Positions 1 to 64,000 of a DNA stretch of 64,000 bases are shown here, piece after piece. The position numbers and the translations under genes were made by a program. The notes beneath the pieces are model-generated. The model saw only the letters and a program-made list of their open reading frames with translations, had not been told where the DNA came from and did no database searches. How positions within the stretch are numbered: the stretch's first letter is position 1; each line of letters opens with the position of its first letter. Origin of the DNA: Mercurialis annua (Eukaryota > Streptophyta > Magnoliopsida > Malpighiales > Euphorbiaceae); contig NC_065572.1 of NCBI RefSeq assembly GCF_937616625.2, positions 53,059,653 through 53,123,652 of the forward strand, given 5' to 3'.

Positions 1-639
1 GGACCCACCATTGGAATTAAGGGATTTTTCGCGACTGACGTGGTAGAGTGTGAATACTCCCGGGTCGGACTATTGGATAAGTTTTCCTCTGAGTACATAT
101 GTTTAGCATGTTCGAGGATTAGGGTTTCAATCGGATCCTGTACTTGGCTGCATATGATTGATTACGGTTTTATGTTTTATTTGAATACTTATTAGTAAAT
201 GTATGAACTCACTCAGTATATCCCAATATACTGACCCCTCACAGACTTTCTTTCAGGTTAAAGACGCTTTGAAGTAACGGACTTCTATCCTACTTCCAGA
301 AGTCTGTATTTTTGAAAGTATGTAAAGGAATAGTACTTTACTCTTAGAGCTGCAGTAGATATAAGTTTGTAAGTCGGCTTGTAATATATGGTTTTCTGTA
401 AATATAACTTTAATGTTTTAAAATATATATGTTTTACGCTTGCTGCGTTTTGATGTTTGAGATTGCCAGAGGATATGTATGTCTGACATGTGTTTTCAGC
501 ATGACACGTGTTTATGTATGTCATGCATGACGTTGATATTCGCGAAAAATTATTTTACGTTTCTAGGCTTGCTACGGGTTTCGGAGCAACCACTCCCATT
601 CCCTAGCGCCGGTCTCGGCCCTGAGATTGGGTCGTGACA
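1..639 (+). repeat. Gypsy-1 5' LTR (3' portion only)
   Basis: The sequence matches 7321-7819 of the 3' LTR nearly base for base and ends in the family terminus GGGTCGTGACA at 639, directly before the PBS. It contains the conserved module with a CAGTATAT/ATATACTG inverted repeat (about 217-236) followed by CTGACCC and a pyrimidine-rich TTTCAG/G at 251-257. That module recurs in all related LTRs here and looks like a 3' splice site. Confidence 0.92.
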
Positions 640-643
640 ATGT

Positions 644-659
644 TGGTATCAGAGCATGG
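644..659 (+). other. Primer binding site (initiator Met tRNA type), Gypsy-1
   Basis: TGGTATCAGAGCATGG lies five bases after the LTR terminus. TGGTATCAGAGC is the usual plant PBS complementary to the 3' end of initiator methionine tRNA. The same motif follows the LTRs at 47488 and 52841, and is present in reverse complement before 60341. Confidence 0.93.
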
Positions 660-893
660 TCCAGTTACCATTGCTTATGTCAGAAGAGTGATTGATTTCT
701 CTAGGAATCTATTGCAACACATAGGATTCGAATCTTGTCTTTGTTAAGTATTCATTTGGTTTTCAAACTTTCAGCTTTCCCTCTAGGATGTGAGTCTGTC
801 CTACGTTTGTGTTCGCATGTGATGAGATGCGCGTTTAATACGATCCGTGTTTGCGATGATATGCGATTGTATGGCTAAGTAACGCTGTTTGTC

Positions 894-2036
894 TTGGTCA
901 GGATGTCTGACCAACGACAAGAAGAAGAGCGAGCTGCCGCTGCAGCACGAAATGTTATAGAAGGGGCACATGATGTCCATCCAGAAGCTCAAGATGAGTC
1001 TTCTGTTCACGGAGGAGGTGGTGGCCAAGAGGCCCAAGCGCAGGCACCTGGAGTGCAAGCGCAAGCCCAGCAACCAAATGTTGTGGGTTTTGATTTGAAT
1101 CAGTTCCTTAGAGGGATTGCGGCTATGCAAGCCAATCAGGCTGAGGTGCAGAATATGCATCGGGAACAACTACAGCAGCAACAGCTACGCAATGTTGCTT
1201 TTACTGATCGAGACATCGTTTTGGCTTACATGCGCCTTAAGCCAACTAAGTTTGACGGCTCAGGTGATGCTCTCGATTTCCTCGAAGAAGTAGAACGTAA
1301 CGCTCGACGTCTGCAAGCTAATGAGAGGCAAACCATCATCATGATGGAAATGTCGATGAAAGGACCTGCAAAAGATTGGTTCCAGCAGCACATTCAGCCA
1401 ACAATGGATACTATGACTTGGGCTGAATTTGTGAATCGTTTTAGAGAGTTTTTCTTACCATATGCGGTGACGGAGCATTATCGTAATCAGTGGCTGACCC
1501 TGAGTAGAGGTAATCAGTATGTGCAAGAGTTTGTGACGGAGTTTACCAGGGTGAGTAGGTTTGCACCAGACCTGACTGCAGGCCCAGTTAGAGTGAACTC
1601 GAGGTTTGTAAAGGGTCTAGGAGCTGACTTTGTGAGTCTGACGTCTGATATCAGAAGAACCCTAGTGCAACTGATCGACAACGCTAGGCAAATGGAAGTT
1701 TCTTTGATCCGTTTTGGAAGAATTCCTGACCCTTCTAATGTTGCACAAATGAGAGATAATATGTTTCGTAGCGTACAGAGTGCACCTACTCAGTCATATG
1801 TTGGGAATTATTCTCGATTCACACCGCGTCAGCGAGAACGCAAAAGGCCTCGACGTGGAACACGGGTTAGTACCTCAGGCACCAAATTTAGTGCCAGATC
1901 GATGAGTGACATGGGAGGCGGAGTTCCTTTATGTCTGAATTGTAATAGGAGGCACTACGGCACGTGCTACACTGCTACTGGAGCATGTTTCAACTATGGT
2001 CAACGGGGCCATTTTGCTAGAGATTGTCCGAGATAG
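894..2036 (+). pseudogene. gag: Gypsy-1 gag (capsid and nucleocapsid)
   Basis: This encodes the structural Gag that packages element RNA in cytoplasmic particles. The frame can start at M894 or M903; I prefer 903 (MSDQRQEEE) because the second copy has the same context. The N-terminal part is Ala/Gln/Gly-rich, and a retrotransposon gag core lies at about residues 110-215 (KDWFQQH...WAEFVNRFREFFLPYA). A CCHC zinc knuckle near residue 363 reads CFNYGQRGHFARDC, so its second cysteine has become tyrosine; Gypsy-2 keeps CFNCG. The frame ends at TAG 2034-2036, where Gypsy-2 has CAG and reads on. The stop is therefore a mutation inside a longer gag-pol frame and not the natural end. Confidence 0.93.
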
Positions 2037-2738
2037 ATGCCCCAGGGCTCGATGACTACTGTGATGCAGCTTTCTTATCAGCAGCATAGGATTGCGCATC
2101 AGGTAGCGTCAGGATATGATCAGACAGGAAGTACCTTCACTGGTCAGAGAGGCCGTGGTTATGCAAATCGAGGAGGAAGGAACAGCGGAGGTCGTGGTAC
2201 TGGCCAGACTTCGCAGGCTGGTGGGAGTCAGGCCAGGGTCTTTGCACTGAATCCTCAGGAGGCTCAGGCTTCCAATGTTGTGGTGCAAGGTACCTTTCCT
2301 ATCGCTTTTCAAGACGCATTAATTTTATTTGATCCGGGCGCTACACATTCGTTCGTTTCGCCTAGCTTCGCTAGTAAGTTAGGAGTGCAACCAGCGTGTC
2401 TTAGGAATCCTTTATCCGTAGCTACTCCAGTCGTAGAGAGTGTGGAAGTTAGTATCGTTTATCCGTCTTGTCCTGTGAGAGTTCAAGGACGAGATTTGTT
2501 AGTTGATTTGCTTTTACTTGAGGTATTAGCTTTTGACATCATACTAGGAATGGATTGGTTAGCTCAGCACTATGCTAACATGGATTGCCGAAAGAAGACG
2601 GTAACGTTCAACGCACCTGGAATTGAAATTGTTTCAATCCAGGGTGATAAGATGGAATCTTCTACGACTATTATTTCGGCTATTAAAGCTTGTCGTATGT
2701 TAAAGAAGGGATGTCAAGGATTCTTAGCAATAGTATGA
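2037..2738 (+). pseudogene. Gypsy-1 aspartic protease region
   Basis: It continues in the same frame as gag after the TAG. A Gly/Arg/Gln-rich linker leads to a retropepsin fold with [14 protein letters not shown] near 2320-2360 and the later hydrophobic ILGMDWL motif near 2545. The catalytic triad reads D-P-G where D-S/T-G is usual. Both copies in this window share DPG, so it is probably a lineage trait. The protease would cleave the Gag-Pol polyprotein. The frame is closed by TGA at 2736-2738, opposite an Arg codon in Gypsy-2. Confidence 0.9.
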
Positions 2739-4110
2739 GACGTGGAAAAGAAAAGTGCGAGTTTAAGTGATGTACCAGTTATATTGGAATATCTGGATGT
2801 TTTTCCAGAGGAATTACCTGGATTACCCCCAGATCGTGAGATTGAATTTTGTATCGAATTGGCCCCTGACACAAATCCAATATCGATACCTTCTTATCGA
2901 ATGGCGCCAGCAGAGCTCAAGGAACTTAAGGATCAGTTAGAAGAATTGTTTGATCGTGGTTTCATCAGACCAAGTGTATCCCCGTGGGGTGCACCAGTGC
3001 TATTTGTGAAAAAGAAAGATGGATCGCTTCGACTTTGCATTGATTATCGACAATTGAACAAGGTGACGATCAAGAACAAGTATCCGTTACCTAGAATTGA
3101 TGATTTATTTGATCAATTACAAGGAGCGAAGTATTTTTCCAAGATCGATTTAAGATCAGGCTATCATCAGCTGAAGATTCGCGACGATGACATTCAAAAT
3201 ACTACTTTCCGAACTCGATATGGACATTACGAGTTTCTTGTTATGTCATTTGGATTGACGAACGCGCCGGCGGATGGATTTGATGAATAGAATATTCAAA
3301 CCGTACTTGGATCAGTTCGTGATCGTATTTATCGACGATATTTTGATCTATTCACGTTCAGAAGAAGAGCACGCACATCATCTACGGATAGTAGTACAGA
3401 CACTAAGAGAGCATCAGCTTTATGCCAAATTCTCGAAATGTGAATTTTTGCTAACGGAAGTAGCTTTCTTAGGTCATGTGGTATCACAAAGCGGTATCAA
3501 AGTTGACCCAAAGAAGATCGAATTTGTGATGGAATGGAAAAGACCTGAATCGGTTAAAGAAGTTCGAAGTTTCCTTGGTTTAGCGGGATATTATCGACGA
3601 TTCGTAGAGGACTTTTCGAAGATCGATGTACCTTTAACGAAGCTAACTCAGAAGAATGCGAAATTCAACTGGACGGACCGGTGTGAACTCAGTTTTCTGA
3701 AACTGAAAGAGTGTCTGACGACGGCACCAGTCCTAGCATTACCAGAAGGAACGGAAGGGTTCACAGTTTACTGTGATGCGTCAAGAGTTGGATTAGGATG
3801 TGTCCTAATGCAACGTGGTCGAGTAATTGCATATGCCTCATGACAGCTTAAGAAGCACGAAGCGAACTATCCGACACATGATCTAGAACTAGCGGCAGTG
3901 ATATTCGCGCTAAAGATTTGGAGGCATTATTTGTACGGCGCCACGTGCGAGATATTTTACGGACCATAAAAGTCTCAAGTACATTTTCGATCAACGAAAA
4001 CTGAACATCAGACAGAGGAGATGGATGGAGTTACTAAAAGATTATGACTGTACGATACAATACCATCTAGGCAAGGCCAACGTTGTGGCGGATGCGTTAA
4101 GCAGAAAGTC
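2739..4110 (+). pseudogene. Gypsy-1 reverse transcriptase and RNase H
   Basis: This would copy element RNA to cDNA. Seen in order: the RT fingers motif [15 protein letters not shown] (about 2895), [19 protein letters not shown] (about 3003-3060), the frame jump at about 3266-3275 in the [11 protein letters not shown] segment, the intact catalytic FIDDILIYS (about 3330-3355), [18 protein letters not shown], and RNase H starting at YCDAS (about 3768). TGA at 3841-3843 replaces CGA of the other copy. An extra T in the run at about 3955-3959 shifts the frame before TDHKSL. RNase H ends at the LSRKS motif near 4110. Confidence 0.92.
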
Positions 4111-5694
4111 GGCAGGGAGTCTCGCGCATATTACAACGGCATGGCGGAGACCATTAATCAACGAGATTTCATCTCTCGGAAACCTAATGGCTCAGCTAAC
4201 GATACGATCAACGTTGTTAGATCGAATTAAGGAGTTGCAAGCAGATGACCCTCAATTAAGGCATCTAATTGAAGAAGTACAACAAGGAAAGAGTCAAGAT
4301 TTCAGTATCGTCAACGGAATACTGAAATATGGCAATCGAATGTGTGTGCCAGACGTAGAAGACTTAAGACAGAAGATCATGGAAGAGACTCACGGAACAA
4401 TTTACAGCGTTCATCCAGGTTCTACAAGATGTATCATAACATCAAGACAACGTATTGGTGGAGCGGAATGAAGAAAGATATCACAGAGTTTGTGGCTAAA
4501 TGCCAGACTTGTGAGCAACTCAAGCTAGAACATCAGCGACCTTACGAATTTCTTCAGCCGTTACCCATTCCGGAGTGGAAATGGGAACAAATCACGATGG
4601 ATTTCGTAGTCGGATTGCCCAAGACACAGAAAGGTTTTGACTCCATTTGGGTAATCGTGGATCGTTTGACGAAGTTAGCGCACTTCATACCGATCAAAAC
4701 GACATATTCGGCAGCAAAGTTAGCTCATGAGTACATTGATAAGATCGTGAGCCTACACGGAGTTCCCGTGTCAATCGTGTCAGACAGAGGTTCCGTATTT
4801 ACCTCTCATTTCTGGAAAAGCCTACAAGAAGCGTTAGAAACACGATTGAACTTCAGCACTGCGTTTCATCCCCAGACGGACGGCCAGTCTAAACGAACGA
4901 TTCAAACGTTAGAAGATATGCTTCGACTATGCGTACTAGACTTTGGAGGTAGTTGGGACACTTACCTACCTTTAGTTGAATTCGCCTACAACAACTGTTA
5001 TCACTCGAACATCGAGATGGCTCCATACGAAGCGTTATCAGGGCGTAAATGTTGATCCCCTATCTGTTGGGATGAAGTTGGCGAATGGAAGCTCACTGGA
5101 GCAGAGATCATCCAGATTACGTCAAAGAAAGTACCGTTAATTAAACAACGTTTGACTACTGCTTCCAGTCGACAGAAGAGTTACGCGGACCCCAAGAGGA
5201 AAGATATCGAATTTCAGATCAGAGATTTCGTGTTTCTTATGGTATCACCGATGAAAGGAGTTATTCGTTTCGCAAAGAAGGGCAAGTTGGCTCCGAGATA
5301 CGTCGGACCCTACCCGATCGTGGAGCGTATAGGCTCTGTTGCCTATAAGCTAGACTTGTCTCCGAAGATGTTGCAAGTTCATCATGTCTTCCATATTTCC
5401 ATGCTTCGGAAATATGTACCAGACCCTTCTCGAATAATCCAACCGCAAGTGGGGGATGTGAGCGAGGAATTAACCTACGAAGAACGACCCGTGCAGATTG
5501 TAGACACACAGATACGACAACTGCGGACGAAGAGGATTCCGATGGTGAAAGTTCTATGGAGGAGTCAGTCCGTAGAAGAGTGCACGTGGGAAACAGAAGA
5601 GGATATGAGGCAGAAGTACCCATATCTTTTTACTCAAGGTACGTGGCTAAATTTTAAATTCGAGGACGAATTTATTTTAAGGGGGGGGGGTGAA
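4111..5694 (+). pseudogene. Gypsy-1 integrase with C-terminal chromodomain
   Basis: It would insert cDNA into chromatin. Visible parts are the HHCC zinc motif (ETHGT...VHPGS...CQTCEQLKLEH, about 4385-4530) with a one-base frameshift near 4428-4432, the catalytic core (TMDFVVGLP, SDRGSVF, QTDGQS), the GPY/F-type module (APRYVGPYPIVERIGSVAYKLDLS, about 5290-5360) and a chromodomain-like tail (VKVLWRSQSVEECTWETEEDM, about 5545-5610). The catalytic glutamate after DGQS is lysine here but Glu in Gypsy-2. TGA at 5053-5055 replaces CGA. About 12 residues present in Gypsy-2 after INEI are missing near 4165. The tail FEDEFILRGG overlaps the PPT. Confidence 0.92.
5679..5693 (+). other. Polypurine tract, Gypsy-1
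   Basis: A purine run with ten consecutive G lies directly before the 3' LTR start TGTAATACCCC (5695). It is the expected plus-strand primer. The same arrangement occurs in reverse at 55261-55273 and in a variant form at 51108-51120. Confidence 0.9.
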
Positions 5695-7819
5695 TGTAAT
5701 ACCCCAAAATATTTTACGGTAATTAAGTCGTGCCACGTGTCGAGATTTCCGATAAATTAAACTAAGAAGACTTTAATTTAATTATATCGGGAATTTTGAA
5801 TAAATTTTAATAAGGTAATTAGCGGGATTTGAGGATTTAACTTCAAAAATTAATATAAAATAAATTATAAATCCCGTAACGATAGTTATTTCGCCAAAGT
5901 CCATGAAATAATATATATTATTAGTGGTAAAAGTTTCGAGTCAATCGGAGAACGTTTAAAATTTGGATGCGAATAGGTTTTGGACTAAATTGAAACTTTT
6001 GAAAAGTTTCAAGGACAAAAGCGCAAATTAGTCGGATTATATAATATTTCTTTCAGATGAAGGAATCACCAGAATCTTCATTCCCTTTCTTTCGTTCCTT
6101 CGCCGTTTTCATCGCTGTTTCCGTCGCTCGATTCTGTTTCTCGTCCGTTTCCGACGTTCTATAACTCAAAACGATCGTATTTCAACGGGTAATCACGATA
6201 AGCTTGACATTTAAACGTTTAAACGAATATATTTTGAGTTATATCGATTCAAAGTTTTAGGCCACGAAACGATTTTATCGTTTTATCGATTATAGGATCG
6301 TATTTGGATGTTTTGAAATTAGAAATAGCGTTTTGGATGCATTTAGGGCGTTTTTACGCCTAGGAGCATGTCGGAATCGACTCCCGGGCAAAGGCCCGCG
6401 GCTGTGCGTCGCATAGCCGAACTGTGCGAACGCACAGTCTATCGACTGTGCGAACGCACAGTCAGGTGACTCTGCGAACGCACAGTCACGCATTGTGCGA
6501 ACGCACAGTCTGCCTAGACTGTGCGAATGCACAGTCACGCACTGTGCAAACGCACAGTCACACCGTGCGAACGCACAGTCACACTGTGCGGACGCACAGT
6601 CCTCTGTGCAATTACACAGGCAGACGCGCGTACGCACAGTGTTTTCGCCAATCGACCTAGATTTTTGAGAAAATTATATACGCGCATATCGAGATTTGAA
6701 ATGGATTAACATTCGATTAATTATTGTTTAATTAGAGGCGTTAACCTAATGAGGTTAAAAGAGGATTAATTATAAACGATATACAATCCGTAAACGAGTT
6801 GAATACCGTTTAACGGGATATACATGAGAAGCACGACGATTAATGAAAGTAAAACGTGTCGAGTCTTGAGTCTAGGTAAATCTTAGAATAGGATTTTGAT
6901 ATGAGTCAAATGTTTTAAAATTGTTTTAGATCCGGCGAGGCAAGAAGCAGCTGGACCAGTAGTTCGGGAAGCTTGACGTTCCAAAGCCCCGACGTATTTT
7001 TGGATAAGCGTTTTCTGTGAGTTTATACGATTTGCTTTTAAAGTATTTATTTAAGCAATTACTTTATACTGCTTTGCGTTTGATTTGCATGTTTATAGTG
7101 CGAAATCTTTATATGAATTGCATATACGCTTGATTTGAAACCAGTATTGATCCGATGGAACGTGCTACCTATTGAGCGGCAATAGGACTGTGTGATCATC
7201 AGTTTTGATTTGATACAGCTGTGAATACAATTAAGAACACGAATTCCAAAGTCAGATGTACGACTGTGATACGAGAGTAAACTCGGTTACAGTGTAACCT
7301 GAGCCCCGTATCTAGTGGGTTAGACCCACCATTGGAATTACGGGATTTTTCGCGACTGACGTGGTAGAGTGTGAATACTCCCGGGTCGGACTATTGGATA
7401 AGTTTTCCTCTGAGTACATACGTTTAGCATGTTCGAGGATTAGGGTTTCAATCAGATCCTGTACTTGGCTGCATATGATTGATTACGGTTTTATGTTTTA
7501 TTTGAATACTTATTAGTAAATGTATGAAATCACTCAGTATATCCCAATATACTGACCCCTCACATACTTTCTTTCAGGTTAAAGACGCTTTGAAGTAACG
7601 GACTTCTATCCTACTTCCAGAAGTCTGTATTTTTGAAAGTATGTAAAGGAATAGTACTTTACTCTTAGAGCTGCAGTAGATATAAGTTTGTAAGTCGGCT
7701 TGTAATATATGGTTTTCTGTAAATATAACTTTAATGTTTTAAAATATATATGTTTTACGCTTGCTGCGTTTTGATGTTTGAGATTGCCAGAGGATATGTA
7801 TGCCTCGCATGTGTTTTCA
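5695..7819 (+). repeat. Gypsy-1 3' LTR, truncated at its right end
   Basis: It begins TGTAATACCCC after the PPT. A TATA-like TATATAA lies at 6038-6044 and a palindrome array at 6401-6640. A splice-donor-like site at 6198 is damaged (ATAAGC where Gypsy-2 has GTAAGC). The acceptor-like TTTCAG/G is at 7572-7578. Homology with the 5' LTR stops at 7819, about 140 bases short of the expected end. Confidence 0.92.
6401..6640 (+). repeat. Palindrome array, ACTGTGCGAACGCACAGT units
   Basis: About ten 18-base units with 8-base complementary arms around a two-base AA centre are spaced roughly 23-25 bases apart, for example at 6421-6438, 6445-6462, 6518-6535 and 6583-6600. Arms and centre vary a little between units, and the last two are degenerate. 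A related palindrome (GGCTGTGCG-T-CGCATAGCC) at 6401-6419 precedes them. The array starts about 365-385 bases downstream of the TATA-like box. Short ORFs across it are by-products of the repeat. Confidence 0.95.
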
Positions 7820-8894
7820 AAACATTCATCTCTATTTGGGGGTCGTGATATGTTGCTAGATGTCACTCTCGATCTACGAGAATTAATAATTAAATGGGAT
7901 TTAATTATTTATTATAAGAAAGGCGTTTCTTATGTCTCTCGTTGCCATATAGATGTGAACCTAGTTAGTCACACACAATAGAGTGTGCAACCGATTGAGT
8001 TTACGAAAGATCGATTTCATATAGATACTAGCATATCTTGGAAATTAATTTAAGATGAAAAACAAGTACAAATTAGGGACTAATTTGTAAGAGTTATAAA
8101 TTAGTAGGAACCTAATTGTACTATGTCCAAGTTAATTAGGGACTAATTTATAAGAGTTATAAATTAGTAGGAACCTAATTATATTTTAACCAATTTTTAT
8201 GATTAGAAGGCTTAAGTAATTAATTAGTGTAATTAATAATACTTAAAACACTAATCATAAGTTAATGGAATGATGATGTCATGGTGATGTAATGAGATAA
8301 GGAAATAAGCTTATATATGATGTCACCTATGTGATTTTACCACATGAAAGGTGTCATGTGGTGGCAACACCTTTGCTTGGTGTGTGACACCTAGCATGCA
8401 AGATGTTGCATTCTTAAGCAAAGCTCTACCTTATAAATAGAGCTTGGCTTTGCTCATTTTATCACCACAAAACACACATCTCACTACAAAGTTGTAGAGA
8501 GAGAAAGCACTTGAAGGAGTTCAAGTAGTCATCAATCACGGAAAAAACTTGACGACGTTTTCATACATCCGAGCAAGGTCGTGATCGCGGCGAGAATTTG
8601 AGCTTAGGGCTGCTCGGCAAGAGGAACTCTTGCAGGATTACTTCAACGCGAGGATTCAATCGGACGCATACTCGTGTGGACGAGCTTGAGGTCGCCGTAC
8701 TTTCGGGACTACAAGAATCGTTGGAGAATCGACATAGATATTCTTCTTACGATTCCTAGATGCATGTTTTAATTACTAAATGATACGATGATCCATTTGT
8801 TGTTGATATGATCAACTTCAGGATTCGGATTGTTGGAATTTCGATTTTGAATTGAAATATACGATCCGGACCCGAGCGTCCCGTTGCGCCAACA
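7820..8894 (+). repeat. Copia 5' LTR remnant
   Basis: It is closely similar to 14622-15722, including the conserved GCGCCAACA terminus. It lacks the first ~890 bases of the LTR seen at 13736-14621. The junction to Gypsy-1 sits in a short A run (7819/7820) shared by both partners, which suggests end joining after a deletion. A TATA-like TATAAATA is at about 8432-8439. Confidence 0.9.
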
Positions 8895-8895
8895 G

Positions 8896-8909
8896 TGGTA
8901 TCAGGAGCC
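8896..8909 (+). other. Copia primer binding site
   Basis: TGGTATCAGGAGCC follows the LTR terminus CCAACA by one base and resembles the methionine-tRNA PBS of plant copia elements. Confidence 0.85.
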
Positions 8910-9224
8910 ACCGTATAATCAAGTATTATCGCTTTACGATTGAATACATGTATAAATAATCATGGACTTAGGAATTAATATTGGGCATGTAATTTATAAT
9001 TTTGAGGGCTTAAGTTTTTTTTTCTTTCAAAACGAACAAACGCTATTGTGATATTAATTACATTTGATTAAATTCTGTCTAGGAGATTGGTACTTAAGTG
9101 GTCCGCTCGTGACCCTCCAATCTATCATGTGAATTTTTCTAATGTGATCATTTAACACAATACGTGATTCGCTTGTGCATTATGTTGTCATCAACGAGAT
9201 GTGCGGAGAAAGCGAAACCAGAAA

Positions 9225-9430
9225 AAAAACCCCAAAAAAATAATAATATTTTTTTCATAAAAACCAAAAATGCTGAAAAACGGGTTTTACACCCGGGAAA
9301 AAAGTTTTAGCTCGAAAAAAAAATTCGTAAAAAACCGAAATGCTGAAAAAGGGGTTTTACACCCGGGAAAAAGTTCCCAACTCGAAAAAAAAACCGTAAA
9401 AAAAATTGTAAAAAAAAGTTTTTTTTTTCG
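9225..9430 (+). repeat. A/T-homopolymer-rich leader with a duplicated ~70-base unit
   Basis: A unit containing ATGCTGAAAAA, GGGTTTTACACCCGGG and AAAAAGTT occurs twice (about 9269-9310 and 9340-9385), embedded in runs of A and ending in a T run at 9419-9428. It lies between the copia PBS and the first recognisable coding relic. Confidence 0.7.
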
Positions 9431-9879
9431 AGGATCAGCAATCAATTGAAGGTTTTGGAGGTTCTAGGATGATTCCTCGATACCTAAAGAAAACAGATAT
9501 TACATTGTGAATGATTAGTGAATCATTTCCAAGATATGTAATAATTTGCTCATTCTTTTGTGGCTAAAGAATGAGACCTAGGAAGTCCATAATCATACAT
9601 GTGTGATTGCATGATTTATTTTAGCTTTAATATGTATGGGATGCATGCTAAAATGTGTTGTGTGTTTAGTGAAACCGGAATAATTTAAAACCCTAAGGAA
9701 TCTTCCTAAAAGTTGAAAGATTAAGTTTATATTGATTAATCATTAAATTGATTTATCAATGGCTCTCCATTGGAGCAATAAACTAACAAATTTTGAGTTA
9801 TCATTTTGTCGGCTATGGATACATAGGGGTGAGATGATATCGTCAAGAGGCTGTTGTTGAGTTTATTGTTAAGCATGAC

Positions 9880-10145
9880 ATGTTACGGGTGTATCGATAT
9901 AGTACACGGCAATAACGACAATTAGGCATACCTCAGTCGTGTATTATTCAAATTGATACATCTTAGTTGATTCAATGGGTTAAACTTAACTAATGCAGAA
10001 ACCCAATAACGACAATGGGTATCTGAGGGTGAAAGCATTAGGAGCCGGAAATGATTGAACCTCATATGAGATATGATGAACAAGTGTTGTTCACTTGTAG
10101 TACATTGTGATCCCAATAACGGCAATTAGGCATACCGAGGGAAAG
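9880..10145 (+). repeat. Repeated CAATAACGGCAATTAGGCATACC motif in copia internal region
   Basis: Near-copies of a motif with AATAACGACAATTAGGCATACC occur at about 9910-9932 and 10113-10136, with a partial copy (CCAATAACGACAATGGGTAT) near 10003. The unit and its purpose are unknown. It lies upstream of the protease relic, in the gag position. Confidence 0.6.
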
Positions 10146-10678
10146 ATCAATGACTATAAGAACTCAATCACCCGCTAGAAATCTTTTCCAACGAAGATTT
10201 ACGTTTCCTATTTTGGAAGTGTAGGATTCGAAAAGGTTATTGGGAGGACATTTTGATAAAGATCAAATCATTATGGTTAAATATATAAAGTAACATGAAT
10301 ACTAATTAGAAATCTATAGAATCATTTAAAGTGACATTCACGATAGTAATCGGCTTGTGGTTTAAAATCATTTTTTTATTGATTAAGATATTTAGATTCC
10401 TCCAAGGCTATTGCGAAAAAAAATGCACATCGGTTAACAAAGAAATGTGTTTTCATTTATTAAGATGTAGGACAGTATAAGTCATTGCCGGAAATATTTG
10501 GAATATTTAAAAGGTGGTTTGGTCAATAAAATAAAGTGTTTCTTTTGTCAAACCGAAAGACATTGAAATGAAAATTGCATTAAGTATTGTGAATACTTAA
10601 AGGGCAATGACGAGAGGAACGACAATTCTATCAAGAATGTGCCTATCTCATGTTCCAATGTCAATTGCTCATTTAAAA

Positions 10679-13600
10679 GATTGGGTGTTGGATACCGATG
10701 CTAATTCTCATATTTGTTTATCCTTCATGGATTTAGTAAAAGTGAGAAAGATAGGAAAAAGATGAAGTAATCTTAAAGCTAGGAAATGATGCAAGCGTTG
10801 CGACAAGAGCTATAGGATAAACTTCAATTTTCTTAAATAAACATAAGTTGTACTTAAACAAGTTTTTTGTACTTACCCAATATATATAGAGATATCATAT
10901 CCGAATTTGTATGACAAATTTGATAGTTGATTTTCTATTTACAAAGGATGTTTGTAGTATTATATTTGATAATACGGAGTTGGGTATGTAAATGTACAAA
11001 ATGTTCTTTATGACTTGAATAAAGATGTTTAATGCAAAAGATGTTTTGGAAATTAATACCATAAGTTATCAAATTTCTAAACAACTTTGGCACTTATGAT
11101 TAGGACATATTGCAAAAGATAGACATAACAAGTTAGATAAGATGGGAATCTTGAGTAATCAAGATTTTGCATCTCGTCAACATGGCCTGATTATTCTTTG
11201 TGGGACAAAGAGGTAGAGCTAAAGCCGTTTAAGAGTTCATACATAATGATGTATAAGGTACGTTTAAAGAAACGGACCAAGGTAGATACTTATACTTCAT
11301 TTTCTACATCGATGATTTATCACGATATAGTTAAGTTTGTCTTATGAAGAACAAACATGAAGATTTTGAAATGTTTAAATGACTTCAAGAATGAAGTAGA
11401 AAACCAAATTGGAAAAAGTATTAAGACTTTACGATGTGATCGAAAAGGGAAGAATACTTGAGTACAAAATTTGGTACGTTCCTAAAAGGAATCTGGTATT
11501 ATTTTTCAACTTAATCCTTGGGAACACCATGGTTGAATGGTGCGTCTGTCAAGAAGGAGGTATCGTACATTGTGGGATATGATACGATCAATAATGAGCT
11601 ATATACTGGCTTATCCATCTCGTTATGGGGTCAAGCACTTCTTACCGCAAATAAAATTCTAAATTAAATTCCAACTAAATTTGCACCATAGATACCTTAT
11701 GAGATATGGTATGAATCAAGTCTTAAGGATGTTAAGATTTGAGGGTGTTCGGAACATATCAGGAAACTGATATCCGATAAATTTGGAATCAAAATCAATC
11801 ATGGAAAGGTTATGTTGGATATCCTAAAGACAGTTTAGGATATTGTTTCTATATTCAAACCGAACAAACAACCGTTGTTTATCGGTGGTAGTCATTCTTA
11901 ATAAAGAGTTTATTCAAGAGGGACACTAAGAAAGGAATATAGAATTAGATGAGGAGTCATCTAGTTACCAACAAAATAATGAATCAATGAAGATTGATCA
12001 AACCCACTAAAAGCCGGAGTTAGTAAAAGATGTATCTACATTAACAACTCGAAGATTAAGTAGAGTATCTCGTCCACCGGAGAGAGATGGTTTTCCCGCA
12101 TGATAAACAAGAGTTTTTTAGTCATGCAGAAAAAAGATCAAGTGTTGATCCCTCTACTTATGAGGAAACTATATGTGATATAGATTCTTCAAAATTGGTT
12201 TGAAGGAATAAAATCTGAAATGGATTCCATATAAAGAAACCAAATTTTAGGAGCTAGTCGATCCATCCAAAGGTATTATACCAATAAGGTTTAAATGGAT
12301 CTTCAGGTGTAAAATTGGTACAAATGGAAAAGTGGAGACCTTTAAAGCTAGGCTTGTTGCAAAAGAGTTTTGCTAGAGGCAAGAAGTTGTATTGTGAATA
12401 CACTTTATCAGTGATAGCCATGCTTAAGTCCATCAAGATTTTTCTTACCAAGGCTACACATTTAGATTTTGTGGTTGGACATATTGATGTAAGAACCACA
12501 TTCCTTAATGGTTAAATTAAGGAGTATATCTATATGGAACAAGTCGAGGATTTTGAATCCGAAGAAGGTTCCAAGACGTGTAAGCTAAAATGATCCCAAG
12601 TGGATGGAAAGAAAGCTTCAAGTTTCTTCGTCTTGATAAATCCGTAAGGAGTTACAAATTTATTAAAAACGATGATAAACCCAATGTTTACAAGAAGGTT
12701 AGTGGGAGCAGACTCACTTTCATGATCTTGCATGTAGACAACTTATTACTAATAAATAATAATATCAGAATGTTAACTTTTGTAAAACTTTGGTTTATCT
12801 AATACGTACTCCATCAAAGACCTCGAAGAGGTAGCCTAAATTCTTAGTATTAGAATCTACAGAGATAGATCTAAGAGAATAATTGGTTTCTCCTAAAAGC
12901 TCTTCTTAGAAAAGATATTGAAGTAGTTCAATATGGAAGTTCTAAGAGAGGATTGATACTAGTTAGGCATAACATTCTTCTTTCAAAGGGAGTGTCTTCT
13001 GAAACTTCTGAAGAAAGAAAGAATTTAGCAAAGATACCATAGGCTTCGGCAATTGGTAGTTTGAGGTACGTGTTGCCACTAACAAAGCTAAAAATATTCT
13101 ATGTGGTTAGTGGGACTAATCGTTTTTAATCCAATCCATGTTGAGAACATTGGATGGTTGTTAAATATATCTTTAAGTACTTTTGTAGAACTAATGATAT
13201 GGTATTAACAAATGGAGAACGAGATTTTTAAGTAGACCGTTTTACAGATTCCGATTAATAATCAGATATGGATAATAGAGAGTCTATCTCCAGATTCATA
13301 TTTATCTATAATGAAGGAGTAGTGAGCTAGAAGTGTTCTAAGCAAGAATCAATTCCATATTCCATTATAGAAGCCGAGTATATTATGACATGAGATGTCG
13401 TAATAGAAGGTGTTTGGATAAATTAGTTTGTAACTGAACTAAGTACGGTTTTCTTCCATTAAAATCGATAGTTCCTCTTTTCTGCAACCACAATGGTGCT
13501 ACTGCCCTAGCAAAAGAAACCGGGTCTCACAAATTATCCGAACATAAGTAAAGGCATTATCATATTATCTACAGAAAGTGTTGGAAAGAGAGAAATTGTT
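10679..13600 (+). pseudogene. Copia pol relic (protease, integrase, RT, RNase H)
   Basis: No long frame survives, but family motifs can be read piecemeal. Protease reads WVLDTDANSHICL at 10679-10720, with the catalytic D-S/T-G now DTD. The pre-integrase motif LGHIAKDRHNKLDKMG lies near 11098-11150. The integrase core reads YFIFYIDDLSRY near 11288-11328 and LRCDRKG near 11435. RT reads FKWIFRCKIGTNG near 12290, FKARLVAKEF near 12340 and HIDVRTTFLNG near 12480, with FMILHVDN near 12720 where YVDD is expected. RNase H reads NGATALAKETGSHKLSEH near 13490-13550. The catalytic Asp pair is lost. The dense indels and stops mark it as much older than the gypsy copies. Confidence 0.87.
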
Positions 13601-13735
13601 TCTCTAAAAGATAGCATCAGCAAATAACATGGTTGACCCACTAACAAAGCCCATGACATAAAGTCATTAAGATTTCCATCTTGAGAAGATCGGGCTTAGA
13701 TATAGTTGTCAATGGCACTAGTGCAAGTGGGAGAT

Positions 13736-15722
13736 TGTTAGTAGTATGTGCCGTAGGGCCATTTGATCATGTATATTTGTAGAATTAGTCCCAATGGCAA
13801 AGATATATATGTTCTATTTGAACTAAGTGTCTCATCAACTAAGTGTTTCTTTATTACGTATTGTCCTTATCACATTGTGATAGAATCTATTCTTAATGTG
13901 TTAAGAATATGAGTTACATATTCTATTATACAAGTGATCTAAATAACTTTTCATGATCGATGGGGTCCTGCGAATAAGGGCATCGCATTATCCCGGAAAG
14001 ATTGTCACCTCTATTTATTCTTCTGATTAGTAAAGAGTTGCTAATTATAGGAAGTAGTGAGTCTCATACTACTTGATGGGGGATCAGAATAAACATATGG
14101 ACACTCAAGGTGTTGAGTGAGTCGAACAAGTGACGCTAGATTACTTATACATGGTAATTCATTAAAGTCAATTTAATGTCATCTAGTTCATAATTGTACA
14201 TATGTCCTTTGACTTACGGTGACACTATCTTGTATATAGGTGATTAGAGTTTGATACTCTTTAACCCTAGATCTTTCATGAGCTAGGGCCGCGGCATGTG
14301 TTGGCTCTAATTAGTTGTATATGGAGATAGGGGTTTAACCTAGAAAGGATTCATCACTCTGGATGAACAGAGACAAGATTCTATGCTATCTCGAATTGTT
14401 CTTGATGGATGTTAAAACCTGCGCAGGAATATATGACTTACATAGAAAGTTGTTTCTAGTGGAAGTCATATTTATCCAGAATTAGAACTGAGAGATGAGG
14501 TCATATAATCAAGACAAACAGTGTTTGACTTCACCGTGACACTAGTCGAGATTGGAATCTTAGATGAAGGGAATTTTGAGTGTACGGTAATTATGAACAT
14601 TGGTTCATAAAGAATGCATCGAAACATTCATCTCTATTTGGGGGTCGTGATATGTTGCTAGATGTCACTCTCAATCTACGAGAATTAATAATTAAATGGG
14701 ATTTAATTATTTATTATAAGAAAGGCGTTTCTTATGTCTCTCGTTATCATATAGATGTGAACCTAGTTAGTCACACATAATAGAGTGTGCAACCGATTGA
14801 GTTTACGAAAGATCGATTTCATATAGATACTAGCATATCTCGGAAATTAATCTAAGATGAAAAACAAGTACAAATTAGGGACTAATTTGTAAGAGATATA
14901 AATTAGTAGGAACCTAATTGTACTATGTCCAAGTTAATTAGGGACTAATCTATAAGAGTTATAAATTAGTAGGACTTAATTATATTATAACCAATTTTTA
15001 TGATTAAAAGGCTTAAGTAATTAATTAGTGTAATTAATGATACTTAAAGCACTAATCATAAGTTAATGGAATGATGATGTCATGGTGATGTAATGAGATA
15101 AGGAAATAAGCTTATATGTGATGTCATATGATGACATCACTTATATGATGTCACCTATGTGATGTCACCACATGAAAGGTGTCATGTGGTGGCAACACCT
15201 TTGCTTGGTGTATGACACCTAGCATGCAAGGTGTTGCATTCTTAAGCAAAGCTCTACCTTATAAATAGATCTTGGCTTTGCTCATTTCATCACCACACAA
15301 CACATATCTCACTACAAAGTTGTAGAGAGAGAAAGCACTTGAAGGAGTTCAAGTAGTCATCAATCACGGGAAAAACTTGGCGACGTTTTCATACATCCGA
15401 GCAAGGTCGTGATCGCGGTGAGAGTTTGAGCTTAGGGCTGCTCGGCAAGAGGAACTCTTGCAGGATTACTTCAAGGCGAGGATTCAATCGGACGCATACT
15501 CGTGTAGACGAGCTTAAGGTCGCCGTACTTTCGGGACTACAAGAATCGTTGGAGAATCGACATAGGTATTCTTCTTACGATCCCTAGATGCGTGCTTTAA
15601 TTACTAAATGATACGATGATCCATTTGTTGTTGATATGATCAACTTCAGGATTCGGATTGTTGGAATTTCGATTTTGAATTGAAATATACGATCCAGACC
15701 CGCGCGTCCCGCTGCGCCAACA
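13736..15722 (+). repeat. Copia 3' LTR
   Basis: It starts TGTTAG directly after the purine-rich GTGGGAGA and ends CCAACA, a standard TG...CA pair. At 1987 bases it is long for a copia LTR. A TATA-like TATAAATAGA near 15261 is shared with the 5' remnant. Direct-repeat and inverted-repeat stretches around 15110-15185 (ATGATGTCA, CACATGAAAGGTGTCATGTGG) are partly absent from the 5' remnant. Confidence 0.88.
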
Positions 15723-17869
15723 AACATAACATACGTAGCCTACAAAAATATATAAACAGGGACATCAAAAAGAACACTAAACCAAATGCACTGCTGTCAA
15801 GGACACGACTCTATTGACACAGGACCACTACTGCAGCTCTACGGAAGCCAGGGACTATACATGCTATTGGTAACTTCCGGACCCAGAAGAGTGGACTCTA
15901 GCCAAGTCCAGATACTAAGCACCTGAAAATATTTAAAACCAACGGGTCAGACTATGCTGAGTGAGATTACAAATTACTAACGGTATTATAAATATAACAT
16001 CACATTTTAAAGCAATCATACATATATTATACAATACAAGCCAAGTATTTGATCCGATCGAAACTTTGATTTCATAAACAACCTTAAACCATATAATTCC
16101 TAGTATTCATAGTGAATACAAACTTTTATGGGGTTACGGGATAGCTTCACCGTGTCAACCACCATCTGGTCGGGCATCGGGATAGTTCAACCATTATGCC
16201 TCATACCATCTCAAATCCAACCGTACTGCGGAGTCCCGAGATAATTCAACCAAGGCTACTCACTAGATACAGGCCGCGGGATAATTCACCCAAGCTGACC
16301 TCGTATCACATGACAACATGTTAATCTATTTCTACTCTATTTACTACGACTTACCGACATTGGTGATCACACAGCCTATTGACATTCAATAGGTAGCTGT
16401 TCCCTCGGATCGCACACCAGATTCTTATAATTAAAACAATCAATTATACGATATATAATACAATTAAAATCATATAACATGGGATGTATGCGATAATATT
16501 ATTCATAGTATATAAAATAATTTTTACGAATAATATATGAAAGTAAAATGTAACTCACTTGACCTGCTATCTAATCTACAATGCACTCGATATGCTGTCA
16601 AACCCGTCTAATCCCAAAACTACCTCGTTGCTTATCGATACGACTGATACATATATAATTCAAATACGCGTTTAGCATATAAACGTGAACCTCGTAAATC
16701 TAAAACCCTAGGTTATAGATTAGGTTATTACTATTTCATTTCGTATTCAATTTCTCAATTCCGATAACTTCTTAATTGAACTCTTATTCAATCAATATGC
16801 TTATATCGATTTACTTATCATACTAACGTCCATTTCTATAATGTTTCATAACATTTATTGAGCTAATACGTCCATTTGTGTATATGAAATCTCCGGAGGG
16901 AGGGGCACGTCGTGCCCCCCCCCCCCTTTGTCGCGTCGCGCCTCTGCCTGGCGCGTCGCGCCAGGGCCATTTCTGGCCCGTCGCGTTGCGCTAGGCCAGA
17001 ATGGCCTGGTCGCATCGCGCTAACTGCCAGCTTGTCGCGCCCCCTACTTTCCAGTAGGGTGAGGCCACGCCTCTGACTCCGATACTCTCCCTACCTCATT
17101 CCGACATGCTAGCTTAACAAAACCCAACTCAAAGCTAGCCGAAACATCCAAAAACGGCATGATTTTATCACTTTCGATCAATCTGTAGCGTCACAACTTA
17201 AAACAGCCCATATTCATCCATTTTTCGTGATAAAAACATTCAACTGACCTTGTTTTAAAGCTCGGGGAAGGTAAAGGATTGAATTCTAGAGAGATCGACA
17301 CCAAGAACGCGCGATTCAGACGAGAAACGGCGAAACCGTGTTGATCGCAAGATAATCGTCGAAAACCCTTAGGTGTAAGTTTCTATCTGATGCTTCCTTC
17401 TTCTTTTCATATGATTTTGCTTATATATGTTGGCTAAAAGGTCATTTTGATCCTCTTATTCATTAATTTAAACCATTTCTCTTTTAAGCTTATTCTTTTA
17501 ACCAAACGGTTAATTATTCACTTTAACTCAATTACGTACGTATTATTTATATCCAAATAAATAATACTAACTTATAATTACCAATTTCCGTCAATAATAT
17601 TTTAATAGCAATTCCCGAGATTTAACTCATTATTTACCAAATTGGGACCTAAACTTTATTTTTATAACTTTTCCTTCCGTTCCTTTTAGTCCCACATTTT
17701 ATTCTTTAAACGAATTCTAATATCAAACTTTCCGTATTAGAATTATTAAAATCAACCTACTCGGATCTTGTCTACCCAGTGACTTCGATATTCTTTGTTC
17801 TATTGGTTCGGGTTATCGGAAAAAGGTTAAATTACCAATTCCGGCAGCGCCAACATACAGGGTATTACA
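15723..17869 (-). repeat. Antisense gypsy LTR fragment (related to Gypsy-1/2 LTRs)
   Basis: Read in reverse, it starts TGTAATACCC (17869), with a TATA-like box at 17421-17429 and a donor-like AAG/GTCAGT at 17248. A palindrome array follows at 17040-16902, then the CTCACTCAG...CTGACCC module and acceptor-like TTTTCAG/G ending at 15923. It also has the ACCTATTG...AATAGG block near 16370-16395 seen in Gypsy-1 at about 7150-7200. The last ~170 bases of the LTR are missing where copia sequence begins. It is a diverged family member. Confidence 0.8.
16902..17045 (-). repeat. Palindrome array, GC-rich CGTCG-centred units
   Basis: Perfect inverted repeats with a single central T: GGGGCACG-T-CGTGCCCC at 16902-16918 and CCTGGCGCG-T-CGCGCCAGG at 16947-16965. 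Looser units follow (GGCC...GGCC stems, GCGTTGCGC, GCATCGCGC) up to about 17045. The array begins about 380 bases downstream, in LTR sense, of the TATA-like box. That position matches the arrays in Gypsy-1 and Gypsy-2, but the arms are unrelated. Confidence 0.9.
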
Positions 17870-18814
17870 GAACAACACAGGCTCCACGGACAGGTCCTCC
17901 CTGAAAAGACACCAGAAAAGAAGAATAAGAAGAATAACAGATTCAGAAAACTCAAAGACAAAAGGAACGAGGCAAACCACGCTAGATCATACATGTAGCT
18001 CGACCAGGAAACATACACGAGGTCAGCAGCACGGTAGCCCCTCATATTAGCGCGAAAAACTGGTCGTACGACATCCCGACCACATAGGATAGACAAAGGC
18101 GGCGCTCTAGGCAGAAGATGCACGTGGGGTCCTTACTTCAAGTTGAGCACGCGTTCCCCCAGAAACCAGACTCGTCAATCTGGGCCATGCAGCATATAAT
18201 ACATGCACCTCCCCCCCCCCCCCCTCCTCGTCCGTGGCTAAATCAGCCAGCGCTCCCCCGGAAGGGCATTCCACTACAAATGGATCCACAAAATACTCCA
18301 AGTAAGTATATAAGTCAAATACAGTTTAAACATTAACCAGTTTGTTGTATGTTATGTACACCAATCAAGGCCAGCTTGTTCAGTTGTCTTCTAGAAGCAG
18401 CTCCCAAACTCTGAGTCAGAATACGGAATGTATCCCAGAACCTCAGCAATGGAAAACCTATCTTCGGTAGAAGGCCGAAATCCTGAAAGAATACCAGACT
18501 GGATCACCTAAATCTAAGAAAATACGGATAAAAGTGAATGAGGATGTATCCACTTCCCCCCGAGGCATTTATAAGCGCAAGCCTTCCTTGGACAGGCTAC
18601 TTAGAGCCATTTATTCCTTAATGAACCCAGAATCAAAAGGCTCCATTATAAATTCAGAACCAGAAAACTCCCCGCTAGATCTGGCCAGACAAAGTACAAA
18701 TCCATGGAGGACCTTCACAAAAGACAAGACTCTCCATTACAGGACCAGCTAATGACAAGAGTCATAACCTCAGAATACATGGTAAGAGTCACGTCAATCC
18801 TAGAGTATTAGAAT

Positions 18815-19080
18815 TACCCCAAAGGATCAAAGTTACCCCTGAGGATCGGAATTACCCGAGAGGATGGAAACCAGAGATTTAAACACTCTAGACGATGGGA
18901 ACCAAAGATACAGACACCCCATAGGATGGAAACTAGAGATATAGACACCCAAAGGATGGAAATTAAAAATACAGACACCCTAGAGGATCAGATCGCAAAA
19001 TATAGCCGCCCCAAAGGATCAGATTAAAAATTCAGATGCCTCAGAGGACAGATTAAGAATTACCCAGAAGACGGGATTGA
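18815..19080 (+). repeat. Degenerate minisatellite, ~40-base unit
   Basis: Successive units share the pattern GAGGATGGAAAC-AGAGAT-TA-AGACACCC, repeated about six times with substitutions and small indels. It lies upstream of the PPT and LTR at 19849. Confidence 0.75.
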
Positions 19081-19134
19081 AACGGCCACCGATAGTAAGA
19101 CACTGAGATATGGTTGAAAGACACCACAATATCC

Positions 19135-19400
19135 GAGACATAACAGAGCCAAACTATACATGCAAAGTATGGTATAAAGATGCCAAAGAACGGTAGAGAG
19201 ACGCCGAGATGTAGTAGAAAGACACCAAAAAAATCTGAGACATAACAGAGCCAGACTCTACATACAAATTATGGTATAAAGACACCAAAAAACGGTAGAA
19301 AGACACCAAAGAACGGTAGAAAGACACCAAAGAATGACAGAAACGGATCGAAGTATGGCATAAAGACGCCAAAGCCTGGTAGAAAGACACTACCATCCGT
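19135..19400 (+). repeat. Nested minisatellite, ~20-base units inside a ~110-base duplication
   Basis: Units like CGGTAGAAAGACACCAAAGAA recur about eight times. Superimposed on this, a block starting ACATAACAGAGCCA and running through TATGGTATAAAGA occurs at about 19138 and again near 19244. ORFs rich in repeated FFGVFLP on the reverse strand are by-products. Confidence 0.8.
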
Positions 19401-19832
19401 TAATTGTGGAATAATTACGGAATCTAGGCACCTATTTAATAGGGTGGCCCTTGGGACGGCCAAAGGGATGTTGTCCCTTCTGCAAACCTAAGAAGCACCG
19501 GACATGATTATTACCAGGGTCCAAGCCATTAGATCACTCTCAGGACGACTGAGAGTTTATAGCTCCATTCCATGAGGCACACAACGGGCAGTCCCGACTC
19601 AACGAACTACCTTCTGGACAGCTGAGAAGACATATTCACGATCAAATGCCGAGTAGACCAGAACCAGGGGGCATGAAGCCAGAGTTATGCACCAACATCG
19701 GTAGTGCTCAGACTAGGGCATTACCAAACCACCAGGAGAGTGAGTGCCTCTGACGACAGGCAGTATCCTTGTTGCTTGTCTAACAGCGAGTTACTTCTTT
19801 AACAAGAATTAACCTACTTTGACAATTCTCGT

Positions 19833-19848
19833 TAAAGAGGGGGCAAAC
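19833..19848 (+). other. Polypurine tract of the Tat-like element
   Basis: AAAGAGGGGGCAAAC stands immediately before TGTAGACACC, the usual plus-strand priming context for Tat/Ogre-type LTRs. Confidence 0.75.
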
Positions 19849-21300
19849 TGTAGACACCTATTTTACAGACAGGTAAAAAGTGATAAGGGCCTGAAGCGTC
19901 CAATGGTGATTTCCATAGAAATCCACCCGGGTGACGAGCTATCGAATTGCTTGTTAGAATCTAAGCAAGCGAAATTGTGCATAGCTGCAAAATTGGAGGA
20001 TTAAAACGTAAATAGCCGCAAGTAGCCTATAAAAATCCAAAGAGATTGTAGTCTAAGTCTAGAAATTAGACTAATTGCAATATCTTAGAAGTTTATGGGC
20101 CAATTTGTATGTTTTACGGAATAAACCTGACCATACCCAAACCCATAGGCTCTTAGTAGTCTTTTTGACACTATTAGGCACCAAAACTGACTTTTAGCAC
20201 CTTTTTAATTAGCTAGCAAGTCCAAATCCGAAAATCAAAAGTAAAATTCTACGGTAAATAATATAAAGATAATCCTAATCATTCATCACTTAACACTTCT
20301 TCAATCTCAAGCCAAATTCTAATTAGGCAAAACAGTAAATTAACTTAACCTAAACCCTAAACCTAATCCACCTCTATATAAACAGCCTTAAGACAACTGA
20401 GTTAGAGGTCGGACGAGAAATAAAAAAACCCGAGCTAGAAAATTTAATTCCCCTAGAGCAAGCCTGGGCCGAATATTACACACACACACACACACCAAAA
20501 TTAGGTTTGATTCCAGTCCCTAAAAACATTAAACACGTGCTGATTCTCCAAGAACACAGCCTGCACAGACTCGAAGCTAGATTCCGCATCTACTTCGTTA
20601 GCAAACGCGCCAAGGACTCAGACGGGTGATTCTGAGGACCTTCTGTATACCTCATATTAATTTGTATGTCATAATCATCACATTTTCTAAATTTATTTGA
20701 ATTAGGGGGTACGTTTGGCTACTTGTCACTTTTGCCATGAAATTGCCATATTAGCTATAATTAATATTTTTGTAAAATTGCCATGAAATCGATGAAAAGG
20801 CATGTTAATAGCTGAATTAATGTGTTTTATATGCTTAAATCCAGAAACCCAGTAATTTAGAACACCTAGAATGCATGTTTAGGTTGTTTTTGAGTTAAAT
20901 CGCCATGAAAAATAAACATTCAAAGCTGCTATAAGTCCATGTTTCCAGTGTTTAATTCGCTTTTAAACACTTCTAGACCATTGCAGTTGTTTTCCTTGTT
21001 CTTTTTATGCGTTTTTGGCCATTTTTGCACAAAAATGGAGCTGAAACGAGTGATAACAAAGCTGAAAAATGAGTTGCTGCCCCTGCTGCCTGCCGTGCCG
21101 CCACTGTAATCGACAGAGCCACCAGAATAAAGTGGCGGCACCGCCACCATAGAATTTTGGCGCTGGAAGTCACACCGGTGCCGTATTCTTTATGCCCAGA
21201 CTTCGAGAACTAGACTCCCAAATCTTCCAGACTCCGATCCATACTTCCAAACGCGTTTTTAGGCTCGTTGGGGCTCGGAATCAAGCCCGGTTTGAACCCA
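19849..21300 (+). repeat. Tat-like 3' LTR (right border uncertain)
   Basis: It starts TGTAGACACC after the PPT. The first ~370 bases match, in reverse complement, the LTR ending at 38450, including AAAAAGTGATAAGGGCCTGAAGCG-like and CCAAACCCATAGG-like blocks. A TATA box CTATATAAAC lies near 20373, and a short (CA)n follows at about 20478-20496. The right border is not defined; recognisable LTR character fades between 20640 and 21300. Confidence 0.65.
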
Positions 21301-23160
21301 GATGTAAACTAGTTAATGTACTTTAATTTTAGAGAAAAATTAAGGAATACCCAACTTATACAATAATAATTTGAAAATTACGGGGCTATCTTTCAAAATT
21401 GAAAGATACCATGTCCACCTTTTATTTTGCAAAACCAACTTTTCTAAATTAACAAAATACAAAAGTTACTGAATAAGGTAAGTCTCACCTGAAAATCAAA
21501 TATTCTCCTACAATCTCTATGAAAATCAAATTTTAAGATTACAATTAAGATCTTTCTAAAATTGAAGAATATACATAACATGAAAAAGGAGCAAACTGAA
21601 GGCAAAAAATGATAATTCAGAGAGCAATTTCATGGGGGGACAAACTTTAATTCAGATAGAAAAACGATAATTGAAAAGCATCATAAGAAAAACAATCATC
21701 TTATTAGAAGGAATCAAACTTAGTATGATGAATGAAATGTAACTTTTTTTAAATCAAAATTGAGAAAAACAATTGATCATCGACGATCACCATTTTATTG
21801 AAATTAGTTATGTTTTTTCAATGATGAACAATGTTAGAATACGTTGATCATAGCTGAAACTTTAATGGAAAAGTGTTTACGTTGATATATTTTTAGACTC
21901 GTTTATTTGGTTTATATTTGCCTATATATGAACAAAATTTTAAGTTTACCAATATTGTAATTTTATTTACATTGAAAACAAGTTTATTTATATCTACGTA
22001 CTGATTGTATTGGAAATTCAGTCTCTTTTCAAAAAAAATAAGTTAACTAGTAGTATACTAATGATGTTATAAAGGTAGACTGCGTTGTCAGCAGAAAGAT
22101 GGTAACTACATTACTAACATGTGTATGCTGTTTTGATTCAATAAATAACTTTTTTAATACAAAATAAATGTTATTTTGCAGGAATGACAATTCAAAATCC
22201 TAGTTTGCTACAATGGAGTATGGGATGAAAGTTTTAACTACTCAAATTACTTTATCAAAGGAATTTTAGTTAAAGATGATGCAGATTTGGAAACATTGTA
22301 CTATATTATCTGTGGTATACTAAAAGTAAATAATTGGGAAACGAAATTAAAAATTAGATATCAATTGGAACCAAACAGCAGCCTGTGGATATTGAGGAAA
22401 ATAAAAGTGTGCAATTCTACATTGAACAGAAAAAAGATGAAGCAAGAATGACGCATTTCCATTGTGCGTCACGATGAGACAACGTCAAAATAAGCAAATT
22501 ATTGATATCAGCCTGTAGAAACTTTTAATAAAAAATAAAAGTCAATTTAATAGAATTGGATGCTTTACGACATGCTTAACATTGCGATTTTCAATAAAAT
22601 CTAAAGCATGTTCATTATTAGTTTGTAAAGAAGTTACTAACTGTCTATTGAAGGGTTGATCTGCAAATTAATTACGTAATTGCTATTTACCAGTGGTATC
22701 ACATTAAAAACACAATTTTAAAGGTATACAAATGGGTCACCAACATTAATTAACAAAAAAAATCATTAAATTAACCAATAGTATTTTATAGGTAGACAAA
22801 TGGTTTACCAATATAATATTAAAAAATAGAAAAAGCTTAGTAGTAAATTTAGGTTGTGAAGAAACTGATTTCACAAAGTAGTCCATCAATATGAAAATAA
22901 TCAGTCAAAATAATCAGTCAAAATAAATACAAAAAAAACTATATTCAGATTTGGATAAATACTATACTTATAAGCCAAACACCAAACTGTAATTTATTTG
23001 TCCTATTAATTCTTCAAATTATACGTCATGGTTTCGGTTCAACCTCCTCATCGCGATCAATGTTGTCTTGAAGCTTCATATGGCCATATCGTAAAACAAG
23101 GTTTTGATACGTTCTCGATAGTTCTCAATGCCATATCGATAAAATACTATTGGTTAACTT
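21301..23160. other. AT-rich spacer without a recognised feature
   Basis: There is no long frame and no domain, LTR terminus or structural RNA that I can support. There are two loosely similar ACAAATGG(G/T)T(C/T)ACCAA stretches near 22730 and 22797, and a direct repeat GATAAAATACTATT(G/A)GTT around 23138 and 23165. Confidence 0.5.
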
Positions 23161-23177
23161 AATGATAAAATACTATT

Positions 23178-23290
23178 AGTTGAACTAGGTGGCGACCCAT
23201 TTTTTAAACCATTTCCAGATCAAGAAGTCAGCCATAAGTGTGGGCGAGCGGCCCCCGAACCCCGCTGTGCTCATAGTGGCACTTTAATTA
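23178..23290 (+). repeat. Interspersed repeat fragment, copy 1
   Basis: The blocks TTGAACTAGGTGGC, GTCAGCCATAAGT and GGCGAGCGGCCCCC recur in the same order and orientation at 36603-36715. GGTGGCGAC resembles the arginine-tRNA PBS described for Ogre-type elements, so this may be an LTR/PBS junction, but that is weak. Confidence 0.6.
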
Positions 23291-23518
23291 TGTACTAAAT
23301 TGTATCTTGTATGTGTCATAGGTGTCATGTGGGTTTTCGATGACGATTTGAATTGCTTTTGAATAATTATGGAAGATATATTCGTTTTCCTTTCGAATTT
23401 GTCATGATTTAGTTTAAACATCCATATCTTCAATTGCACGGTCGGATCGGGCCCATCTTTGGATATGTTGTTCCTAAGAGGATTTGCTAAAAATTGTGCG
23501 GTTGGATCATTTGTTTGA

Positions 23519-23645
23519 TGAGGCGCGATGGAGGCCTCAATGAGCGCAACGCGCCTCGCATCGCGCCTCAGGCATTAAAATGTGTTTTGAGGAGTGAAGC
23601 GCGATGGCAGGAGCGATGGGCATCGCGTCTCGCATCGCGCCTGTC
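23519..23645 (+). repeat. Palindrome cassette upstream of the LTR-A TATA box
   Basis: The 12-base arms TGAGGCGCGATG (23519-23530) and CATCGCGCCTCA (23559-23570) are perfect reverse complements around a loop that is itself GC-rich. Further GCGCGATG / CATCGCG units follow to about 23643. The cassette ends about 70 bases before TATAAA (23713), the same relative place as in the Gypsy-3 LTR and LTR-B. Confidence 0.9.
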
Positions 23646-23712
23646 ATGAAATTTTGTGTCGTGGCCCATGAATAAACCCCTTATCCGACCTAAAACTTTT
23701 CCCACTCACTTT

Positions 23713-23718
23713 TATAAA
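23713..23718 (+). promoter_or_regulatory. TATA box of LTR-A
   Basis: TTTTATAAACTT sits downstream of the palindrome cassette and upstream of a CT-rich leader, as in the related LTRs. A donor-like TTCG/GTAGTG follows at 23916 but is weaker than in the other copies. Confidence 0.55.
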
Positions 23719-24901
23719 CTTAGATCGTTTTGCACGCATCCACTCCATTTTCCTTCGCTCTTGACTGTTCGATAAACGATTCATACCTTATTCAACTTCT
23801 CTCTTCAATTTCTATCGTATACTTCGTATCATGGTTTAATCTATCCATATTATCGGTTCTAATAGCGTTACTATCTCACCTATAATCTAGAATCGTGATT
23901 ACCTCATTTGTTTCGGTAGTGTTTCTTTGCCTTCGTTTATTGGTACATACATTTTTCACCTCATTGTGTTAAATTGATTTTGGTTGTAATGATAATTACC
24001 TACTGTTTTGATGAGTTTTAGTGGTTGTCCATATGTGTTTGATTAGATCTATGTGATTTATAGATGTTATATCATGCTATAGTTTATTATTGATTCGATT
24101 AGCGTTATAGTTTGTTAAAGTTGTTTTCATGATTCATTGTGATGTATAGTTACTATTTTGGCTATTGATTTGTTGTTTATAAATGTTTTGGTATAGGATA
24201 ACATGATTGAGAAATGTGTATTCATGTTATGGTTGATTGTTGGATCATATGTTGAATTGTTTATTCGTTTTCGGCTATGCATGTTGGATATCAATTAGAA
24301 GGTGTTGTTGGATGGTTAGGGTTGTTCATACTCAATAATTCATGTTGATATTGATTATGGTATATTGTTGTTCATTCATGATAGGTTATTTATGAGTTAT
24401 GGGAATTATGAGTTAAATTGTCATATCTTGATTTGATCGATAAGCATGTTTGTTAGTTGTTTGTTTTAAATCTGAAAATATAATTAGTTTATGGCATACA
24501 ATCTGAGTTGGATTCATTTAATGTCATAGAATGCTTGTGTTGATGTTGGCTTTTTGAGCAAATTTGGCTAAGTGTTAAGCATGTTGTTTTTTTTGTCAAT
24601 CAACCAAAAGAGCAATTATATTGCAAAAGAGGCCCGGTTACAACAAGCCTAGCTGGGCAACAAGCAGCTAACAAACCAACTACAACCTCTGAAAAAAGCA
24701 GACAAACAAGCAAACAACTAGAGCACCTGAACTGTAGAAGCAGCCAAACAACTAACTCAACTTACTCCTGACATCATTTGTAATTCTAGCACAGATATGA
24801 TCACAACTCTGCACTTTCTAGTTAAAAACAGTATCATTCCTAGCTCTCCATATGTGATAGACTATGGCATTAAACCATAATCTTCTGGTTTTAGCTCTAA
24901 C

Positions 24902-27900
24902 TTATTTTCCCTTAGCTCTTTTTTCCAGGTGGCTAACTTCTCTTCTCCAACTAAACTTCTGTCTAGTTTCATTTGAATTCCTTAGAGACTTTTCCCAAAC
25001 ATCAGAGTAAAACTTGCAATCAAAAAATAGATGCTCTATACTTTCAGTCTGTGAATTGCAAAGAGGGCACACATTAGTAGGGACAACTCCCCATCTCAGA
25101 AGCTTATCTTTTGTATTAAGTCTTCCCATGATTGCCAGCCAAGTAACCAAAGAGTGTCTGGGGATCATGCCAGCAAACCAAACAATACTGTGCCAAGAGA
25201 CTTTGCTTTGCTCATGGATTAAACTTCTCCAGGCACTATTCACTGTGAACACACCATTAGCTTTTCCTTTCCATATGATACTGTCTGGAACATCTGCTTT
25301 CACACTAATATTGTCTTCAATGAATTTCCAGGCATTTAAGGTAGTATCATCCATTGGGTCTGGGTGCACCCATTTGTAACCTCTCCATAAGTTAGCTACT
25401 TTAGCCATCTTAGGAATATCAGCATCCTTCAAGTTAATATCAAGATATCTGTCTTTAATTGATCTACTATTCAACCAGGGATCACACCAGAAAGTAAAGG
25501 ATTTCCCATCTCCCAAGTCATACTGGAACAAATGCTTGACTGAATCCCTAATTTTCAAAATCTGTCTCCATACCCAGGAGTATTCATATGGTTTGTCAAT
25601 ACCCCAAAAGTTGAGTCTCTTTAACTTGTTAGCAGACACCCAAGAAGCCCATAATGTAGCTCTTTGAGAGATGATTCCCCAAATATGCTTGACTAAGGCA
25701 GCTTTATTCCACAAAAGAACTGATTTTATACCTAGACCACCTGAGTCTTTACTGCTACAAACTCTTTTCCAGTTTACCAGGCCATTTTTCTTGTTTGAGT
25801 TATTATTACTCCACAAAAAATTCCTGTAGGCTTTCTCAACACCTTTTATCACTGCTTTAGGTAACATGAAGACTCAACACCAGTACACTTGCATGCTCAG
25901 CAGGACTGAATTGATGAGCTGGAGTCTCCCAACATAGGAAAGGCTTTTGGAAGACCAGGAGTTCACTCTGCTTGTAATCCTCTGAATAAGGCTCTCACAG
26001 TGATCCTTAGTAAGTCTAGTGGTGATCAAAGGCAGCCCCAAGTATTTAACTGGGAAGCAACCCTCTTGAAACCCAATAATTCTCAGAATTTCATTCTTTA
26101 CATGCAGAGATACACCATTAAACAAGATTGTACTCTTCTGATGATTTGGGGATAAGCTAGAGACTTTTGAGAAGGTGATGAGGGAGTCTTTAACAATTTG
26201 GATTGACTTGCTATCTCCATTGCTGAAGATGAACATACCGTCAACAAAACACAGGTGATTTAAATTGATGGACTTGCAGCTCTTGTGTAAGCTAAATCCA
26301 GAACCTGCTTTAGTATTCCTCTTCATTAACCTGGAAAAATATTCCATGCACAAAACAAACAGTAAGGGAGAAACATGATCACCTTGTCTAAGGCCTTCTC
26401 CACCTGCAAAATAACATGTAATCTCACCATTTACCATGATAGAAAATATTGAGGTTCTTATACAAGTCATGACCAGGTTGATGAACTTGTCAGAAAATCT
26501 CATACCTATCAGGACTTCTTCTATAAAATCCCACTCCAAAAAGTTATAAGCTTTCTGAATATCAACTTTTATTGCACAGCTATTGCCTTTCCCTCTATGA
26601 TAATTTCTCACCACTTTATTAGCTAGAAGGATATTGTCCACAATGCATCTACCATGCACAAAAGCTAACTGACAGGGATCAATGATCTTGTTTAACACAT
26701 TACTGATTCTCTTGGCAATAATCTTTGAAATCCCTTCGTATATCACATAACACAAGCTATTGGTCCATAATCCCCAATAGACTCGGGGCAATTCACTTTA
26801 GGGATTAAAGTGATGACTGCAGAATTAGCTTGTCTGAGCATACTGCCATTGGAGAAGAATTCCAAGATGGCCTTAGTTACTTCCTCTCCCACAGTACTTC
26901 GGGCTTTCTTGAAAACGCACTGGTGTATCCATCAGGCCCAGGAGTCTTATCTTCATTAATGGAGAAAATAACAGCTTTAACTTCTTTTGGGGAAACCTCT
27001 TTAGCAAGCTCAGCTCTATCTGAATCATCAAGAACTATACCCTCCATAAGTAACAATGAATCAACATGGTTCCAATTATTAGATCTTGTACCAATGAAAG
27101 CCTCAAAATGCCTGATAATTTCATCCTTTATTCTGTCAGAATTAGTACAAATGCTACCATCATTGAGCTTCTACATATTGATCTTTTTCCTAGCCTGTCT
27201 TTGCAGCAAACTCTTATGAAAGAATTTGGAATTAAGATCCCCCAACTTAATCCAATTGGCTCTGGATTTTTGTCTCAAAATGCTTTCTTCCCTAGACATC
27301 AACTTAAAGAGATGAATACTGACTGCTCTCTCCTCTTCATGCAGATGTTCATTAAAGGGATCTTTAATTAAATTTGATTGCAACTTCTCAAGTAAACTTT
27401 TGGCATTATTTACTTTAGAAGTGATATCACTAAACACTCTTCTATTTAGAGGTCTCAACTCTTTCCTTAGATCTTTTAGCTTCTGATAAACCTGAAACAT
27501 CTTAGATCCACTAACATTTTTGCTCTAGGCATTGCCAACAATCTCTTGAAAATCATTGTGCCTGCACCACATATTAAAAAATCTAAAAGGACTCTTCCTT
27601 GTATTGCTTCCATCCCATGTTCTAACCACCAAAGGGGAATGATCAGAGATACCAGTATTCAAAGCCTCACAATAAGAATCCATCCACTTACTTAACCATA
27701 ATTCATTGGCAAAGCACCAATCCAGCTTCCTCCATATCCTATTGCCGCCTCTTTGATTATTACACCAAGTGAAATGACTACCCTGCTTTTTAAGCTCATT
27801 CACATTAGACTGGATAGCCCAATTCCTGAACTCATTACTTGCATGAATATCAATAGCATTACCTCCCATTCTGTCATTATTTGACATCACAACATTGAAA

Positions 27901-28320
27901 TCAGATACTATGATCCACTTATCACTTATAGACTGACTAATGGACTTAAGCTTCTCCCATAACTCCACTCTCTACTCAGCTATATAAGAGCCAGAAACCA
28001 CTGTGCAGATGAACTCCAAACTCTCCCATCAGAAATTTGAAATGGATAAATTGGTTATGAATAACCAGAGAATAACTAGACACAACTACTGAATTGAACA
28101 AAATCCAGATCCTTCCCATAGATGAGAAGGAGTAATTATGAATGATATCCCATCCAGGAAACTTATTCTTAAAAGAATTCCAAATCTTATCAAAATTGTT
28201 ACTATTTACTCTAGTTTCTAGTAGACCAATCACACACAACTTATTGGACTTAATCAGAGAACAGGCCTCTGATTGCTTGAGGGCCAAATTGATCCCTCTA
28301 ATATTCCAACACCCAATCAT
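24902..28320 (-). pseudogene. LINE-1 ORF2 (endonuclease, RT, zf-RVT)
   Basis: It would nick target DNA and prime reverse transcription there. The apurinic-type endonuclease begins MIGCWNIRG at 28320 and ends near SDHSPLVV (about 27650-27627). RT follows with DKTPGPDG (about 26950-26927), FVHGRCIVDN (about 26660-26630) and GLRQGDHVSPLLFVLC (about 26393-26345). A zf-RVT domain with CPLCNSQTESIEHLFFDC lies near 25072-25019. The RT catalytic FADD reads FVDG (about 26252-26241), so the active site is lost. In-frame stops at 27525-27527 and 27171-27173 and frameshifts near 27975, 26890, 26790 and 25870 add to the damage. Confidence 0.93.
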
Positions 28321-28460
28321 CTAATTAATATTTGGTGGCTTAGCGGGTCTCAACCTACTCTCACCTATAACATCAATTTTCAAGTTACTACCACCTTTAT
28401 ATTCATTAGAAATCATCAATTTTTCAGTTCCAATAACCAAAGAATTAAAAGGATTATGAG

Positions 28461-29601
28461 TCACCTCAATGCTGGCTTTTTTTTAGGAACCTCATTCCTC
28501 TGAATTCCAATAATCTGCTCCTCAATCACAGGATCAGTCAGGGCCTTATCTTTCATCACACTTTCCTTCTGAACAACTCTGCAAAATTTCTTAAGCGTGC
28601 CCCATCCTCTTACACTTATCACAGAAAATAGGTTTCCAATCAACACTATCCTCTATTTAAAAAATTCCCAAGTTCATCCATCATGTCCACACAATCTGGA
28701 TAACAACCTAATACATCCATTTCAACCAAAATCCTAGCATATCCAGTGTTGTTCTGTTAATGGTACATTGATCACAAAACATGGGAGTTCCACAAAGACT
28801 TCCAATTCTACTTAGTATTTCGGGAGACCAAAACTCCCAAGGTAAGCCTGGCAACTGGATCCAAATAGGGACTGTTTTGATCTCTGAAGGGTCCATTATC
28901 ATTCTAGGGTGCCACTTTTTAAGCAGAAGAGGTTTTCTGATCAAAAGTGAAAGGACCTGAACCTAAGACCTTCTTACAGTGTTCCTCAGTTTTGAAATCA
29001 AAGAGAAACATTGATGCATTGATTTTAATCACATTGGTAAGACCATAGTTTCCCCATCTATTCTTAACAAATGCAGATATTCTTTCAAATTTTGGAAACA
29101 TACCTAACACACAGCCAACTAGAGCATTCCTCCATTTATCTTCTTCTTTAACAGTTTCCTTCGAGTTGAAGGTCACAAATCGTTCACCATCCTTAATAGA
29201 AGGAGGTATGTACTTCAGTTCACTATCAGCATCTCTTATCATGTTATCAGTCAAGAGCGAGCTCCAATTCCTCACTCCATTATTCTCACCATTAACATTC
29301 TTGTTAATCTTCTCAGCATCATCACTGATAATCTCATCTGTAATCTCTTCTACTTCGTTATTCACCTCAATGTTCAATTTAGGGTTTGATATACTCCCAA
29401 ATCCTTAATTTCCTGAACAAATCCCAATTGTTCAAGCGAACTCGATGATTTTGGATCTAGATTAAAATTCAAGTTACTCACTACCACATCAGACTCATTC
29501 AAGAATTGTTTTTTAGGAGAACTAACCTTTTCAGCGGCTCTCTTCCTCGCCATTAGGGCAGGAACGTGAGCTTTTAACGATAATCGTTTTTTAGGATGCA
29601 T
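28461..29601 (-). pseudogene. LINE-1 ORF1 (DUF4283 and CCHC zinc knuckle)
   Basis: ORF1 proteins of plant L1 elements bind element RNA. The reading starts at M29601, with a basic N-terminus (KKRLSLKAHVPALMARKRAAEK). The middle part has the DUF4283-like stretch ALVGCVLGMFPKFERISAFV...SMFLFDF (about 29128-28985), continuing KPLLLKKWHPRM (about 28935-28900) and VPIWIQLPGLPWEFW (about 28870-28825). A CCHC-type FC-KC relic lies near 28640-28600. The frame changes at about 29375, 28930 and 28700, so at least three indels disrupt it. Confidence 0.85.
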
Positions 29602-30002
29602 TCAGAGGAGGAGAGGGGAAGAAAAAAGTTTACTCTTTAAAGCAAATTTTATTGTTTGTTAAGCATGTTGTTATAAGTGGATTGTTGGTTTATTAAGCTA
29701 TATTGAGTTCCATTGATTTCAAATGATTATTGATTTTATTTAAAGGCTTTTCAGACTATTTAAACTTTGGTTTATACTTAGACTTGGATCGCCCGACATG
29801 TGAGATTAAGCTTGTAATTGTGGTAACTCGGCTAACTCACTACTTTGGAATTTTTACTTGAATTTAATAATCTGAACTAAGTTATGTAAGTATTTCGGAT
29901 TATGTTTTCAAGCAGGAACTCAATTAGGCATAACTTGTTATTTGACTCTGTTGTGTATGAATTCTATACTTTGGCTTATATGTTGGCTTGTAGTTTGAGA
30001 TA

Positions 30003-31636
30003 CTAGTTGCAATAACCTTAAAAGGATTAGGATATTGGATCGTGCCACGAGTCCTAAATTATGGAATTTGGGTCAAATAGGCCGGGAATGAGACTCAACT
30101 TAAAAAGTATAAATGGAATAAGAGGATTAATCGGATCACGAAATAATAATTTGAAGTAGAAATTATTATTCGTTAAAGCAATTATTAGAGGGACTAAGTG
30201 AAAGCTAAGAAAATAGATATTAAATAAAATAGAAGTCCCGAGCTAATAATTTTCTCGACAACGTTCGTGAAATGTTATTAAGAATTAATCGAAAAAGAAT
30301 TTCCAAAAGTTAAGCACGACGGTAAATTGAGAAGTTAAGCTAAAGCGTAAATTAGTCGTTTCGAGCTAAAATGGACTTTTAGCCATATTGAGCCAAAGTG
30401 GACCTTTAGCTAATGACTTATCAAGTACGGGAATGAATTTTTATTCATTTTACTTACTATAAGTAATTAAAAAAAGAAAGGATTTCCGGGAATCGATTTG
30501 AGAATCAAGCAAGACGGGAAGTCGTTTTGAGAGTTAAGCACCTCAGTTAATCGATTGAGTTAAAATATAAATTCACCGAGATTAAGTGGACTTTTTCCCC
30601 CTTGAATGATGTCACTAACTTCTTCACTAAGGGTTTGATTTAAGATATCCCTCTCATTAGTCTTAAGAAAGGAAAAAGAAAGAAAAGAAAAAAAAAGATG
30701 GTGAAGCTTTCTCCTTCTTCTTGGCCGAACTATCTCCTCTCCATGGCCAAGGGATTTCTTCATAAACGTCTTTAAATTTGATGCAAATCACTACTAAGAA
30801 CAAAGGTAGTTGAGGTAAGGTGTTCAATTAAAGGTTTTTATGGTTTAATTTGGAGTAATTTGGATTAGAAAAGTTAGGGTTTATAGCATTGATTTGGGGT
30901 TTTTGTGTTAATGATCATGTAATGTGTTGATAAGTATAAGAAACTTATTTAAGAGATGGAATGATTTGATTTATGGAATGGATTGGAATAAGGGAATAGA
31001 TTGGATTGTGATAAGATAAGCTAAAGTTTAGGGTTTCAGTCGGAAAGTTATGCATGGATGTATATGAACGAATAAATTGAAAGCAAAGTTTGAATGTTTT
31101 AATTAGTACTCATTTGTAAACTTATGAACTCACTCAGTGTCAACTGACCCCCCCCCATAGTATTTTCTTTTCAGGAGTATAATCTGTGGATACGACGAAC
31201 TTCTACCTTATTCCAGAAATCTTATATATAGAAAGAAGGAGTCAACCAGTAGTGTTGCAGTAGTCGGGCCCTAATGTGTATAAGTAGTTGGACAAACGGC
31301 TTGCATGTTTTATTCATACTCTAATATATATAAAAGATTTTGAAAACTGAATTTTAAACCGTTTGTGATAATACGGAACGAGCTATGCTAGAATGTGAGA
31401 CATCGCATTATAAGACCCAGGTTCCTATTTAACATTTTCAAAAATTGAATAGACGTTCGTAAACGTCAAGCTTTGAAAAGCTTTAATGAAAACGTTTTAT
31501 GAATGAATAAGTTAATCGATCAATTGAAGGTTTGCAAAAAATTATAACGTTTTTAAGGCTTGCTACGGGTTTCGGAATTACCATTCTCATTCCCTAGCGT
31601 CGATCTCGACTCGAGATTTCAGGTCGTGACACTAGT
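30003..31636 (+). mobile_element. Solo gypsy LTR (1624 bp) with TSD CTAGT
   Basis: The LTR is 30008-31631, from TGCAATAACC to GGTCGTGACA, flanked by CTAGT at 30003-30007 and 31632-31636. It keeps the family layout: the early CGTGCCACGAGTC block, an ACTCACTCAGTGTCAACTGACCC module at about 31127-31150 and the AGGCTTGCTACGGG terminus. A good donor GAG/GTAAGG is at 30815 and the acceptor TTTCAG/G ends at 31174, a predicted 360-base intron. It lacks palindrome arrays. It probably arose by LTR-LTR recombination after insertion into LTR-A. Confidence 0.92.
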
Positions 31637-31899
31637 CCTATGTGATGTCTAGTATTCTTACAGTTAGGGTTCTTTGTTTTTAGACCCGTCGTCTGCTCGT
31701 GCTTCGGAGTCGAAGCATATCTAGTTGCTTGCCAGGTTTTCATGTGGATTCGCAAGCAGTGAGTTTATGTTTCTATTTACCGCTTTATTAAATAAATTGT
31801 GTATTTTATTATATAAATGTTTTCATACTGGTTTTCGAATCATTGTAAATCTGGATTGGAATGAGCTACTTGATGGGTATCATAGAGACTGCGTGCACC

Positions 31900-32010
31900 A
31901 GTAAGTACTTTGGGTTTGGCAGACAATCGTCTAGCCTACTTTGGGATTGATGAGGATTTATTCCCGTCTACTTTGGGTTTCAATGTTGATTCGTCACACC
32001 TACTTTGGAT
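31900..32010 (+). repeat. CTACTTTGGG(T/A)TT repeats in LTR-A
   Basis: About five imperfect copies of TACTTTGGG(T/A)TT spaced 20-40 bases apart lie in the part of LTR-A that is variable between family members. Confidence 0.65.
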
Positions 32011-32036
32011 TTCATTTCAATACTGATTCCATAATG

Positions 32037-32147
<111 letters not shown>

Positions 32148-32201
32148 TATGAGAGGGTTTTATGGTTTTAAAGGTTTTCACTTAATAAATGTAAATAGTA
32201 G

Positions 32202-32664
32202 TGATGGTTCCGGTGATGCTGGATCCGGTCTTGATGTGGTCGGTCTGAGTGTGATCTTCAATCTACACAGAAAAGATAGGTTAGAAGGATTCAAGCCGGT
32301 GTTGGCTCGAACACCCTCTGATGCCTAAGTCAGATAGACTGAATTTATAAGAGTTTGGAGTGAAGATAAGTAATTAGAGGTCCTTTACCTGACCTAGGTC
32401 CATTAATATATAGTAGATAGTCATTGCATTGTAGTATGAGTCTTGTTACTGATTTGAGTTCATCTTCTTGTTAAGATTAGGTAAAATCCGTCCTAATCCC
32501 TTATTTCACGGGATAAGGGCGTTATCTGGTCTTCTGGTAACGCTGCGTACTGAGTCAGTGACTTTGGACTTGTCTCTGAGTCAGTGACTTCGGGCTTGTC
32601 TCTGAGTCGGTGACCAACGCCACCTGTGTGGGTCTTATGTACTATTCTAGTGGTGTATCCATCA
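32202..32664 (-). repeat. 3' LTR of the non-autonomous element
   Basis: It is paired with 35626-36088. Both contain a 27-base direct repeat (GAGTCAGTGACTT(T/C)GG(A/G)CTTGTCTCT) near 32550-32610 and the GGATAAGGGCGTTATCTGG block. Confidence 0.92.
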
Positions 32665-32871
32665 TTAGTCCCTCCCAACAAGAATATTTATATCAAGCAT
32701 TTATGTTTGTTTCATTGTTTCTGTGGATTATGTCTCTGACCTTTTGTCTTGTATTTTGAAACGTTGCTTTCTTCGCGTTGTGTCTTCTTATCGAGCTTTC
32801 CTTAGGCTCGGCCCACTTCATTCTTTGTTTTGTTTTACATGGTACATTTTTGTTTTCTCCTTTATTGCAGA

Positions 32872-33310
32872 GATGGGTGATGTTTTTCTTGATGACTTGA
32901 CTCTCTCTTTTGATGATAATGATGATGATGTGATTGACGAGTTTAAACTTGTATTAGCCTCTTTGCCTTCTGAATCTATTATCAAGACGGAGAAATCCTC
33001 TGATGGGCCGCCTCCTCTTTATTCCGGGAAGAAAGCTCGGGACCTTTGTGATTGGACAAGGCAAGGATTTGCGAAGCGGTTGAAGAAGAGCATGCTTCTT
33101 ATGAAGGTGTGTTGCTTTTTCTTTATCTATAAAGAATCAAATTGTTGACTATGTCATGCGTCTGTGTCATAAGTCTGCGACTAGCTTCTACTGGAGACAT
33201 CAAAAAATGCTAAAGTTTGAAGATTCTCCTGATAAAGAGAAACTCAATGCGTTTAATGTTGTTAGTGCAGAGGAGGGAGCGACCCTTCCAGAGGAGAACA
33301 TCGTCTAGGA
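32872..33310 (+). pseudogene. Exon-like coding stretch inside the non-autonomous element, unknown product
   Basis: After TTTATTGCAG there is an open stretch starting MGDVFLDDLTLSFDDNDDD. It is acidic, then has a mixed segment with GPPPLYSGKKARDLCDWTRQGF, and closes at AAG/GTGTGT (about 33106), a donor-like context. A second open stretch (about 33138-33305) reads VDYVMRLCHKSATSFYWRHQKML and stops at TAG 33307. The pattern of open segments bounded by AG and GT resembles captured exons, antisense to the element. I do not recognise the family; it could equally be a degenerate element protein. Confidence 0.4.
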
Positions 33311-33764
33311 TCGTAGCCTTTTTACTCCGTGATTGTGTAGAGTATTCTCCGAGAGAGGAGAAATCGTTTGTTCCCGACACTGTCAGTCCAAAGGTGGGGG
33401 CGACCCTTCTAGAGGATGTGTGGTTTAGACCGTGTGTTTGGTCTTCCGTTTTTAGCTAGCTTTTGAATATTCTTTATGCTGCCTCGTGGGACAACACTTC
33501 TCTTGTTCTTTCATTTTGGGGCTCTTATGTTGATTAGAACCGGCCTCTTTATTTCAGAACAATTTTCATGTTTTACGGATCAGTTGGTCTACATCCTTCC
33601 TCTGGTTTTGTTGGCGCTGTCATGGAGCCTTCTCGTGGAGATGGCGCAGAGAAGAGTCTCAGTCCTCCCGTCGAAGTCCTAGAGAAAGAATACAATACTC
33701 AATGTAACGAGGTACTTTTACCTCCTTTGGGACTATTGACTGCGTCTGCCGTACTTCGAGTAAA

Positions 33765-34030
33765 ATGGTTCTTTTAGTGGTGCTGTCATTCTAGTAGAAT
33801 AGTCCTTTAGGTGGGATGGTTCTTTCAACGGGGTGATCCTTCGAGTGGAAATACCTCTCCGGTGGAAATGTTCTTCTAGTAGAATAATGCTTTGAGTGGG
33901 ACGGTTCTTTCAATGGAGCAATCCTTCGGGTGGGATGGCTTTCTGGTGGAGTTGTCCTTCTATAAATAGTCCTTCAAGTGGGACGGTTCTTTTGATGGAG
34001 CAATCCTTCAATGAATCGGGTATTGTGGTA
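33765..34030. repeat. Minisatellite with GTGGGACGGTTCTTTCAATGG-type units
   Basis: Irregular repeats combining GTGGGA(C/T)GGTTCTTT, GGAGCAATCCTTC and TTCTAGTAGAAT segments, roughly 20-60 bases per period, inside the non-autonomous element. Confidence 0.65.
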
Positions 34031-34419
34031 CATTAGTCGTCTGCCTTTGATGTGCTTTGGTTTCGATCTTTGTATGGTGCCTTAAATGGTTCTGCTTGGT
34101 TATCTGCCTCTGGTACACTTTGACTCTAACGAATGTCTTTTTTTTAAACTGTCCCAGAACTTGGTTGGGCGAGTTGTGAATTTTGGATTTCTACTTCTAT
34201 TGCTGCATGTTCGTTAGTATTCTTCTACATAATGTTTCATTTTTAATTGAATGGATAGTCTATATACCTTCAACGTCTTTTACGGCAATGATGTTGTTCT
34301 TTCTTTTGCGAGTGGAGATGAAGCCTTTTCTTCGTGTTCAGTTGTTTTGCTTTTGTTTGGCCTACTTCTCGGGCGATTCCACTCTACATTTGAGTCTAGA
34401 GTATACCTCGATCAGTTGT

Positions 34420-34995
34420 TTCCCTAACACCTCTATGTCTGCGTCTAAGATTACTCATCCATCTGTGCCTGCACCTGGGACTACTCGTCCATCTGTATTT
34501 GGGACTATTCTTCCATCGATTGTTAATTGTTGTGTATTTTTATATAGGATCGTTATTTTTCTTGTTGTACGTCTTTTTCTTGAATTGTTTGTCCTCCATG
34601 TTTTGTCCCAGCAACTCTGCATCTGGGTTGTTCGTCCTCCGGTTGTTGTCCTTCTGCGTCTGGTTTGTTCGTCCTCCAGTTGTTTCCCCATCACCTCTGC
34701 ATCTAGGACTGTTCGTCCTCCAATTGTTGTCCCAGTACCTCTATGTCTGGGTTGTTCAGCCATTCTGTGTTTGGTTTGTTCATCCTACGATTGTTTCCCC
34801 TGCATCTCTGCGTCTGGGACCTGTGTCTATGCCTGGGACTTCGTCAATCTACATCTGTTCGTGGGATTATTTGTCCGTCGGTTCTTTTCATAACATCTCT
34901 GTGTCTACGCCTGGGATCTGCGTCTGCGCCTAGGATCTGCATCTATGCTTGGGACTTCGTCCATCTCATCTTCATTTGGGATCATTTGTCCTCCA
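34420..34995. repeat. Degenerate minisatellite, TCTGCGTCTGGGACT...TTCGTCCTCC units
   Basis: Units of about 35-60 bases share CTCTGC(G/A)TCTGGG, TGTTCGTCCTCCA and TTGTTGTCCC segments, repeated about a dozen times with rearrangement. ORFs of over 100 residues cross it in three frames on the plus strand and one on the minus strand. None has a domain. Confidence 0.75.
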
Positions 34996-35034
34996 ATTCA
35001 TTTTATTGGAGCATTTCTTCCTTCTATGACTGGT

Positions 35035-35140
35035 ACAATTGTTTCTCTTCCGAGTGTCACAGTAGTTTCTCTTCTGACTGTCACAGTGGTTTCTCTTCCG
35101 ACTGTCACAGTAGTTTGTGTTTCACAATGGTTTCTCTTCT
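35035..35140. repeat. 30-base tandem repeat, about four copies
   Basis: The unit GTTTCTCTTC(C/T)GA(G/C)TGTCACAGT(A/G) is repeated head to tail with few changes. Confidence 0.88.
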
Positions 35141-35602
35141 GAAATTCCATTAAGCATCATTTCAATCATTGCAAACTTCAGTAAAAATGATTCAACAAGT
35201 AAATTTTAACGCCAATATAATAAAGTAATGTTTTTTTTTTATTTCGTTACTTCAATATTTATAATTTAGTAGATCTATAATATCGATACAATTAAACATT
35301 ATCTTACAAGCATCATAAGATTGCCACTTTGAATACTAGTGATATAAAAGGAAATACTTATATGTTTGTTTTTGTATGTTGCACTGGTGTCTGCGTCTGG
35401 TGTACGGTAATTGTTCCTTCTATGACATAGAGAGATGAAGAAGTTTGGATGAACTAAACTTTCTTGATTCGACAGCTTCATATATTACTTTTGATAGCCA
35501 CTTATGCTCTGATTTGTTGATTTTCACTCGTGACTTCCAATCTTTCTTTATATGGTTGTCTATCACCGAGAACCAAAATTAAATTTATTCAAGAACGAAT
35601 TA

Positions 35603-35625
35603 TCGTTCCCACAGACGGCGCCAAA
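35603..35625 (-). other. PBS of the non-autonomous element
   Basis: On the minus strand TTTGGCGCCGTCTGTGGGAACGA follows the 5' LTR end directly. The TGGCGCC start is common among gypsy elements primed by tRNAs other than initiator Met. Confidence 0.7.
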
Positions 35626-36088
35626 TGATGGTTCTGGTGATGCTGGATCCAGTCTTGATGTGGCCGGTATAAGTGTGATCTTCAATCTACACATAAAAGA
35701 TAGGTTAGAAGGATTCGAGCCGATTTTGGCTCGAACACCCTCCGATGCCTAAGTCAGATAGACTGAATTCATAAGAGTTTGGAGTTAAGATAAGTAATTA
35801 AAGGTCCTTTACCTAACCTAGGTCCATTAATATATAATAGATAGTCATTGTGTTGTAGTATGAGTCTTATTACTGATTTGAGTTCATCTTCTTGTTAAGA
35901 TTAGATAAAATCCATCCTTATCACTGATTTCATGGGATAAGGGCGTTATCTGGTCTTCTGGTAACGCTGCGTACTGAGTCAGTGACTTTGGACTTGTCTC
36001 TGAGTCAGTGACTTCGGGCTTGTCTCTGACTCGGTGACCAACGCCACCTGTGTGGGTCTTGTGTACTATTCTGGTGCTATATTCATCA
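35626..36088 (-). repeat. 5' LTR of the non-autonomous element
   Basis: It is the same length and ends as the left LTR, with only scattered base differences, which argues for a fairly recent insertion. Confidence 0.92.
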
Positions 36089-36602
36089 AGTAGTATGAAC
36101 TCATCTATATATATCTGACCCCCGTTGTTTTCCCTATTTTCAGGATTTTATTTTGAGAGTGTCGGTGACCTCCATATTTGTTGATTTCCTCGAAGGTTTA
36201 TTTTTTTAAAATAAAGATGTCAAACTTGTTTAAAATTCTTAGACCACCATAATATTAGTTATATCTTTATCATTTTAGACAGTTGTTGTCAGATTGGTCT
36301 GACTATTGTTTATGCATGTTGGCATGTATTACTTTGGATTTGGATTATATATAAATTGGCATGATGTTGGAGTCCCGGAACTGAGCCGAGCATTTTGGTT
36401 ATATGTTGTTATATAAACTATTAGATTTAAGGTTGGAGTCTCGGTTACCCCGAGCAATTGTTTCTATGCAGGTTTTGTATGTTTGTATGTTATTCGCGAG
36501 GCTAGCTACGGGTTTCGAAACTACCACTCCCATCCCCTAGCACCACTCACGATCTCTGAAATTGGGTCGGGACAGTTATCCAGGTTGTATAAAAGGCATT
36601 TC

Positions 36603-36715
36603 CTAATTGAACTAGGTGGCAACTTTATTATTTCAAAACTTTGTAGAATAGAGGTCAGCCATAAGTCTAGGCGAGCGGCCCCCAAACTCCGCTCTGCTCA
36701 CACATCCTATAAACA
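36603..36715 (+). repeat. Interspersed repeat fragment, copy 2
   Basis: It matches 23178-23290 in order and orientation (TTGAACTAGGTGGC, GGTCAGCCATAAGT, GGCGAGCGGCCCCC, CTGCTCA). The pair brackets LTR-A, about 13.4 kb apart. Confidence 0.6.
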
Positions 36716-36719
36716 TGTT

Positions 36720-38450
36720 TCTAATGCATATCTATACTAATCATGGCAGAAACGTTAAGAACAGCAGTTATGGAAGTCATGGCAAAAATACTGAAAAATA
36801 GATTAAACATGCATCCTAGTTCATGTAACTCAACAATTATGACATATATGAAATAGAAGTGACAAGTAAGGACGAAGACAGTGGGGGGCATGCAATGGCA
36901 CTTCCCCCCCCCCCCCCCCCCTCCAAGTTAAAATTAGGTCTAATTTTGAGACCTAATTAGTTAAGTTTTATAATTTTTGGTAAAAACTAATAACTTTATT
37001 TCAGATATAATTAATGATTTTTGGTAACATGTAATGTAATTTTTATATTAAATTAATTAGTAAATCAAATTTTTATTCATTTATTAAAGAGTTCTATTAG
37101 AATAAAATATTTTTTTTTGTCAATCATTAAAATAAAATATTAAAATTGACAAATTTGTAATGTCATTTTATCCACATTGCTTAGAGAGTGGAAAGTGGAA
37201 TTTTTTTTACCTATAAAATCAAACTCACTCTCTTTTTTTTTAAGCATCTCATTCCACACAAACTAGCATATTAATTTCTAAAAGCTTTTGTTTGATTTTT
37301 TTAGTCTATAATTTTTTATAAATATTATTGGAATATTTTGGGCAATGTCCGAAGACATAAGCTGATCTTGACTGAATTCTTGTATTCTCTTTATTGTCTA
37401 TTTTGGCTAACTACAGTTATCTATACATTAATATATCGAGTTAAATTCTATTTAGGAGGTTGGTATCTAAGTAATTCACTTGTGATCCACCAATTTATTT
37501 TTTGTAATGTTTCTGATATAATTATATAGCACATTACGTGATTCGCTAGCATAATTAATTAAAAAAAGATTGAAATTTCGCATCTGACATTTAATTTTTT
37601 TATGTTGAATTGGACTCAATTATTTTTATTAGTAAAATTAAATTTAGTCTCCCCTCAAAAAAATCTTGGATTCGTCCCTGATGACAAGAGATGATATTGT
37701 GTCCTCATAAGTACCGTTTTGAGTCCTTGACTCAGTTTTTTGTGACCCATATGTGGAATCCATATTTGGATCGGTGTGCAACAGTGCGTAATTGATTGAT
37801 TAAAGCGTTAGCTTGTTTTTTGGGCTGGAATCGAGCGTTATGTGTGTGTGGTGGTGGTAAGGTTCGGCCAACACATGTATTTTTAGGATTTATTATTCAT
37901 TTTCTATACGTAATGGTGTCACTCTAGTTAGGTCAATTAAGGGTCACATTTATAGTGGTTAGATTAGGGTTAGGGTTTTTGAAGTCTAAGTTAGATTAGG
38001 AATGTACAAGTTAGGTTTTTAGATAGGTTTTAAATACATATTAGATCATTATTACATTTAAATTCATATTTAATTATGTGTGCTATGCAAAAGGGGGTTA
38101 AAAGACTGATTTGGTTCTTAAAAGTATTGAAAAGGATGTTTAAGACCCTATGGGTTTGGATATTGTCAATTTGGCCAATTAACCTTGCAAATTGGCTCAT
38201 AAACTACTAAGACATTGTAGTAATTAGTCTTATTTCTTAGACTTAGATCACAATCTCTTTAGATTTTATAGGCTTTTCACGGATAATTACGTTTTAATCC
38301 TTCAATTTTGTAATTGCTCGCTGATCCACACTGCTTGAATTCAAACAAACAGATCGATAGCTTGTCACTTGGACGAATTTCTTTGAAAATCATCATTGGA
38401 CGCTTCAGTCCCTTATCACTTTTTAACTGTCCGAAGATTAGATGTCTACA
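36720..38450 (-). repeat. Antisense Tat-like LTR, interrupted by a hAT element
   Basis: Read in reverse it begins TGTAGACAT at 38450 and matches the LTR at 19849 through the AAAAAGTGATAAGGG, AAGCGTCCAATG and CCAAACCCATAGG blocks. Only the first ~400 bases align well by eye; the remainder is weaker and the left border near 36720 is approximate. The reverse-strand frame 38537-38277 over it is not a gene. Confidence 0.65.
36859..37688 (+). mobile_element. Non-autonomous hAT-type DNA transposon with 8-bp TSD
   Basis: The element is 36867-37680 (814 bp). The right terminus read in reverse is CAGGGACGAATCCA, typical of plant hAT ends; the left terminus TAAGGACGAAGACA is a degraded match. The flanking 8-mers are GTGACAAG (36859-36866) and ATGACAAG (37681-37688), seven of eight identical. 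There is no transposase, and a poly-C run lies at 36905-36922. The interior at about 37430-37555 resembles the leader of the copia element at 9065-9185. Confidence 0.78.
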
Positions 38451-38747
38451 ACGCCCTTCTTCATCTTCATTTCCACCTGCGCCGCTGCAAACACCTCTCC
38501 TCCGCCTCGCTCTACAAATCTTCCTCTTCAACTTCATCTTACCAGATTCTTCAAAACCTCACCTAATATGAAGAATTCAAACACCTAACCATGAGATGGC
38601 CGAGTGAAACAAGAGCAGTTCTTTACGACTCGAAGAACTGATTGAGAAAAGAGAAGTATGCAAGCCATGTGAAGGAGCAGAAAGGTGTAGTTATAGTTTA
38701 ATTTGTTTTGTTTTATTTATGAGAGGGGGAGGTTTAAAACCACGTGT
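38451..38747. other. Short unassigned segment
   Basis: This lies between the antisense Tat-like LTR start and the LINE-2 target duplication. It should be the 3' interior of the antisense element. A plus frame rich in Pro/Ser/Thr spans part of it but shows no domain. Confidence 0.4.
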
Positions 38748-38773
38748 ATTGGTTATAAGTTATAATATTCTCA

Positions 38774-41238
38774 CCACTTAAGCTAATTAAGTCCCATAAT
38801 CCAGATGTTATGTGTATATCAGAAACTAAATCAGAATCAACTGCTACTTTGAAGTATGTTACTCAGCTAGGGTTTGATCATCTTTTTGTAGTAGAACCAC
38901 TTGGTACTGTCGGTGGTTTCATGGTATTCTGGAGGTCCCATGTACAGTTAAATATCCATTACTATACCACTTTTTTGGTTGCCTGTACAATAGAACAGCC
39001 TACTAGTGATAGGTTTGATGTTCTTTTTTGTCATTTGCATAATATCCCTAGTATTTTATGTAATCAATTTCAATCTTTGTTGTCTTTAACAAGGCTTTTA
39101 CTGCCTTCGTATGTACTTATGGGGGATTTTAATGCAATACTCCATCCTTCCGAAAAGGAAGGCAGACTTCCTTATTTGTCTCGTTCATTTACCTTATTTT
39201 CCCAGTTTGTTTCATCACTCGGATTACGTGATATGGGATTCTTATGTTTACCCTTTACATGGAGTAACAAACATAAATATCCTTTTTTAATTAGGGAACG
39301 CTTGGATCGGGTTTTAGTTTAAGCAAATTGGTCATCTATTTACGGTAATGCTTCTGTTTTGCATCTTCCACCCATTGGTTTCGACCATGCACTTATCTTG
39401 CTCTCAACATGCAATATTTCATCTCATAAGCAACATCGATTCTACTTTGACAAGCGATGGACATCTTCGGATGAGGTTCAAAATATCATTAAATTTGTTT
39501 CGGATTCAGCACATACAGGAACGTTGTTGTATCAGATTTTTTCAAAGCTCAAATGTGTGCGCAGCCAGTTAATTTTTTGGCGTTCAAAGGCTGGTTCAAA
39601 TTCTCAAAAACGTATAATGTTCCTTAGGGATCGGCTGTCTAAGGCTCACCAACAATTAGCAGCAAATGTTCAATGGCCTTCTATTAAGAGTTTGGAATCT
39701 GAGTTATTGAAGGCCCAAATTCAAGAGGAGACTTACTGGGGACAGAAATCTCGAATCGATTGGCTTACATATGGTGATCAAAATACTACCTTTTTCCACG
39801 AGCACACTAAAACTCGACGACAGAGGAATCACATTACGGCCTTACAAGACTCTATTGGTAACTAGCATACTCAAGATCAAGACATTACAGCTATTATTAA
39901 TGCTTACTTTGAAGACATTTATCAAACTACTCAACCTACATCTATAGCTCAGGTACTCTTTAATTTTCCTTCTCGAGTTACCCCAGATATAAATACTTCC
40001 TTACTCATACCTGTTACACCAACTGAAATTAAAACTGCAGTGTTTGATCTTTATCCTTCTAAATCGCCTGGGTCCGATTGGTTTACTGCAGTATTTTTTC
40101 AGACATATTGGGATATCATTGGGTCCTCTATTGTGTTAGCAGTGCAAGAGATTTTCCATTATGGTTGCCTCTTGAAAGGATTCAACCACACACTTATTTC
40201 TCTTATTCCCAAAGTTGCATCACCCACAAAAATTTCTGATCTTCGACCGATTAGTTTATGTACCGTTTTCATCATTCCCAAGGTTCTTACTTGCAGGTTA
40301 CAGCGATTTTTACCTGCTATACTCCCGGATTCACAGAATACCTTTATTAAAGGCATGTCTATCTCGGATAATGTTTTAATTGTTCACGAGTTAGTTCATT
40401 TTATGAGCCATCAGAAGACAAAGGTTAATCCTTATATGGCTATAAAACTTGACATAAGTAAGGCATACGACTGACTGGAATGGAATTATCTAAAGCATAT
40501 TTTGCACAGTTGGGGTTTTGCTGATCGCTTTATCACCTGGATAATGGCATGCGTTACTACTGTTTCATATTCTTTTCAGTTAAATGGATCTGTTTACGGC
40601 TACATTATCCCAACTCGTGGACTTCGACAAGGCGACCCCTTATCACCTTTGTTATTTGTTCTTTGTGCCCAGGGACATTCTCATATGATAAACACTTCAG
40701 TGGCTCAAAATCATATGCAGGGTGTACAGGTAAACAGACACTGCCCTTCCATATCTCATCTGTTTTTTGCTGATGATGCAATTATTTTCGTTCGTGCTTC
40801 AATCCAATCAGCTACTACTGTTTTAACAATTTTGAGTGATTATGCTGCAGCCAGGGATCAGCTAATTAAACACGATAAATCTTCAGTTTATTTTGGTGCA
40901 AATGTTTCTGCATTGCTTATTTCTTCGATACTTTCAGCCCTTCATATGACCATAATGGATACCACAAAACCTTATCTAGGTTTACCCCATATACTCTTGA
41001 GCTCCAAATCTCAATCTTTTGCTTACATCCTTTTCAAAATAAAAAACAAACTTCTTGGTTGGAAGGAACAATTTTTATCGTTGAGTGGTAAAGAAATTTT
41101 ATTGAAGGCAGTGGTTTTTGCTATACCGATTTACACTATGATGTGTTTTCGTTTACCACTTTTCCTTTGTAAGTAAATTAACCGTCTTGTAGCTAATTTT
41201 TGGTGGGGTTTTCATAATAAGGAGCCTAAACTTCATTA
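38774..41238 (+). pseudogene. LINE-2 ORF2, first part (endonuclease and RT)
   Basis: It starts in the endonuclease (LIKSHNPDVMCISETKS at 38779 onward), with MGDFN near 39119 and RERLDRVLV near 39295-39320. RT follows: SKSPGSDWF (about 40060), LIPKVASPTKISDLRPISLC (about 40203-40260), GLRQGDPLSPLLFVLC (about 40619-40666) and an intact FFADDAIIF (about 40762-40788). The whole stretch is one frame, closed by TAA 39320-39322, TAG 39863-39865, TGA 40472-40474 (from CGA in AYDRLEW), TAA 41174-41176 and TAG 41236-41238. It continues after the Pack-MULE. Confidence 0.93.
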
Positions 41239-41239
41239 G

Positions 41240-42784
41240 TTATCATGGGGGATATTAAACTCCCTGGATCACTAGACTTTGGCCAGATTACAAAAAGGTC
41301 ACTAAACGAACTTTTGTTACAAAAGTGTCACCAAAGTTAGCAATTTATTACAACGGGATGTCACCCGCGTGAAACTCAACCGTTTTTGAAGACATGTCTT
41401 ACCGGATTTGTCCAACAAAGCACTTTCTTCCCATATCATCCATGTTTCATTAGCCACGTTAGACGATATTTAATTGATAAAAGCTTAAAAATCAAATTAA
41501 TTCATAAGTAAAAAATTAGGGATCTAACTTCATTTTATCCAATGTTCTTAAACATAATTAACCTTAAATCTAATTTACCTTAATTTTTCTCATTTTCTTC
41601 ATCTTCCTTCGGCGTCAGCTTCTTCTTCTCCTCCATTCCCCACCATTGTCTGCCATCACCTCCAAAAGAGACCCATTAAACTTCGCTTTACCCAAACTCT
41701 TCAACACCTGACACAACTCAATTCCCTCACTAAAAAAAACTCATTGTGGACATACCCAGAAACCATAACATAATAACTTATTAACTTATTAAAATTTCCT
41801 AACATAATAACTTATTAACTTATTAAAATTTCCATTTTGAAACTTTTCCTAGAAGAACTGCATATTTAACATTTCAATTTCTTGAATTATATATACAGTA
41901 AAAGTTTAGCAAGAAGTTTTCCTTCAACCGATTCAACTTCACCTCACTATCATACGCCGCATCTACCAACCCCTTCTTAACCGCTGCATCTCCCTTAACC
42001 TCCACATCTCGCAACAACACATCTCTTCGAGCATCCACGTCGTAAATCTTGTCTCTAAATGTTGCGGAGAAATAATCCGGTAACGGAAGCTTATGTCAAC
42101 CTCACTTATACACAACACGCCTTGATCACTCCTCATGTACACATAATCATAACACAGAGCATACAAAGTTCCGGCGGCGGCGGTGGCGTGTCCTTGTACG
42201 AAGGCGGTAGTCGGAATAGGTAGAGATATCATCTGTGCAGTTACTGGTTTGAAAGACGCCATCTTCTCGCGAAGATCGTCCATGGCGGATCTACCGTTTT
42301 CGGCGGCATTAATTTAGCCCATCCGAGATCAAAACCGTTGGAGAAGAATTTTTCTTGTGATGTAAAAATCAATCATCAGTACACTTTCCGGCACCAATAT
42401 GGAACAAGAATTTGTTAGGCTAGCTGATGGCTGTAAAAGTCTTTTATGGTTTTGCCTGATTTCTTTTAGGCGTTGGGGAAGAAGATGGAAAATTAAAGAG
42501 TTTAAAATGATCCCAAAATTTCTCAAAAAAAAATGATCCCTAAAATTTCATTAAATTAATATTTAATTAGAGATTTAAATATTGGCGTGGTATATGGGAT
42601 ATGCATGTCGTGGACAAATCCGGCAAGACATGTCATCAAAAACAGTGAGTTTTACACGGGTGACATCCCGTTGTAACAAATTGCTAACTTCAGTGATACT
42701 TTTGTAACAAAAGTCCGTTTAGTGACCTTTCTGTAATCTGGCCAGAGTTTAGTGATCTAGGGAGTTTAATATCCTTATCATGGG
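41240..42784 (-). mobile_element. Pack-MULE-like transposon with ~170-bp terminal inverted repeats and 10-bp TSD
   Basis: The element is 41250-42774 (1525 bp). Its ends read GGATATTAAACTCCCT and its reverse complement, and inverted similarity extends about 170 bases inward (CTGGCCAGATTACA, GTCACTAAACG, CGGGATGTCACCCG, AAGACATGTCTT). TTATCATGGG is duplicated at 41240-41249 and 42775-42784. Long TIRs with a 9-10 bp duplication are typical of Mutator-like elements. There is no transposase; the interior holds a captured gene fragment on the minus strand. Confidence 0.9.
41890..42360 (-). pseudogene. Captured enoyl-CoA delta-isomerase-like fragment
   Basis: Minus-strand reading gives KFFSNGFDLGWA (about 42347-42312). 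After a frame jump comes MDDLREKMASF...SLPIPTTAFVQGHATAAAG (42262-42170), then DYVYMRSDQGVLCISEVDI (about 42145-42090). A second frame jump leads to LPDYFSATFRDKIYDVDARRD (about 42080-42017) and AVKKGLVDAAYDSEV (about 41985-41940). This order matches plant enoyl-CoA delta isomerase (crotonase superfamily, peroxisomal fatty-acid beta-oxidation). At least two frameshifts and no intact start or end make it a pseudogene. No intron is obvious in the captured stretch. It is more GC-rich than the surrounding LINE. Confidence 0.82.
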
Positions 42785-44022
42785 ATGTTCTTACTTTCAG
42801 TAAATGGAGTGGTGGCCTTGGTTTTAAGGAGCTGCATTTATTTAATCAATCACTTTTGGAAAAACAAATATGGCGCCTTGTTCAATCACCTTCCTCAGTT
42901 TTATTTCAGCTTCTTAAGGGTCATTATTTTCCTGCAAAATCAGTCTTGCAAGCAACAACTAGGCGAAATGCTTCTTGGGGTTGGCGCAGCTTGCTGTTTG
43001 GCTTAAATCTACTTAAACGTGGATTAATTTGGCAAGTCAATTCAGGTACTGCTTTACTTACGGTTCACTCTCCTTGGGTCCCTAATGCTGTTTCTTGTAT
43101 ACCAACAATGTATCCAGGTATTACAGCTAATGATGTCATATTAAATGTTGCTGGTTTATTATCTACTTCAGCGTGTGATTGGAATGCAGCACTCATTTAT
43201 CGTCTTTTTATTTATCAACATGTTGTCAGTATTTTATCATTACCTATCCCTCTTTTTAATTGCCCGGATATCCAGGTTTGGAAACATACTTCATCTGGTC
43301 AGTTCTCAGCAAAATCAGGATACTATCAAGCAACATTACATAGAGAAACTCCAATGAGCTTCAATCAAATTCAGTTTTCCAAAGCTGATTGGCAGCGTCT
43401 TTGGCATCTTCAGATATCACCCAGGATCAAATATTTTGTATGGTGTTATGTTCATGGTATCATCCCAACGGGTGCAGCTTTATCTCACCGTCATTGTGCT
43501 ATTTCATTGCAATGTGTTCATTGTGGCGATGAGGAATCGATAGAACACTTATTGATCTTTTGTCCATTTGTGCAGCGAATTTGGTTTGGTTCCACCCTCC
43601 ATATGAGGTCTGCCTTTTTACCTTTGTTACCTTTTCATCTTCTTTAGAAATTTATTATGAATCAACTGATATCTTTGCCTAACTCAAAGTATATGATGGG
43701 TCTATTTTGCTATATCTGTTGGTTTATATGGAAGTGTCGCAACACTATTTTGTTTGAGAATGTTTTCCAATCTGAATTAGAAGTGCTGAATAAAGCAGTT
43801 GATGCCTACTCCGAGTCTATATCATTGCCATCTATTTCAGTATTTCATCCTTCTCAGGTTCGAATGGTCAACGAGCAGGTTACTTGGTTATCTCCACCTG
43901 CATGTTTTATTAAAATTAGCATTGATGCTGCAACTTCTGTTTTGCATCACTGTGGTTCCATTGCATCGGTGGCTCGGGAATCAAATGGTATTATTATCAA
44001 ACGCTTTCATGCTTATTACCGT
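42785..44022 (+). pseudogene. LINE-2 ORF2, second part (zf-RVT and start of RNase H)
   Basis: It continues in phase from 41239 after removing the Pack-MULE (SWDVLTFSKWSGGLGFKEL). The zf-RVT domain spans about 43375-43600 with WHLQISPRIKYFVW and CVHCGDEESIEHLLIFCP. A stop at 43645-43647 interrupts it. RNase H begins near 43885 (WLSPPACFIKISIDAA) and is cut at 44022 by LTR-B. Confidence 0.92.
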
Positions 44023-44143
44023 TGTAATAACCCGTAAAAAATTTTAATTTTTCTTATGGGTTTCCGGTAATAAGTTGGGTCGCTTGCGGTTTTCGTGGTT
44101 TGATTTGAGGTTCGGGTTGAGTTTGGGGCTGGGTTCGGGTTGT

Positions 44144-44252
44144 GGTTCAACCAAAATTTGGTTGAACCAAACCATGGTTCAACGTTCGGGTTGAACCAGG
44201 TCTCGTTTGGACCGTTGGTCTCGTTCGAGACCAACAGGTCTCGATCGAGGCC
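44144..44252 (+). repeat. Palindrome cassette upstream of the LTR-B TATA box
   Basis: There are four stems. GGTTCAACCAAA-A-TTTGGTTGAACC (44144-44168) has perfect 12-base arms. GGTTCAAC-GTTCGG-GTTGAACC lies at 44176-44197. GTTGGTCTCG-TT-CGAGACCAAC (44214-44235) has perfect 10-base arms. GGTCTCGA/TCGAGGCC (44237-44252) has one mismatch. The TATA box lies about 65 bases downstream. Two different arm sequences coexist in this one cassette. Confidence 0.93.
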
Positions 44253-44318
44253 TGACTCGCAGCAGTTAGGCTGCGTTTACTTCCCTACTTTTCAATCGTT
44301 TTTGGCATACGTCCTTCC

Positions 44319-44325
44319 TATAAAT
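44319..44325 (+). promoter_or_regulatory. TATA box of LTR-B
   Basis: CCTATAAATCCC follows the palindrome cassette, and a donor-like TTCG/GTACGT lies about 130 bases further on (44447). Confidence 0.65.
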
Positions 44326-45018
44326 CCCTAATATTTCAACCCTAATATTTTTCCACACTTCAAGCAAACCTTAGCCGCCCTTTCTCCTCCAAAATCTCTG
44401 AAATTTATTGAGCTAATCATCCTCCAAACTCTAGTGTTCATTCGGTACGTTTTGTTCTTAAATTTCAGTTTTAGTTTAATCGACACTTTCATATTCTTAA
44501 TTGTTCTCTTTCGTTTTTGTAATACCCCATACTCCTATGACGTTAATTGTTGACGTATGACGTGTGAATTGTCAGTATCTTTTCATGACACGTGTGATAT
44601 ATAAAGAGTTAAGTGAAATCAAAGTTATATGGATTACGGATTTAATAATTTGATGGAAATGGAAGGGTTATATGTTAAGCAAAGCAATGAAACGAAATGT
44701 GAGAACATGTCACTCAACGATTTGATCACGGATAGAATGGAATTCTGTAAATTCTTAAGGTGAGATGAATACCTATGAATCATATATGAAGTGACATAGT
44801 GAGTGTTCAAATTGGAGTTAATTCGAAATCATTTCGATGAAGTTTCAAGGAGTTTTCAGGACAATGCGCAGGTGCTGCCTGCACACTGACACTGTTTAGT
44901 AAAACGACGATCTCTCCCAATTGAACCGTTGGATCAAGATGAAATTTGACATAGGCGTTCCTAAGAGGCAAATCTATAAACTGACTGTTGGATTTTTGAA
45001 TCTGGCAAATTTTGAGTA

Positions 45019-45065
45019 GTGTGCGAACGCACACCCTAAAATTTAAGGAGTGTGCGAACGCACAC
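45019..45065 (+). repeat. U3 palindrome pair of Gypsy-3 5' LTR
   Basis: Two perfect GTGTGCG-AA-CGCACAC units lie at 45019-45034 and 45050-45065, just upstream of the TATA box. The sister LTR has three units at 51622-51693. Confidence 0.95.
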
Positions 45066-45086
45066 TTACTAGGTCAGAAGCAGGGG

Positions 45087-45094
45087 TATAAATA
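45087..45094 (+). promoter_or_regulatory. TATA box of Gypsy-3 5' LTR
   Basis: GGGGTATAAATAGCCCC is a strong plant TATA context, and the same sequence occurs at 51712-51719 in the sister LTR. Confidence 0.85.
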
Positions 45095-45450
45095 GCCCCA
45101 ATTTCGTGAAAATCAGATCAGTTCATCATTTTGCTCGACCTAAACATATAAAACTTAAGGTTTCTTCATTTCTTCACCAAAGTCAACGATTCTTTCTCCT
45201 ATATTTCACAAATTTGATCCTCTATCATCTAAGAGCTTCAAATCAAGGTGAGAAATCTGATTTTGGGTTGGATTTATTATGTTCATGGGATGTTTTGTGT
45301 AAATTAGTTAAGTTCGAACCGATCTAGTCGGAACTAAGTTAGTTTTGACGTTTATGATGTAATTTGGATTGATATGCATGTTAAAACCATTCCGATAGCG
45401 GAATTGGACGTTGTAGTAGGACGGTTTTGGACCGAGAGGAGGATTTAGGG

Positions 45451-45636
45451 CTGTACGCTGCACAGACAATCTGTGCGAGCGCACAGCCACTGTGCGCGAA
45501 CGCACAGTCTCCCTTGTGAGGACTGTGCGAACGCACACGAGGTCTGTGCGAACGCACACGAGGTCTGTGCGAACGCACAGTCTCCTGAAAAGAGACTGTG
45601 CCAACGCACAAGCAGACCGTGCAAGCGCACAGTCTG
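45451..45636 (+). repeat. Intronic palindrome array of Gypsy-3 5' LTR
   Basis: About seven units related to CTGTGCGAACGCACAG, with arm variants (CTGTGCGAGCGCACAG, CTGTGCCAACGCACA, CCGTGCAAGCGCAC), begin about 365-380 bases downstream of the TATA box. The sister array at 52079-52235 has one 21-base unit fewer. Confidence 0.95.
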
Positions 45637-46614
45637 TTATATCGCCCTATAAGTATTTTGTTAGCAACAACTTAACGTTCTCTACCCGTAGTGGCATCGT
45701 ACACTTGAGGGTGATTTGAGTGGATTAAAAAGGATAATTAAAGATGTCTTGGATTAAGAATAATTAGGGTTTTAAATCCCGAGAGTGTATAAAATCCTTA
45801 AAGCAAAGTGTAACAAGAAAACATAATTTTGGTTTAGTCCTAGACCTAGGGTTTCATAGTAAGATTTCGTTTATGAATTAAACCCATTCTGATACTATGA
45901 TGTAACAGTGGATTCGATTAACTACGAGATTGACGAGTTCAAGTATTCAGGGGAAATCAATCGACATATTTATATATAGCTGCGGTGGATAGCGTTTACT
46001 GTTAGTATACTTTATTACTCGTATATATTCATAGAGCCAAGTATTTCATATACTAAAGGCTATATGAATAATATATATTATATTTAGGTCGTATGTTAGT
46101 TGTTTGATTGAAAAAGTATTATGCTAATTATGTTTTGGAATGTTTGTTTACCAAAAATATGTCATTTTAAGAATACAATAATTATATGATAGATAATTCA
46201 AGTATTAAAAGTACGGGGAAAGGCGAAGTAAATATAATAAACAAATATCGAACAATATACAAATAAAGAAGTATAGTTCATTCCTATATGTACTATTAGT
46301 CATAATAAATACTCTATGTGTGCATGTATTATAGGAGTATGTTATTTGCTGTGATGTGCATGTCATGGTCCAATAATGGATCAATACAACATAACGAAGA
46401 ATATAGAATTAATTAATAAACGTAGAACGAGAATTGTACTATGGTACATCCAAATATAAGAACTGAGATATGAGGTTGAACTTGGTAGAATTATCCCGAA
46501 ACCTGTATCTCACCCATTCTCGATAATAGTCCTCGGGACTCATATGAAGATAAAATCAAGTATAATATATCGGGAATAAACGTGAGATAAGAGCAATAAT
46601 TAAGATATGATATA

Positions 46615-46815
46615 AGACACATCGGTTGGCGTGGCTATCGATGTCAGGTGATTAAAAACAAATCGATTGGCTTTGCTATCGATGTCAGATATGTGAAACA
46701 CATCGGTTGGTTTTGCTATCAATGTCAGATATGTAGAACACATCGGTTGGCTTTGCTATCGATGTCAGATAGATGAAACACATCGGTTGGCTTTGCTATC
46801 GATGTCAGAAAGACT
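46615..46815 (+). repeat. ~42-base tandem repeat, about five copies
   Basis: The unit contains ACATCGGTTGGCTTTGCTATCGATGT followed by a short spacer such as CAGATAGATGAAAC. Each unit carries its own 6-base inverted repeat (ACATCG/CGATGT). This block is missing from the sister LTR owing to a deletion of about 1.2 kb (between 45690 and 46890 equivalents). Confidence 0.92.
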
Positions 46816-47487
46816 AAGTCAGAGTAACTTAAGAAGAAGAACAAAGACAATAAAAAATTATAACAGTAAACAAAACATGTCAAGTATGTACGTAGTGTAA
46901 ACGTACATGAGATATAAGAATGAGGCAAGGAAATCAAGTACGTCTATAACATAAACGCTTAGTTTATGACACGTACATGACCTATAAAAGTATTAATGAA
47001 CATACGAAGTATGTTTGGAAGTAAGATCGTATGGAGTATGATCCAAAATGAATATTTTCTACATAAAGAGGTTTTCAAATGTTTTCACCCTTTATGTAAT
47101 ATTTACTTATATTTTGTATTCACTCAGTTTTATACTGACCCCGTTGTTCCTCCAAAATTTTTTCAGGTTTAGTAAGTTATGATCTGAAGAAGTAAGCTTC
47201 TGAAGTTTTCATTCCTCGGGAGTCACTTTATGCGAGATTTAAAATAAAGATCCTCGTTCTAGAAGTCCGCAGTAGACTAGAGTTTCTTTGACCATGTAAT
47301 TATATATAAGCGTTTTAACTCTGATGTTTTTATAAATGGGGTCACATGTATTATGAAATTATTTTATGAATAAAAATATATTTTGAAAAGCAACAAATTT
47401 ATTGTAGTTTTAGGCTTGCTACGGGTTTTGGAGCTACCACTCCCATTCCCTAGCGTCGGTCGCGGCTCAATAATTTGGGTCGTGACA

Positions 47488-50400
47488 AAGTTGGTATCAG
47501 AGCAATGGTTTAGTGTTCCTAGGCCATTGTTCTTTTGTGATTGGAGTATATGAATAAGAATCGATCAATACCTAGGAACTACTGCGGATTATAGGGATTT
47601 CCAGTCATGTCTTTTGAACGTTATCATCTTTTTCATCGATATTTTAAACATTTTACAAAGACGTCCTCTCCTATATGTGCTATTAGGAGTCGAGTTAGAG
47701 GTATGCATGAGCACCATATATGTTCTGTGTCTACTCGAGTATGCAATACGCTTTCGAGTATCTATAGTCTACGAAGAGTTGTATACCCTCGACTCATATT
47801 ATGTAAGAATATCGTTACGGACTATGATTAAATTGATTGATTGGATAGTATATGATTGATGAGATATGCGATGCGCTGCAAAACGCGATCACTCAGGAGA
47901 GTGATATGCTCACAGGTATGTATGCCTGTGATAATATATACGATATGTGTAATGTGTGTTTGTGATTGGTTGTTGTGGATAGAACTTGCGTTTATTGATT
48001 AGATGTTGCTTAATTTTGCTAAGTCTACAGTGAGCGGAATGCTCGCAGGACTTAAAATACGCGATGTTACTGAGGAAAAATCTAGGGAATACTGATTTTT
48101 CTTTGGATTCGGTCAACATAGATGCTTATAGCCACGATAGTGATACGCGTATATACGACGTGATTTCACATATTTTATGTGTTGCTGAGTCTATGATGAG
48201 TGGGATGCTCACGAGATTTATAGAGCGTAAGTAACCGTAGAAGGCCTAAAGGAATAAAACATTCATAAGGTTCAACTCGTGTATATGGTGATTAATTATG
48301 ATGATTTGTGTGTGCTATATTTTAAGGAAATCATTGGGATTCCTTTATATATAGTATGGCGAAACGAATAACTATTAGAAGGCGTGCTGTGCATAGCAAG
48401 CAAGTACGTGAAGTCCGAGAAGAGACTAGAAGTAGCAAAGGCGAACGCAACCCAGTCCATTTGGCCAGTAGAGACCAGGAACGAGATAAAAGTCAATGGG
48501 AACCTAGCACAGACAAAGTGGGAATGTACAGGCACCGGGAGTGCCGCAACAACCCAACCTCAATAGAAATCAGTTAGCAGTAGAAGTAACTGATATAAGG
48601 AATTGTATGCCGATAATAGAACGATGGATACAAATATAGTATCAATATGTAGAGAGGAACACATATAGAGGTTCGATATTGGCATACATAAGTTACTAAA
48701 GAAGTGGAAGAAACTTCTTGTGAATTCCAAGCAGACGAAGGACAAACGTTGAAAATAAGTGGGAAGTAAGATATTATCGATAAGCTTAACCCAAGGGTTA
48801 ATGCTATAGTTAATAATAACCTAAAGGACAAATTCGCTTTGTTATGAATAGTGAGGATACTGTGAGAAGAAAAGCAAAGTCCAAAGGGGACTGTTGCAAA
48901 TAAGTTATAAGATGCCAATAGAGCAAAGACAGGTCAAACACGATAGTGATCACAAGGATTAGATTATCTTACAAGTCGTTAGGGATGATAACAAGTGCCA
49001 TAGGAGTTGGCAAAGCTCTCCAAAAGGACATGGAGATAGACAAGAACAAATAGAAGAGAATTGTTTAATATACTCGATAATCGATAGGGGATAAGCGGGA
49101 TAAGTAATAGAGATGGAAGTGATGACACTGCTGAAGGCAGTATATGATAAAAAAAGGTTGAATGAGTCAAGAAAACTCATCGGGAATGAGTAAATGAAGT
49201 TTATAGACTGGGAGATACGAGGAATAAGAACACAGAGAGAATAGTAACAAAGGATCGAGGAGTATAAAAACAAAAGTAAGGCAATCGAAGGGCGATATGA
49301 TAAGACTCATAAGAAAGATAGACAAGGAAAGTAGTCAAGAAGACTAGAACCATTGGTTTGCAATTGGAACAAGAAAGTTCCAACTTTGCAAGTTCCATGC
49401 TTTCGCAATGCGATGGGGGATGCTCGAGTAGCTATCAAGCTAAGATAGATGTATGTTGCCAGTAAGGAGAACAAAGTCAATACGCGAGGGAATGCAACAT
49501 CTCATGTGATAGGATACCACGGGTGGCACGAACCAACCATTTCCTTAAATACGGAGTTTGTCGCGGCGACTTCTGGTTAGACACAACCAAATAGAACGAT
49601 GTAATCAAAACAAACATCATGAAGCCCGAACACTAGAAGCTCGTGTAAACGCGAAAGTTTAGGATGTGTCTTTCGAACGACGTCTGAACCAGGCGAATAG
49701 AGTTACATCTTTACATGTGTAAACAATGTAAATAGTTGCAAACGATAGGCAGATAATTAATAGATAGTGCAGAGTCTTATGTCGAAAGAAACTTACGTAA
49801 AACCCGTTTTGTGAAAAGAAAAGTATTTGATTGAAATGAAATGTTTTGAAAAGACATAGTTGTGCCCGGACACGAAGCATAAAGACATCGCATTGACACG
49901 AGTAGAATTGCATCACTACATCCATATTACATTCATTAGTAGGACATGCATCATATACATTGTATGTCTGAAATGAAAAAGAGGAGTGTCATTGCAACTC
50001 TTGTGATGAGAGAAGTCATCGCCCCGGTGCACAATTATGACATGAATTGAGAAAGAAAAAGTATCGTGATTTTTTTTAACGGATGAGTTTTTAAACGTAA
50101 GTAAGCTTAGACAGTTTGTACATAGAGGCATAGAGCAAGACTGATCATCTTGATAGGCCTATATATATTCATATAAATAAATATATGCGTATATAGAGAA
50201 CGACGAGTAATGTAACGCGATACGAAACGTTTTGAGACTTGAATTGATAAGTCTCTAAAGAAATCTTGTATAGATTCTGAATACAAGAACAACGTCACTT
50301 TACAAACGCGTAAAGCCATCACGATAATGTTTAAGGTACGAAAAAAATTACTCTTCAGAGTAAAGAACGCGAGGATAAGAATTAGTTATGCAATATAGTA

Positions 50401-51121
50401 CAAACATTGCATGACAGGTGATATTTTGCTATACCATTGGATTGAAGAGAAAATCAATTCATAAAGACAATGGATTGAATAAAGGAAGTCTATAACTAAA
50501 GACCATCTATATGAGGAGTTACTCGTTAAGTATGACGAGGTAATTTTACTCAAGATATGTGTGAAGTAAGAAGCATTTAAACTTAAATGGTAGAGTTCAC
50601 GATTAATAAGTGATTAATCGGAGTATTACAACGAAAACGTGAAGAGGAATGATTGATAAGAAGTGATTAGAATTATGTGTATGATGGAGAAAAAGGTAGC
50701 AGATTGTAAGTCGTATATCATAAAATGAAATCAACGGACATACAAAGCGATTTGTAAAGGTTTGAAGTATGCCTACGAGGTAACGAGAAAAGAAAGAAGT
50801 AAAGAAGAGTTTTACAACACAGACTATTCAAATAAGGTTTTATGAGACTAAAAGTGAAGATATTAAAAGTTTGGTGATCAATGGATTAGACAAGTAAGCA
50901 ACTATAAAGAAAATACGATAGTATCAGAAATGATTGATGTCGTGTTGATGTCGTAGAAGGATACCTCTATAAGAAAGGAGGAAGAAGAAGTATAAGTCAC
51001 ATTAAATTATGGCAATTAAAAGAAATAGTAGTTATGCCGATTGCAAACAGTAATCTCAATTGTTTAAGTTATATCACTGTTTATGAAAATTCGAGGATGA
51101 ATTTTTATAAGGGGGGAAGAA
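47488..51121 (+). other. Gypsy-3 interior: leader and non-coding body
   Basis: After the PBS (47491-47508) there is no frame longer than ~114 residues and no retroelement domain. A repeated motif GTGAG(C/T)GG(A/G)ATGCTC(G/A)C occurs near 47900, 48032 and 48197, each with a short inverted repeat. A small basic frame (48356-48577, MAKRITIRRRAVHSKQ) lies where gag should start, but I cannot show it is gag. The 3' end (ATTCGAGGATGAATTTTTATAAGG) matches the pol tail and PPT area of Gypsy-1. Confidence 0.7.
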
Positions 51122-51621
51122 TGTAATACCCCATACTCATATGACGTTAATTGTTGACGTATGACGTGTGAATTGTCAGTATCTTTTCATGACACGTGTG
51201 ATATATAAAGAGTTAAGTGAAATCAAAGTTATATGGATTACGGATTTAATAATTTGATGGAAATGGAAAGGTTATATGTTAAGAAAAGCAATGAAACGAA
51301 ATGTGAGAACATGTAACTCAATGATTTGATCACGGATAGAATGGAATTCCGTAAATTCTTAAGGTGAGATGAATACGTATGAATCATATATGAAGTGACA
51401 TAGTGAATGTTCAAATTGGAGTTAATTCGAAATCATTTCGATGAAGTTTCAAGGAGTTTTCAGGACAATGCGCATGTGCTGCCTGCACACTAACACTGTT
51501 TAGTAAAACGACGATCTCTCCCAATTGAACCGTTGGATCAAGATGAAATTTGACAGAGGCGTTCCTAAGAGGCAAATCTATAAACTGACCGTTGGATTTT
51601 TGAATCTGGCAAATTTTGAGT

Positions 51622-51693
51622 AGTGTGCGAACGCACACCCTAAAATTTAAGGAGTGTGCGAACGCACACTCAATGTGTGCGAACGCACACTTA
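51622..51693 (+). repeat. U3 palindromes of Gypsy-3 second LTR (three units)
   Basis: Three GTGTGCGAACGCACAC units lie upstream of the TATA box at 51712. The 5' LTR has two, so one 25-base unit was gained or lost since the LTRs separated. Confidence 0.94.
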
Positions 51694-52078
51694 CTAGGTC
51701 GGCAGCAGGGGTATAAATAGCCCCAATTTCGTGAAAATCATATCAGTTCATCATTTTGCTCGACCTAAACGTATAAAATTTAGGGTTTCTTCATTTCTTC
51801 ACCAAAGTCAACGATTCTTTCTCCTATCTTTCACAAATTTGATCCTCTATCATCTAAGAGCTTCAAATCAAGGTGAGAAATCTGATTTTGGGTTGGATTT
51901 ATTATGTTAATGGGCTGTTTTGTGTAAATTAGTTAAGTTCGAACCGATATAGTCGGAACTAAGTTAGTTTTGACGTTTATGATGTAATTTGGATTGATAT
52001 GCATGTTAAAACCATTCCGATAGCGGAATTGGACGTTGTAGTAGGACGGTTTTGGAGCGAGAGGAGGATTTAGGGCTG

Positions 52079-52235
52079 TACGCTACACAGACAATCTGTG
52101 CGCGCACAGCCACTGTGCGCGAACGCACAGTCTCCCTTGTGAGGACTGTGCGAACGCACACGAGGTCTGTGCGAACGCACAGTCTCCTGAAAAGAGACTG
52201 TGCCAACGCACAAGCAGACCGTGCAAGCGCACCGT
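52079..52235 (+). repeat. Intronic palindrome array of Gypsy-3 second LTR
   Basis: Same order of units as 45451-45636 but with one CGAACGCACACGAGGTCTGTG unit fewer and a shortened first unit (CTGTGCGCGCACAG). Confidence 0.94.
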
Positions 52236-52840
52236 CTGTTATGTCGTCATATAAGTATTTTGTTTAGCAACGACTTAACGTTCTTGACCCTCAGTGGCAT
52301 AACGTCCTTGACCCTCAGTGGCGTAAACGTAAATGAGATATAAGAATGAGGCAAGGAAATCAAGTACGTCTATAACATAAATGCTTAGTTTATGACACGT
52401 ACATGACCTATAAAAGTATGAATGAACATACGAAGTATGTTTGGAAGTAAGATCGTATGGAGTATGATCCAAAACGAATATTTTCTACATAAAGAGGTTT
52501 TCAAATGTTTTCACCCTTTATGTAATATTTACTTGTAATATATTTTACTGATTCAGTTTTTTACTGACCCCGTTGTTCCTCCAAATTTTTTTCAGGTTTA
52601 GCAAGTTATGATCTGAAGAAGTAAGCTTCTGAAGTTTTCATTCCTCGGGAGTCACTTTATGCGAGATTAAAATAAAGATCCTCGTTCTAGAAGTCCGCAT
52701 GTATTATGAAATTATTTTATGAATAAAAATATATTTTGAAAAGCGATAAATTTATTATAGTTTTAGGCTTGCTACGGGTTTTGGAGCTACCACTCTCATT
52801 CCCTAGCGCCGGTCGCAGCTCAATAATTTGGGTCGTGACA

Positions 52841-52933
52841 AAGTTGGTATCGGAGCAATGGTTTAGTGTTCCTAGGCCATTGTTCTTTTGTGATTGGAGT
52901 ATATGAATAAGAATCGATCAATACCTAGGAATT
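52841..52933 (+). other. Second PBS and leader after the Gypsy-3 right LTR
   Basis: TTGGTATCGGAGCAATGG and the following ~75 bases match 47491-47580 with few differences, then stop at 52931 and pass into LTR-B (GTTTTCGACATTGTGG, compare LTR-A at about 31842). This is the start of another internal region, so a tandem LTR-interior-LTR-interior array once existed here. Confidence 0.85.
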
Positions 52934-53042
52934 GTTTTCGACATTGTGGATTTGAATTGGAACGGACTACTCGATGGGCATCATCGAGACTACATGCGCA
53001 CCGATATGATCATATAGTTATTGAAGTAGGTTAGAGATACGT

Positions 53043-55258
53043 TGTCACGACCCAATCTCAGGGCCGAGACCGGGCGCTAGGGAATGGGAGTGGTTGCTCC
53101 GAAACCCGTAGCAAGCCTAAAAACGTAAAATAATTTTTCGCGAAACATATACGTCATGCATGATATACATAGACACGTGTCATGCAGAAGCACACAGGCC
53201 AGGCACACATATCCTCTGCCAATCACAAATATCACAACGCAGCTGGCGTAAAACATATATATTTTAAAACATTAAAGTTATATCTACAGAAAACTATATA
53301 TTACATCTGACTTACAAAACACTTATCTACTGCAGCTCTAAGAGTAAAGTACTGTTTCTTTACATACTCAAAAATACAGACTTCTAGAAGTAGGATAGAA
53401 GTTCGTTGCTTCAAAGCGTCTTTATCCTGAAAGGAAATCTGTGAGGGGTCAGTATATTGGGATATACTGAGTGAGTTCATACATTTACTAATAAGTATTC
53501 AAATAAAATCATAAACGATATTCAATCGTATGCAGCCAAGTACAAGATCCGAATGAAACCTTAATCCTCAAACATACTAATAATCGATCGCTCAACCAAA
53601 TCATAAATATCAATTGCGAGTCCAACTCGCTGGTGGCCCCGCCACTAGATACGGGGACTCCAGACTACACCGTAGCCGAGTACTCTCTCGTATCAAAATC
53701 ATAAACCCAATTGTAAATTTCATATTCATCATCAGCTCCCAGCTGAGTCATATCAAAACTGGTGATCAAACAGTCATATTCTCGCCCAATAGGTAGCACG
53801 TTCCATCGGATCAATACTGGTTTCAAATCAAGCATATGCAATTCGTATAAAAAGAATTCGCATCGTAACTATGCAAAATAACCATAAAGCAATATAAAAT
53901 ATTTTCATGAATAAATACTTTAAAAGCAAATCGTATAAACTCACTGAAAACGCTTATCCAAAAATACGTCGGGGCTTTAGAACGTCAAGCTTCCCGAACT
54001 ACTGGTCCAGCTGCTTCTTGCCTCGCCGGATCTAAAACAATTTTTAAAACATTTGACTTGAATTAGAATCCTATTCTAAGATAGACTCTAGACTCGAGAC
54101 TCGACACGTTTTACTTTCATTAATCGTCGTGTTTCTCGCGTATACTCCGATAAACGGTATCAACCTCGTTTACGGATCGTATATCATTTCTAATACAATT
54201 CGCATTTAACCCCGTTAGGTTAACTATTTACGTTAATCGATCATTTACTATTTGATTTTCAATTCTCGGTATGCGCGTATGACAAACGGGTGTCCAACTA
54301 ATTCAATCGGGTACGAAGATCGGGGAGGTGCACGTTCGTGTCTGGGGGGGTACACGATCGTGCACCTTGATGGTACACGTTCGTGTACCTTCGTACACGG
54401 TCGTGTAACATGTATTGGTACACGTTCGTGTACCATTGATGGTACACGTTTGTGTACCACAAGTGCACGCATGCACGATCCCCCGGAATCGATTTCTGGG
54501 GTTTCCGACCTTCTATATACGTAAAAACTCTCCAAATTCAACCAAAACGCGTATTCTAAGCTTAAAACGCTATACATCAATCCTATAATCGATAAAACGA
54601 TAAAATCGTTTCGTGGCCTAAAACTTTGAATTGATATAACACAAAATATATCCGTTTAAACGATAAAACGTCAAGCTTACCGTGATTCGCCTCGTGAATA
54701 CGATCGTTTGGAGTTATAGAACGTCGGAAATGGGCGAGAAACGGAATCGAGCGACGGAACCGTAAGATATCGTCGTTGAAGCTAAGAAAGGGAAAAGGAA
54801 TAGGAGATGAAGGATTCGGGATCCTTCATCAGATAAAGATTATATATATATATCGGCTAACTTACACTTTGGTCCTTGAAACTTTTCAAAAGTTTACATT
54901 TAATCCAAAACCTATTCAATTAATCTTTATATTAATTCATATACGTATTATTTATATCCGAATAAATAATACTAACTCAATATATATATATCCATCGAAA
55001 ATCCTCAAATTTCAATTTTCGAGGCTCAATTGGCTAATCTGCACTTTAGCCCCTAAACTTTTCATAAACTACAATTTAGCCCCAAAATGCCTCCACATCC
55101 AAATTTTCAATATTAACTCCTTAAATCCCGCTAATTGACTTATTAAATTTTATCCTGAATTTCCGATATAAATTAAATTAAATTCTTTTTAATCTAAATT
55201 ATCGAAATCCTAACACGTGGCACGACTTAAATATCTTAAATTATTTTGGGGTATTACA
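53043..55258 (-). repeat. Gypsy-2 3' LTR (2216 bp)
   Basis: Ends TGTAATACCCC (55258 reversed) and GTGACA (53043). In element sense: TATA-like run at 54852-54838, donor CACG/GTAAGC at 54680, palindrome array 54480-54328, acceptor TTTCAG/G ending at 53427, giving a predicted 1254-base intron within the LTR. Confidence 0.95.
54328..54480 (-). repeat. Palindrome array, GGTACACGTTCGTGTACC units (3' LTR)
   Basis: About seven units, including perfect GGTACACG-TT-CGTGTACC at 54372-54389 and 54419-54434 and variants with AT, GG or TT centres (54349-54366, 54441-54458). A GTGCACGCATGCAC stem closes the array. It lies where Gypsy-1 has its CTGTGCG array, but the arms are unrelated. Confidence 0.95.
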
Positions 55259-55260
55259 TT

Positions 55261-55273
55261 CACCCCCCCCTTA
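55261..55273 (-). other. Polypurine tract, Gypsy-2
   Basis: The reverse strand reads TAAGGGGGGGGTG just before the 3' LTR start, as in Gypsy-1. Confidence 0.9.
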
Positions 55274-55303
55274 AAATAAATTCGTCCTCGAATTTAAAAC
55301 TAG

Positions 55304-56835
55304 CTACGTACCTTGAGTGAAAAGGTAAGGGTATTTCTGCTTCATATCCTCTTCTGTCTCCCACGTGCATTCTTCTACGGATTGACTCCTCCATAGAACT
55401 TTTACCATCGGAATCCTCTTCATTCCCAATTGTCGTATCTGCGTGTCGACAATTTGCACTAGCCGTTCTTCATAAGTGAGTTCCTCGCTCACATCCACCA
55501 CTTGCGGTTGAATTATTCGAGAAGGGTTTAGTACATATTTCCGGAGCATGGAAATATGGAAGACAGGATGAACTTGCGACATCTCCGGTGGCAGGTCTAG
55601 CTTATAGGCAACTGAGCCTATGCGCTCCACTATCTGGTATGGTCCGACATATCTTGGAGCCAACTTGCCCTTCTTTTCGAAACAAATAACTCCCTTCATC
55701 GGTGACACTTTGAGAAACACGTAGTCTCCGATCTGAAATTCGATATCTTTTCTTTTGGGGTCCGCGTAACTCTTCTGTCGACTAGAAGCAGTATTCAAAC
55801 GCTGCTTTATCAATGGTACTTTTTTTGACGTAATCTGGATGATCTCTGTTCCAGTGAGCTTCCGTTCGCCGACTTCATCCCAACAAATAGGGGATCGACA
55901 TTTACGCCCGTATAACGCTTCATATGGAGCCATCTCGAGTGGTAGCTGTTGTTGTAGGCGAATTCGACTAAAGGCAGGTACATGTCCCAACTACCTCCAA
56001 AGTCTAATACGCATAGTCGAAGCATGTCTTCTAATGTTTGAATCGTCCGCTCAGACTGACCGTCTGTCTGAGGATGAAACGCAGTGCCGAAATTCAATCG
56101 CGTTCCTAACGCATCTTGTAAACTCTTTCAGAAATGAGAGGTAAATATGGAACCTCTGTCTGAAACGATTGACACGGGAACTCCGTGTAGGCTCACGATC
56201 TTATCGATGTAAATCTCTGCCAACTTTGCTGCAGAATACGTCGTCTTGATAGGTATGAAGTGCGCTGACTTCGTCAAGCGATCCACAATTACCCAAATGG
56301 AATCAAAACCTTTTTGCGTCTTGGGCAATCCAACTACGAAATCCATCGTGATTTGCTCCCACTTCCACTCCGGGATGGGTAACGGCTGAAGAAATCCGTA
56401 AGGTCGCTGATGTTCCAATTTGACTTGCTGACAAGTCGGACATTTCGCCACGAACTCTGCAATGTCCTTCTTCATTCCGCTCCACCAGTACGTTGTCTTG
56501 ATGTCATGGTACATCTTCGTGGAACCAGGATGAATGCTATAGATCGTTCCATGAGTCTCTTCCATGATCTTCTGTCTCAAGTCTTCCACGTCTGGAACGC
56601 ACATTCGATTGCCGTATTTCAGCATTCCGTTGACGATACTGAAATCTTGACTCTTTCCTTGTTGAACTTCCTCAATTAGATGCTTTAATTGAGGGTCGTC
56701 CGCTTGCAACTCTTTGATCTGATCTATCAACGTCGATCGTATCGTTAGCTGAGCCATTAGGTTTCCGAGAGATAAAATTTCGAACTCCACTCCTTGGCTA
56801 AACATCGTATGAATCTCGTTGATTAATGGCCTCCG
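55304..56835 (-). pseudogene. Gypsy-2 integrase with chromodomain
   Basis: The HHCC motif ([13 protein letters not shown]...CPTCQQVKLEH, about 56570-56425), the core DFVVGLP, SDRGS and QTDGQSER (catalytic Glu present, unlike Gypsy-1), the GPY/F module and the chromodomain tail VKVLWRSQSVEECTWETEEDM (about 55410-55345) are readable. Damage: TGA at 56128-56130 in place of the Trp codon of Gypsy-1, a small deletion shifting the frame near 55935, and TAG at 55304-55306 opposite TGG in Gypsy-1. Confidence 0.93.
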
Positions 56836-58242
56836 TCATGTCGTCGTAACATGCGCGAGACTTCCTGCTGATTTCCTACTTAATGCATCCGCCACTACGT
56901 TGGCCTTGCCTGGATGGTACTGTATCGTGCAGTCATAATCCTTTAGTAACTCCATCCACCTTCGTTGTCTGAGGTTCAACTCTCGTTGATCGAAAATGTA
57001 CTTCAAGCTTTTATGATTTGTAAAGATCTCGCACGTAGCGCCGTATAAATAATGTCTCCAGATCTTCAACGCAAATATTACCGCTGCTAATTCCAGATCA
57101 TGCGTCGGGTAGTTTGTTTCGTGCTTCTTGAGCTGTCGCGAAGCGTATGCAATTACTCTACCGTGTTGCATAAGGACACATCCTAATCCGACTCTTGATG
57201 CATCACAGTATATTGTGAATCCTTCCGTTCCTTCTGGTAATGCTAATACTGGTGCCGTCGTCAGATACTTTTTCAGTTTCAGAAAACTGAGTTCACACTG
57301 GTCCGTCCAGTTGAATTTTGCGTTTTTCTGAGTTAGCTTCGTCAAAGGTACAGCGATCTTCGAAAAGTCCTGTACAAATCGTCTGTAGTATCCCGCCAAG
57401 CCGAGGAAACTTCTAACTTCCGTAACTGATTCGGGCCGCTTCCATTCTATCACAGCTTCAATCTTCTTTGGATCAACCTTAATGCCGCTTTGTGAAACCA
57501 CGTGACCTAAGAAAGCCACTTCCGTTAGCCAAAATTCACATTTAGAGAATTTGGCGCAAAGCTGATGCTCTCTTAGCGTCTGTAGTACTATCCGCAGATG
57601 TTGAGCATGCTCTTCTTCTGAACGTGAATAGATCAAAATATCGTCGATAAACACGATCACGAACTGATCCAAGTACGGTTTGAATATCCTATTCATCAAA
57701 TCCATGAAGGCTGATGGGGCGTTCGTCAATCAGAATGACATAATGAGAAATTCGTAATGTCCGTATCGAGTTCGAAAAGCAGTCTTCTGAACATCATCAT
57801 CACGAATCTTCAGCTGATGATAGCCTGATGTCAATCTTGGAGAAGTACTTCGCTCCTTGTAACTGATCGAATAGGTCGTCGATTCTAGGTAACGGATACT
57901 TATTCTTGATCGTTACCTTGTTCAGCTGTCGATAATCGATGCATAATCGAAGTGATACATCCTTCTTTTTCACGAATAGTACTGGTGCACCCCATGGGGA
58001 TACACTCGGTCTAATAAAACCGCAATCAAACAATTCTTCTAGCTGATCCTTAAGTTCCTTGAGTTCTATTGGCGCCATACGATAAGGAGGTATTGATATT
58101 GGGTTCGTGTCGGGAGCCAATTCGATACAAAACTCAATCTCACAATCTGGGGGTAATCCATGTAATTCTTCTGGAAAAACGTCTGGATACTCTGATACAA
58201 CTGACACATCACTTAAATTTACACTTTTCTTTTCCACATCCC
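56836..58242 (-). pseudogene. Gypsy-2 reverse transcriptase and RNase H
   Basis: [19 protein letters not shown] (about 57978-57920), FIDDILIYS intact (about 57655-57630), [11 protein letters not shown] and RNase H from YCDAS to ALSRKS. A ~5-base deletion at about 57830 shifts the frame after KIDIR. TGA at 57730-57732 replaces GGA. RNase H reads TNHKSL where Gypsy-1 has TDHKSL, so one catalytic Asp is Asn. The segment closes at TGA 56836-56838, a Trp codon in Gypsy-1. Confidence 0.93.
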
Positions 58243-58897
58243 TCACTATCGCTAAGAATCCTTGACATCCTTTCCTTAACATGCGACAAGCTTTAATAGT
58301 TGAGATAATACTCGTAGAAGATTCCATCTTGTCACCCTGAATTGAAACAGCTTCAATTCCAGGCGTGTTAAATGTCACCGTCTTCCTCCGGCAATCCACA
58401 TTGGCGTAGTGCTGAGCTAGCCAATCCATTCCTAGTATGACGTCAAAAGCTAATACCTCGAGTAAAATCAAGTCAACTAACAAATCTCGTCCTTGAACTC
58501 TTACAGGACAAGACGGATAAACGATACTAACTTCCACACTTTCTCCAACTGGAGTAGCTACTGACAAGGGATTCCTAAGATATGCTGGTTGCACTCCTAA
58601 CTTACTAGCGAAACTAGGCGAAACAAACAAATGCGTAGCGCCCGGATCAAATAAAATTAATGCGTCTTGAGAAGCGATAGGAAAGGTACCTTGCACCACA
58701 GCATTGGAAGCCTGAGCCTCCTGAGAATTCAGTGCAAAGACCCTAGCCTGACTTCCGCCAGCCTGCGAAGTCTGACCAGTACCGCGTCCTCCGCCATTTC
58801 TTCCTCCACAATTTCCATAGCCACGGCCTCTCTGGCCAATGAAGGTACTCCCTGTCTGATCATATCCTGACGCTGCCTGATGAGCAGTCCTCTGCTG
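58243..58897 (-). pseudogene. Gypsy-2 aspartic protease region
   Basis: Gly/Arg/Gln-rich linker, [14 protein letters not shown] (about 58660-58620) and ILGMDWL (about 58445-58425). It is in the same frame as gag part 2 and separated from it only by TAG 58898-58900. DPG in place of D-S/T-G is shared with Gypsy-1. Confidence 0.9.
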
Positions 58898-60087
58898 CTA
58901 ATAAGAAGGTTGTACTACAGTAGTCATCGAGCCTTGGGGCATCTGCCTCGGACAGTCTCTAGCAAAATGGCCCCGTTGACCACAGTTAAAACATGCTCCA
59001 GTAGCAATATAGCACGCGCCGTAGTGCCTCTTATTACAGTTCAGACATATAGGAACTCCGCCTCCCATATCACTCATCGATCTGGCACTAAATCCGGTGC
59101 CTGAAGTACTGACTTTAGTTCCATACCGAGCTTTCTTATTTCTCTGCTGACGTGATGGGGGTCGAGAATAACTTCTAACATATGATTGGGTAGGTGCGCT
59201 CTGTACGCTGTGAAACACATCACTCCTCACAGGCGCAACATTGGAAGGATCGGGAATCTTCCCAAAACGGATCAGAGAAACTTCCATTTGCCTAGCGCTA
59301 TCGATCAGTTGCACTAGGGTTCTTCCGATATCAGATGGCAGACTCACAAATTCAGCTCCTAAACCCTCTATAAACCTTGAGTTCACCCTGACTGGGTCTA
59401 TAGTCAGGTCTGGTGCAAACCTACTAACTCTGGTAAACTCTGTCACAAACTCTTGCACAGACCGATTGCCTCTACTCAAGGTCAACCACTGACTACGATA
59501 AATTTCCGTCACCGCATATGGTAAGAAGTATTCTCTAAAGTGGTTTGCGAATTCAGCCCAGGTCATAGTGTCCATGGTTGACTGAATATGCTGCTGAAAC
59601 CAATCTTTCGCAGGTCCTTTCATTGACATTTCCACCATAATGATGGTCTGTCTCTCATTAGCTTGCAGGCGTCGAGCGTTACGTTCTACTTCTTCAAGGA
59701 AATCGAGAGCATCGTCTGTACTGTCAAACTTAGTTGGCTTGGGCGCATATAAGCCAAGACGATATCTCGGTCAGTGAAAGCAACATTGCGTAGCTGTTGC
59801 TGTTGAAGTTGTTCACGATGCATATTCTGCACCTCAGCCTGATTAGCTTGCATAGCCGCAATTCCCGTAAGAAACTGATTCAGATCAAAACCCACAACAT
59901 TAGGTTGCTGGGCTTGCGCTTGCACTCCAGGTGCCTGCGCCTGGGCCTCTTGGCCACCACCTCCTCCACCCTGAACAGAAGACTCATCTTGAGCTTCTGG
60001 ATGGACGTCATGCGCCCCTTCTATAACGTTACGTGCTGCAGCGGCAGCTCGCTCTACTTCTTGTCGTTGGTCAGACATCCTGACCAA
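58898..60087 (-). pseudogene. gag: Gypsy-2 gag
   Basis: Starts MVRMSDQ at 60087 (M60078 is the likely initiator). A single-base deletion near 59743 in the AYMR(L)KPTKF segment shifts the frame; the rest reads from about 59740 to 58898. The gag core AKDWFQQHIQ...FANHFREYFLPYA spans about 59620-59520. The zinc knuckle CFNCGQRGHFARDC (about 58995-58955) is intact. TAG at 58898-58900 lies opposite CAG of Gypsy-1. Confidence 0.93.
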
Positions 60088-60318
60088 GACGAACAGCGTT
60101 ACTTAGCCACATAATCGCATATTACCGCAAACGCATACCGACTTAAACGCGCATCTCATCACATGCGAACACACACATATGACAGACTCACATCCTAGAG
60201 GAAAGCTGAAAGTTTGAAAATCAAATTAATACGTAACAAAGACAAGACTCAAGTCCTATATGCTGCAGTAGATTCCTAGGAAAATCAATCACTCTTCTGA
60301 CATAAGCAATGGTAACTG

Positions 60319-60336
60319 GACCATGCTCTGATACCA
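60319..60336 (-). other. Primer binding site, Gypsy-2
   Basis: The reverse strand reads TTGGTATCAGAGCATGGTC five bases inside the 5' LTR end, matching initiator methionine tRNA priming. Confidence 0.93.
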
Positions 60337-60340
60337 ACAT

Positions 60341-62554
60341 TGTCACGACCCAATCTCAGGGCTGAGACCGGCGCTAGGGAATGGGAGTGGTTGCTCCGAA
60401 ACCCGTAGCAAGCCTAAAAACGTAAAATAATTTTTCGCGAAACATATACGTCATGCATGACATACATAGACACGTGTCATGCAGAAGCACACATGCCAGG
60501 CACACATACCCTCTGGCAATCACAAATATCACAACGCAGCGGGCGTAAAACATATATATTTTAAAACATTAAAGTTATATCTACAGAAAACTATATATTA
60601 CAGCTGACTTACAAAACACTTATCTACTGCAGCTCTAAGAGTAAAGTACTGTTTCTTTACATACTCAAAAATACAGACTTCTAGAAGTAGGATAGAAGTC
60701 TGTTGCTTCAAAGCGTCTTTATCCTGAAAGGAAATCTGTGAGGGGTCAGTATATTGGGATATACTGAGTGAGTTCATACATTTACTAATAAGTATTCAAA
60801 TAAAATCATAAACGATATTCAATCGTATGCAACCAAGTACAGGATCCTAATGAAACCTTAATCCTCAAACATACTAATAATCGATCGATCAACCAAATCA
60901 TAAATATCAATTGCGAGTCCAACTCGCTGGTGACCCCGCCACTAGATACGGGGACTCCAGACTACACCGTAGCCGAGTACTCTCTCGTATCAAAATCATA
61001 AACTCAATCGTAAATTTCATATTCATCATCAGCTCCCAGCTGAGTCATATCAAAACTGGTGATCAAACAGTCCTATTCTCGCCCAATAGGTAGCACGTTC
61101 CATCGGATCAATACTGGTTTCAAATCAAGCATATGCAATTCGTATAAAAAGAATTCGCATCGTAATTATGCAAAATAACCATAAAGCAATATAAAATATT
61201 TTCATGAATAAATACTTTAAAAGCAAATCGTATAAACTCACTGAAAACGCTTATCCAAAAATACGTCGGGGCTTTAGAACGTCAAGCTTCCCGAACTACT
61301 GGTCCAGCTGCTTCTTGCCTCGCCGGATCTAAAACAATTTTTAAAACATTTGACTTGAATTAGAATCCTATTCTAAGATAGACTCTAGACTCGAGACTCG
61401 ACACGTTTTACTTTCATTAATCGTCGTGCTTCTCACGTATACTCCGATAAACGGTATCAACCTCGTTTACGGATCGTATATCATTTCTAATACAATTCGC
61501 ATTTAACCCCGTTAGGTTAACTATTTACGTTAATCGATCATTTACTATTTGATTTTCAATTCTCGGTATGCGCGTATGACAAACGGGTGTCCAACTAATT
61601 CAATCGGGTACGAAGATCGGGGAGGTGCACGTTCGTGTCTGGGGGGTACACGATCGTGCACCTTGATGGTACACGGTCGTGTACCATGTATTGGTACACG
61701 TTCGTGTACTTTGGTACACGTTCATGTACCATTGATGGTAAACGTTCGTGTACCACAAGTGCACGTGCACGATCCCCCGGAATCGATTTCCGGGGTTTTC
61801 GACCTGCTATATACGTAAAAACGCTCCAAATTCAACCAAAACGCGTATTCTAAGCTTAAAACGCTATACATCAATCCTATAATCGATAAAACGATAAAAT
61901 CGTTTCGTGGCCTAAAACTTTGAATCGATATAACTCAAAATATATCCGTTTAAACGATAAAACGTCAAGCTTACCGTGATTCGCCTCGTGAATACGATCG
62001 TTTGGAGTTATAGAACGTCGGAAATGGGCGAGAAACGGAATCGAGCGACGGAACCGTAAGATATCGTCGTTGAAGCTAAGAAAGGGAAAAGGAATAGGAG
62101 ATGAAGGATTCTGGATCCTTCATCAGATAAAGATTATATATATATCGGCTAACTTACACTTTGGTCCTTGAAACTTTTCAAAAGTTTCAATTTAGTCCAA
62201 AACCTATTCAATTAATCTTTCTATTAATTCATATACGTATTATTTATATCCGAATAAATAATACTAACTCAAAATATATATATATATCCATCGAAAATCC
62301 TCAAATTTCAATTTTCGAGGCTCAATTGGCTAATTTGCACTTTAGCCCCTAAACTTTTCATAAACTACAATTTAGCCCCAAAATGCCTCCACATCCAAAT
62401 TTTCAAAATTAACTCCTTAAATCCCGCTAATTGACTTATTAAATTTTATCCTGAATTTCCGATATAAATTAAATTAAATTCTTTTTAATCTAATTTATCG
62501 GAATCCTAACACGTGGCACGACTTAAATATCTTAAATTATTTTGGGGTATTACA
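60341..62554 (-). repeat. Gypsy-2 5' LTR (2214 bp)
   Basis: Pair of 53043-55258. TATA-like run at about 62145-62131, donor CACG/GTAAGC at 61974, palindrome array 61775-61626, acceptor ending at 60724 (predicted intron 1251 bases). A few base differences and one- to three-base indels separate it from the 3' LTR. Confidence 0.95.
61626..61775 (-). repeat. Palindrome array, GGTACACGTTCGTGTACC units (5' LTR)
   Basis: Same array as in the 3' LTR with small unit differences. For example, GGTACACGGTCGTGTACC at 61669-61686 is a full unit here, and an extra GGTACACGTTCATGTACC lies near 61713. Confidence 0.94.
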
Positions 62555-63166
62555 TACGTCTCACCTAGTGAGGTCGCCGGTGGAAGATACGTCTCCTGGG
62601 ACTCATATATTTTATTTTAGTGACAGTCGGGGATCGGTTTTGGAGATATGTCTCACCGACACGACAACTGGATTATATATTTGTGGTTTAGGGTTTCAAT
62701 GCTTATCCATAATGGTAAAATGCTTTACAAATGTTTTAAGGTTTTAAAGGTTTCACTTAATAAATGTAAATAGTTGTATGAATTCATCTCAGTATATCTG
62801 ACCCTGTTGTTTTCCCAAATTTTTCAGGGATATGATTTGAGCGAGTCAGCTGGTCTCCGATTCTCTATTTCCTCGGAGGTTTATTTCATTTTTATTAAAA
62901 CTGTTAAACTGATTTTATTCTTAGACCGCAATGGTAATTAGAAGTCATACTTATCTTATACGTGTTATCATATTTATACAATTGATTTATATGTTGTTTA
63001 TATAAACTACTAAACTAGATTTGAGTCTCGGTTGCCCCCGAGCAGTGGTTTTCTTGCAGGTTTATATGTTGAGTGGTTATCCGCAAGGCTAGCTACGGGT
63101 TTTGTTATAACCATACCCATACCCTAACGCCGGTCGCGATCTATGAAAATGGGTCGTGACAGACGT

Positions 63167-63517
63167 CATGTTTGGGATCCCAGTATTTTGGAGTTTTTGG
63201 CTTTGCGTGAGTCATTAGTATGAGTTGTTTGTTGCCGTTGGAATCTTATAATTATGGAGGGAGACGCTCTATAGGTTTCACAGGTTGTTAATTCGGGAAC
63301 TGTTACGGATTACAGAAGTTGGGGAATTTGTCAAGAAATTTGTCGTCTCCGTGGATAGTTTTCACATTGTTCGATTCAGCATGTTAATAGACGTTTTAAT
63401 TGTTTAGCACATGATTTAGCTAAGTCAGTTAAAGGTTTAGTTTTACGGAATTTGTATAAACTGTTGTAAACTTTCTCTCTAGATATCTATTTGCTATTAC
63501 GGTCAAAAAGAAAACTC
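63167..63517 (+). pseudogene. LINE-2 ORF2, third part (end of RNase H) and 3' end
   Basis: In phase with 44022 when LTR-B and one 5-base duplication are removed, it reads HVWDPSILEFLALRESL, then a decayed middle with MEGDAL (about 63256), and closes with HVNRRFNCLAHDLAKSV (about 63380-63430). These are the last motifs of a plant LINE RNase H domain. The 3' UTR ends CGGTCAAAAAGAAAA at about 63500-63514. Confidence 0.88.
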
Positions 63518-63528
63518 ATTGGTTATAA

Positions 63529-64000
63529 TAGAAAAAACTGGAATTGCTGGATATTTGAGCAAAAAATACCGATTTTCAATTATTGTGTAATTTTTCTCAA
63601 AGGTTTGAGTTTTATTTTGGTCTATAAACTTATTTTTGAGAGAAATGTAAATAAAATTTTAAATTATGAAATTTAATACTTTAATAAATTTAATTTTTAT
63701 AATTTTTACTTTTCTTATTTTTAACTTTTTAATATTCTTACTTCATATATTTTTAAAAATAAAAAATCTAAAAAATTAAAATATTAGAAAAAAATATTTA
63801 CTATTTTTGGTGTATTTGTAGTGATTTTATAATATATACACGTTATAGTGTATTTTTGGTATATTTATATGTATTTTTGGTGTGTTTCGGGATATTTATA
63901 TTTTTTGGTGTATTTCTACCGTTTTTTTAGTATATCTATGGTGCATTTGCTGTGTTTATGGTGTATTTGACACTATAAAATGCCATAAATATACTATATT
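63529..64000. repeat. AT-rich flank with degenerate TTTTTGGTGTATTT repeats
   Basis: From about 63795 to 63970 a motif TTTTTGGTGTATTT(G/A/T)TAG recurs about eight times with irregular spacing of 15-30 bases. The preceding ~250 bases are A/T-rich without a feature. A 61-residue frame at 63491-63676 has no domain. Confidence 0.55.

Follow-up and report, generated by a model that had tools for sequence, protein, structure and literature searches.

Palindrome arrays with a CG-NN-CG core and differing arms in LTRs of chromodomain Ty3/gypsy elements of Mercurialis annua

The window analyzed here covers 64,000 nucleotides of the Mercurialis annua genome (C3:53059653-53123652; whole genome 451,439,258 bases in 55 contigs) and contains LTR elements and parts thereof whose LTRs carry arrays of short palindromes (Table 1). 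Within element A (window 894-5760) and element C (55304-59638), we scanned 10 of the 11 open reading frames of at least 150 amino acids (all except 2742-3290), and these matched models of gag, protease, reverse transcriptase, RNase H, integrase and chromodomain. The matches include the Ty3-type capsid, integrase (4342-5052 and 56131-56805) and Chromo (5152-5757 and 55307-55990) in both elements. The chromodomain thus lies behind the integrase in A and in C, which is the arrangement characteristic of Ty3/gypsy chromoviruses, and the carriers of the arrays are chromodomain Ty3/gypsy elements. No gene beyond gag-pol was seen among the 10 scanned frames of A and C, a size range that smaller or spliced genes fall outside. 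In block C1, one open frame of 1650 amino acids occupies the greater part of the internal region between the ends of the element at 12590-17539. Across the genome, the pattern derived from the LTR end gave 1786 and 1783 matches (3,569 ends), compared to 0 in the control.

Several other repeats were observed. A repeat pair at window 7817-8894 and 14619-15722 (94% identical) probably represents the LTRs of a different element that cut into LTR A. A pair of 463-nt repeats (32202-32664 and 35626-36088, 93.5% identical) starts with TGATGG and ends with CCATCA or TCATCA. Inside the 5' copy of LTR B, a tandem repeat with a 40-bp unit in 4.9 copies (46613-46809) was found, which is not seen in the shorter 3' copy. 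Long, satellite-like tandem arrays with many self-matches and unit letters such as AAACGTTTGGAT occupy block C1 at about 4495-9325 and 20594-24341 and block C2 at about 12300-18800 and 56500-99900. The window holds no tRNA gene and no known RNA family at gathering score, and the LTR-like fragment ahead of LTR B had no blastn match of at least 60 nt in the two blocks at the cut-off used.

Table 1 Array-bearing LTRs, palindromes and carrier elements in the window.
Feature	Position in window	Strand	Basis
Element A, 5' LTR copy (end)	639		repeat pairs, LTR end
LTR of element A, 3' copy, without its 3' end	5695..7819	+	repeat pairs, LTR end
Array A, leader part of LTR A	6401..6640	+	sequence, tandem repeat finder, unit list
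LTR D array, G+C-rich, CG-N-CG core, largely degenerate	16902..17045	-	
Fragment resembling the start of an upstream-class LTR	44026..44517	+	by eye
Palindrome GTTGGTCTCGTTCGAGACCAAC in this fragment, before a TATA-like box near 44318	44214-44235		
LTR B, 5' copy, palindromes before and after the TATA-like box	44518-47487		
LTR B, 5' copy, 2 palindromes with arms of the AGTGTG type, before the TATA-like box (~45087)	45019..45066	+	
LTR B, 5' copy, array with ACTGTG-type arms, units mostly imperfect	45451..45636	+	
LTR B, 3' copy, 3 palindromes upstream of the TATA-like box	51623..51690	+	
LTR B, 3' copy, array, one 21-bp unit fewer than in the 5' copy	52079..52235	+	
Element C, gag-pol between LTRs 53043-55258 and 60341-62554	53043..62554	-	
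LTR C array, one copy, GGTACA-type arms	54328..54480	-	
LTR C array, other copy, GGTACA-type arms	61626..61775	-	

An earlier first-pass annotation of this DNA had reported arrays at six places, and arrays are present in all six. The units of array A are of the type ACTGTG-CG-NN-CG-CACAGT with a spacing of 20-24 nt. Both LTR B arrays are real and have few intact units (one exact CTGTGCGAACGCACAG each); likewise, the LTR D array exists with only two perfect palindromes having arms of at least 7 nt.

Next, we compared the palindromes with chance expectation in 264 kb of sequence, comprising the window and two blind 100-kb stretches. The six bases on each side of every core site were checked for pairing with a threshold of at least 5/6, and the expected value assumes equal base frequencies. 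For the CGNNCG core, 52/262 sites passed this threshold compared to 1.2 expected, which rules out a chance origin of the CG..CG-core palindromes; as some insertions contribute both of their LTRs, the 52 sites are not independent. GC..GC (2/249) and GG..CC (1/232) cores stayed at chance, and TC..GA and CA..TG cores gave 0/803 and 7/1054. The proposal that hairpin form alone is under constraint does not agree with these numbers, as the CG-NN-CG core is itself a constraint on sequence. Other cores lay above expectation as well (AT..AT 85/1970, TA..TA 64/1525, TT..AA 329/5131, AG..CT 11/498, CT..AG 6/561, CC..GG 6/246, CGCG 5/153, CG.CG 4/229); CG..CG was the strongest of those tested with 20% of its sites, followed by TT..AA with 6%. 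We tentatively ascribe the excess of AT-type cores to TA microsatellites and a satellite array, and some of the remaining raised cores to other registers of the CG..CG arrays.

Of 47 palindromes that are G+C-rich and combine a 2-nt spacer with arms of at least 7 nt, 38 have CG..CG, which confirms the recurrence of a CGAACG centre; one shuffled copy contained 3 such palindromes with any core. At the genome level, CTGTGCGAACGCACAG with up to one mismatch had 1997 forward and 1730 reverse matches, where a unit whose centre is self-complementary is counted once per strand, compared to 1 forward and 0 reverse matches for the pattern read backwards. Palindrome patterns in viral contigs (43 stretches in one scan, at least 120 in another, 80 of these listed) were treated as chance: those listed were each a single site read on both strands, and no array was among them.

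With respect to their position, the arrays fall into two classes. In 8 LTRs of 5 families, which represent the leader class, the distance from the TATA-like box to the array start is 363-390 nt, given that boxes and array starts were picked by eye among several candidates and that the family grouping is our own. The upstream class has its cores ahead of the TATA-like box, at a distance of about 176-337 nt from the LTR start. By the same grouping, we looked at 11 LTR families, of which 6 carry arrays. Five sampled LTRs or fragments of this clade yielded no array: two in block C2 (1086-3905 and 85253-88189), the LTR with its end at window position 31631, L214 and L215. The last three have no identified LTR start and may have an upstream array. 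Consequently, the place of the array is fixed only within one class: the fixed slot of the first-pass annotation holds for the leader class and fails for the upstream class, and copies without palindromes, which it had named as evidence against its claim, do exist in part of the clade. In the array-less LTR at C2 85253-88189 (loci L049-L050), the region preceding the TATA-like box shows, by eye, GGTCCG/CGGACC motifs that are spaced and occur in either orientation, in the place of CG-NN-CG palindromes.

A donor-like site was observed about 110-180 nt past the TATA-like box (LTRs A-D; L001, L015, L017; blocks C1 and C2). Its distance to the array is 198-214 nt in 8 LTRs of 5 families; LTR A has an altered form of the site, and G and D a weak one. 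An acceptor-like stretch, CTGACCC...CAG/G, is present in 16/19 LTRs or fragments; in those with a known LTR end, it precedes this end by 277-488 nt (769 in G). Before the donor-like site, 1 ATG was seen compared to 13.4 expected (9 of 10 LTRs given). The donor-like sites and the scarcity of ATG before them would fit a possible intron in the LTR leader. Past the acceptor-like site, however, ATG is not depleted (79 seen, 71.6 expected), and the acceptor is therefore only putative.

The arms flanking the core show a strong tendency to pair. Among 47 distinct arm pairs, picked by core and place regardless of pairing (a set without the palindromes at 44214-44242, in D and upstream in B), on average 4.38 of 6 positions were paired versus 2.43 after re-dealing the right arms (maximum 3.09 in 5000). 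Ten arm types are fully paired, and five pairs of these types differ by exactly one compensated base pair, for example GGTACA and GGTGCA. As a check for selection at the RNA level, mismatches were classed by type: distinct units have 8 G-U, 4 A-C and 15 others, and 18, 23 and 27, respectively, if duplicates and off-centre units are included. The middle bases of the leader arrays read AA in 36 cases and TT in one on the sense strand (L216 adds 6 AA and 2 TT). The 23 units of the upstream class have TT (11), AA (6) or TA (6) in the middle, in both orientations, as a symmetric DNA site would allow.

Comparison of the LTRs revealed that arm type and LTR lineage do not match. ACTGTG arms are found in L001, L015, L017 and L029, GGTACA arms in LTR C, GGTGCA arms in block C1 (43503-43656) and ACTGCA arms with GTACA variants in L216; arms of the upstream class are AGGTCT, TGGTCT, GATTCT, GGTTCT and TGTTCC. 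The three LTR families distinguished previously followed these arms and not the LTRs. LTRs A and C in fact belong to one family, with a common LTR end and alignable flanking segments, and LTR B is a separate LTR that carries the ACTGTG arms of A and aligns with the A family only in the array and over about the last 95-113 nt. Aligned locally with L001, L015, L017 and L029, which are A-type LTRs, LTR C is 81-84% identical before the array and 89-90% after it. In global alignments with L001, L015 and L017, gaps counted, the fraction of identical positions is 0.64-0.66 upstream and 0.85-0.87 downstream of the array, and only 0.29-0.36 within it. Among LTRs sharing ACTGTG arms, L017 and L015 are less like L001 in the array (0.61 and 0.64) than in the flanks (0.86-0.91), and LTR A compared with L001 is not less alike in the array (0.84) than upstream (0.82). 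Unrelated arms thus occupy one slot between homologous flanks, and together with the five compensated type pairs this upholds the earlier statement that symmetry is kept while the arms change.

As a further step, we looked at changes between the LTRs of single insertions, taking the two copies as identical at birth. In LTR B, the leader array of the 3' copy has one 21-bp unit fewer than that of the 5' copy, and its upstream palindromes have one 21-bp unit more; L017 and L023 differ by one 26-bp unit. The LTR C pair, which is 97.2% identical overall, shows small gaps (1-5 bp) and 8 substitutions; its array is 0.894 identical compared to 0.973 and 0.983 in the flanks. The U1 pair has 3 substitutions, and L001 and L008 are identical across the 400 bp compared. 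By eye, no compensated substitution was found within any pair, the substitutions being single-sided. So units are gained or lost as a whole, and symmetry erodes base by base after insertion. These observations speak against the instant, symmetry-restoring copying considered in the first-pass annotation: compensated substitutions are absent, and three of the length changes correspond to exactly one unit each. Since symmetry decays after landing, the symmetry seen across families must be kept in lineages that are still moving, which would point to selection; we consider selection more likely than instant copying.

Our leading, though still tentative, explanation from the sequence is that the arrays represent clusters of dyad-symmetric regulatory sites for a putative dimeric DNA-binding factor, with arms specific to each family. 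Such a factor would probably be encoded by the host, since A and C show gag-pol domains only (10/11 frames scanned), and would contact both CG half-sites and read the arms, with the arrays acting as promoter-proximal or leader enhancers. Families might reach new arm sets by compensated changes and subsequent tandem spread of the new unit, and arm change may perhaps follow or escape paralogous factors or silencing. In favour of dyad DNA sites are the arrays on either side of the TATA-like box, both of them in LTR B, the middle bases in both orientations in the upstream class and a constraint on the CG core for which a simple stem has no use. The core enrichment, the arm pairing and the unrelated arms between homologous flanks add to this. 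Less easily accommodated are the near-constant sense AA of the leader arrays, for which a symmetric site has no need (although tandem copies are not independent), arms without a common consensus, which would be odd for a single factor, the loose unit spacing of about 20-26 nt and the array-less LTRs of the clade. One could extend this to a palindromic "lock" that re-codes itself, where core and distance to the promoter or likely donor are fixed, arms move by matched changes (ACTGTG, ACTGCA, GGTGCA, GGTACA) and arm sets form a self/non-self code among families; we regard this as unlikely. Under this extension, as arm sets are common to otherwise dissimilar LTRs, each may define families that share a trans-acting factor or a packaging pool.

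The main rival to dyad DNA sites is a role of the RNA, which we judge somewhat unlikely. Here, the leader-class array would form hairpins or pairing between neighbouring units in a long 5' leader and serve packaging or dimerisation. With the array about 205 nt past the donor-like site, it would under this reading be present only on unspliced genomic RNA. Retroviral packaging signals likewise lie downstream of the splice donor and act in cis for packaging of unspliced RNA, and the structured leader region past a likely donor resembles them. Predicted folds of two arrays (z-scores of -10.96 and -8.29), the steady distance between donor-like site and array and the sense-strand AA bias are in agreement with such a role. 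However, the best folds of both arrays pair neighbouring units and do not form one hairpin per unit, the donor is altered or weak in three LTRs, and, different from retroviral packaging signals, some families also have arrays of mixed orientation upstream of the TATA-like box. Ranking below both of these readings, a mutational origin without function appears improbable: fold-back or template-switch synthesis during reverse transcription would create perfect palindromes, and slippage would multiply them. The whole-unit gains and losses of 21, 21 and 26 bp and the lower identity of the LTR C array relative to its flanks could be explained in this way, but blind copying gives no reason for the CG..CG core or for the steady distance to the TATA-like box, and the substitutions within LTR pairs are, by eye, single-sided.

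Ranked last, and in our estimate very improbable, is an anti-silencing target of the VANC type, where a factor from the element or a partner element would bind the motif and lift silencing while motif and factor diverge. VANC binding leads to loss of DNA methylation at its targets. As far as the accessible text of the sources goes, VANC is an element-coded protein that binds tandem, divergent motifs (PMC5735166, PMC10398659), and its targets in VANDAL elements are short motifs in noncoding regions, often tandemly repeated and varying considerably between related elements (PMC5735166), a divergence pattern which the arrays resemble. In that same text, these motifs are not described as palindromic (PMC5735166), whereas the arrays are, and no extra gene that could encode such a factor was seen in 10/11 frames of A and C (at least 150 amino acids; 2742-3290 left out).

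The closest known kind to these arrays, judged from the accessible parts of the literature, are the palindromic repeats of Sireviruses, whose description (PMC2829016) contradicts the former notion that no LTR feature with this behaviour had been reported. In the text available from this source, LTRs of these Ty1/copia elements carry repeated palindromic motifs (RM boxes) with a CGG-CCG core in 12/13 listed, Tnd-1 being the exception. Their outer bases are specific to the element and the bases in between vary; the motifs form clusters ahead of the TATA box and are termed Sirevirus-specific relative to the classic Ty1/copia elements compared (PMC2829016). According to excerpts of later work, the palindromic regions of maize Sireviruses are highly variable, rapidly evolving hotspots of small-RNA mapping (PMC5311732), and maize Ty3 elements are said to be without an obvious peak of such structure (PMC10760457). 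As in these RM boxes, the arrays consist of many palindromic units within the LTR, with a short, constant, CG-containing core, element-specific outer and variable middle bases and a location near the promoter. RM-box arrays form a CpG island; the arrays described here are G+C-rich (0.47-0.72 versus 0.32-0.36), with a CpG observed/expected ratio higher than in the remaining LTR for no more than 2/13 LTRs. The cluster upstream of the TATA box is matched by the upstream class and partly by LTR B, but not by the leader class. Unlike the RM boxes, the arrays belong to chromodomain Ty3/gypsy elements, have a CG-NN-CG core with variable adjoining arms, occupy a second position about 370 nt past the TATA-like box and swap arms between LTRs with alignable flanks. 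Our literature search retrieved no Ty3/gypsy array with a CG-NN-CG core among the matches listed.

The arrays are a Ty3/gypsy counterpart of a known LTR feature, from which they differ by a new core, a second position and arm swapping in a homologous slot. This suggests that plant LTR elements repeatedly arrive at CG-cored dyad arrays near their promoters. Since their flanks align while their arms differ, some of these LTRs amount to natural swap constructs, with which one could ask what factor reads the arms and if it acts on DNA or RNA. The arrays themselves possibly serve for docking, with a code that shifts over time.
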